Part shown: piece after piece, positions 1-64,000 of the stretch
How positions within the stretch are numbered: the first letter of the stretch is position 1
Layout of the letters: each line of letters starts with the position of its first letter
Notes under the pieces: model-generated
What the model was told of the DNA's origin: nothing
Database searches by the model: none
The model's input: only the letters and a program-made list of their open reading frames with translations
Assembly (NCBI GenBank): GCA_026874595.1
Contig: CM049316.1
Span: 57,359,676-57,423,675 of the forward strand
DNA: 64,000 nucleotides
Source of the DNA: Sipunculus nudus
Lineage: Eukaryota > Annelida > Sipuncula > Golfingiida > Sipunculidae
Reading direction: 5' to 3'
Made by a program: the position numbers and the translations under genes

Positions 1-148
1 GCAAAAGTTCATTTAAGTCAATTCAAATGTAGTCGCTTCATTAAACGTTAAATCACAATGCATGTTTAACATATGAAAATTTTCGTTCAGGTCACTGCAG
101 TTGATTATATACGAGGTAATAATTATTTTTGACATAATTATTTTTTAC

Positions 149-395
149 ATAGCTGTAAATTTACATTTTGGAATTCTGCATATGTCTCCACTTCCGCAGG
201 TATGTATCCACCACAAGCCCCTTGCATCTTTAAATAAAGATTAATCAAGGTTTTCAAAATGGAACCATACGTTGATTTCATATAATTCTGCATACGGGCA
301 TGGTATTCGAAAGGGACATGTTTAATTACAACGCATATTTTATACGGTGCCCATCTTTGACTTTTGCATGCACACAATTCAGCTGAATTGAAACA
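149..395 (-). CDS. RNF31-like: Gene A probable UBA-region exon
   Basis: A clear acceptor (GTATTTTCAG) opens 82 codons without a stop, beginning CFNSAELCACKSQRW and ending NVNLQL, then donor AT|GTAAAA in phase 1. The stretch GACGGYIPAEVETYAEFQ with NVNLQL resembles the second half of the HOIP UBA (PEEIFSALQYSGTEVPLQWL type), and its place right after the NZFs is where HOIP has its UBA. In human HOIP this domain binds HOIL-1L and SHARPIN. The similarity is modest. Confidence 0.45.
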
Positions 396-1763
396 CTGAA
401 AATACATAATTGCGTATAATTATAAAAAAAAATAATATTTAATCAATGCAATATATACGGTAACTATATGCATACATCATAATTAACTTGGTATATAACG
501 ATACATCAACTGGTGGACTTAAGGTGATATGTATAAACATACATTGAATTCTTTATCTTCAGGCTCGGCTCCGTCTGTCAACGTTTTAGAACACATAACA
601 CACACTGTGACTTCGGGAGGGTTAATATATGTACAGAACTGGCAAGTTTTCTCTGTTTGCATTTCCTGTGTAGTCGGCTGCAAAGTTTCCCTCTAGTGTT
701 TCAGAAATATGAAAAAAAAAACACAGATAAAGAAAATCGAGTGTTGTTTCATGTAAAGGAATTTTTCTAACATCGTATACAGGAAAATACTAGTAAACTT
801 TGGTGAAACTGTCCTTGCTGAGAAAAGTGCTTGTGTCTGGATAAAAAAAAATGAGATAAAACGCCTTCCATTCTGTACCTGTGTCCGACATTTCTAACAG
901 TACTGACCGGTTTTCTTCAGAATTTACATAGAGACAGGGATATATTAACATGATGCACACTCTTTTTATTGTTATGAAACATTAACGGTGTGTTACATAC
1001 AGAATAGCTATATATTAAAATGAACAAAGTAGAGATGATGGTTTAAATTTCTTCATTCTTTCAACATTTGTGTTTCGAGTTACCTTCAATACAGCAGGAC
1101 TGTTCATCTCACACATTAGTGGCTCAGCGCAGGATATACATAGTTCTGCGTCCGGCAGGTTTATGAACTGGCAATGTTGACATCGAGTTTCAGTCTCTGG
1201 CAACATTTCTGTTGTCTTATCCTTTGCATAAATACAAATATTACTCATTATTCTAGAATAAGCAAATATTGTATTGTTTAACGAACTTGTTTAAGAACGG
1301 TTTATTTTCTAGTTTTGATATTTTGTTTGGATATCCTCTTATACATAAATACAAGGTTTCTTCTCATTTAAAATAAAGAGTTCTTGAAAGTTACACAATT
1401 ACAGAGCCGAGAGCAATGAGCACTGAGTGCAGAGCGGGGAGTTTACCTATGCAACTACATGTACAGATCGTATCACTCTCATGTCATGATTGTATATTCC
1501 ATTTAATCTCATTCTGTTACTGAAAATGAAATGATGTGGCCGACGATCTTCACATCCATGCACTGTATAACAAATGATCGATTTGGTAAATACAAAACCT
1601 CAGATAAATGCATCGGGAACATATATTTTACTTACATCACTCCGCATTGGATCTTGAAGAATCTCTTGGTTTTCGTGAAATGGCATGTGGATACAGTCAT
1701 GTGGAAGTCTGGGTGTTAAATCCGGGATGGTTTTACAACAAGCCCCTGGCCTGACAATATGTA

Positions 1764-1823
<60 letters not shown>

Positions 1824-4800
1824 AACAAGGAAAAGTGAGTTACCGTTAAAATATGTGAACGTTTTTACTTGAATAATGAGAGATACTCCTTCGTGTGATT
1901 GGACTTTAGATCTAACAACAGATTTATTGTTAAATTTCCGCCCTGCAATACGTTTAACTCTTTTCATCATTTAATTCTTTCAGGAATGTTCACTCTAACT
2001 TATTTACTGATATACTCTATCCATTATGGAATGATGGATATATACTGGAAATAAACCAGCGTACCGAAATTCCTGTCCCACCAACACTGAAAATTCGTCT
2101 TCCCTGCTGTGTTCTCCACGAAGATAACATTCCAGTTCTGACTTTGCAAGGTATAATTCGGCGGATACTTCAACGATATCATTTCCAGTATCAGGCTTCC
2201 TTTTGTAGTGAAAGAAACTCTGCTGCCGTTCTCTCGTAAAACCAATTTGATATAATATTTCTTTTGTTCCCTAGAATGATAAAGAAATAAAGTGTTTCCT
2301 GGTTAATGTTTACCACACGTTACGTACATGTGTATCATAACTACATCCTCTACGTGAACAAAGTGCTACATGATCTAGCACCAGCTTACCTGTCTGTACT
2401 CCTCACACAATACAAACCTACCAGGACCCTCTGGTCTAGCAGTAGAAATCTTCTAGTAGTGCCTTCATTTAAGACCAACGGAGGGAGATCATTCTCCCAT
2501 GTGGCACCTGTGATCTGAAACAGCTTTCTAGATAATTTACGAGACGCTTTAAACAGTTAAAGAAAAGGCCTGAAGACATACATCTTTGAAAATGGTTATA
2601 AACTGTAAATGTTAAACATAAACAGTGTACAAAGATCAACATGGTGTCTATAAACTTATAATATACTTGTTCCTTAACTTACTGGTCTGCTATTTTATCA
2701 CAATTTCGTCATATTTAAATCGTTTTAATCTTGGACTTGCATTGACTAAAGTGGCCCAATAACAAATAAAGCATGCTGAATTAACACGAAAAATAGCTTC
2801 TTCCCTTTGAAATAAATTTGTATCTGCCAACATATTGCCCTGAAACCGCTTCTTACTCCTGTAAGCGAATGTTAAAAACATTGGACCGGGCTCGGTCACA
2901 GATGTCAACATAAACAGAGCGTGAATCGCCTAGGCCAAACACATGTGAATCAGATGTTCTGACTGACTTGGCCATAGAATGTAATAGATGTTCCAGCTGG
3001 CTGAAACATCGCGTGTTGCGGCTCACAATCGGACCTCCGGTCACACGGCCTTGTTATTGTGAACAGACACACGTGGACTGTGTTTACCAATACGCAGAGT
3101 CATAATAAGGTGTTTGACAGCCATATGCTAGATACTGAGAGTGAGTGCTGGGATGGTTTTGCTGGGAAACTATTGTATTTAATAGAACTGAACTGATAGT
3201 CTGAAAGAACAGACATTATATTGCCCCTGATTATGTCCTTTTAACTTTTACCGGTTTAATTTTTAAAATCACAAATTGCGCTTGTGAACAGTTGGGCGTT
3301 TTATAATTGTGTAATTATAACAAATAATAAAATAACTGACGTTGTCTTGACACACCCAAAAATTCCCGTTTAACCCTGAAGTTTCGGGAATGATGTCAAA
3401 TTTGCTCTATTTAAATAATATATATTCTCATAAATCCTGAAAACTTTTACAATATTTTGCGAAGGGGCTATGGAGGCGCTATCTATCAGGAATTAGGTGT
3501 ACTCAGACAAAACCTAAGAACTTATAATTAACTAGACAAGATAATAACGCAATCGTATATCAGGAAAAAGTAAAGCGACTTGAAAATATAATATCACATA
3601 AGCCATATGTCAAATGTGAACATAGTCGATATTAGATCAATTAATCAAACTAGCGACACCTACCGGTGATGACTGACACCCGTGTTCGAGTCAGGTACAT
3701 CGACACAGATCAGTTATATATTTCTAATTTTGACATTTTTTTACATTAACCTGTATTATGACATTTTCTATGAATGAACGTGGACTGTAGCTCCTGGCAA
3801 TTCAACTCTTTACATTTTACAATGCTGGCGTTGACCAAAATATAGCCTTAGACTAGTGAAGAGACCTGGAGCCGATATTTAATTATATTTTTTTTTCTTG
3901 TTTCAGAACAGTTTTATTCGTTATTAAGAGGGAATATGAGAACAAGAAGCAATCAAGTACATAAAAAGTTCAAAACGTTCATTCTCTGGTTCATTAACTG
4001 CATGCTATCATAATAAAGTCGTTAGGTTGACCAGGGAAAAAAGTTACAGAGCGCAAACCGTCAATATCAAAATGTGAAAGATTAAAAAGAAACTAGAATG
4101 GCTATGCTTTTTCAAGCGCCTTAACAAATATATGCACCCAACCCCCCTGATCGATTCTAAATTTAAGGGGTAGAAATATACATTATCTCAAAAATTATCG
4201 CGCATTTGAAAATATAAATTCGCAGATGTGACCTTGGATATCGCGGTAAAGGTCACAAGATCTCGAGCTCCTGAAGAGTAGATTACAGAAAGAACTGTTG
4301 TGCTAAATATAAGGGGGGAAATCAGTGCTTCTAAACTTAAGGGGGTCACAATAATTACAAGGACAACAGTACTTTCGAGACATCAGGGGAAACAGCTTGC
4401 GTGGCAAAATTGAGGTGAAAATATGCAGTATTCATGAATCATCGCGTTCACAGAAAATCCTGGAATCGATGAACTATAATTCGGCTTATTTGGCCTTGAA
4501 GATCATGGTCAAGGCCACCAGTTTTCAACTCTTCCAATATCTTGTATGAAACAAGTCGTTCGTTAAATCTGAGAACAAAATATGCAGTACTTCAAAAGTT
4601 ATGTAGTTCACAAAATGTCATTAAGACCACGACGGACGAAGACAAAATATGGCACTGAAAACAACAGTCTCCTCTAGTGTGTGTGGGGGGGTGGGGGTGG
4701 GGGATAAATAGCAAATCAACTCCAACAGTGGTGCTGCTGAGTACCATATTCTACAAGACAGCGGTAACAGTACAATCCTGACAGCTGGATGTAGGGCCTA

Positions 4801-7243
4801 CAAAGAAACATATTATAATCAGGATTTACATCTAGATCAGGTAAATTGTAAACCGATATTCCTAGTATAGGGCCACATCTCCACGAAAGTTCATTTATAC
4901 AATAATCATGCTCCCGAGGCAGCGGAAATCTTGCGCTTCTAAAGAAGCTACTGATTTAACCTCTGCCTGGTATGACCAATTATGATAGACTGAGACACCA
5001 GGTGGCGGGTCGGTGTCTACTGAAAACATCGTGCGTATGATGTGACTAGCAGCCAACCAAATGCCAGTTAACAAACACTCGACAGGCAACATGGCTCTGC
5101 CCATATAGCTGCGTTTCAAAAGCCGCTTGTTGACAGTTTTATGGTTACTCTTAGTGAATAATAGGTCGAATTTACTCCTGCGTTCTCGCATCATCGACCG
5201 ATTATGACATTAAGACTATGTGTGCGTGGCAAATGTATCCGTTGACATTAAAACGCATACCAGTCCAGCGAGGTGTGACGAAGCCAATGTTGTTACAATT
5301 CGTTTGAGTGACGGCTCATCGGTCCGGTATCCTGTGTGCACAATGACCTGTGCAAAGCACATGTCGGGCCGTCCTCTCTGAGCCTGTGGCTTATTCAAAC
5401 GGTTGCCGGGGCGATGAGCTGTCACTCAAAATAAAATACATGTAACAACATTGGCTCCGTGGATTCCTTGCTTAGCTGGTTGGTATCCGGTTTGCTTGCA
5501 ACACGTCCCGATAATAATGCATATGACCCCTAAAAAGGTTTTGGCAGCAGAATAAATATTTTATATAAATCATGTGACCATTTCAACCAATCATAGAGGA
5601 TGTTACTTCAAGCACTGGGTCATATCTAATTGGAACAACGTACAATGCTCCCCTCACGTGTAGGGACCCAGAAAACCAGACCAAAACAAGCAAGGCTCGA
5701 GATATAGGTAGTTGGTCTATAGTTAAAGCATTGTGTAAAGAGCGTTAACAATAATTTGCTGATATACATTTTGTTAACAGATTGACAAACAAACCGACGG
5801 TTAGATATCGACGAAAATGACCGAAAACTACTTGTGAGTAGTTTCATGTGGTAGGAATAGGCACAGCCTAATATATTCACTTAAAGGTATGGTGAAAAAA
5901 AATATATATTAAGAGAATCATACAGGCCTGTTTAATTGAATGTAAAATTTAGTACAGAAAAATACCCACTTTGAGGGTTCTTATGTCTGTGGTGTATTTC
6001 GGGTCCTCATACTCAAACATTCGCCATGTCGGAGGTCTTTCTTCTTTTGGCTTTAGCATATCAACACCACATTGGTAAATCCTGTCTAAGGCCCTCAACA
6101 GTCTCTGTCCCCAATCACGGCTCTGAATATTAAATTTAAATCAATGCAGGCAATGTTTTAAAGTTTATTCAAAGTCAAATACTTATCTTATTGTATCAAT
6201 GCATGGGGAAGCAAGCGGATAGAATCGGCCTTTTTTTCAAAGAAAACGCTTAGTTTTTTTGCTACCACTTTGACAGTTATTAAGAACAAACACACACAAT
6301 AACTGATTTGAATGTTCATTTTAAAAAATAAATATCTGGTAAATATCTAGAGAAATCCAATTATTAGAGTTATTGTCAATATGTTTTATTAATATTTTGT
6401 AACTTATTCTTAAACAATCTTCATAAACATACTTTTTCTTATTTACTCCTTTCAGTTTTTTTTTTTTTTGGCTATTTATTTTATGTTGATAACTAAAGTA
6501 AAGTAGTAGCTTTACATCACTTTCCATGGAGAAACTTCTCTTTAAATCTCCCATGTGCACGTTTAAACATGTAAACGCAATCACCGCCGTCAGCGGTACA
6601 TGATAAACAGAAGTACCAAAGTCATTTAGCACAGACTTACCTTAGCGTTCTCTTTAATCAAGCGTATGAAATCGATCTTTCTATATTTGTCTTTCAAACT
6701 TAATTGAAGTTGTATAAAGCTGTTTTTAGTGTCTGGTGGGACTCCAATCCACAGCTGGCCTGATGTTTCAGTTCTGATGTCTTCAAGTTCCTTATAAATA
6801 TACAAGAACAAAGTATTGCACATATCATGCATCAAGCTGCAAATGAAACATTTTGATTTTAGTGGAAATAAGAAATATATATTCTGATACTAAATGCAGA
6901 ATATACGCAAACATCTTCGAGAAATTTTCCACAGTTTCTTTCCCTGCCCAAAGTCGAGGTATATTGTTTGCACGAAATATGATTCCTCATTTGAGAATAA
7001 ATGCTGAATCCGCTGGTCACCGGCATACTTAACTATGAATGCTCTGAAATCTTGTACAAGACATTGTATTGGAAAAAAAACAATACCTGTTATTGCAGGG
7101 TTTATCTGTAAGTAAACTAATTATAACGTTGTATAGAAAAGTTATAACATTCAATGTCACCGGTTGACTATAAATTTAATAAATATACATTTCTAAATCT
7201 TCCCTTTTTTCAGATGTTTTGATATCACACACTGATAAATGCC

Positions 7244-7289
<46 letters not shown>

Positions 7290-7353
7290 AACTTCGTTGG
7301 TCAAGGTATTAAATCATACATACCTGTTCAGGTGTTCGACTTTGCGCACTCAT
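149..7353 (-). CDS. RNF31-like: RNF31/HOIP-like gene A: PUB, two NZF fingers, probable UBA (3' part off window)
   Basis: Exons read on the minus strand: 7324-7353 (start, MSAQSRTPEQ), 6641-6790, 5970-6122, 1084-1221, 543-692 and 149-395, with a weaker exon at 4961-5019. Junctions are GT-AG and nearly all phase 0. The first exons encode a PUB domain (p97/OTULIN-binding in HOIP); 1084-1221 and 543-692 each encode an NZF (RanBP2-type) finger with spacing CxxC-x3-N-x6-CxxC; 149-395 resembles the HOIP UBA region. The family makes linear (Met1) ubiquitin chains in NF-kB and innate immune signalling. Exons 2 and 3 are exactly the same length as their counterparts in gene B at 14868-15017 and 15871-16023, so the two genes are paralogues in head-to-head order. 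The last PUB exon and the linker or zinc-ribbon exons expected between about 1.2 and 5.9 kb were not confidently found, and RING1-IBR-RING2 would lie left of the window. Confidence 0.72.
543..692 (-). CDS. RNF31-like: Gene A NZF/RanBP2 zinc-finger exon 2 (50 codons)
   Basis: The acceptor is ...AACACTAG and the donor is AAT|GTATGT, phase 0 at both ends. The exon encodes TCQFCTYINPPEVTVCVMC, a near-ideal NZF with Thr-Tyr after the second Cys, the dipeptide type that contacts ubiquitin in known NZF domains. It lies downstream of the finger at 1084-1221, giving tandem NZFs as in HOIP. There is no methionine upstream in the exon, which is expected for an internal exon. Confidence 0.78.
1084..1221 (-). 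CDS. RNF31-like: Gene A NZF/RanBP2 zinc-finger exon 1 (46 codons)
   Basis: The minus-strand exon after ...TGCAAAG ends AAG|GTAACT, phase 0. It encodes RCQHCQFINLPDAELCISC, i.e. four cysteines with NZF spacing and the conserved Asn, but Arg instead of Trp two residues before the first Cys. NZF fingers bind ubiquitin or partner proteins. The 138-bp length equals the NZF exon of gene B (21635-21772). The acceptor could instead be near 1253, lengthening the exon. Confidence 0.72.
1757..1819. repeat. (AT)n microsatellite
   Basis: About 60 bp of almost pure alternating AT inside the presumed gene A intron. Confidence 0.97.
2046..2274 (-). CDS. Unrecognised candidate exon within gene A
   Basis: After acceptor ...ATTCTAG the minus strand is open for about 76 codons, with KYYIKLVLRENGSRVSF near its start and QSQNWNVIFVENTAGK later; a possible donor lies at TTTCG|GTACGC, or the frame ends in a stop at about 2024. 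The composition looks coding (few low-complexity runs, alternating hydrophobics), but I recognise no domain and the entry phase (one base carried) does not match the phase-0 NZF exons. It could be a linker exon of gene A, the last exon of another gene, or chance. Confidence 0.25.
2320..2620 (+). mobile_element. LINE reverse-transcriptase C-terminal remnant
   Basis: The plus strand encodes KVLHDLAPAYLSVLL and, further on, FKTNGGRSFSHVAPVIWNSF-like and KKRLKTYIF-like text across stops. This is the tail of CR1/L2/Jockey-type LINE ORF2 proteins (the G-x-RSF-x-x-AP-x-x-WN motif). It is 5'-truncated and decayed; only the last part of the ORF is present. Confidence 0.7.
4961..5019 (-). CDS. Candidate linker exon of gene A
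   Basis: Acceptor ...GTTTTCAG and donor GAG|GTTAAA flank 59 bp coding DTDPPPGVSVYHNWSYQAE. The Pro-Pro-Pro...Tyr-x-Asn pattern faintly resembles the gene B linker exon at 18135-18198 (PAPPELNMYENIK). The start phase (one base from the previous exon) differs from gene B (two bases), so this is a weak candidate only. Confidence 0.25.
5277..5463. mobile_element. Foldback/MITE-like inverted repeat
   Basis: Left arm GAAGCCAATGTTGTTACA (about 5279-5296) is inverted at TGTAACAACATTGGCTCC (5442-5458). The match continues inward through TTTGAGTGAC[G/A]GCTCATCG on both arms (left near 5304-5321, right near 5412-5430), giving arms of about 55 bp around a loop of about 75 bp. No coding sequence. Probably a non-autonomous DNA element. 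Confidence 0.7.
5970..6122 (-). CDS. RNF31-like: Gene A PUB domain, second exon (51 codons)
   Basis: The acceptor is attcag and the donor is AAA|GTGGGT, phase 0 at both ends. The exon encodes SRDWGQRLLRALDRIYQCG through YTTDIRTLK. It aligns residue for residue with the 51-codon gene B exon at 15871-16023 (shared Trp, Leu-Asp, Gly, Leu-Leu/Met-Lys, Trp, Arg, Phe and Tyr positions) and with the HOIP PUB segment ending in YWRGVKFNNPVF. No out-of-frame signs are seen. Confidence 0.8.
6641..6790 (-). CDS. RNF31-like: Gene A PUB domain, first exon (50 codons)
   Basis: The exon begins after ...TATAAG and ends AAG|GTAAGT. It encodes ELEDIRTETSGQ through RLIKENAK. Its segment LSLKDKYRKIDFIRLIKENAK-like aligns without gaps to gene B LTLREKYPRLNLDNLIKENIQ-like, and both resemble the start of the HOIP PUB domain. 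An upstream acceptor near 6840 is stronger by eye but would put a stop in frame after exon 1, so the exact-length match to gene B decides the boundary. Confidence 0.78.
7246..7287. repeat. (AT)n microsatellite
   Basis: About 42 bp of TA repeat in intron 1 of gene A, close to its start codon. Confidence 0.97.
7324..7353 (-). CDS. RNF31-like: Gene A exon 1, start codon and 10 residues
   Basis: Minus-strand ATG at 7351-7353 opens MSAQSRTPEQ and runs into a strong donor, CAG|GTATGT. It is phase 0, as is the following PUB exon. Gene B has a matching short first coding exon (MDVLQIKN), which supports this start. The short exon alone would not be convincing. Confidence 0.6.
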
Positions 7354-9007
7354 GTCGATTCAGCGAAGTAGCTTACACTGGAGATTACAATGTCGTTCAA
7401 ACCAATTAAATGCTCAGGCTCATCGTTCTGTCTGCAATTTATTCAAGAAAAAATCAACAACATAATTACAGCTCAAAAGCACTTTAAGAGCGCATTTATA
7501 CCGCCGTCATCATTCTGGATTTCCAGAAATAAAGTTACTGGGACTTTGATAAAATTTTGGTGTAGGGTTAAGCGAAAAAGCTAGATAATTGTATGTTATC
7601 ATTCACAAAATCAAGGATAAAAAATAATAACAGAACAGAAATGTTACGGTCCTGTCAAAATGTCATGGAAACATAACTGTTCCTTAGGTGTTATCCTATA
7701 TGACCCTCAAAGAATTCATGTTAATCCAAACTTGCTAATAGACAAATCAAACAACCAATAATGATGAAAATATGATCAGTACCTCCTGGTGTATACACGA
7801 TAATAATATTTTTTTACCAGCTTCATCCGCCATTTGGCGAGGTATTTTATCTTCTCCTTGGTTTATGTTGCAGCAACGTTACGCAAAGATTAATCAGATT
7901 TTATTAAACTTTAATTTGTGGTGTGTAACACAAAGGAAAAATCCATTGTTATTGAATTGTTAAACACTTTGGAATCACAATTACATATTTCTAATTCAAA
8001 TTAATAACCATACAATGATACACCATTGTGAATAAGTTAAAGACCTATTTATTTGTCCCAAAGCGAGACCACATGTATATATTAGTGGCAGGATTTGTGC
8101 TAGCGAAGGTGAACTCATGCGTGACGCCGTGTACAATATAGGAAATTCTGGTTAGAAGATTTTGGTGGAGATTTGAAGGCTATGACTGAACAAACTGGTT
8201 TATCTTTGTTGTCAATATAAGTAAGTGGGGGGGGGCAATTGGCATGGGCCAGAACCGGACATACAGACATTATGACTGACGATAATCATTACCGACAAGT
8301 CCATCAGAAAATTTCTTTGTAACCTTTCACCTGACCGACAGGCCCAGCCGCCTTTCAGAGCGAGAGGCGGGCAGCCCCCGGCAACATGTGCAAATTGACA
8401 TACCGGTATGTAGGCTCGATGGGAAATATATGTTAAAACATGAACATACCCGAGCTCCTGTTTACCATGGCAACTAATACAAGCTGAGCATGATGGTACA
8501 AACAATGGTTAGTAGACTTGGACTGACAGTGCACACGTCGTCAAAACCAGTCAGCAGGGCACTGGCACAGTGGCAAAAACAAACGGTGTGTACATGTGGG
8601 GCGATGCAGTGGGACTGCTGGTCTTAAAATGCAAGCTAAGGCCATATCGAGAATGGCGCTTGATCAGAAAAGTAGGATTAGTAATCCTATTTCGTCGCAC
8701 CAGATTGCCATTTGTGTGGGAAATCCCCGGCTTTGCAGAAACTCGCCGCATTCAATAATTCGGGCCGTAGCGTTCCATGCACCACCCATCCTGGTCGAAA
8801 GACCTTACTAAGTATACAGCATGAACTGAGTGGCAATACTATAGAGAAACACTGGCATAGCAAAGCCACTTTGAAGATTGGTTTTAGTACGGGAATATTA
8901 TAATTGAATCTTTAGCACCATCATGTATTAGAAAGATTTGTCGACTTCAGTTTCAAACCGCACATGTGCTGCCATCTGGCTACCATAATGTAAATTATAT
9001 ACAACTA

Positions 9008-9029
9008 CCCCCCCCCCCCCCCCCCCCCC
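9008..9029. repeat. Poly-C tract
   Basis: An uninterrupted run of about 22 C, G-rich on the minus strand. Confidence 0.95.
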
Positions 9030-9586
9030 GCCCCGGACGAAATATTGATGAAGGATTATTTTACACTCCATATAATCACTGACTATGTCATGACTCATGA
9101 GTGTAGGGCTATATGTGCAAATACAGATATAAAATATATTCTTAAAGAATACGGTACTGATCATGCTGCACAGTTAGGCAAACATGTCTTTGCCGTACGA
9201 GGTGCATCCGTTGCTGAACATTGCATTTTACAGGGAGTTTGTGGTCGTGTATATGTTGACATACAACAATGATAAGAGCTGCACTGAGTGAAGGTTTTAT
9301 TTTAGATATAAAGAGCTATATAAGTTATAACCATGTGCATAGCCTAATATAACCAACGTGAACCCACACTAGATAATACGCTCTTGAAGCCCTCTTGTCT
9401 GGTGGCGTGTTACTGTCACACAATGTTATAACGGGAGGTATATAAGGGTGTGTTTTGGATAGAAAGACTTATCCTTGGGGTACGTATCCTCTATATAGAA
9501 CTTACACAATAGCTTTATTTCTACCTTCATTGTTTGTAGTAATTAGTAAACCGGATCTTACCTGGCCACTTCTTAGATATATAGGG

Positions 9587-9588
<2 letters not shown>

Positions 9589-9678
<90 letters not shown>
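9589..9678. repeat. Compound (TA)n-(GA)n microsatellite
   Basis: About 33 bp of TA repeat passes directly into about 55 bp of GA repeat with a single GC interruption near 9652. It produces artificial open frames on both strands. Confidence 0.97.
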
Positions 9679-9683
<5 letters not shown>

Positions 9684-9933
9684 CTGGCACCCCTGCTGCC
9701 ATTCGTGCATGTCTGTCGGTCTGTTTTATGATTTTGCACGGAATTCAAGATGTGTGGTTATTGATGGCTTTTAACTATTCGTTTAAAGTATTATTTTGAA
9801 GAAGAGCTACCTAGCTAATTCCACTTAGTCTACCATTTTATTTATGCAAGTTGACATAGGTTTTGTTTAAAACCACCTAGGTCTCTCTTTCTGTCCTTTT
9901 GGTCTCTATACATGTACCGCTTAAATTTGTAAA

Positions 9934-9980
<47 letters not shown>

Positions 9981-10367
9981 TACAAAATGAAGACAACAGC
10001 CACAAGTAAACACATGTAGAGCCCCATGTTTATACACATATAGCCGTCCTTAAGCACTGTCACTAACTGCTCTCAGCACAGCCCCCCTCACATAGCGACC
10101 TTTGACCCCAGTCCTCCCGTATCCCGACTCTCATTATCTGATCCTGGTATATCTTTGCCCCAGGGCGCACACTTACACTCAATAGTCTTGGTTACAAGTG
10201 ACACAGCAGGCCAGTAACATTATATACATTCAAGGTCGCATATCTATGTAACACATATATACCAGTATGATATAGTCCATTTCAGTCAGACAGCATTACC
10301 TGACGAGTGCAACAACATCTAGCACGAAACTACGTAGTAGTAAAATGTCTGAAAATACTTGACTCGT

Positions 10368-10409
10368 CTTCATTTTGTATAATTATAAAGCTCTGGTGAA
10401 ATGCCATAG
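10368..10409 (+). repeat. Penelope terminal direct repeat, left
   Basis: 42 bp starting CTTCATTTTGTATAATTATA and ending GCCATAG, identical to 12583-12624. Confidence 0.92.
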
Positions 10410-12582
10410 AGCACTCTAGTAGTTGTTGCTTGCAGAAAACCTGCAGATCTATTCATATATGCTCCTTGAAAAATAAGTAGAGCACTCTCTGCATAAAACT
10501 ACCAACATGGAATCAATACGTCTCGAGTATTCTACGAAGAACATTCCATTACCATCGGAAACGGACTACAATAGAAAGCTTATTGAGAAGACAGAACACC
10601 TGTGCAGAAGAATGAGATGGAAAGCGTTCTTCTACCTCAACCCTGATATGAGGACACAAGACAAGGTAACTTTTGGATTTTGCTCTAAGAAAACACCACC
10701 ACAGATTCCTGAAATGATAAGTTTTGAAAACAAATTAGTTAAAATGATTGAGAACATCAAGTTTAGAGATACAAACTGCCACTTCCAGAAACAATTGTTC
10801 TCAGACATACGTAAAAAGATCAAGAGCTCCCAAAATCTGATTATTCCGGCGGACAAGACCACAAACTTCTATAAAATGGACCCAGTATAGCTTACAAAGA
10901 TCTCTTACACAAAAGCATTACAAAAGCATACAAAAAAGTGAGTTCAAAAGCTGTATCATCAAAAGAACGCGAGGCGAAACACATCACAAGAAAACTAGGC
11001 CTGGATGACAGGATAAATACGACAGCCCACAGAGAAGCGTTCATTACCTTGAAAGACCATAAACCAAACTTCAATAACAACCCTACCTGCCGACTCATCA
11101 ACCCAGCCAAATCCGAAATAGGAAAAATCTGGTTCAACAAAATTCCAAACAAAGAACAATATTCATTCATTTCCTTTGATGTAGTTGATTTTTATCCATC
11201 AATCAAATTACATCTCCTGAACAAAGCACTGGACTTCGCCTCCACCTACGATAGCATCACAACTGAGGAAAGAGAAATAATAACCCACTCTAAAAAGTCG
11301 TTCCTCTTTAACGCCGGAGAACCATGGAGTAAAAAAACGCCAGAATCTAACTTTGATGTCACCATGGGTAGCTACGATGGTGCCGAAACATGTGAACTTG
11401 TGGGCTCCTTCCTCCTCCATCTCATCACAAATAAACACGGAAACCTATTTGGATTGTACAGGGATGATTGGCTAGGAATCACAAAGGAAACCCCCAAAAA
11501 GGTAGAAGCCATAAAGAAAGACCTATGCAAAATATTCAAAACGCATGGCCTAAAAATTACAATAGAGGTTAACAAAAAGACCATTGACTTTCTAGATATA
11601 ACTTTGGACCTACAGCGTGGTAAACACAAACCGTTTACGAAACCAAACAATACACCATTATATGTCAACAGCAAATCCAACCACCCACCTGGAATAACCA
11701 AAAATATACCCGATTCGGTCAATAAACGTCTTTCCCAAATATCCTCAGACGCCGAATCATTCAACCAGGCAGCACCCATATACCAGGAAGCGCTTAAAAA
11801 AAGCGGATACAACTACCAATTAAAATATACCTCAACATCGGAACCCGTAGCTTGCAACCGAAAGAGAAAACGACGTCGAGATACCATATGGTACAACCCA
11901 CCGTACAGCAAAAACGTAAACACTAACATTGGTAAAACTTTCCTGAAAATTGTGAATACAGAATTCACCAAAGAACATAAATTACACAAAATATTCAACA
12001 GAAATACAATCAAATTGAGTTATAGTTGCATGCCTAATATGAAACAATATATTGATGGATTCAACAAGACAAAACTCTCAAGGAATGGAAATGCCTCAAA
12101 TCCTTCTAAATGCAACTGCAGAATACCAACGGAATGCCCCATGTCCGGCCACTGCTTGAAAGAATCAATTGTATACCAAGCGACCGTAACAGCCGAAAGT
12201 GAACCAAAGCAAAGCTACATAGGATTAACAGAAAATTCATTCAAGTCACGCTATGCAAATCACAAATCATCCTTCATGAACAAATCTAAGAAATTTAACA
12301 CAGAGCTTAGCAAATATATATGGCAGTTGAAAGACAAAGGTGTAGACTACAGTATCACATGGAAAATACTGAAACAGGCAAAGGCTTATAACAGCGCCAC
12401 CAACAGATGTAACCTATGCTTATGGGAAAAATACTATATCATTTGCAACCCCCATTTGGCCACCCTGAATAAACGGAACGAACTTGTCACCGCCTGTAGA
12501 CATGCGAACAAATTCCTCCTTAAGAATTTCATAACATAGATTTCAGTTTATAGGATACCCCCATTTCTTTCTCTCTCTCCTT

Positions 12583-12624
12583 CTTCATTTTGTATAATTA
12601 TAAAGCTCTGGTGAAATGCCATAG
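12583..12624 (+). repeat. Penelope terminal direct repeat, right
   Basis: Identical 42-bp copy of 10368-10409, lying about 43 bp after the end of the coding part. Confidence 0.92.
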
Positions 12625-13329
12625 TATTACAGGTAGACCTGAATATGTTACTTTTATAATGTTAAGGCAGCGCCGTTCTATAAATGTATACGTGGGCCTA
12701 CGTGTGGTCTTTACAGAGACTTTAACATGCTTGTTCGCCCGTCATATCATGTTAATAGGTTGGTAACGTGTTTATATTGTTATCCATGTATAACATCTGT
12801 GTATGTATAGGGTTTTCAGGAACGCCGGGTTAAGCTTCTGTGACGCTCGAATTCTCTTTCAGACGCTTGAATGGTTCTTGAGGTCAAAGCGTCCTACCGG
12901 TCGTGCGAAATTTCAGGCTGCACGTTGGAAGGAAGATCAAAATTGTGTCAGCTACTGACCGTTGTTGACTAGCTCAGGTACTAAGTAAATAGTGTAAACA
13001 CTGTATTGACCCCTGCATTAAATTCTAACCAAATAATCAATATAATCATATAATGACATATTGTCTAACCATATAATGATAGAATAAATGACATGAAATG
13101 AAAACTAAACAAATTTACACAACCCCTTCGAAACAGACAGAGATAGAGGGATATAGAAGTAGAAAAAGAGTTTGTTTTTAAAGACATCAAATTGTTTATG
13201 CATAAAATTGTTAATTATTAGCAGAGAAAACGAAAAACTTCCTGATTTCCGTTAACCTCTCTACTATTATTAACATAAATTCGAACGAGACTCATATCAC
13301 ACCATTTAACAATTAACGCTGTGTATGCT

Positions 13330-13393
13330 ATAACCAATACAGATACTTTTTATGGCGCGTGATAACCAACACAGATACTTTTTATGGCGCGTG
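13330..13393. repeat. 32-bp tandem duplication
   Basis: ATAACCAATACAGATACTTT with its continuation to GGCGCGTG is repeated at once with one mismatch (AATAC/AACAC); a third copy begins with ATAAC and stops. Confidence 0.93.
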
Positions 13394-13640
13394 ATAACGC
13401 GACGACAGTTAATTATCCCCTCACTGACGATATGTCTATGTAGCCTGAGCTGACAGCGGGTACAATGTCCATATATCTTATCTGAGAGTGCCACCGGTCG
13501 ACCTTATCTATATGCATTCTTCACTCTTTTACAAACAACACATGCTGAAATATGATCGTGTGTCCTTCCGGGTTTATTCCCTATACCTACTTGCAGCTCC
13601 ATATATTTACATTCTTAAATTCGTATATGTAGGAGCGTCA

Positions 13641-13704
<64 letters not shown>
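13641..13704. repeat. (AT)n microsatellite
   Basis: About 64 bp of pure TA repeat. Confidence 0.97.
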
Positions 13705-13706
<2 letters not shown>

Positions 13707-14350
13707 CGAAGGGATAGAGGGTATATACCCCTCCACCCTTTAAGATACCCTGCCATTCAGAAAATAATATTTATATATTGGATATAAAATCTTTTAATAT
13801 ACTTTGGTTCGATCTGTCCATTTTTGAGTTTACCATAAATATTTTATATCTGAGCCTGGTTTAGAAGTTATCTTTTCTGAAAACAATACATTTTTTTTAA
13901 ACTTATAAATAACTAATATATATATATATATATGTATGTAAAATGTAATATTGAGGTCACTGTTTGTATGTACCGGTTCAATTCCCCCATATACATACCG
14001 GGCCATCCTCTTTTACCTGATCGGGTGAACTGCCCCTATACATCGGGTCATCAGTCTGTCCTTGATATTGTGCACCAAAAATCAACATAACTTCATCAGT
14101 CAGCCTTTCTTTGCTGGTGTACACCCTAACTCCACTTCAGGCCGTTAGCCATTTCTGGTTGGTGTTCTCCCCTCAACATCGCCTCATCAGCTCTTCCACC
14201 GAAGATCCTTGTATATACTGGGCCAACCCTGCTTTCTTCTTGCCGTTTACCGTACCTGACTATCGGAATATTGCAAGCGTAATGTATGTTACCGATTTAT
14301 AAGCGTGTTGTTTCATTTCAGATATAAAATTTAACTCGGCGAAGAAACAC

Positions 14351-14763
14351 ATGGATGTCTTACAAATAAAGAATGTGAGTACACAAGTTTATTTTTTAGA
14401 TAATATTCAAGAGTAAATTTACTCTTGACCTGAATGTTAAAAGATCCACCTTCAGCTCTTTATTGCACCTGTTTAACGCCTGGATATTCCATAAGATAAC
14501 AAATAACTACAATATTTAAAACAAATAAAATTCTACGGACTTAATATCAGTATAGTTGCCAAGGGTGTATAAAAGAGTATCAGAGGTGGAACTTTATGAA
14601 CATTAAAAATTAAGTATGCTACTCACATATTTGCATGGTGGCATATATGACATACAGCATAATAATGATTAATTTACATACATAAGAGGAAATCCAAGGC
14701 ATCAAGCAGCGGCTGTAACATACATACAGAAAGACACAAACCCATAACACGTCTTGTATAAAG

Positions 14764-14811
<48 letters not shown>

Positions 14812-16721
14812 TATAAGAAATGAATGGACATATGTATATGACAGTTCGACATCTCTCCTTTTAACAGGAAGCCAGGGTTATAAGGAATGCAGTGGCTGAC
14901 ACACTCTGTCAGGGCGTGATACAAGCAGCTCCGCTGAGGTACCTGGAGTTACCCTTAACCTTAAGGGAGAAGTATCCCAGACTAAACCTGGACAACCTGA
15001 TAAAGGAGAACATCCAGGTAACAAGTGTATATCATATTCATGACAAATGCAGGAAAAGCAAGCAGGCCAACGAGAGCGGTCGTCGCATGTGTAAAAAATG
15101 TTGAGCTGGATGCGCAATACGATACGACGCTCTCATTGGTCTGATTAAAATTCCTTGCTCTGTGCCCACCTTGGTGGTCGAACCCAGAGAACCATGCTAT
15201 ACAAAGCAGCGGTTACAAGAAAGGAGATCTGAGACGACTGCGGTGTATTACCGCTGTGTGCATGACGTGCGTACATTTTCCATGCGATAAAGCATATTAA
15301 GAATAATTCAAAGATATGTGATTTGCTGTTCTGCCTCAAAACGCACATTTAATTTTCCTTTTCAATCTTCAAATCTTCAACCATTGGTTTTGACCAATGA
15401 AAGTTGGGCATTCCATATAGTTTTTTTTTAAGTTTGGCGAGGCGTCATAAGATCTAAAACAATGGTAGCAGTCTACAGCAAATAGCCCCAATGAAAGCTG
15501 CGTATTGAATGAAATGGATAAGTAGCAGAAATGGAATGAGGCCATTGCATAATGAATGTTGATTATATTATGAGACGCTGGCTGACCTACGAACCTTTTA
15601 CTGTATTTTGTAGTAAATCTTTTAGCACTAAAAGGACTAGGCAATAGGGCTACTGTAACATTAAAAAAAATCTACAAATTTTAGCATGCATAATGGCATT
15701 ACAACATCGGTTGTGATAATAACATCAATTTACATCTTATTTCTAGATAATGTTGAACATAGCCACGCAACCATCTTTTATTGTGATCGGAATTAAGATT
15801 TTTTATTCGTATATACAATATCTAAATATTAGCAATAAGGAGCTTTTTAATTTCTTGTATGGAAACATAGGATGAATATTGGGCCACCCGTCTAGTTCAT
15901 GGCCTGGATACTCTGATAAATTTTGGGCTACATCTTCTAAAGAAACCTAAAGATCGACCAGAAGACTGGAATGTCGTCAGATTCAACAGTAAAGAATATA
16001 CAGACACCTTGAGGTATTTGGAGGCAAGTTTTATAAAAAACATGTCAACAACGTCTAACCTTTACCTGTTCCAATTCCTTATGTCCATTCAAGTGTCAAG
16101 CTTTTTACGTTCGTCCTGTCTTTCTCTCTAAAGTTCACTAAAGCTCTCTCTCTTTCTTTCTTTCTCTCTTTCAACTGAAACAGTGGAAATGTAAACAGGT
16201 TCACAGCTGTACATTGACGTTTATACGTAAATAATTACAAGAATGAAAAAGATATTATAAAAAAAAGGTTTTCACATAGAGGTATAATGGAACCTTCATC
16301 GTATACACATCAAATTTAATACTTAGATTTAATATTTAGAACACTAAATGGCTCTAGTGAAGAATTGTCGAATGATATAACCTTCACCCTGTATAGTACA
16401 GGCAAGAGAATCACGAACAATTGCATGCCCTCAATATTTTAAAAACACGAATAAAAGAAGTTATATTTGACATTCACATATATGTTTCAAATCTTTTAAT
16501 GTGGATATTCATCACACACAGGGACATTACGACATCTTATGGTCACTGGGGTACACGAATCACAGAGAAGATGGGCTGTACTTTGGTGAATTCGTGGATC
16601 CCGACCCCCGTGATGTGGTCCTGACCCTATCAGAAGTAGTCCTGGCCAGAAGTGAAATATACGCTTACATACAAGGCACCCATCCACGACCCAACGTCAT
16701 CTCAGAGGTGTCCATGGACAA
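14351..16721 (+). CDS. RNF31-like: Gene B PUB-domain exons (four exons)
   Basis: 14351-14374 gives the start MDVLQIKN, in an exon opening at acceptor 14320/14321 with a short in-exon leader. 14868-15017 encodes LELPLTLREKYPRLNLDNLI and neighbours. 15871-16023 encodes LVHGLDTLINFGLHLLKKP through DTLRYLE, resembling HOIP NTLSTALNILEKYGRNLL. 16522-16721 encodes LWSLGYTNHREDGLYF through THPRPNV, matching HOIP LRLYGYTEEQPDGLSF and NTHPRQQ. PUB domains bind PIM motifs of p97/VCP and OTULIN. The intron after 16023 has a GC donor, AG|GCAAGT, the accepted minor class. Confidence 0.85.
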
Positions 16722-19700
16722 GTAAACATAATTTATAAAAACCAAATGAATTGTTTTCCGTTCAACTTGTTTAGAAACATGCCAAGTTTATCATTTTATT
16801 TGAATAAATTATTTTTCTAAAGTGTAATATTCAACAAAATTCAATGTGATTTAAAACTCATTACTATGAACCAAAGTTATCTACCTGGCTGAAGTTTAAT
16901 TTTCAGTAAAATAAGACCTGGACTTCTGTACTATTTTCTTTGTTTGAAGAATAGGTTCATGGTTAGCTGCCGACGCAACATTATTTTTCATATTAAGTCT
17001 GTCTACCACATTGCGCCATTCACTAAAAAGCCATTTGAGTCCATTCATTTTGGCTAGTTCATGGCCTGCTGGTGACATTGTTTGTTGAATGAGGATGAAG
17101 CTATCTATGCATACGACAAGGATAATATGTTATTGTTAATCCTTCTGGATTTCGATTTTTTAAATGCACTGGGCTAGGAAGATTACAGAAGTTATAACTT
17201 GTCATTAAATCATCACAGCGAATATCTGACGTTCTATCGATGTTTCACCATTTTACTGTTGAAGCAGGAATTGGGGTTCGAAATAGCAACCATCCTATTA
17301 TAATGCCGGAAGCACTAGGCTAATTTCTACCTCTAATATCCTGTGCTTATAGCTAACAATACGTGTCAGGAACGTTCATCCATGGCTAAAATACAAAATT
17401 AATATATTTACCCTCATGATAACCTGGCGATTTAAACGGGCTCTCAGGCAACAGTATATTCAATGCCAATATTCTCAAATGCCAACGAGACGCTTTAAAC
17501 GACTTACTGACTGACTGACTGAAAGTGAAGTCGGTGCTCGAGCCAGTCACAGGCCTGCGGATCGAAAATCCGGCCCGCACTGGCTGCCTCAGCAACCACA
17601 AAGTTTGACAGATTGAGTCGGTTTACATTTCAGTATTTAAGGGGAAAATAGTAGATAGTGATAGAGTTGGAGATCGTAGTGAGGGAGGTTGAGGGAGCCG
17701 GAAAACCCAGAGAGAACCACCGACCTTGGACGGGCCAGTACAACCTAATCTCATGGCAGCACCTGGAATTGAACCTGGGTCGCCAGCGGAGAAGGTCGAG
17801 CGTTTTTCCGCTCAGCTGTCCAGGCCCCAATCTTTAAACGAAATGGTTATAAAATATCAAATTTGTTAATCCTTTCTTTCAATTTTTTCCTCCACCTTAT
17901 TAGCAACATTCAGTTCAACTTAGCTCGGCCAGCCAACACTCTTTTCTGGAGCGCTTTCGTTTTTCTTTTCTAGAGCGATTTTTTTTCAAATGACCGTCAA
18001 AATTGAGAAATACTCTCGTTCATTTTAGCATTATTTTAAATATATAATATTCAGCAGTTGTTCTTCTAAGTGCTACCATTGTTTTTGCCTAAATCTATAA
18101 TGATACGGTAATACTCCACGGGTCTTTGTTGCAGGTCGGTCAGTCCTAACCTGTCCCAGCCAGCACCTCCTGAGTTAAATATGTATGAGAACATTAAGGT
18201 ATATACATACGGTGCTTTTTTATACTCCGAGCATCTTTATATCTATATCTTATTCTATTTAACTCCGTAGGCCCACGTGTGCGTGTGCAAGTTATCATTA
18301 TCCGTATCATAATTTTTTTAATATAAGTCCACTAAAAAGTGGTTTACTGTTACTAGGTGCTTACAACAGCGTACCTTTTTAAAACTTAAATTTGTTTAAA
18401 ATTATACAAAATCATGGGAAAATGAAGAAAAGTTCAAGAATATGTATACCATCAGAAAGATCACTTTACCAGGTTTAATATAATGTATGCGTTATGAGGT
18501 CTAATATGAATTAAAAACAACTTTTTGATGATTCAATAGTAGTAGGGTTTTTTACAATAATGATATTCTAAGGAATTTTTCGTGAATATTCAATATGCTG
18601 GATTCCTTAAGACAATGCTTAAGCATGACGTGACCTATTAACTGTGTAATCTGTAATATGGCTCCACCAGGGTCTTTCCGGGTTAGACGTGCAAACCCCG
18701 ATTCAAGAACGACCAACGTCTTCTGATGCGAAATTGGCGACTATCGGGAAAGGTCCTGCAGGCATGTATGGTAACACTGGTATCAGAGAAGATTATTTGG
18801 CCCCTGTGGATAACGGCATGCCCCACCACGGAAGGTTCATAGTCCATGACTACGAAAGTATAGACCACCCAATAATCGGAATCCCGGTGAGCATTTGGTA
18901 TCAACAGTCAACGTCCCCCAAGGCCCAAAACTTTACACAAATCATTATTTAAGCTGAACTTAAGGGGAAGATAATGTATTCTGCTGTGTCCGTTTACTGG
19001 TCTGTTTTTCTGTTTGTTTGCTGAACTATGCACAGGTTATCTGAAGAATGTTTCACAGGATTAGCGTATTAAGGCATGGTAGTACTAACCAAGATTAAAA
19101 TACAGATACTGAATAGTTTATTAACCCTGAATATGACTCTTTCGTATTGTCATATCTTGTGTAAGTTGGATGAAAATCTATTTGCATGAGACCGGCTAAA
19201 GGGACAGTGAGGATAACCGTTTGTGCTCAACATATCAGCGGTTAAGGTTCAAATTCCCAGTGAAGACATACATACCATTTATAAGATTGTTTCTCTTCCT
19301 TAACATGGGTGTGAATGTCTGGCTTTGCAAATTTAGTAGCTTAATATTCTACATACAAACTGCTTCAATTATTTTGGTTGTGCCTTCAAGACAATGAGGT
19401 CACGAAATTGTTAGTCTCACCAAAATAGAATCGTTTAGACTTTGCTCACTTAATCAATGCATTTGCACAAAATATGTGCAACCTGTTTGGCGTAGATACA
19501 CGTAATACAGAGCAGATAGCACTGGACAGTACTTAAATTTTTTTAATCTCGTCGCTCTAATTTCAATACATCTTTCTACACGTGCTTGCCTAAAGACTGC
19601 TGTGTACAAGTCCTTTGCACGAAAAGTAAAATATAAACAGGTAATATATAAAAACAGAGACTACTACATGCTGCAGGGACCTCGTCAATGCAAAGCTCTT

Positions 19701-20182
19701 AATAAAAGCTGTGACAGATTATTACTGTTTCAAGACGGAAGTATGCCTACTCTGATCTTTCTTTGTCATGTACCTTACCATTACACTCCGTGTTGGTTGT
19801 GGCCCATAGATGTTTGATGGGACAGGTCTGCCACTGTGCTTGGATTCCCACTCTTCCCTCTCCCAAAATATGAATCTTGAACCTTATATGTATTAATGAT
19901 CAGTTTGTTAATGATCAGTGTTTTTCCATACCTAATCTTTTTTTAAATTAGTAAAAAAAAATTTAATTCGGTATTTTAAAGAATATCTATGTTATATAAT
20001 TCCAGTGTCCAATGTGTTCTCATAAGAATGCGCCTGGTGTGCTCAGGTGCTTCAACTGTGACAGGCAAATCAACAGACGAGCAACGGTTGCCATAGATAC
20101 TACAGACATGGCAGCGGCTGCAGTACTGAGGAACTTGCCCACGACAGTATGTTTTTAAATCAACTTTTGTATCCCGAAGTTC

Positions 20183-20221
<39 letters not shown>

Positions 20222-22435
20222 TCAGAGAAAGAGGATATTTTGTGATAAATAGGATTGCTAACAAGCTGGTTTTCCGTTAGAGTGATGGGTGTACTTTTAA
20301 GAAAACCTTGATGTACCTCAAGTTTCAGAGTGAAACAAATATTATCTTGTTATAATATTGATGTTTATGTTTATATAAAAAATTTATCCAATCATGGTGT
20401 TATAAACAGAAATATTGTAAAAGGTGATAGATTTATCCTGACGTTTGACCACTCGGCCATGACTAAATTAGGGACCAACAATGCAAAATGAATGACAAAT
20501 AGTGTTAATTGTACCAGGGTGCTGAGATGACAGGAAAACAAGAAGGACAAACAAATTTGTCGAGAAGACCGAGATCTGTCTGGGAACCGGGCACGGGTAC
20601 TAGGCAAGCGGTAATGTAAACTTTAGATCGCATAATCTTTTTTGTTACACAGAACAGATCGTCAAGAAATAGGGAAAAGCTGAAATATGCAGCATAACTC
20701 TTTGAAATTCTTATCACTCATGTACGCAATAAACAATAATAATTGACCACATGTGATGTATTCCGACAAAACAGATGGTAAAAAACGTACAGGGAAAATT
20801 AAGTTTTCTAGAAACATCTAGATATTTGATGGCATTGGATGAAGGGATTTTGAAGGACAGATAGAGTCATTGTATTGGCCTACATCAAAACCGGTGACCA
20901 GAAACGGTGAAAGCACATTTATTACTCTTTTAAGTAATCATTTAGATAAGCATTTAGTTGTAAACATATCAGTTTATAACCATAATCAGGAAAAATTATT
21001 TTGGGATAATCTATGTTCAGTTTTACGTTGAATCATACGTATTTATTATCCTGGTTGATATTTTGAACACCATTTTGCCCTCATCATTACATTTTACAGG
21101 GACTGCATTCAGATAAACTTGCGGGGTCCTTTGCTGGTTCAGGCACGTGCCGCCATGGAAAACCGTCAAATGTACGAGGAGGACAAATCCATTGTTTTGC
21201 ATGTTTAAAAATAAAGGAACAAGAGGAGTTGTTTGGCGACGGAAGATCCAAAGCTCCAAAAGAAATGATTGACGAAACAGTGCGTTGTTTTACTATTTCA
21301 AAGACATTTTTATGTAAAGGAATCTGCTTAAAAGATGATCTATTAGTTTTTTTTAGTTAACATCACCTGAATAGAATGATCATGCATTCATCTACACAAA
21401 ACACTCTAATACATATTCTGATAGAAATAATATCCTATTTTCACTAAAGCAGTAATTGTCTCTCAAGATGATGTCATACACTCATGCAAAGTATATCATA
21501 TACATCAAAGTCCATGATTTATAATTATAACACACTGCTGTCTATGTAATAGAACTATAGTTCATTTCCTAAACGAAAGTGAAAAGAATGAAGCATAATA
21601 ATTCAATTTAAATTTATATTGTTTAATATGGAAGGAGGAAGCGGATGAAGTTGAACAGTGGTCTTGTCGGTACTGTACATTGTTAAACCCAGTGGGTAAA
21701 ACCATCTGTGAAGCATGCGCGAAAACCAATGACGCTCCTCAAGTAGTGAGACCGGAAGTAGCCAAAACGGAAGTACGTCCAATAACTTGTTTTTTTCCTG
21801 TACTCAGAAACTTCAGTTTTTAGAACAAATCCGTTTTAATATCTAAGAAATATCAGCAAATAATTGAAGGACATAGTACAGATATAATAAAAGTATCTTT
21901 TGTCTCGGGCGATATTTTCAAGTATTGGAAAACGGCCGGTAGAGGGCTCATCTAAACCAAATGAACAAAAATTCTAATTAATGGAACATTTCAGAAGAAA
22001 CAAAGTATTGAGATGGAATTGGACAAACACGATTGGATATGTCCAGTGTGTCGTGCGCAGATTCCCTCTGTCTTGGATTCCTGTCCGCACTGTACTGCTG
22101 ACGTCATAGAAGAAACGTCAGATGAAGATAAGGTGTGTACAGCGGTCTAGATATGAAATAAGTTGAATTTTAATACAACACTAACACTGTCTTATTACAA
22201 ACCCCTCCTAACCATTGACTCTACCTTAACCCGACAAGATAACATGTGCATCTGTCAGGGGTCTATTGCTACAAAGTGACTTGAGTCATATTTTGGACAA
22301 AAATACAGAGACTGAAGCGAGTAACAGTATGTGGTAACCACTACCACGATACAGTTGTAGCAATGGTATTTAAAACTGCCCCAAGACTTAAATCTAAAAG
22401 AATGTTATTTCAACAGACCCCTTCATGCTATATTA

Positions 22436-22502
<67 letters not shown>

Positions 22503-25500
22503 CCTAGTTGAGCTCGCTTAAATCGAATAAACCACTTTTGTCGGAGCTTCATTTTCGAAGTCGGTTGTTAAAATATTATTTATTATTATCTACCAAATCA
22601 TACTTTATTTATATAGCACCTTATCCAAAGAAATGCTTTAAGGTGCTTTACACTAAGACAGTAGCATATTAAAAATGATTAAAAATGAAACATTAAAGCC
22701 CTTCCCATGCATTCTTAAAACCATCACATTATTAAAATATACAATATTAAAAAATGTAACATATAATGAAAAAGTCATATCACAAGTTATGTGCCAATTT
22801 AAAAAAATGTGATTTCACTATATTTTTTTTTAAATATTAATAGTTTCAGCACATTTAATATCTGTTGGTAAATTTTGAACAGAAGTGCTGCAGATATACT
22901 GAAACGCTTATCCCCGTATGTGACAGTTCTTGCTGATAGCACCGTCAGCAGGCGATGCTGTTGTGAACGGAGCGTTCTAAATGGCTGATACCTCTAACGT
23001 TTATCGCTAAGATACACTGGCATTAAACCATGTAGTGCTTTATATGTATACATTAAGATCTTATAACTTGATCTGTGCTGCTCTGGAAGCCAGTGTAGTT
23101 CATATAATACTGGAGCAATGTGCTCGCGCACACGTGTACGGGATATCAGGCGGGCTGCACAGTTTTGTACTCGTTGGAGACGACCAATGGGTATTTGTGG
23201 CAGACCATGTAGTAACCCAATCGTGAAGTAAAAAGCGCTTGTACCAAGGTCCTACAAGTATCATCAGTAATATATTTTCGAATTTTGCCAATGCCTCGGA
23301 TCCGAAAGTAGCATGACTTCACTATAGCATGTATCTGCTTCTCCATTGTCAAATGATTATAAAAAAACGACACCTAGATACTTCACCTGAGATACTGCAT
23401 GTATTGTATTAGACCCTACATTTACAGAAATATCAGAAAAAAATCCTGGATTGACATTAAGGTACAAAAACAATCAATTCTTGTCCTGATTTAGCCTCAG
23501 TTCATCACTACTCATGCACTTATTGATGTCAATATTACTTTATAAAACCCGCTTGTGTCGAACCGCTGAAACGTCGATGCTCAATATTATGAGTCCCTCC
23601 GACTCGACACAAAAGGTTTTACTGTATGCAAATTAGATATTGGAATTGTTTCTTTTTTTCGTTAATGTAATACAAAATACACTGGCTACTTTAGATAATA
23701 TAAGTTTAAACTGATACCCCCCCCCCCCCCCCAACCACACACAAATTTGTTTACATTTTATGCTATACATAATGTTCATCTTGCAGAATGTTAAACAAAC
23801 GGAACAAATGGTTGAAAACACACCGCAGGTTAAGGTTAAAGAAACTGAGCCGAAGACAGAAGTGTGTCGGGAATGCAATGAACCGGTAAAATAAATGACG
23901 CAGACTTATTGGACAAACACATTCTGTAGATTCTAAGGAAATACACGATATATAACAATTGAAAATGTATTCATATACTGGACGACATTATAACATTAAA
24001 CAGAATATGATTATTAACAAATGGATCTAAAATGTGTATATAATTATCATTATTCATCCGATCCTGAAGCGAATATGACAACTAATCGGAATGTATAAAA
24101 ACATTTACATGACTTTAAACATGACCAGACCCTAATGCATGTAGGCCTACATACATGCAGTACTTTTTATTATTCGAACAAGATTTATGATATATGATAT
24201 GTTTAATATTGTAATAAGGCCCTAAAACAGGATATTTCTGCAGCAATCCAGTTTAAAGTTTCAGGGATCTCCCCGCCCGCACATGGGAATTCTCTGAATT
24301 ACTGCATGATGTCAGGTCATAATAGAAGCGGATCCGGGGGGGGGGGGGGTCAAGGGGGTCCGGACCCCCCCCCCCCCCTATTCAGCAGCCACAAGCTTTT
24401 TTGGAGTGTTTCAGACAATTTTTTTTCGGCCTGGACCCCCCCCCCCCCCCTTTCTGGACCTGGTGACTATTTTAAGGCTTTGTCATTGAACCTCCTGGGT
24501 TGGACCCCTCCTTTTCCTAAATATTGGATCCGCCCCTGCATGAGCATGGTATTAATGTCACATGAACTTGATGATATTTTTTTCTGTTCAAAATGTGACT
24601 TTTGCTTTCAAATAAGTAAAGATAGCTCTTCTTTTTCAGTTTGAGAAGTTTTCATAATATACGAAAGATTAAACTGTAATAAAAAGAAAATGACGTTATT
24701 ATCGACTAAACATGTACACTATATGCATGTTTTATTTTCAGGTGCATCAAAAAGTTCTCTTTCAGATGGGATGAGCATGTGAAATTAACAAATATTTATG
24801 ATTTACCCGTTTTATTGCAGCTGCATGCCGACAGAACGTGTTCACAATATTTCACCTATAAAACGCTCAGTGCTACTAAAACGGCAGTTGAGGCCATGGG
24901 TATGAACAAGATAGGTAAGAGATACGGCATATACCTGTATAACGATTTGATAGAATTATCTTTAAGCATGAAGAATGGTTGTCTTTTATCACAAGTTACA
25001 AACCATACGACAAGTTGAAAAAAAATCATTAATTTCCTTTGTATAACATTATTAAACCATGCACAGTCTATTCTAAGCAATGCAAGCCTCGGCCATGTGG
25101 GATGTTCCAAAAACCGTGTTTCCATTCACCTATTCGGCTCATATTCCCAGGTTCATCCGTGCATAAGTGACGGTTCATTTGTGAATATTCCTTGATAAAA
25201 TTCCTGAATCCGGATCATGTGTCGGGATCCTGGCCAAAATCTTATCGATTCTTCATTCGTCCATTCCCGAAATGTCCCAAAATTTCCACGAGATTCCGTT
25301 CAAGGTTGCGTGAGTTATGTAATGAACAAACACACGCACGGGGAAGAAAGCATACCCTCCCGGCGGAGGCAACAACACTGTGACTGGGCATGTATAGGAT
25401 ATTATATAATTACGCATTATATACGTACTTTAGGATTTAATGATATCATAATTCATTATTTTTTTTTCAATTTATTTGATCAAGTTTGTCCCCGTTGCAA

Positions 25501-26569
25501 CAAGATGTGCACATTTAGCAGAGGGATCAAAAGACATGCGACGTGTCAAGACTGTAAAATGACTTTCTGCCAAGGCTGCTCAGCTGCTTACGTACTGAAC
25601 ACGGTGAGTACCAGCAATCGTTTGGTGCTGCTCAGTGACGTAAATATTAAGTCTTCACAGAAAAGAAATATGTACTTTCATAAAGAAAAAAATCAACGAT
25701 TTATGTTAATTTAGCATGGGATATGAGAAAGTGTTATTACATCAAGCATTTACTGCATTTACGGTGTCGTTTTAAAGAGGGGTTCAAAGATTTATACCCT
25801 AGGCCTATTAACTTAATTGTGTCTTAGTTAGCGTAATTATATAAGCAAGTAAATGACCAAATTAAATAGTCTCAACACAATTCATTTAATGTTCAAGTTA
25901 GTTTGATAAAAAGAATATGTACAAAAGACATTAAAATATTACGCGAACGCACAATGTACAGACAATTATTCTTTCTAGGACTGTACGATATTTCCTGGTT
26001 GTGTTGAAGAGGGGTCACACGCACATCATCCGAGAAACTGTATTATACATTTAAGTAGCATGGAGGAGGAAAAATTAAAACGGTTACTAAACGTAAGGAT
26101 AATGGCTGCTAAACGTAAGGCTAACGTCAACTATACGTAAGGCTTACCTCCGCAGCTGTATTGATTGATATGTCTCTTTTTTTCTTTTTCATTCATCTTG
26201 AAAATGTGTAAAATATGACTGGAGTATTACCGATAAATTCATTATTTAATAAACTTGCTCTTGTATAATTGTACAAAGAATTCCGTACATTAAAATTCAT
26301 CCATAGTTGCCATTTATTAATCACGTTAAAGAAAACGAATCAACTAACACAACAATTTTATCATAACCATAAAATATTGATAATCTTGAATCGGCATGAC
26401 CTATGATTAATTAATTTTCTTGCAGAATCACAAAATACCCTTTCAAACAACTACCACAGGAAAGTGTAAAAAATGTCCGATCGAAATACTAGTCGAAGCA
26501 AACGGAAAGTTGAAAGTCTGTGGAGGAAGTGCAAAAAAGAAAAGAGCCAGCCTCTGCAAGTAAGGATCG

Positions 26570-26620
<51 letters not shown>

Positions 26621-29600
26621 ATGAGGAAGAATATATACATAGATTTGTGTGCATGTGTATTCATCTTCACATTTTAGCTGTACATCTGGGAAATGAACAG
26701 TAATATTACACAAAGAACTAGAAATATGTATTTCCAGGAATGCAGGCCTCCACCATGTGGGCGATCCTTAATGTGGGGTACCCTGCTACCCATGTTTTCA
26801 TTAACGAATTCAACCACATATTCCAATGTTAATTGGTGCATAAGTTCCCGAACAAATGCCTGCATTCATCTATTTGGTCCACATTCCCATGTCCTATGAT
26901 GCATATGCACATTTTTTTAAATATTCGAGGAAGTCATTCCAGGATCCGGATCATACGCCAGACCCGCACCAAATTTTACCAAAATGTAATCGATTCTTCA
27001 TTAGCCCATTTCCGAAGAGCCCAGAAAATTCCATCGGATTCCCTAAATAATTGCATGAGTTGTGTTCTAAAAAACACACATACACTAAACAAGGGACCTA
27101 TAGGTCACGGCGCTCAGCTGTTATATATGATAAAAAAATATGATTTAGAAATGAGGCACATGCTGGTTTTATGTGGTAATAAAAATAAGCTGTATTATGA
27201 GTTGTTGTTGTTTAGCTTATGTATGATTTTGATAGTTTCTTTGGAGACAGGGAAGAGGACTGAATTCATTAATTTTATTTACAAATGGAGTGCTATTGTC
27301 ACACAGATTTTGACTTGGCCATATAACTGATAAGCAGAACATATAATATAAGAGCTATTTATTAAAAAAATACGAATATTGTCCCAAATATAATTTTTAT
27401 TAAAAATAATAAGAGAAACGTATGATTTTTTTAAATAAAATATAACTGAAATGATTATTAAAATAATATTAAAGAATATATTCATGAATGCATTCATGAA
27501 TACATTTTGAAAGTATTTGCACTGGTATTCATATACTTTCATTTTTACCTGAATTCCCATTCTTATGAAAGAAATTTTATAATGGAGTACATATTCATAT
27601 TCGTATTTAAATACAATTGCAAAGTATTCGCACATGTCTGGTATTTATTCAGGTTTCACCAAACAATGGTGTTGAGAATCCAGAATATACAAAATTCACA
27701 CATTTAAATAATGATCATAAGTACCTGGTTTTATGGCTTTTATTTATAATAAATAAAAATAAATGTAATATATTCATTTTGGACTAATGTCACACCAATG
27801 TACACACTAGACACCGTAGGAATCTACATTAATATTATTAACTGCATCTCTGTATATCATTAATTTCCTTCATATGATCCCTAATGATTTGTAATGAATA
27901 ATATGATTTATTTTTTTATCATTAAAATTGAACTGAAAAATACCATAGGTGACTGAATGGTGTTATTTGGAATACGTGACATTCTATCCATCGATATAAG
28001 ATTCCTATATTGTCAGTAACTGGAAGTTAATTTCCTGTTATTATCAACTAACAAATTCCTTTTCTATTTTTCTTTAATTTGTTATTAAAAACCAATAAAA
28101 ATTCATTAATTTATTGTTTATTGTTATGTTGTTGGTTAAAACTACTAGATGAGTTGGGTTGGACACCTGGATCAACTGTGGCTGGCCATAAGCTGCCTGG
28201 CTGCCCCAGTTTATGCCTCGCCTCAAGCATGCATAATTTGCTAAAGTTCAACAAGGTCAACATACGGGTGACTCAAGAGGGGCTAGAGAGAGCCAAGGTC
28301 TGACATGGTCTCATAAAAACATTAATAAAAGCTACAATTTTTGGCCAATTTCTTTCAGCTTTCTAAACTAAAAAGCTTAAATCCTTATGTGTGCATGATA
28401 TGAAAATTATATCAACAATGCTCACAAGAAACAAACGTGCCATGGTCAAAGTTGGGCAAAATTTAAGGTATTAATTTTATATTCATACTAATAACTTATA
28501 AAATTTAAAAAATTCAGAAATAATTTTGGGTATTCAATTGAATCTTGATTAAATAATGTTACATCCCTGACAAAAGTCTCTAGCTTCCTCTAGCAATCCT
28601 CTTGTTAAGGGAGTAAATATATTTCTTGATTTTTTACAAAGTGCATTATGTTTGGGCCCATAACTTAAAACAATTACGCAATACTGACATCATTTCTGGC
28701 ATGTCCATAGAGAATGTATAGAAAAATATGTATATTATATATGATTAAAGTCAGATCAGTGGTTTTGATATTAGGCAAGTCTTGAAGTGTAACAATGGGT
28801 TTTAAATGGAAAAAATGAAGTTTTTCTTTAATATCTCAAAGGTATTAAGTCCTAGTGACCAAATTCTTGGCATGGTAGGGGATTTTGGAGACATCTAATT
28901 GTATGCGAAATTTTAGGAACTGAGAGCTGAAGCTGGGGAGCTGAGCTCTTGCAAACTGCATAACACTAGCTTGATATTAACAATATGTTACATGGTGCTT
29001 GAAAACTTGAATAAAATCTACAGTTTTTGATCAACTGGTTTAAAATTGTTGGTGTTAACACACAAAATGCTAACAAAAACAGGCTGAGAAAATTAAATCC
29101 ACAGTACTTAAAGGAAAAAAAACGTGCCATAGTCAAAGCTGGGCAAAATTTAAGGTACCAATTTTTTATTTTTGTTAATATATCAAAAAATTTAAAAGGT
29201 TTTGATCTTATTTTGGGTATACAATTTAAATTTGATTAATTAAAGTTATATTACTGGAAAAAAAGGCCATAACTTTAACATGTTTTGTGTTAAGTGATCA
29301 AATATCTTTCCTGATTTTTTAAAAAATGCATTATGTTAGGTCCCATAACTTCTTTAAATTATATATAATACAGACATAATTTCTAGCATGTACATAGAAA
29401 CTATATAGAGGAATATTTATGGTAAATATGAGAAAAACAGATGAGTGGTTTTGATATTCGGCAATCCTGAAATGTGAAAATAGGTTTTTAATAAAAAATT
29501 GATGTTTTTCCGTAATTTCTCAAAGGAACGAAGTCGCAAAGACCCAGTTTTCGGCTTGGTATAGGAGATCTTGGGGACATCTAACATTATGCCAAATTTT

Positions 29601-30658
29601 GGATTCCTAGGTCTTACGGTTTCAAAACGTGCCACATCTACGGACAGACGGACGGACGACAGACAATGGACCACGACTATAGCTCAGATGACTTATAGTC
29701 AGCTGAGCTAAAAATACACACACACTCAAACGGGAATGAACCCATACCCTCCTGAGTGAGGCAATATTTAAAGTGCTTTCTGCCTTTAGGTTGTTTGTTC
29801 GTTGAGTAATGACAGTCGACGCTTTATGTGAAGAGAAAACATATCGTTTATTAGAGTTAATGGTGAAACTAACGACAAATTGGTGAAATTTAGTTTCTCA
29901 GACACTTCTATATTAGAAGGAACATACTAAAACTTTCTGTCAATCTTTCTATATATCTGCGTTCCAGAGATCACTATAAAGAATACCTGGTTATGAAGAT
30001 AAACGCAGAGCGCCTAGATCCCGTAGAGGTCATGGACATCACGGAGATAAAACAAACCATCGCCAGAGCCGGGATGGGCTTCCCAACTCATACAGACATA
30101 CAGACCTTAATGAAGGTCAGAGTACATTAAAAACGATCGAAAGTGATTCATATGAATAATTTGGTCTCTCTTTTTTGTATAAGCTGTTTAGGTGGTAAGT
30201 CGGTTTCTGGATCAGTGCTTACAATTGATTAAATTTACAATTAAGTTAGCTTACAATTTTATTTTGGTTTATTCTATAAAAAAAATAAATAGGGTTTGAA
30301 CAGTCGTAACAAAATTACTTCCAGTTGGAAATAGTCATAAATCAATAAAAAAAGGTAATAATTAAAAATTACAGGTGATGTACATGCAATGAAGAAACTT
30401 GTGAATCTTAAATAAATCATTCAGATCAGTTTGCATTGATTTTTGTATAATTTTGACCAAAATATCGGCTTTACGTTTAATCGTTTCATGGATGGGTTAT
30501 GAAAATAAGCTATGATCTGTTAAACATTTTATGGGATGACTCTTTACATTAATTAAATATATTTTGTTAACCCCTGTTCCTTAATGTGAGTTTTTTTAAG
30601 GATACTTTTCTGTTTACTATAGGTCGTTAGAGAGAGGATACCGATCTACAAACAGTAG
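14351..30658 (+). CDS. RNF31-like: RNF31/HOIP-like gene B with eroded RBR core and non-catalytic RING2
   Basis: Seventeen exons join in one frame of 715 codons plus stop: 14351-14374, 14868-15017, 15871-16023, 16522-16721, 18135-18198, 18671-18886, 20006-20146, 21100-21279, 21635-21772, 21995-22132, 23787-23885, 24821-24914, 25485-25603, 25979-26092, 26426-26559, 29968-30115, 30623-30658. Order: PUB (about residues 1-175), linker, zinc ribbon, Cys/His-rich segment, NZF, second zinc ribbon, half RING-like CxxC, RING2, LDD. The C-terminal text (HYKEYLV-x-x-INA-x-x-LDP) is unmistakably HOIP, which builds Met1-linked ubiquitin chains in the LUBAC complex. Human HOIP has 1072 residues; here UBA, RING1 and most of IBR are not found, and the catalytic Cys of RING2 is replaced by Lys. 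It could be a pseudo-ligase, a decaying duplicate of gene A, or an incomplete reading if exons near 23.9-24.8 kb were missed. Confidence 0.85.
15105..15256 (+). repeat. Dispersed repeat R1, copy in gene B intron
   Basis: About 150 bp (GCTGGATGCGCAATACGATA ... CTCTCATTGGT ... CTGCGGTGTATTACCGC) similar throughout to 46947-47104, including a short hairpin at the same end. Confidence 0.7.
17502..17830 (-). mobile_element. tRNA-derived SINE in gene B intron
   Basis: On the minus strand it begins GGGGCCTGGACAGCTGAGCG (A-box-like) and has B-box GGTTCAATTCC about 50 bp on, then a Pro/Ser-codon-like body with TCTCTCTGGGTTTTCCGG and a tail reaching a (TGAC)n stretch at 17502-17521. It supports an RNA polymerase III-derived SINE. 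Confidence 0.75.
18135..21279 (+). CDS. RNF31-like: Gene B linker, zinc ribbon and Cys/His-rich exons
   Basis: 18135-18198 and 18671-18886 encode a Pro/Gly-rich linker (PAPPELNMYENIK; ending PIIGIP). 20006-20146 encodes CPMCSHKNAPGVLRCFNCD, a CxxC-x10-CxxC zinc ribbon in the place where HOIP has its own zinc-finger segment (CFLCGSAPGTLHCPSC). 21100-21279 encodes CRHGKPSNVRGGQIHCFAC with an acidic/basic tail; its cysteines may bind a further zinc but no named domain is recognised. All junctions are GT-AG and the frame stays open throughout. Confidence 0.75.
19196..19262 (+). mobile_element. tRNA-like SINE head fragment
   Basis: GGGACAGTGAGGATAAC (A-box-like) is followed about 45 bp later by GGTTCAAATTCC (B-box). 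No cloverleaf with paired ends is evident, so it is a SINE remnant rather than a tRNA gene. Confidence 0.45.
20184..20219. repeat. (GA)n microsatellite
   Basis: About 36 bp GA repeat just after exon 20006-20146. Confidence 0.96.
21635..22132 (+). CDS. RNF31-like: Gene B NZF finger and second zinc ribbon exons
   Basis: 21635-21772 encodes WSCRYCTLLNPVGKTICEAC, a full NZF with Trp two residues before the first Cys and Asn at the conserved place. 21995-22132 encodes WICPVCRAQIPSVLDSCPHC, a CxxC-x10-CxxC ribbon followed by an acidic tail. Both exons are 138 bp and phase 0, a modular pattern that favours gain and loss of fingers. Confidence 0.8.
22438..22501. repeat. (AT)n microsatellite
   Basis: About 64 bp TA repeat in gene B intron. 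Confidence 0.97.
22570..23520 (-). mobile_element. LINE 3' fragment (CR1/L2/Jockey type)
   Basis: The minus strand encodes, across decayed frames, NHLTMEKQIHAIVKSCYFRI, TLVQALFTSRL, then GRLQRVQNCAARL and LHWLP: the C-terminal end of a LINE reverse transcriptase. It ends near 22570 with GGTGCTATATAAATAAA and an ATA-rich tail, a typical LINE 3' end. 5'-truncated, several stops. It lies between short flanks (22502-22569 and about 23537-23625) that look like halves of one older inverted-repeat element. Confidence 0.8.
23787..24914 (+). CDS. RNF31-like: Gene B junction where RING1-IBR should be
   Basis: 23787-23885 encodes a charged stretch ending EVCRECNEP, which could be the first CxxC of a RING1. 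24821-24914 encodes LHADRTCSQYFTYK to AVEAMGMNKI, matching the HOIP end of IBR and the helix to RING2 (RGRSCEDFQNWKR to LQENGIDCPKC). Both meet in phase 0, so they can splice directly, leaving out RING1 and IBR. An exon at 24742 would, in this phase, read VHQKVLFQMG then stop, so it is not included here. Confidence 0.65.
24310..24543. mobile_element. GC-rich inserted element with GGATCC inverted ends and 8-bp duplication
   Basis: GCGGATCC near 24329 faces GGATCCGC at 24526-24533. Inside are long G and C runs (24337-24375, 24437-24450). CTGCATGA occurs at 24302-24309 and again at 24536-24543, consistent with an 8-bp target-site duplication as made by hAT-type transposases. The distance between copies is 234 bp (78 codons), and the frame through it carries no stop. 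Probably a non-autonomous DNA transposon. Confidence 0.65.
24544..24613 (+). pseudogene. Possible IBR-domain remnant (first half)
   Basis: Directly right of the inserted element the plus strand reads MVLMSHELDDIFFCSKCDFC then FQI and a donor-like AA|GTAAAG. Human HOIP has GVLMRDPKFLWCAQCSFGFI at the start of its IBR. The match is short but in the expected position between the E11 and RING2 exons. The exit phase does not fit the neighbouring exons. Confidence 0.45.
24742..24778 (+). pseudogene. Possible IBR-domain remnant (second half)
   Basis: After acceptor ATTTTCAG, one frame reads CIKKFSFRWDEH, resembling HOIP CVRCKRQWEEQH just before the RGRSC segment. That frame needs two bases carried from the previous exon, while the previous exon (23787-23885) ends in phase 0. 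So either an intermediate exon is missing or this is a decayed exon. The frame does run on openly into 24821. Confidence 0.4.
25075..25383 (+). repeat. Dispersed repeat R2 with GGCGGAGG tail, copy 1
   Basis: GATCATGTGTCGGGATCCTG ... TCGATTCTTCATT ... TTCCGTTCAAGG ... CCTCCCGGCGGAGGCAA. This is a widespread invertebrate SINE/RTE-tail-like sequence. Similar text recurs at 26745-27110. It lies just upstream of the RING2 exon. Confidence 0.65.
25485..25603 (+). CDS. RNF31-like: Gene B RING2 domain without the catalytic cysteine
   Basis: Acceptor GATCAAG, donor ACG|GTGAGT. It encodes CPRCNKMCTFSRGIKRHATC, then QDCKMTFCQGC. Human HOIP reads [20 protein letters not shown], then TQCRHQFCSGC. The zinc-ligand cysteines align without gaps and Arg-Gly is shared. 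The catalytic Cys885 position is Lys here, while the neighbouring His887 position is still His. An extra Cys (in KMC) lies seven residues upstream of the catalytic position. A RING2 lacking this Cys cannot form the ubiquitin thioester known for RBR ligases. Confidence 0.88.
25979..30658 (+). CDS. RNF31-like: Gene B C-terminal LDD exons (HOIP linear-chain determining domain)
   Basis: Four exons. 25979-26092: SHAHHPRNCIIHLSS (HOIP LHGHHPRDCLFYLRD). 26426-26559: IPFQTTTTGKCKKC to RASLC. 29968-30115: DHYKEYLVMKINAERLDP, nearly the HOIP AHYKEYLVSLINAHSLDP. 30623-30658: VVRERIPIYKQ, stop TAG. In HOIP this domain positions the acceptor ubiquitin. The Asp of HHPRDC is Asn here. The 3.4-kb intron before 29968 is swollen by repeats. 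Confidence 0.88.
26573..26616. repeat. (CT)n microsatellite
   Basis: About 44 bp CT repeat starting 14 bp after the exon 26426-26559. Confidence 0.96.
26745..27110 (+). repeat. Dispersed repeat R2, copy 2
   Basis: Shares with copy 1 the blocks CCACCATGTGGG, TGCATAAGT, GATCCGGATCAT, TCGATTCTTCATT and the final AACACACAxACAC stretch, in the same order. A short tail fragment also occurs at about 29718-29770. Confidence 0.65.
28415..28925 (+). repeat. Dispersed repeat R3, copy 1
   Basis: Contains GTGCCATGGTCAAAGTTGGG, AAATTTAAGGTA, and later CTTGAAGTGTAACAATGGGTT; the same blocks recur in order at 29085-29712 and 59095-59710. Confidence 0.7.
29085..29712 (+). repeat. Dispersed repeat R3, copy 2
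   Basis: Adjacent to copy 1 in the same orientation. Ends CGGACAGACGGACGGACGAC then AGCTCAGATGACTTATAGTC. Very close to the copy at 59095-59710 over its last 300 bp. Confidence 0.8.
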
Positions 30659-31460
30659 ACCACACAGGAGATATCACGTGGTCGGTGTCAGTTTCAAAGA
30701 TCACGTGTTACTCCTAAGCCACCACTGAAACGTCATCACGCCTGCAATACGACCCTCGCTGTCGTCTGCTACAGAAATGACATCTGATATAATATGTTAT
30801 GTTATTTGATTTTCCTTTTTTGCTGGTAACTTTTCTTCTCCTTTGTGATTATTGTGGTGGAGTATTTAGTGGGGCTGGTTGAAGCATCCTGCAGCAAGTA
30901 TACATCTGTTTGCCGTTTTTCCCTACAAAGTCTACATTCAAAGTCTTTCAGTACTATAAATTATCAATTTCTTGTAAAGCCTCGCGAGTCATTTCTATAT
31001 ACCAAAAGATTAACCATTATTATGACAGTTTTCACCAAACTTGCTTAGTATGCATTTTTGTTTTCTCGTTCCCAAATGCCTGATTTTTATGTTAGGACCA
31101 TATATAGTTCAAAGGGAAAAGGCACGTCGTACTCGGCTCTAAATATACGCCTTTTTTGAATAGTGATATATAGTCCCATAGAAGTATATTATCATATCAA
31201 TATTGCTATGTCGAAAACTACCATCCTGTATCAATATAAAATTACTTGAAAAATAAGAACACATACTAATATTGAGGGTTATTTTCTCATTTAATATCAG
31301 TTATTTAATTCAGTGTGTCGTGAATAAGGATTGCTTGATACATAATACAGTTAGATTGTTCATACTAGTAATATGATGATCTTTCAAATATAAGCTATAC
31401 TATTCATCTCCATATAAAACTTAATTTATATAAAAATAAACTAATAAAGAATTCTAAATT
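30659..31460 (+). other. Probable 3' UTR of gene B
   Basis: Non-coding sequence after the TAG stop. AATAAA hexamers at 31435-31440 and 31443-31448 are plausible poly(A) signals. No other feature seen. Confidence 0.4.
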
Positions 31461-32960
31461 ATCAAGGTTCTATTTTACATTTATTCAGATTAGGCTATTT
31501 TATTTCACGCTCATTTGAATTCACGTTTGATTACAGAAGATTCGCTGGTAAAAAAAAAATCCGAAAACAAAAAGAGTATCTGAAATATCCTACACATAGC
31601 ACTGCGACTGTTTTTGGTGAAATTATAAATTCTAATGGAATGCATTTTCATCAATTAAAATATATGTTCATAATAGATTTGAATTGTTCAGATTTGTAGT
31701 TTGTGGTACCAACAGGTGTGTGTGTGTGTTAGAATGCTCTTGTTGCCTCCCCTGAAATGTACGACCGTTGATTTGGAAAGAAACAAGATGGCTAGTTTCT
31801 TAGAATAGGTTATATACACTACGATATAACAAACCTTCGACTTCAAAAACTGAATTCCCGTAACATTGTCGGTTGTTATAAAACTGCTATATAGGGAAAA
31901 AAGGAAACGTCAACAGGTGCAGTATAATGCGCCACTTTAAACCACGGGAAACAATGCCCGAGAATAAAATCCCCGAGCTCCTATAGCTTAATAGACCCGA
32001 CTATATTGACGAAAACAAATACACCCCCAGATATACAGACACTTTTCCTGAATTTCTGGTTTACAGAGATTAACTGAAATTAATAATGAATGTCCACAGA
32101 TTAACATGCGTTTTTTTTTATATTTGGATATATAGATCTACATAAATTTGCGCGCAGAGTCGAAAACTTTGATTTGTTGGCAATTTAAATTGCGTTTTGC
32201 ATGGTTTAATTACTTAGATAAATGCGAATGGATAAATGCTTCAGTAATTGCTGTATTCAAATGTGACAGAGGAGAGCAGAGAAACAGACTCGCGAGGACA
32301 GGATGTAAAGAATGGTGCTTCAAACTGAGCAAAATCGGACTCACAAGAGTACGTCTCTGGTGTTTACTCTGGGCTTCTAAATACATCAGCGCCGTAGACC
32401 TACATATAAATGTAGTGAAGAGGGTGATGTAGTTAGTTCAAATATGCTGGATAACCATTTTTTCAAGACAAATAACTTGAATGTTTTTTTATGGTAAGAA
32501 CTTTACGGAACGCGTAATATTTTGCAAGTATGCGCAAGTGAAATAAAAACGGGTGCTACTTTGAAATGTAACAAATTTTGCTTTTAAAGTATGAAAGTTG
32601 AGAAAAGTAGTTCCGGCCATCTCACACTGCATAAAGAGGGAGAGGTTGAAGGTTGGTTTCGAGAAGGAAAGACCTCTTTCGGAAGGATAATGGCGTGTCT
32701 GCGGTGCATCCAGGAACTACGTAGTCGATGCCACGTCAGTGCCGTCCGAGAGACGCCCTATACAGAGTTATTTAAGAGACAGTCTCAACATGTGAAAAGC
32801 TTGTCCGTGAGTCAGAAGGTCAAAGTAAAAAATATCGCTGGGATATTGAGAAAAGTGTCATTTTGCCTCATCTATGTTTCTACTTCTACTGTGTTGTACA
32901 ACGAAAAAATATTTGAATTTTGAGATTCGTTGTCTTCTTGTCAAGAAAAAAAAAATATAA
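31461..32960. other. Intergenic region between converging genes B and C
   Basis: No recognised gene. An open frame at 32591-32923 (+, 110 codons, ATG start, SVSQKVKVKNIAGILRKV near its end) and one at 32148-32432 are unrecognised and may be chance. A short (GT)n stretch occurs near 31717. Confidence 0.45.
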
Positions 32961-35900
32961 AACGTTCTCAATCAGTTTTATTGATCAATGCTTAAAAGCA
33001 AACATCAATTAAGATTCAAAATGAAGATGCGCTTAATGTCAATCTCTAGAAACATCAATCAACAACAATCTGATAATTTTCTGTAAACAAAAGTCTGCAT
33101 TAAATATATAATATAATACCTTCTATGCAGGCAATGCAATCCGTAACATCCTAACAACAATTAACAACATTCTGAAAAGAATGAAGTACACCCACAAACT
33201 TTTTGCCGGGATAAATTTTATGCAGCAGCCACATGTTAACAAAATAAACCCACTCTCGCGGCGTTTTAAAATGACAAGTTTATACCAGAAGGCTCACTAC
33301 AGTATAAGTGCCATTACATTTGAACAGGACATTCGTAATTCTAAAATTGGATAATGGACTCTTCAGATATGCAACTTGACCGTAGTCGTGTTGGCAAAAA
33401 TAATTTCTTTTACTTATATATACTGAGCAATCTGCAGTCTGATTGGCTGAATGTTGACGACTCTTATTATGCATGATTGCATGGCCAGTTATATTTCCCA
33501 ATCCATAAGTCTTGATCCCACAAGGTCAGGGTCATAAATAAAATGTACTGATCAGTGTTATATCAAACCTTCCACTAAGTTTTTTTTAACTGCTAACTAA
33601 TTCTGTTTAACTGTATGGCAAGCATTTAACTATCACCATTTCAAGCATGTGGTAACCCCATAAATAATGCAAAACATAATCAGAAATATGCCATTTTTAC
33701 AATATGCAGATCATATAAAAATGTTTAATTGAAGGTATCCAATGAGGTGATGATTGAGCAATACAAATTCAATGTATTTTCATTCACTCTATGAAATATT
33801 AATAAGGAGTAAATTTCCCTACCTGCCAGGCACCATAAAAAATTAAAGATCAAGATAATAATGTCCTGAAGCTATAAACCTACACCCACCTTGAACGCAG
33901 AAAGTTTGTTTACAACTAACGAATGCAATACTGAGACATGTAGCAGTGTCACATGTAGCACTGCCAGGCACTTTTACTGAGATGAACTTGTATATGACTA
34001 TATAAAATATTATATAAATAAATAGCTGTTAAAGTTAGGTGTTAGGCGACGGTTGGTAACAAGATCAATAGACCTTTTTACGCAGCAACCATCAGAGGCA
34101 GAAAAGCCTATGTTCATTATACATATTCACCTGATGTCATCATTTTGTATTAGGTATATATTATTAGATGTCATGGCTCATTTGAAGAAACACCTGGCCC
34201 AAGGATTAAATATCAAAGGACACGCATGTAAATGATATATATTGAGGATCAGCAGTAAAGATATGTTAAAAAGCACAAAAATAAAATTTAAAAAAAAATG
34301 TGTATTGAGTATAGGTTTGCATGGATGTAGAGTGATTATACCAGAATAAAAATTGTTAAACAGAAGTGATTCAATTGATTTCTGAATAAGAAAAAGCTTA
34401 CATGAAACTTTATGTTACCTTTATTGATGTACAATACACTAATTAGAGAAATAAGAATAAATAAAGTCTAGAGGTAAGCTCAGTATTACAGTTACAATAT
34501 TGTTTCATCACAGAAAATTAACATAATTCTCATCATAGGTATGAAATTAAGTTTTATGTATCACAAGAGACTAGTATCACAACTCAATGCTTTAAATTAA
34601 ATATGTTATATACTATTACAAATTAACTGCATATCTGCTGTTTAGACATATTTGGTTACAAATTTCCACTGCAGAAACCATAACTACATTTGATTATTTA
34701 TTGCTAAATTCCAAACAGTAGATAAATACAAATAAAACATTTTGTTGAGAAACAAATAACAAATCAACCAGCCAATAAATCATTAATATAGAACTAGCAT
34801 TTCAAAGGTATAATTTTACAAAGGAAAGCTTTTTTGGATACTATACTTAGTGTAAGCTAAATATATATGTCCATTATTTAAATGAGGAAATAACCATGAG
34901 CAAAAATAAATTATTGTGACTTGTATTTTCAGCTTTACAGTAATAGTGTCCATATTCATACAGATACAAGTAGATGTACACTGATATTTGTACATATTAT
35001 TGTGATTATTATGTCCAGAGGTACTGTATTTCTTCTGTAGCCTCACTATTTTTCTCCTTACTGCAGCACCTGTGTGCTGAATACAGGTTATATGAGCTAA
35101 AATTTATGTAAATGTAATAGCTGCACCATGATTATACAATTATGCTATTGAGATACAATTGCTTTGTGCACTTTTGCTCGTTTGTGATGTATTTTTTTTT
35201 ATATTTCCTGTTTTCCCAACATCTGGCAAGTATCAGCTTGGAACACAAAACAGCTGAATATCAGAACTAAACATGTGACATATCCTGGCCTGATATACTA
35301 TTCTATAACTCCTATTAGCTTTTAAGTATTACTTGGAAGCACTGAGACATTACACTATGCAAGAAACCCATTCTTCCTACCAAGAAGTTTATATAAACTG
35401 TGTGCTTATGCAGAAATCTGCACATCTTTTTCATTCAAAGATGAGAAAAACAGCCTGATAATGTTAATGAAAGTTTTTGTAATGAAAGGCTCAGTGCTAC
35501 CATGCTGTGCGGTCATCAGTGAACATTTCCTTCACATTTGATATGACAATATTAGCACCACAAGTCAAAACTACATGCCCTGCATTTTATTGTGTAATAT
35601 CTTGATGTGAAACTACTATCGGGTGCGTGCCAACTTAAATGCTCACAACAAATATCATTTTAAAAGTGAAAAATTGCAAGGTTGAATGAATTGATAAATA
35701 CTAGGTGTAGAACTTAAACATCAGACCCGACTTTTTGACCATTTCTTGGGCCCCTCAGTACCATGTTAACACTACAAAGAATTATGCATTTTTACAGGTT
35801 AAAAACAAGTCTACACTGTATGGCTCACCGATGGAAACAAGATATACAGAAATATATAAAAGTATAAAAGGATTAATCCAGCTGATTTGTGCATTTTTAA

Positions 35901-36751
35901 ACATGTGAACAATGTGTTTTTTACTTTCAAGGAAACGTTTTGCATATAAGTCTTAATATGCTAATTAACAGAGATTTCTCAATAATTAAAATGTATATTT
36001 CTACAGGGTTATGTTCAGCTGTATTTTTATATATATGTTTAAAGTCAGTTAAACTTAAAGAGCATATGACTAAAAATGAGCAAACCTTAAAATAACCATA
36101 TCTAAACAATGTTATGAACATTTATTGCATTATAAGTGAAGTAAGACAAAAGGAATAGAAAGACACTTTATCATTGCCAGCAAATGGAGATTTCTTAAAT
36201 GATCCCTAAATAACTACTACAAGCAATGAGGCTGTTGCTCATTTGAAAATAAACTGAGTAAATAATGTGTTATCCACTTTATGGCAAATTTCAGATTATT
36301 TTAAGAAATTAGTAAATATATAATAAATGTAATAAATAATTTCTAATTAAGTGAATGGCACCTACCAATTTAACTTATATATGAGTTCAAAACAATAAAA
36401 TTCTATAATTAGTTATTTAGTGCATAGTACCTATCAGGTTAATTTTAAAACAATTGGTAAATATATGATAAGTTAAATTTATATTTTCTGGTCTTATGAA
36501 CCTCAATGAGATTGTTCAAATTATATGACATGAAACATATCTTAGGTTGAATTAAGACAATTATATAAAATACCATCATAGCATTCAAGAAAAATCATCG
36601 AAGTCTACTAACTCATGATATTATCAAACCAAGATCTTTGCTACTTAACAAAATAATATAAAAAATGCACACAAAATATTCCTGAACATCTCATCAAATA
36701 TTTCCCAAGCAAATCAACAGTCACTCATATTTTTATTTAGGCTTGGCTTGA
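32960..36751 (-). other. Probable long 3' UTR of gene C
   Basis: Between the gene C stop (36752-36754) and a minus-strand AATAAA at 32977-32982 lies 3.8 kb of AT-rich sequence free of the repeats that fill the introns. That, and the lack of open frames, fits a long 3' UTR. The true cleavage site is not proven. Confidence 0.35.
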
Positions 36752-39700
36752 TTAGTCCATCTTCTTTTCATCTGCACTAACTGAGTCTTTGCCCGTGACG
36801 TTCTTCAGATGCTGTCTAGCTTTGGTACTTCTCTGTGGAAGCAAAAGAGTTAAAATTAATATCATTATAATGCTGAAGGAAAAAGGGTTAATTGGTTAGA
36901 CTACCCACATGAAGAACATGCAATATAAATATTATGAAGCACAAAAGCTCACATCTGTGTGTAATAAAGAAAACGTTTTTCCAGTATTGTAGATGCTGGA
37001 GGCAAGCAAGTAACTTAGTTGTTTGTTCACTTAAAACTGCAGATTTCTGTCTCGGCAAGACTAGGCTTAAAGGTTGGCTCACTTAAAATGACTGGAAGGA
37101 ATTCCATTGATTTGTAGATGCCATGAACAGAATCAGTTAACAGAAGTTGATTATAATATGATGCATACTTTAAACAAGGCCTACTGGCCTAATGCAAACC
37201 TGTGCAAAGTTTAGGAGTATGAATGGAGGTTTATTTTTAAAATTTAATATTGATCCTCCTAAGTCCTGCATATCTACCTTAGTCATTATGATTTCAGCAA
37301 AATGGACGTTTCTGACCTGCAAGTTTCGGACTAGGACATTTTAAAACCAGAATATGGGTAGTCGACAAGCCACTGTGTATCTGCAGAAATCAGAGTGGGA
37401 CGGGTGAAGTGAGGCATGGATTAAGTGGCAAGGGGAATAGAGCATGGTGTGTTGCATATTAGCATGGATGTCTGCAGCTTAAACGTGAATGTAGGTGGTG
37501 CAACCTGTCATAAAATCGAGAAAATTGTCCAGGATGTATAAACCTGCAAATTTTCAGGTGGATAAGTCAAACCACTGCCGAGATATGAGTGATTTTATCC
37601 CAAAGCAGATCAACAGATGGATGCAGTGCATAAGTGGTTGCAGGTGGCGCCACCAGTTTTGCCTATAATGAAGTGCTATGTGAGATCTATACACATGCAA
37701 AATTTTGGCCTAATTGGTCAAACGGTTCCCAAGATATGAGCTTGGATGTCTGCACAGTAAATGTGAATGTAGGTGGCGACACCTGTCATAAAATCGAGAA
37801 AGCTGTCAATGATGTAAAATACCTGCAAAATTTCAGGTGGAAAAGTCAAACCACTGCTGAGATATGAGTGATTTTAACCTAAGGCAGATGAACAGATGGA
37901 TGCTGTGCATAAATGGTTGCAGGTGGCACCACCAGTTTTGCCTATGATGAAGAGCTATGTGAGATCTATACACATGCAAAATTTTGGCCCAATCGGTCAA
38001 ACAGTTCCTGAGATATGAGCTTGGATGTCTGCAGAGTAAATGCGAATGTAGGTGGTGCCACCTGTCATAAAATCGAGAAACCTGTCCATGATGTATAAAC
38101 CTGCAAAATTTCAGGTGGATAAGTCAAACCACTGCTGAGATATGAGCGATTTTATCCCAAGGCAGATGAACAGATGGACGCAGTGCATAAGTGGTTGCAG
38201 ATGGCGCCACCAGTTTTGCCTATGATGAAGAGCTATGTGAAATCTATACACATGCAAACTTTTTGCCCAATCAGTCAAAGGGTTCCCGAGATATGAGCTT
38301 GGATGTCTGCAGAGTTAACGTGAATGTAGGTGCACCACCTGTCATAAATCGAGAAAGCTGTCCAGGATGTATAATCCTGCAAAATTTCAGGTGGATAATT
38401 CAAACCACTGCTGAGATATGAGTGATATTATCCAAAGGCAGATGAACAGATGGGTGCTGTGCATAAGAGGTTGCAGGTGGCGCCACCAGTTTTTCCTATG
38501 ATGAAGAGCTATGTGAGATCTATACACAATCAAAATTTTGGCCTAATCGGTCAAACGGTTCCCGAGATATGAGCTTGGATGTCTGCAGAGTAAACATGAA
38601 TGTAGGTGGCACCACCTGTCATAAAATCGAGAACGCTGTCAAGGATGTAAAATACCTGCAAAATTTCAAGTGGAAAAGTCAAACCACTGCTGAGATATGA
38701 GTGATTTTAACCTAAGGCAGATGAACAGATGGATGCTGTGCATAAATGGTTGCATGTTGCGCCACCAGTTTTGCCTATAATGAAGTGCTATGTGAGATCT
38801 ATACACATGCAAAATTTTGGCCTTATCGGTCAAACGGTTCCCAAGATATGAGCTTGGATGTCTGCATAGTAAATGTGAATGTAGGTGGCGACACCTGTCA
38901 TAAAATCGAGAAAGCTGTCAATGATGTTAAATACCTGCAAAATTTCAGGTGGAAAAGTCAAACCACTGCTGAGATATGAGTGATTTTAACCTAAGGCAGA
39001 TGAACAGATGGATGCTGTGCATAAATAGTTGCAGGTGGCACCACCAGTTTTGCCTATGATGAAGAGAGATGTGAGATCTATACACATGCAAAATTTTGGC
39101 CCAATCGGTCAAACAGTTCCTGAGATATGAGCTTGGATGTCTGCAGAGTAAATGCGAATGTAGGTGGTGCCACCTGTCATAAAATCGAGAAACCTGTCCA
39201 TGATGTATAAACCTGCAAAATTTCAGGTGGATAAGTCAAACCACTGCTGAGATATGAGCGATTTTATCCCAAGGCAGATGAACAGATGGACGCAGTGCAT
39301 AAGTGGTTGCAGATGGCGCCACCAGTTTTGCCTATGATGAAGAGCTATGTGAAATCTATACACATGCAAACTTTTTGCCCAATCAGTCAAATGGTTCCCG
39401 AGATATGAGCTTGGATGTCTGCAGAGTTAACGTGAATGTAGGTGCACCACCTGTCATAAATCGAGAAAGCTGTCCAGGATTTATAATCCTGCAAAATTTC
39501 AGGTGGATAATTCAAACCACTGCTGAGATATGAGTGATATTATCCAAAGGCAGATGAACAGATGGGTGCTGTGCATAAGAGGTTGCAGGTGGCGCCACCA
39601 GTTTTTCCTATGATGAAGAGCTATGTGAGATCTATACACAATCAAAATTTTGGCCTAATCGGTCAAACGGTTCCCGAGATATGAGCTTGGATGTCTGCAG

Positions 39701-42700
39701 AGTAAACATGAATGTAGGTGGCACCACCTGTCATAAAATCGAGAACGCTGTCAAGGATGTAAAATACCTGCAAAATTTCAAGTGGAAAAGTCAAACCACT
39801 GCTGAGATATGAGTGATTTTAACCTAAGGCAGATGAACAGATGGATGCTGTGCATAAATGGTTGCATGTTGCGCCACCAGTTTTGCCTATAATGAAGTGC
39901 TATGTGAGATCTATACACATGCAAAATTTTGGCCTTATCGGTCAAACGGTTTCCAAGATATGAGCTTGGATGTCTGCACAGTAAAAGTGAATGTAGGTGG
40001 CGACACCTGTCATAAAATCGAGAAAGCTGTCAATGATGTTAAATACCTGCAAAATTTCAGGTGGAAAAGTCAAACCACTGCTGAGATATGAGTGATTTTA
40101 ACCTAAGGCAGATGAACAGATGGATGCTGTGCATAAATGGTTGCAGGTGGCACCACCAGTTTTGCCTATGATGAAGAGCTATGTGAGATCTATACACATG
40201 CAAAATTTTAGCCCAATCGGTCAAACGGTTCCTGAGATATGAGCTTGGATGTCTGCAGAGTAAATGTGAATGTAGGTGGCGCCACCTGTCATAAAATCGA
40301 GAAACCTGTCCATGATGTATAAACCTGCAAAATTTCAGGTGGATAAGTCAAACCACTGCTGAGATATGAGTGATTTTAACCTAAGGCAGATGAACAGATG
40401 GACGCTGTGCATAAGTGGTTGCAGATGGCGCCACCATTTTTAGTGTATGTTATAAATCTATCAAAGGGCTACATTTGTGCAAAATTTTTAGCCTGATCGG
40501 TCAAACGGTTCCCGAGATATGTGGGTTTATCAGTGGAAACAGACGCACAAATGGACACTGGGCAGCAAGGAAAGGTAAGAGGTCAACCAAAAATGAAGGC
40601 GCAGCAATTCACATGTGACCTGATGATAAACCCAATTTGCTTAAAATGCAAATCAAGTTTTTTCAAACAGTTGAAAGATATAGTTCCAATAATCTGGGAA
40701 TTCTAATAGGCATGCATTAAGTGGCAAGGGGAATAGAGCGTGGTGTGTTGCATATTAGCATGGATGTCTGCAGCTTAAACACATTGTCTAGACACCCCCC
40801 CCCCCCAGCCAGGTCAGTTGTCATGGTGATGTCTGGACCCCACTTGTTGGTACTGAGTGACCTCTTGACTTGGCTGCATGAAGTCAAATCTGTACTCAAA
40901 TACAGAAAGCCTTTTTCAATTGGCTACAATGCTTTTTTAAAACTGTATTTACCAAATCTTTTCTTATAAAACTGGCAGAACCCTACCATAGAATAATTCT
41001 TGTAAAGTTTAAACCAATCAGCTGAACAGTTTCATCATAAATCAGTGTATAAGCTAGAAGAGTTTAAAATTAAATTTTTGCTTGTAAAAAACATCAATGT
41101 AGGTGGCGCCACCAATACCTCAAAATCAGATATGACATATGTGACAAACATTGGTATAAAATTTGGTCATTATATCTCTAGCCGTTTCTGAGATTTTAAT
41201 TTTAGTGTGCTTTTTGGACAGATGACTAAGTTCAACCTCCTGTAACTCGGTCAAAAATCTCCGAACTGGAACCATTCGAACAAACTTGAGAGAGATTGTT
41301 CCAGGAATCATTTCTGTGAAATATTGGACAATTTGGCTGGACAGTTTCAGAGAAGAAGATTTTTAAAGGTTTTTCAGCTTTTTCCCTATAAAATTTAAGA
41401 AAATGCAGTAAGCCAAAAAATAAGCAAAATCCGATGGAGTTTTTTAGATGACTAATTTTTTGCATAAATTTGGTGATGCTAACTCTTGCTGTTTTCATGT
41501 TAGTATGGGTTAACGTACAGGCGACGGACGCCGGACGGATGACGGACGACGCCACACCATCGCCTGGTTTAACTTTACTTTACCCAAACCCAGCCAGGGT
41601 CATCACAAAATGCAGAAAATGCCTAGCTCTAAAGTTATAAAACCAATCCCCTAGTACCAGAAGGTAAACATAATCTTACCAGTTCCTGGTGATATTTCAA
41701 CCACAACAGTATCATTTGATAATAAGAAGTATTGGAAGTAATAGTAGATAAAAATATAGAAAGCTGAATCAAAAACCTTCTTTGATGTTGCACCAGAGGC
41801 ATTCAATGGTTAAAGAAACTGTATTGTCAGTCATTTTACCTCTTTCCTCCAGGCTATCTTGGCTTGGTAGTCCAGTTTAGCCAACTTGATTCTGACCCAG
41901 CCTGGCTCGTCTGGTATAAGGTAAGCCAGGGCCAGCTTCACAAACAGGATGGCATGCTGTAACATACAAATAATATTAAAAGTCAGCAGTTTTGTCATGA
42001 CCCATCAAGGGAACCATGGTACATGTGAGAGCATGTACATTACAATCTGTATCTTTATGAGACAGAGCACAAGTCTATGCTTCATCCTGTAAGATGATTA
42101 AGTTAGAGAATGTATATTATTATCTCTTTCTTTAAGACACAGAGCACAAGTCTATGCTTCCCCCTGTAGGATGATTAAGTTAAGTTTATACATTACTTTC
42201 TGTATCTTTGAGAGACAGAGCACAATGCTTCACCCTGTACTATGATTTAGTAAAAGTATCTATATTACAATCTGTGTCTTTGAGGAAGACCGCCAGTCTG
42301 TGCTGTCCTCTATGGACCATTTAACAAAAGAATATCATTTCCTATTACAATCTATCTTTTTAAACCTCTGCAGGCTGATTTGGTAAAACAATATCTATCT
42401 GGGTTACAGTATATCTTTATGAGAAAGAGCACTAGTCCATACTGACCTCTGCAATGACAAACCAGAAGAAGACGGAGAACATTCCGTAATCAGGGACATA
42501 CTTTTGGACTTGAGGAGATAGAGCCACCAAGGCACAGTTGGTGACCACTGCCATCACACTCATCAATTCAAAGGCTACCTGAAAATTTCAAAAGAATTAT
42601 TCTGATAAGTAATGTGAAATTAACCAGAAAAAAAATCTTAATTGTGTAACTGGCAGTGCAAGAATTAGTTTTTATTGAAGATTATAGAAAAAGTACACCT

Positions 42701-43201
42701 TGATGTTAAGTAGCTTGATTAAATTTGTTTTCTTGATCCAAATTAATTGTAAGAATGTACTGTAACTGGTGCTACCGCCTGCTGTAGAAACTTTGAACAA
42801 TGTGAAGTTCATTACATTTTGGAGCTATCGAACTTTACAGTTATTAACAGACTCATTCTTTCACAGTTGGGATTTTTGGAATGTGTTAGAGTTTTCAATT
42901 TAAGAAACTTAATTTACATAACATATTTCTAATTGGTAAAAGTTTAGTAATTTAGTAAGTGTCCATGCTTCAAGACATGAAGTGTCAACCTCATTGTGTA
43001 CAACCTCACCTGCCAAGCACCAATATTTGCACATGATTGAGCGAAAGGTCTTTGGTAAATACGGCAGAGTTTGAACGCATCAGTACGGATCTCAGTGATG
43101 TTGTTCAGAAGAGCCCAGAACGCAGCCGAGGGAAACACGGCAGAGAACAGGAAAACGTAGCCAAACTGTAGGAACATCTCCAGGTAATCGTCTAATGTCC
43201 C
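36752..43201 (-). CDS. ANO10: Gene C C-terminal exons
   Basis: 43010-43201 ([10 protein letters not shown] to CANIGAWQ), 42447-42578 ([20 protein letters not shown] to VIAE), 41840-41956 ([18 protein letters not shown] to IAWRKE), 36752-36832 ([20 protein letters not shown] to KKMD, stop TAA). The first three match the ANO10 helices GTFDDYLELF, SVISVVTNCALIGMS and HALLALKFILAFAIPD. The last exon is a charged tail with no strong conservation. Confidence 0.9.
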
Positions 43202-46200
43202 CTGAAAGAAAGTAACAAAAATATTTATAACGGCAATTAGTAATGAAGCATACATGAGTTGACTTTTTTTAAACATTTAACTTAATATGCTCTATTCAAG
43301 ATGTAAGATATATGTTTATGAGTTTTCATGTAAGAACAAAAGAATATAGCCCTATCTTATCCATGGTTCCTAAAGAAAACTTGGATATATCCAAGGTTTA
43401 TTACAAGCAAGTTTTAGTTTGTAATAATCTTCAATCAGTTTACCAAAATTTAGATATTAAAACTTTTACACAAACCGGGTACTTGACTTCAAAGATTTTG
43501 ACACATTGACAGCAAGGTTTCAGTTGTTTATACCCCCCAATATATACTTAAAATTACTTCAAGAGCAAGTCATTTTACAAGATCTCACTTTTTATATATA
43601 TAAAATTATATCCTGCTACTTAAAAAGCCATTCATTTAATTTAAATAACCCCTGGCCAAGGTTTTTTCCCATACATCTACATTTTCTAATTCAAACACAT
43701 GCTAAATCCAAAACTTCTACCATCTCTGAATCAAGCTTGAACGTATCTACAAGAGGTATCTCAAAAACACAGCCATTCAGCCAAATTAATTTATTCAACC
43801 AGGATGACAAAAAATGGCTTCAAAGCAATTCTTTGTCATGAGCTGATGGTATACATGTGATGCATCTACTTGATGCAATCTTATCCCTGCAAACCAATGT
43901 TACCTATGATCATAATACCGTAAGAATTTATTTTGAACATAAATTGTTTGTATGTAAAACCTTCTTTTCGGCTATGATAATAGTGCAGGCTAGTGACTAC
44001 AATTTGGTAATATGCCAAGACCTCATCATGTGAGGTTATTTAACAAACCTTTATGGCTACCAATTGGCAACATGCCAGTTTTCTCCCAAAAAATGAAAAA
44101 CAAAACTTGGTTATATCATGCAACATCAAACTTTGGCTAATTCTTCTATTAAATGACAGTATTTTAGTATTAATATTTTAATTTGATAAGTATTATTCCA
44201 CAATCAGATATCAAATCAATTAAAGAACAGTATTGTCACAATTTTAAAAGCTTGTCACAAACAAGTAATAATATGTGATGATATTAAGATCATAGGTAAA
44301 TACGAACATTAAAACACTGAAACATTGCTAGTATGTCAACTAATAGATTACAACTCAGTCACACTGCCAGTTTTACTTTTAAATTCAGAATGTGAGTATC
44401 AATCCATTACAGAAATCTGAAGCCACTATTTTATTTAAATATCCATCCCCATTTTCCAATAGAACCCATATATTTGCTGTAAAATAATAACTGAAAAACC
44501 ATATAACATTTAAAAAAACACCTAATAGAAACGTTTTATAGCTTCAACAAAAGATTAAATAGACAAAGACCAGTCCTTTGATTCAAAAATTTGTTTGTAA
44601 ACATGTAGCATAATTAATAAATCAGCCCAAATAAGAAGCAAGGAAGTATGAATATAATGTTCTAAGCAATTTGTTGGTTATCTGTAAGGATGATGATGTA
44701 TACAGTAGTAGATCAATTCCCATTGCTTGACAGGGTAGTCCTGGTGGAACCATTTAACTTAACTTGTTGTTGGTGCTGACAACCAGTTTTATTTGACATC
44801 ACTGAAAATCCCCATCTGTGCAGCTCAGCAAAATTGTAATTACTATACAAGGAAAAAGAGGATCATTGGTGGAATTCATGTAACTCACCTATTTTGTGCA
44901 TCATTTTTTTCTCTCAAATCATTGTAAATAAATAATGATTTAATTATTGCGGTAATTGTTCTTTGCAATATTTATTTGGTAACTTTCTTTGTTTCAGTGC
45001 TGTCTTTTCTCCATTTTTTTTCTTTTCTGCTATATTTCATGATGTAACTATTTCAATATCAAATTCTTTAATATGGTCTTTTTTTTCAAGGCATATCACA
45101 ACATGGTCACTATTACAAAAAAAGTATAACAAAGTAACATTTTAATTTCTATCTTTAAACTTTAATGATAAAAACGTTTATAAGAGTCTGAGATATTAAT
45201 AGAAAAAAAATTTAAAAAATTTTTTATTAATTTATTATCAAGAAACAAATCACCAAAATCTTGATTAAGGGTTGATTGGTTATTAATTACAGATAAGTGG
45301 AAGTACTGCAGTTTCGTCATGTATTCTGAATCTTACAACTGTAATTTAATTTGAAATATTTCATAAACGATAGTCACTTCAAATTTTTGTCTGATCAATT
45401 ATTCTTTTTATTCATATTCCATGCAGTAAAACAGCTGAAGCTGATTTTAAAGATGATATAGATATTGTGAAATGTGCATTAATTTTTTTCTGATCAACTA
45501 AAATATAAAGTTCATTATATTAAAAGAAAAAAAAAACAGAATGTAAACCAAAACAGCTTTCATGAAGGCAGTAAAAGAGACAAACATAATGCAAGCATGC
45601 TAAAAACTTAAGAAACATTACAACGTGGCCCGGCTTGGGCCTTTGTCTCCTCCAGTCCTGAAAAGTAATCTCTCATACTTAGCTTTTTTCCACCTTCTCC
45701 TGGGACAAGGTGTGAGGTTATAAAAGACCCTTAATAGCACATTTTGTGGTTTAAATATAAACCTGTGATGGCTCTGTACTTGTTCATATTAATATCACTA
45801 CCAGTGTATTTCCTGAGGAAAGCCATATCAACACAACCTTGCCCTTTATAACATAAAAAAAACAATTTGGCATTCTCCTATAAGAAGGAGATCTTCAGTT
45901 TATATGATTACTTTGTGACCATTGTGGAATTAAGGAGTTAAAAATATGGCTTTATAAGGAGCTGCCATATACCACTAAGAGGGAAATTGTTAAACTAAGG
46001 ATATAAACCTAGAACCATCACCGCTTGCTAATATTGCCATAGTAAAATCTATGAATTACTTGGATGTGAATTCTTGTTACATTTACTTGTGTTATTTTTG
46101 TCAATATACTTTCTTTTCTACAAGTCATAATGTGGTGAGCCATGACAGTGCACAATGGTATCATAGCACAGGTACAAGAAGTTTGGAAGCTCAATCTATT

Positions 46201-49200
46201 ATTGTGTGCTTAAGAGCCCTGCCAAGCTTCTGAGTCACCATGGCAATGCAGTTAGGGTTCCCAGAGGTCTAGGAATCTTCCACTGCAGACCATAACCCAT
46301 GTTAAACAAAATAACAAAACTGTACATACAGCTGAATATGGACTTGTAGGTTTCCAACTGTAGAGTGATATACACTGACCATATTAATGAAGGTGTCAAT
46401 GTTGTACGTTACTCCAAGTTGTACAGTTTAAACATACTAAAGACCCCAATATCTGATCTAAAGTATAAGGTTACTGATGCCAATGTCAATTTTTAACCTC
46501 TGTCCCCATGAATAGTCAGTGTTTCTGACAGATACAAACCTCATGCCACTGTGACTTGTCACAAGCCTGAGTAAATATAAAATGATAAAAAAACTGAAAA
46601 ATCGGGAACAAGAAACAGAACAGGAACAGCAAAGTCAATATGAAAATATCATAAAACCAAGCTGGTGTTCTCACAGAGTATGATTTTCTTTGCAAGGCAA
46701 AGTCTAATGAAAGCAGTGGTGTCCTGGCCTGTATACAAAGAATGGAAAAAAAAGTTAAATTGGTTAGATGCTTCTGCAGTGATAAAATGATAACACAGTA
46801 CACTTTACACACACAGTGATTATAAATGCATTCATTCCAGATCTCCTTTGTAGTAACCGCTGCTTTGTTTAGCAAATTTTTCCAAGTCTCAACACCAAGA
46901 CTGGCACAGGGCCAAGAATCAGACCAACAAGAGTAGGGTTCATGGATGAAAAACTTGGAGTTGGATGCATGTTATACCATGCTCTCATTGGTTTGATTAC
47001 AAGTTTTTGAACTGTACAAGCCCTGGTGGTAAGATCTAAAGAAGAATCAAAGCAGTGATTAAAACAACGGAAATCTGGAACAACTGCAGTGGATATCCAC
47101 TGCATGAGGAGTGTAATAACTTTAGCCTGCCGCCCACTGAAGAATTTTGTTGCGATGCGATGCGACTAAAATTGCTAGGGATCTGTGACAAGTCCCCCAT
47201 TATAATCTCATGTGAATCACAAGTGAGCAGGCCTTGCTGAGTGACTTGCGACAGTTGCCAGTCACAGATGATCACAAAGTTTCTGACATGTCTAAGCTTG
47301 TAGGTGTGATATGTGGCGTTCCCCAAATTAGTTTTTTTGGTCCACTGAAAAGGAAAATGAATTGATGTTGATATGGAATCAAACACCGTGTCTGTACAAC
47401 CTGACTTCTCCCGAATACCTAAACCAAAACCCAAAACTAAAGGCATGTGAAGAGATAGGTGTGGTATTTTGCTGTTCTGATGAATTGTGTCTGATATATA
47501 ATTTATAAAACTATCTCCATTTGTAGAAACACAAATTTATCATATCCAAATTAAGTAAACAATGCGTTAAACACTGTAATCTCAGTTTGTGACTGCTCAC
47601 TGAACGTCAGTCACAGGCTGTCAGCGACTGGTCACAGACTGTCTGTGATAAGTTGCCTACTGTCAGTAGCAAGCAGTTGCAGACAATCACAGACTGTCTG
47701 CAACTGGTCACAGATAAAAATCGCCAGTTGGCGGCAGGCTTTAGTGGTCAGATTTTATAAAATTGCTTAACTTTGGTTTATTTGCCATCTCAACAGAGAA
47801 TTAGTTTGATGAAATTGTTTATACATATCAATATAACCTGATTTTTTTACTCATTTATTTTCCTAGACTGGTCTAAATTCCATGCATAGAGTAGGTTGTT
47901 CTGAGTTGACAATGTTTCATGAGCAATTAGTCTGTCAAGATCTGTCAAGACAGGTGACTGAGATAACTTTAACATTATAAATAACAGCTCAGCTATTCTG
48001 GCAGGCTGTGTTCTTCATGAGGTGTTCTATTTTTCATGATTTAAACCGTTTTGTGAATATTGAAAACTGAATTTGAAATCCTTAATCCAGTGACAGCTTA
48101 TAAAATCTCATTAGTTTACTGTTGCCTTGTTTACCAAGGTTTGGTAAATATTTGCGTAAAATGCAGAGTTTTTTTCATGGAAAATGAAAACTTTTTTACT
48201 GATAGAATATTAACATTCCTATTGAAAAGGGCATAATGAGGAATATTTGGATTTTCATATCCTCTATCAGTTACTATTGATATGTATGTTGAAAACTTTT
48301 CATAAAATAAGGAAGTATATTTCACAAGAAAAAATGTGATATATAACACATTGATAAGTTCAAAGAAATGCATATAGTTGTATTTATCAAATAATATCAC
48401 AATCCAAGGCAACAGTATAGTGCCTATGTGAAAAGTTGTTTAACCTGTAAATAAATATTTTCTATAAATATCAGACCTGTGCAGTGTTGCCAAATACTTT
48501 ATTCCACAAAGAATTTTTAATATTCTATGACTGATTTGGTGGGAAATAACAGTTTCAAATCACCGTTTCAATATTCAATTTGTGCACCTCACTTTGTTTT
48601 ATCACCATTAATTTAGCACACAAGTTTGATTTATTTGAACGCCATTTTCTAATTCTATATCTTCTCACCAAGTAGAATGGTGCACAAATGCTACTACTGT
48701 GGTTGGAGTTAATTAAAAAAACACTCATTTCATTGACATAATGAGCACAGGTATGATTTTTAAATTGAATACTAATTTCAAGAATGCATAGTTTTTAAAT
48801 TTAATATAAATTACATGTATATTCAAATTTAAAGTTTTTGCAGAGAATGGAGGAAATTTATTAATTAGTTTTCTGTCTACACAATAGTTACAGAAAGAAA
48901 TCTGAGTTATGAAAACAAATATAAAAAATGATCCCTTAAATATTTTTGGGAATTATGGTTAGAATGATATGAATTTTGATACACAAAAGAAACCAGAGTT
49001 GTGACATATCAGTATGACATCATCTTGTTACACTTGCCATGATGGAATTATTAGGAAGGGTTTGCATCCTGGTAACTAAAAAATCTGAAAATTTCCACTG
49101 ATAAATGCCAGGTGCCATGTGTATGGAAAGCATAACAGGAAACAGTGCCTGTGAGTGTATGTCATCCTCAAAACAGAACAACCGGCAATAAAAAAAATTA

Positions 49201-52200
49201 CAATTCCTGTCCAACCAAATGAAGGAAACAAAATCTTTTCCTCTTCCGTGTCAATTTAATAATCACAGTGATAATCAAACAAAATGTGATTTTAAAAATT
49301 ATTTTAAAAGTGTCAGATTGAAATAATAAACGGGTGACTAATAACTGTACACTCACATGATGAAGCTGTAAATGTGAATGATGAGTGGAAAGCAAGTAGA
49401 GATATCATCACTACAGAGCACACAACATTAACATTTACTAATATACTGTGGTTGGCTTCATATTTTTGAGGTTATATTTTTCACAGTTTTCCATTTTCAT
49501 TGTATTGCATTGGTTTTTAGTGCACAATCTCATAACAAGGAATCTTATATAGAGTATACCTCGGTACATATGTAATATCAACACAGGCCAGACATGATCA
49601 GAGCAATTTTTTTTGGATTTTAACATGGACACAGAATCTTCACAATCTGATGTGGAAATAAGGGAACATCAAACTAATGGGATTTACTTTTTCATTATCA
49701 AGGGATGTTAAAAAAAATTGATATTAATTACAATATCAATCTTGGATTTGTAGGTAAAACAAAAATATGTTGCTATTTATAATATCAAGGATTTGCCTTA
49801 AGATTTCAAATGCTGTAAGGTGTATAAATAACATACATGAAATATCAATGAGGAAACTGTCTTGATCATTTCTCCCATGTGTTCATGAGGTGTCTTATAC
49901 AGCAGAACCTCTCCTTACCAGCACCTCTGTACTATGGACACCTCATATTTACAGCCACTTACAGGCAGTCCCTTGACAGTAGGTCCTGAAAACTATAACC
50001 TTCCTACTAAGGGAACCTCTCTATTGCGGGCAAAATGTCTAGTCCAGTCAGTGTCCATAATTCAAAGGTTCTACTGTATATGAAGGTTTAATTTTTTTAT
50101 AAATTTTCAAAACATCATGAACTTAAAACCATCATAAATATACAGCCAATCACAGTATTTATATCAAACTCAACAAAAGATGACATTTTGTATAATTTAT
50201 GAATCATAACAATATATACCACATTTTTGTGTTGAAAAAAAAGACAGGTAAATATAATAAACAGGTGAAGAAGTGGAGGTTGTAAATTGATCAATTGATT
50301 GGTCAGACAGAATAATATTTATCATTATATTCAGGTCCTCATTTTGTGAAATAAGTCTTAATTCATCCTTCACACACTCAAATACCATAAAATGAACCAA
50401 ACATAGTATTGACACAAACCTCATACTGATCTTTAGTGGCTTCAATCTCAGCCTGGTTGCCTGGCAACAAATTCCCTGACTCAGCTCTGCTTTGACCTCT
50501 CTTGGCCTTGAGATGTTTGGACCTGTACTTGTACAGATAGTAGGGTACCACAGACTCTAGAAGCTGGCCAATAATCTGCTGTGTCACCAGCAATACTGCC
50601 AGACTCTGAAAATGTAAAACATTAATCAAGACATTAACACAATTAGATATATGTGAGAAGTTTTTCCAAAATAATATTTATTTTTCTTATTTCTTTGTCA
50701 ATCAGCATCAGGAATCAGGTATTTCATGATGGATCATCAGTAAAAATCTGTTCACCTCTTCCAACTGATAATTGGAAATAATCGTTGGTTTAGATGTATA
50801 AACTTTGAGACCATACGGTATATAGGCCAGTACATCATCTCAACTAATTATAGGCCTACATTAAGGATAATATAAGTAATATTATTAATGTTATAATTCT
50901 ATAGACTACATGCTGATACAGTAACTAAGGAATTGAGTTATTTTGTAAATGCAGACTTTTCACTAGTTTGCTTGCATGATGTATATAAGCACACATTTCC
51001 TCATCACAAAGCCTGAGTTACATGCAATAATTTGCAGTTAATTATGGCACTGCAAAATCAATAATCATATTGTTACCGATCATCAAATATAAATGATCCT
51101 CAGCCCATCACTACTGTCAATATTAATTATACACTGACTGAGGTATTGTAGTTTATTTCTCACAATAATAGTCTGGCCTGAATAAGTAAAGCCTGGGTAC
51201 GCCTTAACCAAAACTTAACATTTTAACCACAAATGATCAAATAGTTGCCAGAATCTAAACTTCATCTTGAAGTTTATAACCTAAGTATATGGATGTTCAA
51301 AGCATTTGACTACCAAGGCAGTTAACTGGTTGTAAAGATGAAAATCAACAAGGCACTTACACTTCGGAGGTATGCCATGTCTTGTTGGTAAAATGCGATA
51401 TAAAACAAACACATGAAGCAGTTCATGAAGTCAAACTGAAATAAGAATACAATATCTGAATATCTGCAAACCATAAGCAATGTTATCAATAAATACAGTG
51501 GAATCTGTCTGTAAGACCACCTGTCTTAAAAGACCACTTGTCTATTAAGACCACACTTGGATGGTTTTAACTTGGTTTTAACTGACCACCTGTGAATTAA
51601 GACCATTTCATCATTGTAAATGAATCACGTCCACAGAAACATCCCTATTAACATCTCATAATTTGTAAAATGCAGAGAAACTCTGCTTAGAGACTACCCC
51701 AGTTAAATGAAAACCCCAAGATTAAGACCACTTATTTTGTTTCCTGAGTGACTGTTAATGTTTAACCAGACTACACTGGACCAATTTCATTTAAATAAAT
51801 ATACTGTGGTTGGTTTCATGTTCGTGAGGGTTTCAATTTGTGATCTCAATGGAAGGAAAGTTATCACGAAAATAAAACCCTAAGCCATCAATACAGGTGA
51901 TCAAGAAAAGACCCAACATCACCACAGGTGAACAGTCATTTATTCTGTGGCTTCATTGGTATCTCTTTTAGGTTATCCATGCCTATCCAGTGCCCAAAGT
52001 CAAAAGATTGATTTTATAATATAAGTACAATGACATCTTTTAATGTCGAATATCAAAGTATCATTTAATATCCTACTTAAACATGCAAAGATTATCATAT
52101 CACAGGTCTTCCTGCACCACAACCATGCTTTTTTTTTAAATTATTTATGGAATTTTATATTTTTGGAATTATTTTTTTAGATTTTTTTATTGCAAATGTC

Positions 52201-55200
52201 TAGAATTCTTAAAAAATGTTTTGAAATTCAAAGTATAAAAAAAAAATTTCCATCATAAGAAAGATCATAATGAACTAAAAATCTCCAGTCAACACAGGTA
52301 TATGATAAAGAGCACTTGCAATTTGAGAAAACATTTCAGCAGATGTGGAAACACAAGACTGCATATATACAACTCTTGAAAAATAAACTAAACTTTTTAT
52401 ATTATTACAGTTATCATTATATAATTAAAGTATTATTAAAACTTGATACCTTAGACTGCAGGGATTGACACTAATGGTTAATTGCTTGCCTGGGGTTAGC
52501 AAAAGTTCGAGAAAATGGTGGTTGGGCGACCAAAAATTGGTCTCTTCTTGCTAGACTGGGCAAGAAGGTCCAACATTTATACATAAGGCTTTGCACAAGG
52601 CCTGAATCTAGGCTAATCTTAAGTTAGCAATGTTCTTTCTTGGAGAAATGAAATATTATAATACTTCATAAATTACCTGCATGTTTATCTGTGCAATTTT
52701 AAAGAGAAATAATATGAACAAACATTAGAACTTGTCTATTGTTGCAGTGTACACTTATGTTGTGTTCTTGGTTACAATCAATGAATTTTTTAGGAAAAGT
52801 AAAAATTTATGTGGGGCAGGTCAAAATTTGATGTTACTTGCCCTACTGGGCAATGTTGTCAAAGCTTAACCCTGGCCTGTCAAATAAACTCACCAGAACA
52901 AGTTTTGTGATGAGATGATTGTTGTAGGCTGACTGTAATCTGTGGTTTTCTGTAACAAAATATTAAATTTATATAGTACCTACTTGATATATACCACTAT
53001 ATGTATTATAAAAAACATAATGGAAACAGATGATCCAGAAAAGCTAAGCATTTAAGTTTAATTTATTCAGTTTGTCATTCTATGAAAAAAATAATTTCAG
53101 TTGTCGTTATCATCTGTAATTAATAAATGTCAGTTACTTATGCACATAATTTAGATATAACTTGTATTTATATTATATCACAGAAAAAATAAGAACTCCA
53201 CTTTACTATGTTTGTAATATGTCCTGGTCAATAGTTCCAAGTTTAAGTACTTTTTTTCAGAACAAATTATCATACCCCAGTCATTCAGTAGTTTTGCTAT
53301 CCTCCTGTAGATGGCGTTCAAAACTGATATAACAACAGCATAAAGCACAGTGGGTCCAAGCAGGATGATTCTGCTCCAGATGGTTTGGGTTTCTTTATGG
53401 TAAACTTTGGCATGGTCTTCGAGCCAGAAATACACAAGCATTATCCAAAAAGCGATGACAAGGCACACTAGTACAACCGGCATTGACACACCATAGAACC
53501 TGGCAAGTCTCTTCCATTTTGGATAATGCGGCTCTTTCCGCCCTGTCACCCTATTTTCCGCTAATGTTCCATAATATTCAGCCCTGGCTTCCTCGAAAGG
53601 TTCTGTGTGGATAGTCCCCCACTTATACGCCAATGTGGCGCAGTGGCGTTTCCAGGATTCCAGGAACACAGTGACCCAGACCATGTTGAATATGGAGAAG
53701 AAAAGCTGGAGGTTGACGTCACGGGTCGGGCTCAGGGCTGAGATTATACCGATGAAGGCCGGAGGTATGAGGGCCATAGTGTAGAAACCCAGAAACGCAA
53801 AGTACATGGCAACAGATTCACCGAAATAACGTCGAATTTCATCTGCAACAACAAAACAACATATCTAGAAAATATAAGTTCAGGTGGACATATACTACCT
53901 ATTTGATCTATTGTTACTAATTTTTTTTTTCAAGGAAGGCCGATTTATAGATTTTTTTCAAACGGAATCTGATGAAATTTTTAAGGGCATTTCGCAAATG
54001 GGCCAATGAAGAATTGATTAGATTTTGGTGATCTGGCACATGATCCAGATTCAGGAACTTCATCAAGGAATTTTCACAAATGTACAGTCACTTATGAGTA
54101 AATGAACCTCTGAATATGCACTGAATAAAACATGGTTTTGCAATTGTGAGCATCCCACGACAGCAGACCCCCCTTCCCCCAAATGGCAGAGGCTTGCATT
54201 CCATAAAATGCAGATTTCTAGTTGTCAGATGTATTTTTCAGAGTACCTTGTTCTGTCCAAAACACAATAACCTCCTCACAAAATCTAAAAGATGAGAGCT
54301 TCTTTACCTGAATACAGGTGCATCAACGTGATCTTGTGTCTTACCAAGAGGTTGTGGTTTCCAGAAGGCTTTGTACCAGGAGAACCCGAGTCTCTTCAGC
54401 ATCTCTTTATCATGAAGAGGGAAGAGTTTGGTGATCACATCTTCTTTCAGTAGTGCTGGGACTGTCATACAATACAACATCTTAAGGTATGTAAAACAAG
54501 TAACAGTTTCTTCAACAATGAGTTCAACTTCCTGGGACGATTTCAAATCAACCAACCAGAGCCATTTTTACAAAATTGAGAGAGCTCTACATTGTGATCA
54601 TTTCTGAGAAATATAGCTCGATGATTTCAGGGAGAACGGTTCTGAACATTTACTATTTTTTTCATGTAACCAACATGCAGCTCCTGTAATTTCTGATACA
54701 GTATGGGTTATCATACAGTTGTTGCTCACAAGTTTGCTCAAAATTGAAGATATGCTATACTCACAATTCATCGTAAAATTTACAATTCAAATATCTGCTG
54801 CTATACCTAAACATGTTGATAGTACGGTGCTTATGGCAAGTGATAGATCACGTATGAAAGCATAAAACAGAGCTCATACTAAACATTATGAAATGGTTAT
54901 AAGATAACTGTTTATTATATAATATGTTTAAGGATCAAATTCAAATTATTAAGGTTGTAAATACTGAACCTAATGGTGCTGAGATTAGGGGTGTTACAAT
55001 GCTTCAAATAATCAATTGCAACCCCTTTATCAGATTGTAATATATTCATAACCTCGTAAAGGATTTTTTTTATTATTTTATGCAAGCACCAGTGCTAAAG
55101 TCAGAGTGAGCTGTCCACTTTGACCAAGCACACAATGATGCTGAGACTATTACTGTGGATGTGCTCAAAATATAGTTAAAAAGTTAGCAAGTAAATTATT

Positions 55201-56588
55201 CCACTCACATAGGAACAAAATGGTAGTTATAAACAGAGGAAATTAAGCAACATTTTCCTTTACTTGCTAAAATTAACTAACATCTATTGTGATGAAACAT
55301 TTATTTTTATTTAAAAGAAAGTCTAAAATTTACTACTAAAGTCATAATTGAATCTAGAACTGAACCAAATATAAAGAATCAATTAATTGAAGCCCCCTCA
55401 CAATTCACAGGACTATTTGAGATTCCTTTATTTTACAAAGCTTGTGTATTCGTTTTCACAGAAGATGTACTGGATTATTATAACAGTTATTGATTAAATG
55501 TTTACATCCTTTCTCTACAGGTGGCAGGGCAACAATGCTACACAGCACAAGGCATGCCTCTTTCCCTCTGGATGTATTTACACTATCTTTTGTTTCATCA
55601 TACACTGAACCTCCCGCAGACTAATACAGATGATACTGGTACATGGTTGGTACATACCATGCAGATCACGTTTTTAAAGTATAGAAAAGCGTTCAGATCG
55701 AACATTAAGAATGAAAAAAATCACGAGGCTGTATGTAAATTTGTTTATTTTGTTAATGTAATTCAACGTCAGGTACCATGACAGACATGGCCACCATTTG
55801 GATATAGATTCAAGTACATGATTTGCTTTTCCACCGGTCAAAAATTAGATAAATATTTATATCTTATAAAACATTTATTCTTGATAAATTGTAGATTTAT
55901 TATGTTTGTCTCTTAATTCTGTTCATCTGCAAAGATAAAATGAACGTCATTCTGACAGATTTTTTAAGCATTTGTGTACAACCTTCGACAACAATGCCTG
56001 TACTCACCTGTAAGATTTCTCCTAGACTGAGATAGTCAAAAAAAATTTTTACCTTATTTTTCACCCTAAAAATCACACTCATCTTATATGTGAGATTGAC
56101 TTATGTGCGAGTTTTTCCGGTAACCTCTGCAAGTGTCACCAAAGTTACAATTTTACACTGATTAATGTGTTTGTCAAAATCAGTGTACAATTTACTATTT
56201 AAATTTCTGCAAGAAAAAAAATCTCTCTGGAAAGTCATTTTTAAAATTCACAGTTGAGTTATACCTGAAGCAAGAGAGGTATAAAGAAAGCATTGTAGCC
56301 TTGAGTACTGTTTCAATGTCAGGTATCCTGCTATAATTTGAGGATTTGGGTGATGTCCAAAAGTGTTAATCTCCTCTAAACTTGACCAATACACATCCCT
56401 TTGCTATTTCTAAACACTGTGGAAACATCAGTTATAAAATGAGTAATACATACTGATGGCTTCACCAGGGTACAGCTTTATCTTGGAGCCAGGTACATGG
56501 ACATCTTCTGACGACGCTCGCACAGTCTTCAGTTCGTGCAGGACGATCTTCTGTTTCTCACAGTCAGTCAGAAAATGATCCAGGTCAT
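36752..56588 (-). CDS. ANO10: Anoctamin-10-like TMEM16 membrane protein (gene C, 5' end not found)
   Basis: Minus-strand exons: 56454-56588, 54345-54461, 53276-53842, 52894-52949, 51361-51435, 50420-50605, optional 46540-46566, 43010-43201, 42447-42578, 41840-41956, 36752-36832. All phases fit and give about 550 residues; human ANO10 has 660, so roughly 110 N-terminal residues are missing upstream of 56588. Signature text: [106 protein letters not shown]. The short loop before GTLDDYLE favours ANO10 over ANO8, whose loop is far longer. TMEM16 proteins are Ca2+-linked lipid scramblases or chloride channels of the plasma membrane or ER; the E of NNITEIR is in the Ca2+-site helix of the family. 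Introns reach 7 kb. Confidence 0.92.
37413..37484 (+). repeat. Left bracket repeat of the satellite array
   Basis: 72 bp beginning GGCATGGATTAAGTGGCAAG and ending CAGCTTAAAC, repeated with two or so changes at 40709-40780, on the other side of the array. Confidence 0.9.
37485..40540 (+). repeat. Tandem array, about 278-bp unit in 1112-bp higher-order repeats
   Basis: Unit starts (GGTTGCAGGTGGCGCCACCA) at about 37634, 37914, 38191, 38469, 38746, 39029, 39303, 39581, 39858, 40138 and 40415. Units four apart are nearly identical (37634/38746/39858; 38191/39303/40415; 38469/39581), while neighbours differ more, so the higher-order unit is four monomers, 1112 bp. Recurring words are CGGTCAAACGGTTCC and GAGATATGAG. 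Each unit happens to hold an open frame of about 77 codons; I do not regard these as genes. It lies in the last intron of gene C. Confidence 0.95.
40709..40780 (+). repeat. Right bracket repeat of the satellite array
   Basis: Near-identical to 37413-37484, followed by CATTGTCTAGACA and a C12 run. Confidence 0.9.
41098..41565 (+). repeat. Dispersed repeat R4, copy 1
   Basis: Holds GGACAGATGACTAAGTTCAA, CTTGAGAGAGATTGTTCCAGG and a GACGGACGCCGGACGG-like end with GACGCCACACCATCGC. The same order occurs at 63494-63864. Confidence 0.85.
42037..42440 (+). repeat. Imperfect tandem repeat, unit about 75-85 bp
   Basis: Words TACATTACAATCTGTATCTTTATGAGACAGAGCACAAGTCTATGCTTC-like (in pieces: ACAATCTGTATCTTT, GACAGAGCACAAG, ATGATTAAGTTA) recur four to five times with drift between two gene C exons. 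Confidence 0.75.
43202..46539. other. Gene C intron without recognised features
   Basis: AT-rich intron. Plus-strand open frames at 43312-43509 and 43506-43841 match no family I know. Confidence 0.6.
46540..46566 (-). CDS. ANO10: Candidate 27-bp microexon of gene C
   Basis: Acceptor TTTACTCAG, nine codons ACDKSQWHE, donor GAG|GTTTGT, phase 0 at both ends, so it can be included or skipped without changing frame. It would lengthen the loop between EATKDQYE and GTLDDYLE to nearly the human ANO10 length. The donor heptamer equals that of the preceding exon (GAG|GTTTGT). Confidence 0.4.
46947..47104 (+). repeat. Dispersed repeat R1, copy in gene C intron, ending in a perfect palindrome
   Basis: Same layout as 15105-15256: GTTGGATGCATGTTATACCA ... 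CTCTCATTGGT. It ends in the perfect 20-bp palindrome TGCAGTGGATATCCACTGCA at 47085-47104. Confidence 0.7.
47124..47743. mobile_element. MITE-like element with AGCCTGCCGCC inverted ends
   Basis: AGCCTGCCGCCCACTG at 47124-47139 is inverted at 47725-47740 (CAGTTGGCGGCAGGCT) with one difference. Inside, the right third is packed with GTCACAGACTGTCTG-like and GCAACTGGTCACAG-like subterminal repeats. No coding capacity; a non-autonomous DNA transposon in a gene C intron. Confidence 0.75.
47744..49899. other. Gene C intron without recognised features
   Basis: AT-rich; open frames are short and unsupported by splice context or family similarity. Confidence 0.55.
49898..50079. mobile_element. Short Tc1/mariner- or pogo-like MITE
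   Basis: TACAGCAGAACCT at the left and AGGTTCTACTGTATA at the right form inverted ends with one mismatch and a TA at both flanks. About 180 bp, no coding. Confidence 0.65.
50420..52949 (-). CDS. ANO10: Gene C middle exons
   Basis: 52894-52949 ([19 protein letters not shown]), 51361-51435 ([20 protein letters not shown]), 50420-50605 ([20 protein letters not shown] to EATKDQYE). They match ANO10 ENHRLESAYQNHLI, FNFLNCFASLFYIAF and SLATLLITSQILNQIMES in order. Phases 1-0, 0-0 and 0-0. Confidence 0.9.
51497..51790. repeat. AAGACCAC-rich repeat
   Basis: AAGACCAC or AGACCACxTGT recurs at least six times (for example near 51512, 51530, 51549 and 51725) between two gene C exons. It resembles the ends of short DNA elements but the boundaries are unclear. 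Confidence 0.55.
53276..53842 (-). CDS. ANO10: Gene C large transmembrane exon
   Basis: A 567-bp exon with several hydrophobic helices ([41 protein letters not shown]) and conserved blocks FESWKR-type (FLESWKR), [11 protein letters not shown] and RIAKLLNDW. It corresponds to the first transmembrane helices of TMEM16 proteins and their intervening loop. Confidence 0.92.
54345..56588 (-). CDS. ANO10: Gene C cytosolic N-terminal exons
   Basis: 56454-56588 encodes [20 protein letters not shown] to KLYPGEA (human ANO10 DFLTMAECQFIIKHELENL to KLYPGKS). 54345-54461 encodes [20 protein letters not shown] to FWKPQPL. The exon at 56454 needs one base from an upstream exon, so it is not the first coding exon. 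Confidence 0.88.
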
Positions 56589-56952
56589 CTGCAGGGAAGA
56601 TAAAATATTCATACATGTGAAGACTAACCTGGGATGAAAAACTGCAAGAGAATCCATATGACACAGATAACTTAATGGGGCCTATTCTGATATCTGAAGC
56701 ATATATATTAACCAAAGATAAACCCTTGAACCTTCCTAAAAATTGGCTAGAAAATGATGATCCAGCTCTACACAAGCTTTTTGATTTGTTTATATCCACA
56801 TGTTTATTATATGTCGGGGCTATAAAAAAATTTTGGGGGGCGGGGTGGCCAAAATAATCCAAACACATTCAACAAGGATATCTAGTGACCAAACAGATGA
56901 ACAATAATTTTGCAAATGGTGTTTTGCAGGAGTGACTTTTCAATTTCCACGT

Positions 56953-57065
56953 ACAGTAGAACGCCGTTTTTCCAAAAGCGTTGGGGGACAAACTTTTTGT
57001 TCGTAACAACGAACATTCGAAAATGCGGACAAGGATCTAGCGGCAAGTTTGAATGACAGTAAATA
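56953..57065. mobile_element. Fragment of a pogo/Tigger-like MITE
   Basis: TACAGTAGAACGCCGTTTTTC followed by GTTCGTAACAACGAACATTC, a short palindrome. The matching right end is not seen. Similar words occur at 22502-22569 and 23537-23625. Confidence 0.4.
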
Positions 57066-59094
57066 ATTAACTAAATGCTATTTTACTCAAGGAACACAGT
57101 GTTTCTTGGACGTATAAAAGATATTGGACTATTGCTGAGCATAATTCTCAACGGTCAGTCTAACATGCATCAAGGTTACATGCATGCTCTTTTTTTCATC
57201 AAATTCACTGGAGGGAAAGGTCAAATGACATCGCCACGATCTACGTAATTGAAGACAGGGACATATAAAAGCTATTCGAGCACAGGGGGAAAGGTAACAC
57301 TGAAACTGTTCACATATGTTTTATTTACACTTTTGTAATAATACATGTCATGATGACTATAAAGTATTATTATATATATCTGCCAATCTTCATCAAATAT
57401 AAATGTATTCACATAAAAGGTATGTTCTTGATCAGTCATATTTACATGAGCCAATCCCTGATCAAACCCAGGTTATATACTGTATGGTATGTGATTACCC
57501 ATGAGTATTAATTAATGGTTATTAAAATACCTCAGCTGATGTTGACTGGATTAGCCTGAAAGGCATAGTCAATATGAACATGAATAAAAATACTGAACAA
57601 AAAATCCAATGAAAAGTACAAATGTTGGTTTATCTATCAAATGACACATTTCCATCATTCAAAGACATATATATTTGACAGAAAACTTGCCTCTATTCAT
57701 ATGTATATTCCCATCCAAAGAACTGTCAGATTAGTATCTAAGTGATCCATTTAATTCAAGCAAGTCTTAATTACACATAACTTAATGTGACTGAATTATA
57801 TAGGATAGATATTAACAAGCGACCCATTGGGGACTGTGCTCAGCTGAAGTTGAACTTGAAGGTAAAAATCTACAATAATATCAAATGGAAATAAAGTGTA
57901 AGAGGAAGAGGTAATATAGGCCATGGTCAGTTTATATGATTGGTTTGTATTGATGAGCAAGAAATTGTTGCAAATAATATTTTGTGACCTGACCATGTGT
58001 TTCCTAATGTTGAAACTGAAGCATGTGAGCAGTTTGTGAACAAATGATCTGTACTATTACCATGATCATTAGTTGGCTTTTTGATTAACTGTTGACATTT
58101 TAGTAGTTTACACATTTGTTCAATCTATTTTTTTTACAATATATATTATTAAATATATATGTATTTTTTTTATTTTATGAAATGTATACAGTTGAAATAT
58201 AACTAATTAACAACGTACATACAGGGAAAACAAAGCTTGATCTCCAATTCTGCTGAAAATAATGAACAAATATTTGCATTAGATCCTCATTTTTTTATCG
58301 CATCAATTTTTTTTTATTATAAGTTTATATTTCTATACATTTCCAATATAACATTAATATTTGAATATAAAAGTTGATTCATAATTCTCAATTGCATAAT
58401 CATGAATCTCAATCTTTTCATATAACACCACATCATGCATACAAATGTTTATTTAATTTTAACCGCATAAATATATCTTTTAAATCTGCAAAACAATAAA
58501 TATCTAAGAATAATACTTGATTTAGAATTCACAATTTTAAATTGTGTCTTTATTTATCCATAATGTGCTTCACATTTTATAAATTTAAGCATACTGATGG
58601 GTTTAATTATATTTGTTAAAATCATTTAAAAGAAATTTAATTTCTTAAAAAATGCTACATTCACACAACATGGCATCTTCTGGATTACACCTTGAATTAC
58701 TTTTTCAAGGAAAGTTTTTGTATATTGGAGTGCATGGAAACAGCATTACAATTAAGGAGATACAGTGAAAACAATAACAATAAATGCAGAACACTTGGTG
58801 GGTTGGATTTGTCGGGGGGGGGGGGGATTTGGGGTGGTGATTTGAGAATAACTGTACACCTGTCACAGCAGGGGATCTCCCTCAGTGACTGTAACAAATC
58901 AGAAACCCTGGCATAGCTGACTTCCAGTGACCTGGAGTGGGACCCTGCATCTGTAATCTGTAATCAAATCAAAAGACTACAATAGAGCCTCAAGAAAAAA
59001 ATCAATAACTAGCCTAATTTTCAAGCTTTTATTTTCAAATTTCAGATTTATACAAATTAAATACTTATGTTTACATGCTTAGAAAATTAAATTA
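57066..59094. other. Region upstream of the first recognised gene C exon, no gene seen
   Basis: AT-rich, includes a G13 run at 58814-58826. No exon with family support. Confidence 0.55.
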
Positions 59095-59710
59095 ATGGTA
59101 CTTACAGGAAAAAAAAGTGCCATGGTCAAAGTAGAGCAAAATTTAAGGTACCAATTTTATTTTTATGCTAATTTCTTAAAAAATTTACAAAATTCAGATA
59201 TAATTTTGGGTAAACAATTGAATTTTAATTAAACATAGTTATTAACTTGGGAAAATAGACTCTAGTTTCAAAATTTTTCATGTTTAGTGACCAAATATTT
59301 TTCCTGATTTTTTACAGTCCATTATGTTCAGGCCCATAACTTAAAGAAATTATTCTTAACAGACTTAAATTTCTGGCATGTACATAGGAACTATATAGAG
59401 GAATATTTATGGTAAATATGAAGAAAAACAGATGGGTAGTTTTGATATTAGGCAGTCCTGAAGTGTGAAAATATGTTTTTAATAAAAAATTGAGGTTTTT
59501 CCTTGATTTCTCAAAGGAACGAAGTCGCAAAGACCCAGTTTTCGGCTTGGTAAGAGATCTTGGGGACATTTAACATTATGCCGAATTTTGGATTCCTAGG
59601 TCTTATGGTTTCAAAACGTGCCACATCTACGGACAGAAGGACAGGCAGACGGACGACGGACAATGGACAACGACCATAGCTCAGATGACTTTTATTCAGC
59701 TGAGCTGAAA
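59095..59710 (+). repeat. Dispersed repeat R3, copy 3
   Basis: GTCGCAAAGACCCAGTTTTC, GGATTCCTAGGTCTTA and CAAAACGTGCCACATCTACG are shared with 29085-29712. It lies in the presumed 5' part of gene C. Confidence 0.8.
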
Positions 59711-60587
59711 ATGAATAACTGTGGTTGCCTTTTTGTTTTGGAAAGTTTCATATTTGAGATATTCATGATATTCAGAATAGTCACTAAAATAAAACTTACA
59801 TGAATATTAAAGAGGATGCATTGTCGAAGACAAGTGAAAAGGTAACGATGGAAATTATGAATAAAAATATGAAATTTTGTTAATTCAAATGTTACTATAT
59901 TATCAGTGATATCTCTCAAATTATATGCCATTATGGTAATAAACAATAATCTCCACTTGTTTAATTTTCCTTTGGTCCGGGCTTCATCGTCAACATTTTG
60001 CGCACATATTATTTGTATAACTGATGAATACAGAAATGGTTGTACTTTGTGCAGATTTTTTGTTCGATAAGATCATTTAAATTAAACCCTCATGAAATGC
60101 TGATAAAGCTAAACCAACCATGCAGCCACCATACATGAAGATAAGAGAATAATCAGAAAACAGACAATTTCTATGAAGCATGCATCATGAATCTGAAGCC
60201 ACTCTTGTGAATATAAATATTTTACTACAACAATGGACATATAATTTTCAGATACTCTCTGGGAAAATAAACTGATGGTAGCACAAATGATTTTATCATA
60301 TACCTTTGTAAACATAAACATTCAGGGGCTGGAAGTTTCTGCATTATTGAAAACCTGCTAGGAACTGCTTGACACTTTTAATGGTTGAACTTGGTTAGCA
60401 TGAAAGCAAACATCTTTTTAAAGCATTTTATCTATCCTTACAAAATATATTACATGCAGGCATCTTTGCAGGATGTGCCAAGGGTGTAATTAAATGCAAG
60501 ATGTGTAACATGTGACTTTGTAATAAATCATTATGAGTTGTTTAATCGAAATGTCATTGACCTACTTATGTCAGGTAAAGCTTGGAA

Positions 60588-60830
60588 CTAGCTTCTGTGG
60601 CTCAGGGGTAGAGAACAGGACTCAAAACCAGAAGACAGTGAGTTCAAATTTCAGCCCAGGAGCAGTGAGATTTTCACGGTCAGTCCTAACCCAGGTTAAG
60701 CCAATGCAGCCCTGCAATTGGGTTGATTACACACCAAGGACCTGCAGGTGCAGAAGACACTGGGCCTGGGTGTCTCCAGGATATAAAATTAGGAAGTGAG
60801 TCTTACCATCCCATCAAGATGTCTCAAACT
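60588..60830 (+). mobile_element. tRNA-derived SINE
   Basis: TGTGGCTCAGGGGTAGAG (A-box, 60596-60613) and GAGTTCAAATTTCAG (B-box, 60640-60654) spaced as in a tRNA promoter, followed by a non-tRNA body (GACCTGCAGGTGCAGAAGAC). No acceptor stem, so not a functional tRNA gene. Confidence 0.75.
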
Positions 60831-62972
60831 AAAATGGAAAAAGTCCGCATAAAAAAAAAGGTGGTTACCTCCAAAAATAAAATAGAGAAAAGGTGAGGCT
60901 TTGGCATGCTTGGGTCCAGTATCCAACAGAACCAATTGTTAGCACAATCTTGTAAACAGACTAACAAATCAACAAACAGATATGTTTGAACCTTGCAAAT
61001 ATGTAATTGTCCTTAATGCATCATCCTATAAACTTGTCAAATGTGCAACAAATTAAATGGAAAACATCAGATCAACCAGAAAAAGATAGTTGGGTACTTT
61101 TTGGGTACTGACACTTCTGGACCAAGTACATTGCAGGAGCTATTTCAATAATCTGTTTCTTTTTCTTTTATATGCCATATTTGTGGAGGTTATTTTGGAG
61201 CTCCCCCCAACATGTTATAAACACATAGCTATAAACAAAACCAACAGTGTGCATGCAGTGGGATTAGCATTTCCTGGCCTTTTTTCAGGTTCAAGAGATT
61301 ATCTTTGTTAATGGACTTTAAATGCTGGAATAGGCCCATTTCTTTAAAGACTCTCCCGCAGAGAACTGGATTGGTAATTAGGCAAATATAGTAAATATAT
61401 AAGGTCAATGACATGGGTATATATCAGGAATGATAGCAAATAAGATCTCTTATCAGTTTATTTATTAAGGAAATACCATACACTTTAAAGGAAATATTGC
61501 AATCTATATTTGATAAACTGATGTTTACCCCAGATCTTAGACAGATTTAGTGCACTTGCACATAAACAAGAATGCATGCATCAGGCATGTCTATTATTTA
61601 GAGAAGATCCATTCAAAATGTTACTGAAGGTTATATAGGCAAAGACTATACATTATATGTCTGCTATCTGTACATCAAAGTAAAGATCTGTATTTTCAAG
61701 ATAAGTATATCCTCCAGTTTATTATGGTTATATGTAAGAACGTATGCTATCTTTTTCAGATGGTACTGACGAAAATCATGTGGAAAATATTCCTTCTTTT
61801 TGGCTCAGCTTACTGCCATTAATGTAAAGGAAACTTTACTCACAGATTTTAAGTTTATTCCAGTAATTTTTGTATGATATACATTTTAGTTGTATATATT
61901 GTCAATGACACACAGACAGGTTTTATAAGTGTCACATGACAGGCTACTGAGGTGAATCAAAATGGCCTAGAAATCAATTTCTATACACAAGGCCCCGTGA
62001 AAACTGAATATTTGAACCAGATACAAAATACTTCTGAAATAACACTTCTGAGTCAGTTGTGTCTTCTCAAATATTTACAATTGATATAAATTATTTACTT
62101 CCCTTGCATTCTTTTTTTTAAAAGAATGTTAAAAATCACTGTAGAGAAACCTATCATTTCCAAATATATCCTGTTAAATTCTTTTGTGCATCAAATAAAG
62201 TGCATTTCATTTAAATTTCTGTACCCTGGAAGAATATTAATGATGTCAGATATGATAACAAAATATACCCACAATAAAACTATACTGATACCAAGAGAAT
62301 ATCATCCACAGTAAAACAAGATAAGCAGTAAATATGAAAGGTCAAAGGTCAAATTATGAAGGAAGTCACAAAATAAGGAAGTTATGACAGAAATAAGAAA
62401 TGTATTTTGAAATTTTTAATATAATCAGATGAGCCAGCTCTAAAATTATAACAGTTCAAAGGTCACACTAATAGATAGCCAACTATTTTCATTGTTCAGC
62501 AGGCAGTTTGAAAGGTACAGGCAGGTAACTGGCTGAAACAGGAGACAAGTCATCATATATTATTTATACATTTGCTTTGATAAAGTCAGACTGAAGATTA
62601 GACACTATATGATTAATGCATAAAAAATGTGTTTTAGTACTGCTTGGTTGATGATAATTGGTGTTTCTTCTTTGAGAAATCCCCCACCCTTAATGAGTTT
62701 ACAACAGCTATATTATATATATGAATGAAATGAAAGAAGTCGCTGGTGTGAATTAAATTTGAATTTTTTTAATTTTACTGATGGTGCCACAGATTATGGA
62801 CAAATGTCTTCGTCTTTACTGTGACTATAGTGTACACAAAAAGGGTGGCTGGTCCTATATGTTCTTTTACTGGTATACAATATTCACAATAAAAACATAC
62901 ACTACTGGTAGCTTCTAATACACTATTATTTTTGATATACACACAACTAGAAAGCACCCAGAGACTGCATAC
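60831..62972. other. Repeat-poor AT-rich stretch, no gene seen
   Basis: No exon, RNA gene or clear element recognised. Confidence 0.5.
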
Positions 62973-63031
62973 CTCCGGCACATTCTGGGTCATCAGATCC
63001 AGAATATTACCAGGATTCAGATCATCAAACT
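62973..63031 (-). CDS. Weak candidate exon upstream of gene C
   Basis: Acceptor CACACACAG, 59 bp coding FDDLNPGNILDLMTQNVPE, donor GAG|GTATGC. The splice sites are good and the frame is open, but no family match is clear and its phase-0 exit does not fit the one-base entry of the exon at 56454, so another exon would be needed between them. Confidence 0.25.
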
Positions 63032-63493
63032 CTGTGTGTGGTATGTCACCGTAGAAAATATATTAATCCAAGCTGACAAAAAATTGACCAAGCTGATGGT
63101 TGCATTACAGGTGTGCATTGCTCTCCAAAACAAATGCAGCTCAATAAGCTAGGTCACAACTGTGTTAATTGGAAGTGATAGAATCTTTCACCTTTTCAGA
63201 AATTTACATGTAAGTATCCCATATACGTAAGATAATGGTCTTGCCATGGGCCAGGACAAACAAAGAAACAAGTCTCACTATGTTAAAGAATCCTTTTGGA
63301 AAAAAGTTAAGGTGATTTACTGTAAAAATTGTTTTTGGGTGAATCCTAACCCTTCACAAAATTTCATAAAAACATTCATAACTTTTTAGAGTGTGTTTGT
63401 TGTGTTGTTTGATGTTTTATCTCACTGACAGATATCTTTCACAGACATAAATATTTTGTAAACCATGCGACTGGAATCCCTGGTATTACTAAA

Positions 63494-63864
63494 CCAGCCA
63501 TTTCTGAGACTGTAATTTTAGTATGTTTTTTTGGACAGATGACTAAGTTCAACTTCCTGTAACTCAGCAAAAAATCACCAAACTGAAACCATTCTAACAA
63601 ACTTGAGAGAGATTGTTCCAGGAAGTAATTCTGTGAAATACTGGACAATTTGGCTGAACAGTTTTGGAGTAGAAGATTTTTAAAGTTTTTTTAGCTTTTT
63701 CCCTAAGAAATCTAAAAAAATGCATTGAGCCACAAACAAGCATAATCTGATAAGAGTTTTTTTTATGACTAATTTTTTGCATAAAATTTGGTGATGCTAA
63801 CTCCTACCGTTTTCTAGGTAGAATGGGTTAAGGTACAGACGACGGATGACGCCACACCATCGCA
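63494..63864 (+). repeat. Dispersed repeat R4, copy 2
   Basis: Shares TTTTTGCATAAA, GGTGATGCTAACTC and GACGCCACACCATCGC with 41098-41565. Shorter at the left end. Confidence 0.85.
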
Positions 63865-64000
63865 TAAGCTGACAGGTTTGCTAAAAAGGTGAGAATGAAT
63901 GGTTAATACAACACTGCTGGAAGTGATCCATACCTGTGATCCAAACCCAGTTACTTATTAATACAAGGCAATTTGGTTTGATGTAATGAGAATACTAGCT

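Follow-up and report, generated by a model that had tools for sequence, protein, structure and literature searches.

A HOIP-like gene of Sipunculus nudus with lysine at the catalytic RING2 position: a candidate pseudo-ligase

A stretch of 64,000 nucleotides from Sipunculus nudus (assembly GCA_026874595.1, contig CM049316.1, positions 57,359,676 to 57,423,675 of the forward strand; hereafter, the window) contains two adjoining, divergently oriented HOIP-like genes. One of them, gene B, carries lysine where human HOIP (RNF31) has its active-site cysteine. This raises the question of whether gene B is still a protein-coding gene and, if so, what its product could do. The reading that we prefer, to which we give a probability of about 0.6 on the evidence of the sequence, is that gene B is a protein-coding HOIP paralogue that has turned into a non-catalytic pseudo-ligase.

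Gene model and RING2 of gene B

Gene B was modelled as 15 coding exons between positions 14868 and 30658 of the plus strand, which together span 2046 nt with the stop codon and encode 681 residues without an internal stop. The model starts without a start-codon exon, and exons 4 and 6 were placed by splice sites and phase. Thirteen of the 14 introns have GT-AG boundaries and one has GC-AG, the phases are consistent throughout, and the GC content is 0.46 in exons and 0.34 in introns. The GC-AG boundary, with a GCAAGT donor, belongs to intron 2 (16024-16521, plus strand).

All exons of gene B lie on the plus strand. The N-terminal part consists of a PUB extension in exon 1 (14868-15017) and the PUB itself in exons 2 (15871-16023, followed by the GC-AG intron) and 3 (16522-16707). 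A linker placed by splice sites and phase only (exon 4, 18671-18886) leads to an NZF-like C4 zinc finger pattern in exon 5 (20006-20146), a weak, possible zinc-binding segment in exon 6 (21100-21279), an NZF-like (RanBP-type) finger in exon 7 (21635-21772), which has weak PDB matches to the TAB2 and NPL4 fingers, and a C4 zinc ribbon in exon 8 (21995-22132), which scores slightly under the Pfam double-zinc-ribbon cut-off. Exon 9 (23787-23885) encodes a linker with a terminal CxxC near the position of HOIP IBR Cys828, and exon 10 (24821-24914) encodes the end of the IBR, with the His836 and Cys841 positions, and the linker to RING2, which occupies exon 11 (25485-25603). An acceptor of exon 10 before 24743 was rejected for wrong phase or a stop, and the one before 24821 fits. 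The LDD follows in exons 12 (25979-26092, with an HHPR-x-C segment), 13 (26426-26559, middle segment), and 14 (29968-30115, with the HYKEYLV/INA/LDP segment), and exon 15 (30623-30658), supported by splice sites, phase, and weak similarity, adds the C terminus and a TAG stop. Exon 14 was located by searches with the HOIP sequence; it joins exon 13 in phase, the two sharing a split codon.

The PUB of gene B matched the HOIP PUB with an E value of 8.6e-15 (query residues 19-163 of a 620-residue version in which the last two exons were left out). The Pfam PUB model was weak on it (13.3 bits versus a cut-off of 34.3), and the RanBP/NZF and zinc-ribbon matches were also below their Pfam cut-offs, with CxxC...CxxC patterns present. 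No UBA was matched in the 620-residue model or in the scanned pieces, a weak test that used Pfam only. Together, the alignments indicate that gene B is homologous to HOIP from the PUB to the C-terminal LDD.

The 39 whole codons of the RING2 exon translate to CPRCNKMCTFSRGIKRHATCQDCKMTFCQGCSAAYVLNT. The exon has AG upstream and GT downstream, and its phases (1 and 0) agree with those of the neighboring exons. Taken alone, it matched human HOIP/RNF31 RING2 over 35 residues without gaps in a phmmer search of the PDB; this match was weak (E of 0.038 for the sequence and 0.13 for the stretch), and the Pfam IBR_1 model reached 27.6 bits on the exon, with a cut-off of 27. When the flanking exons were added, the HOIP alignment, which runs from the IBR end through RING2 into the first part of the LDD, reached an E value of 9.6e-14. 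With residues numbered on the human HOIP RBR-LDD and verified against PDB 5edv, the lysine of gene B aligns to Cys885 and its histidine to His887, the active-site stretch being SRGIKRHAT in gene B versus ARGGCMHFA in human HOIP (4ljp; ARGGCMHFH in 9iic). These alignments bear out both the gap-free correspondence and the replacement of Cys885 by lysine with His887 kept, as proposed in an earlier note on this DNA. The lysine codon is AAA (25529-25531), which matches neither TGT nor TGC at any of its three positions and thus rules out a single sequencing error. According to a description of HOIP, His887 probably acts as a general base and is dispensable for transthiolation (PMC5135002, excerpt).

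The remaining cysteines of RING2 (C871, C874, C890, C893, C898, and C901) are retained with the exact spacing of HOIP. Across all six frames, the window contains the corresponding pattern, C-x2-C-x15-C-x2-C-x4-C-x2-C, a single time, and none of 100 dinucleotide shuffles contains it; a looser version of the spacing also occurs once in the window, with one occurrence over all 100 shuffles together. We take these six non-catalytic cysteines to be zinc ligands. An additional cysteine (25508-25510, plus strand) is found at the position of HOIP Tyr878, seven residues N-terminal of the lysine. An alternative, cysteine-bearing RING2 exon, the possibility that the earlier note had set against its own claim, appeared neither in the spacing scan nor in a phmmer scan of the window: No other six-frame fragment has the RING2 cysteine spacing, and the phmmer runner-up to the RING2 exon (45523-45672, minus strand; E of 0.064) is without it.

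RING1 and the first half of the IBR

In the frame of gene B, a short linker connects the NZF-like fingers with the end of the IBR. RING1 and the first half of the IBR would be expected between 22133 and 24820 on the plus strand, an interval made up of intron 8, exon 9, and intron 9, and neither was detected there. A Pfam scan of 22148-24822 in six frames found no RING or IBR. Among the best 40 pieces of a tblastn comparison of HOIP with the window, we found RING2, two LDD exons, and a remainder taken as chance, the best match with RING1 having an E value of 1.0 on the minus strand.

In the phmmer scan, eight HOIP pieces were compared with 3981 six-frame fragments, and the best four matches per piece were considered. 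The results were convincing for three pieces, namely, RING2 (E of 0.0017), the first LDD piece (4.4e-5), and the last LDD piece (2.9e-5); sensitivity was limited, as of the five HOIP pieces with a counterpart in gene B, two, the linker between IBR and RING2 and the middle LDD, went undetected. Among these best four matches, window-wide, the RING1 piece reached a top E value of 0.03 at 46021-46209 (minus strand) and the IBR piece 0.049 at 52803-52907, both read as chance, and the RING1-IBR spacer reached 17. The RING2 exon itself was the third match of the IBR piece (E of 0.86).

Furthermore, HOIP 696-845 was aligned locally to the forward frames. The resulting score was reached in 49 of 200 shuffles of intron 9, in 148 of 200 of intron 8, and in 110 of 200 of the whole interval including exon 9, a test that failed to detect exon 9; for the RING2-LDD positive control, no shuffle out of 200 reached the score. 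A possible IBR remnant in intron 9 (24541-24630, VLMSHELDDIFFCSKCDFCF), which resembles HOIP VLMRDPKFLWCAQCSFGF, was rejected because its score of 30 lies below the best score of the intron (32), itself the one reached by 49 of 200 shuffles.

What is left of the IBR is its end. Three alignments agree on H836, C841, and C828, and one also supports C825. Two alignments put the first cysteine of the exon 9 CxxC on C828, and one sets the pair on C825 and C828 with a three-residue gap. The same CxxC was considered as a RING1 start and ruled out, as the HOIP alignments continue from it into the IBR end via His836 and Cys841. The absence of RING1 and of the first IBR half from gene B appears, on these searches, well supported, short of proof.

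A fault of the assembly or of the gene model, by which the RING1-IBR exons would exist and be missing or misplaced so that the cysteine-to-lysine change alone was real, is an unlikely account of this result. Two features of the interval are hard to assemble, namely, poly-G/poly-C tracts in intron 9 (~24335-24450) and a TA microsatellite in intron 8, and the piecewise search missed pieces that are present. However, the window contains no N, the junctions of exons 8, 9, and 10 preserve the reading frame and have AG and GT sites, and the forward frames of the interval offer only ten CxxC/CxC motifs, that of exon 9 included, none of which was judged compatible with RING1. Under the pseudo-ligase reading, the change to lysine is one of three predicted lesions in a truncated RBR and not a lone swap in a complete ligase; the third concerns the LDD.

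LDD, PUB pocket, and the neighboring gene

The RBR C-terminal domain model PF18091, which we take to be the HOIP LDD, matched gene B with 65.7 bits (cut-off of 23) over positions 1-92 of 92. Between gene B and HOIP 821-1072, 70 of 221 aligned positions are identical. Cysteines are retained at 14 of 16 positions in the global alignment (C825, C828, C841, C871, C874, C890, C893, C898, C901, C911, C916, C930, C986, and C998) and at 13 of 16 in a MAFFT alignment, which leaves C825 unmatched; the two lost in the global alignment are C885, which is the lysine, and C969, which falls into a gap with gene B cysteines close by. Six of the 11 histidines are retained (H836, H887, H923, H925, H926, and H1001), and H821, H889, H895, H1013, and H1035 are lost. 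The LDD is described as unique to HOIP, and R935 and D936 of HOIP are reported to contact acceptor ubiquitin, their alanine mutants abrogating linear ubiquitination (PMC7125101, excerpt). Gene B has serine at both of these positions, in exon 12, within a stretch that is gap-free in two alignments. The alignment at HOIP Q974, E976, and D983 varies with gap placement.

Gene A is represented by five exons on the minus strand. The first three, at 6641-6790 (counterpart of gene B exon 1), 5970-6122 (PUB, counterpart of exon 2), and 2088-2270 (PUB, counterpart of exon 3), measure 150, 153, and 183 nt versus 150, 153, and 186 nt in gene B; the third is one codon shorter, its end having been placed manually at a GT. 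They are followed by a C4 zinc-finger exon (1084-1252) and an NZF-like exon (543-692), the last one before the window edge. No gene A exon was found past 543-692 within the window, and an RBR of gene A would lie outside it. The two proteins share 49 of 162 aligned residues; over the 162 aligned codons, dN is 0.82, and dS is beyond the NG86 method and was read as saturated. Between the two divergent genes, a 554-codon open frame (10875-12539, plus strand) had no Pfam match above cut-off; judging by eye, we take it to be a Penelope-type reverse transcriptase/endonuclease. Elsewhere in the window, an exon of an anoctamin-type gene is found at 53178-53864 on the minus strand (Pfam, 193.4 bits).

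The peptide pocket of the PUB is altered in both paralogues (15871-16707, plus strand, and 2088-6122, minus strand). In HOIP, binding of OTULIN to the PUB is reported to be abolished by N102D or N102Q and lowered 10- to 50-fold by Y82F, N85A, and V104A (PMC4017264, excerpt). When the pocket residues were numbered by hand on the alignment of the gene B and HOIP PUBs, gene B was found to carry S102, F82, H85, and E104 (N102S, Y82F, N85H, and V104E), and gene A D102, C82, D85, and K104. Pro92 is common to both, and Asn101 and Tyr124 are kept in gene B. These residues suggest that canonical OTULIN-type peptide docking has been lost or changed in this lineage. Because the pocket is changed in both, the PUB is uncertain as a docking site for either product, and its erosion makes one obvious entry to a LUBAC-like complex doubtful. 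The earlier note had proposed that gene B may still bind ubiquitin or partners through its PUB, NZF, and LDD parts; the LDD is indeed present, as are putative NZF-like fingers, while the part of the proposal that concerns the PUB is less supported, given the change in its OTULIN pocket.

Predicted role of gene B and comparison with known systems

Recent disablement is about as improbable as a fault of the assembly. According to this explanation, gene B would be on its way to a pseudogene, and the RING1-IBR loss and the lysine would be signs of early decay, as the three separate catalytic lesions and the altered PUB pocket might indicate. In a simulation of neutral decay (n = 400), the frame was still open in 45.5% of runs at 0.01 changes per site and in 23.5% at 0.02, as compared to 1.25% at 0.05; at 0.1 and at 0.2, no run kept it open. 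This argues against a long decay of gene B and is compatible with a recent loss. Against the latter stand a model of 681 codons without stops or broken splice sites, the 13 or 14 of 16 cysteines retained across HOIP 821-1072, the three base changes needed to turn a cysteine codon into AAA, and the rarity of open frames in the simulation from 0.05 changes per site upward. The argument from missing stops is weakened because the exons were chosen partly for being open.

It is less probable still that the lysine is itself functional and takes ubiquitin from another ligase, for example, the product of gene A, as a stable amide, leaving RING2 loaded with ubiquitin. Active sites of E2 enzymes in which cysteine is changed to lysine can carry amide-linked ubiquitin of this stable kind, and the lysine of gene B coincides with the position that forms the thioester, His887 being retained; however, no RING1 for delivery in cis was detected, and serine stands at both the R935 and the D936 position. 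Reuse of RING2 as a generic zinc finger in an unrelated binding role is equally remote: The exon alone matches a ZBTB10 C2H2 finger, its second match in the PDB, nearly as well as HOIP (E of 0.042 versus 0.038), but with the flanking exons HOIP leads by 9.6e-14 to 0.013, and the six-cysteine RING2 spacing and the full-length LDD model match persist.

The pseudo-ligase reading, which the earlier note had based on the lysine, has gained support beyond it: The searches turned up neither RING1 nor the first IBR half, and serine replaces both R935 and D936. In a census of human E3s, the RING1-IBR-RING2 triad is described as invariably linked and required by the RBR mechanism, and pseudo-E3s are recognized as a class that is inactive as ligases and has structural or regulatory roles (PMC13061254, excerpt). 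Since RING1, a complete IBR, and the catalytic cysteine were each not found in gene B, we assign it to the HOIP homologues but not to the RBR ligases. Without RING1, its product would be unable to dock E2~ubiquitin; without Cys885, it would be unable to form a ubiquitin thioester; and without R935 and D936, it would not be expected to hold acceptor ubiquitin as HOIP does. The NZF-like fingers and the RING2-LDD fold could serve as a binding module, likeliest for ubiquitin chains or for partners in a HOIP-type complex, and gene B may tune active HOIP as a scaffold or a competitor. That it regulates the product of gene A, as the earlier note suggested, is a guess.

More tentatively, and with odds that we put below even, gene B may have become after duplication a dedicated, conserved pseudo-HOIP subunit that controls a linear-ubiquitin ligase. 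Such a subunit would no longer dock E2, form the thioester, or position the acceptor and would have kept the RING2-LDD scaffold for binding of ubiquitin or partners. If this holds, gene B, with RING2 and LDD and without RING1 or the catalytic cysteine, would amount to a naturally occurring separation of functions. The contribution of RING2-LDD apart from catalysis could then be tested directly, as could the tuning of linear-ubiquitin signaling by a catalytically dead HOIP copy. Among the matches listed for the openly licensed literature, we found neither a HOIP paralogue whose catalytic cysteine is missing nor a HOIP copy with RING2-LDD and without RING1. No relatives were confirmed among the pattern matches in viral_contigs (3 and 54) or genome_contigs (45 and 138), sets that consist of viruses and prokaryotes and so do not bear on animal orthologues.

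The closest known system is HOIP/RNF31 itself, the catalytic subunit of LUBAC. Gene B shares with it the order of PUB, putative NZF-like fingers, IBR end, RING2, and LDD, as well as His887 and the six RING2 cysteines outside catalysis. It differs in that RING1, the first IBR half, and the UBA (for which the test is weak) were not detected, Cys885 is lysine, Arg935 and Asp936 are serine, and the PUB pocket is changed. The predicted role of gene B relative to HOIP can be likened to that of SHARPIN relative to HOIL-1: SHARPIN, a subunit of LUBAC that has no ligase module, is a non-catalytic relative of one of the LUBAC ligases and a presumed scaffold. In contrast to gene B, it is a relative of HOIL-1 and not of HOIP, and it retains no RING2 or LDD. 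In Aplysia, a TRIAD-less HOIL1 isoform has been put forward as a possible SHARPIN analogue (PMC9334734, excerpt). Similar to gene B as predicted here, the TRIM RING pseudoligases resemble E3s and carry a RING domain, with no detectable activity in isolation (PMC11992055, excerpt); unlike gene B, they belong to the RING family and have no catalytic cysteine to lose. Last, Drosophila LUBEL is, like gene B, an invertebrate HOIP-type protein, described as a HOIP orthologue; unlike the predicted product of gene B, it is an active ligase for which M1-linked ubiquitination has been reported (PMC6462001, excerpt).
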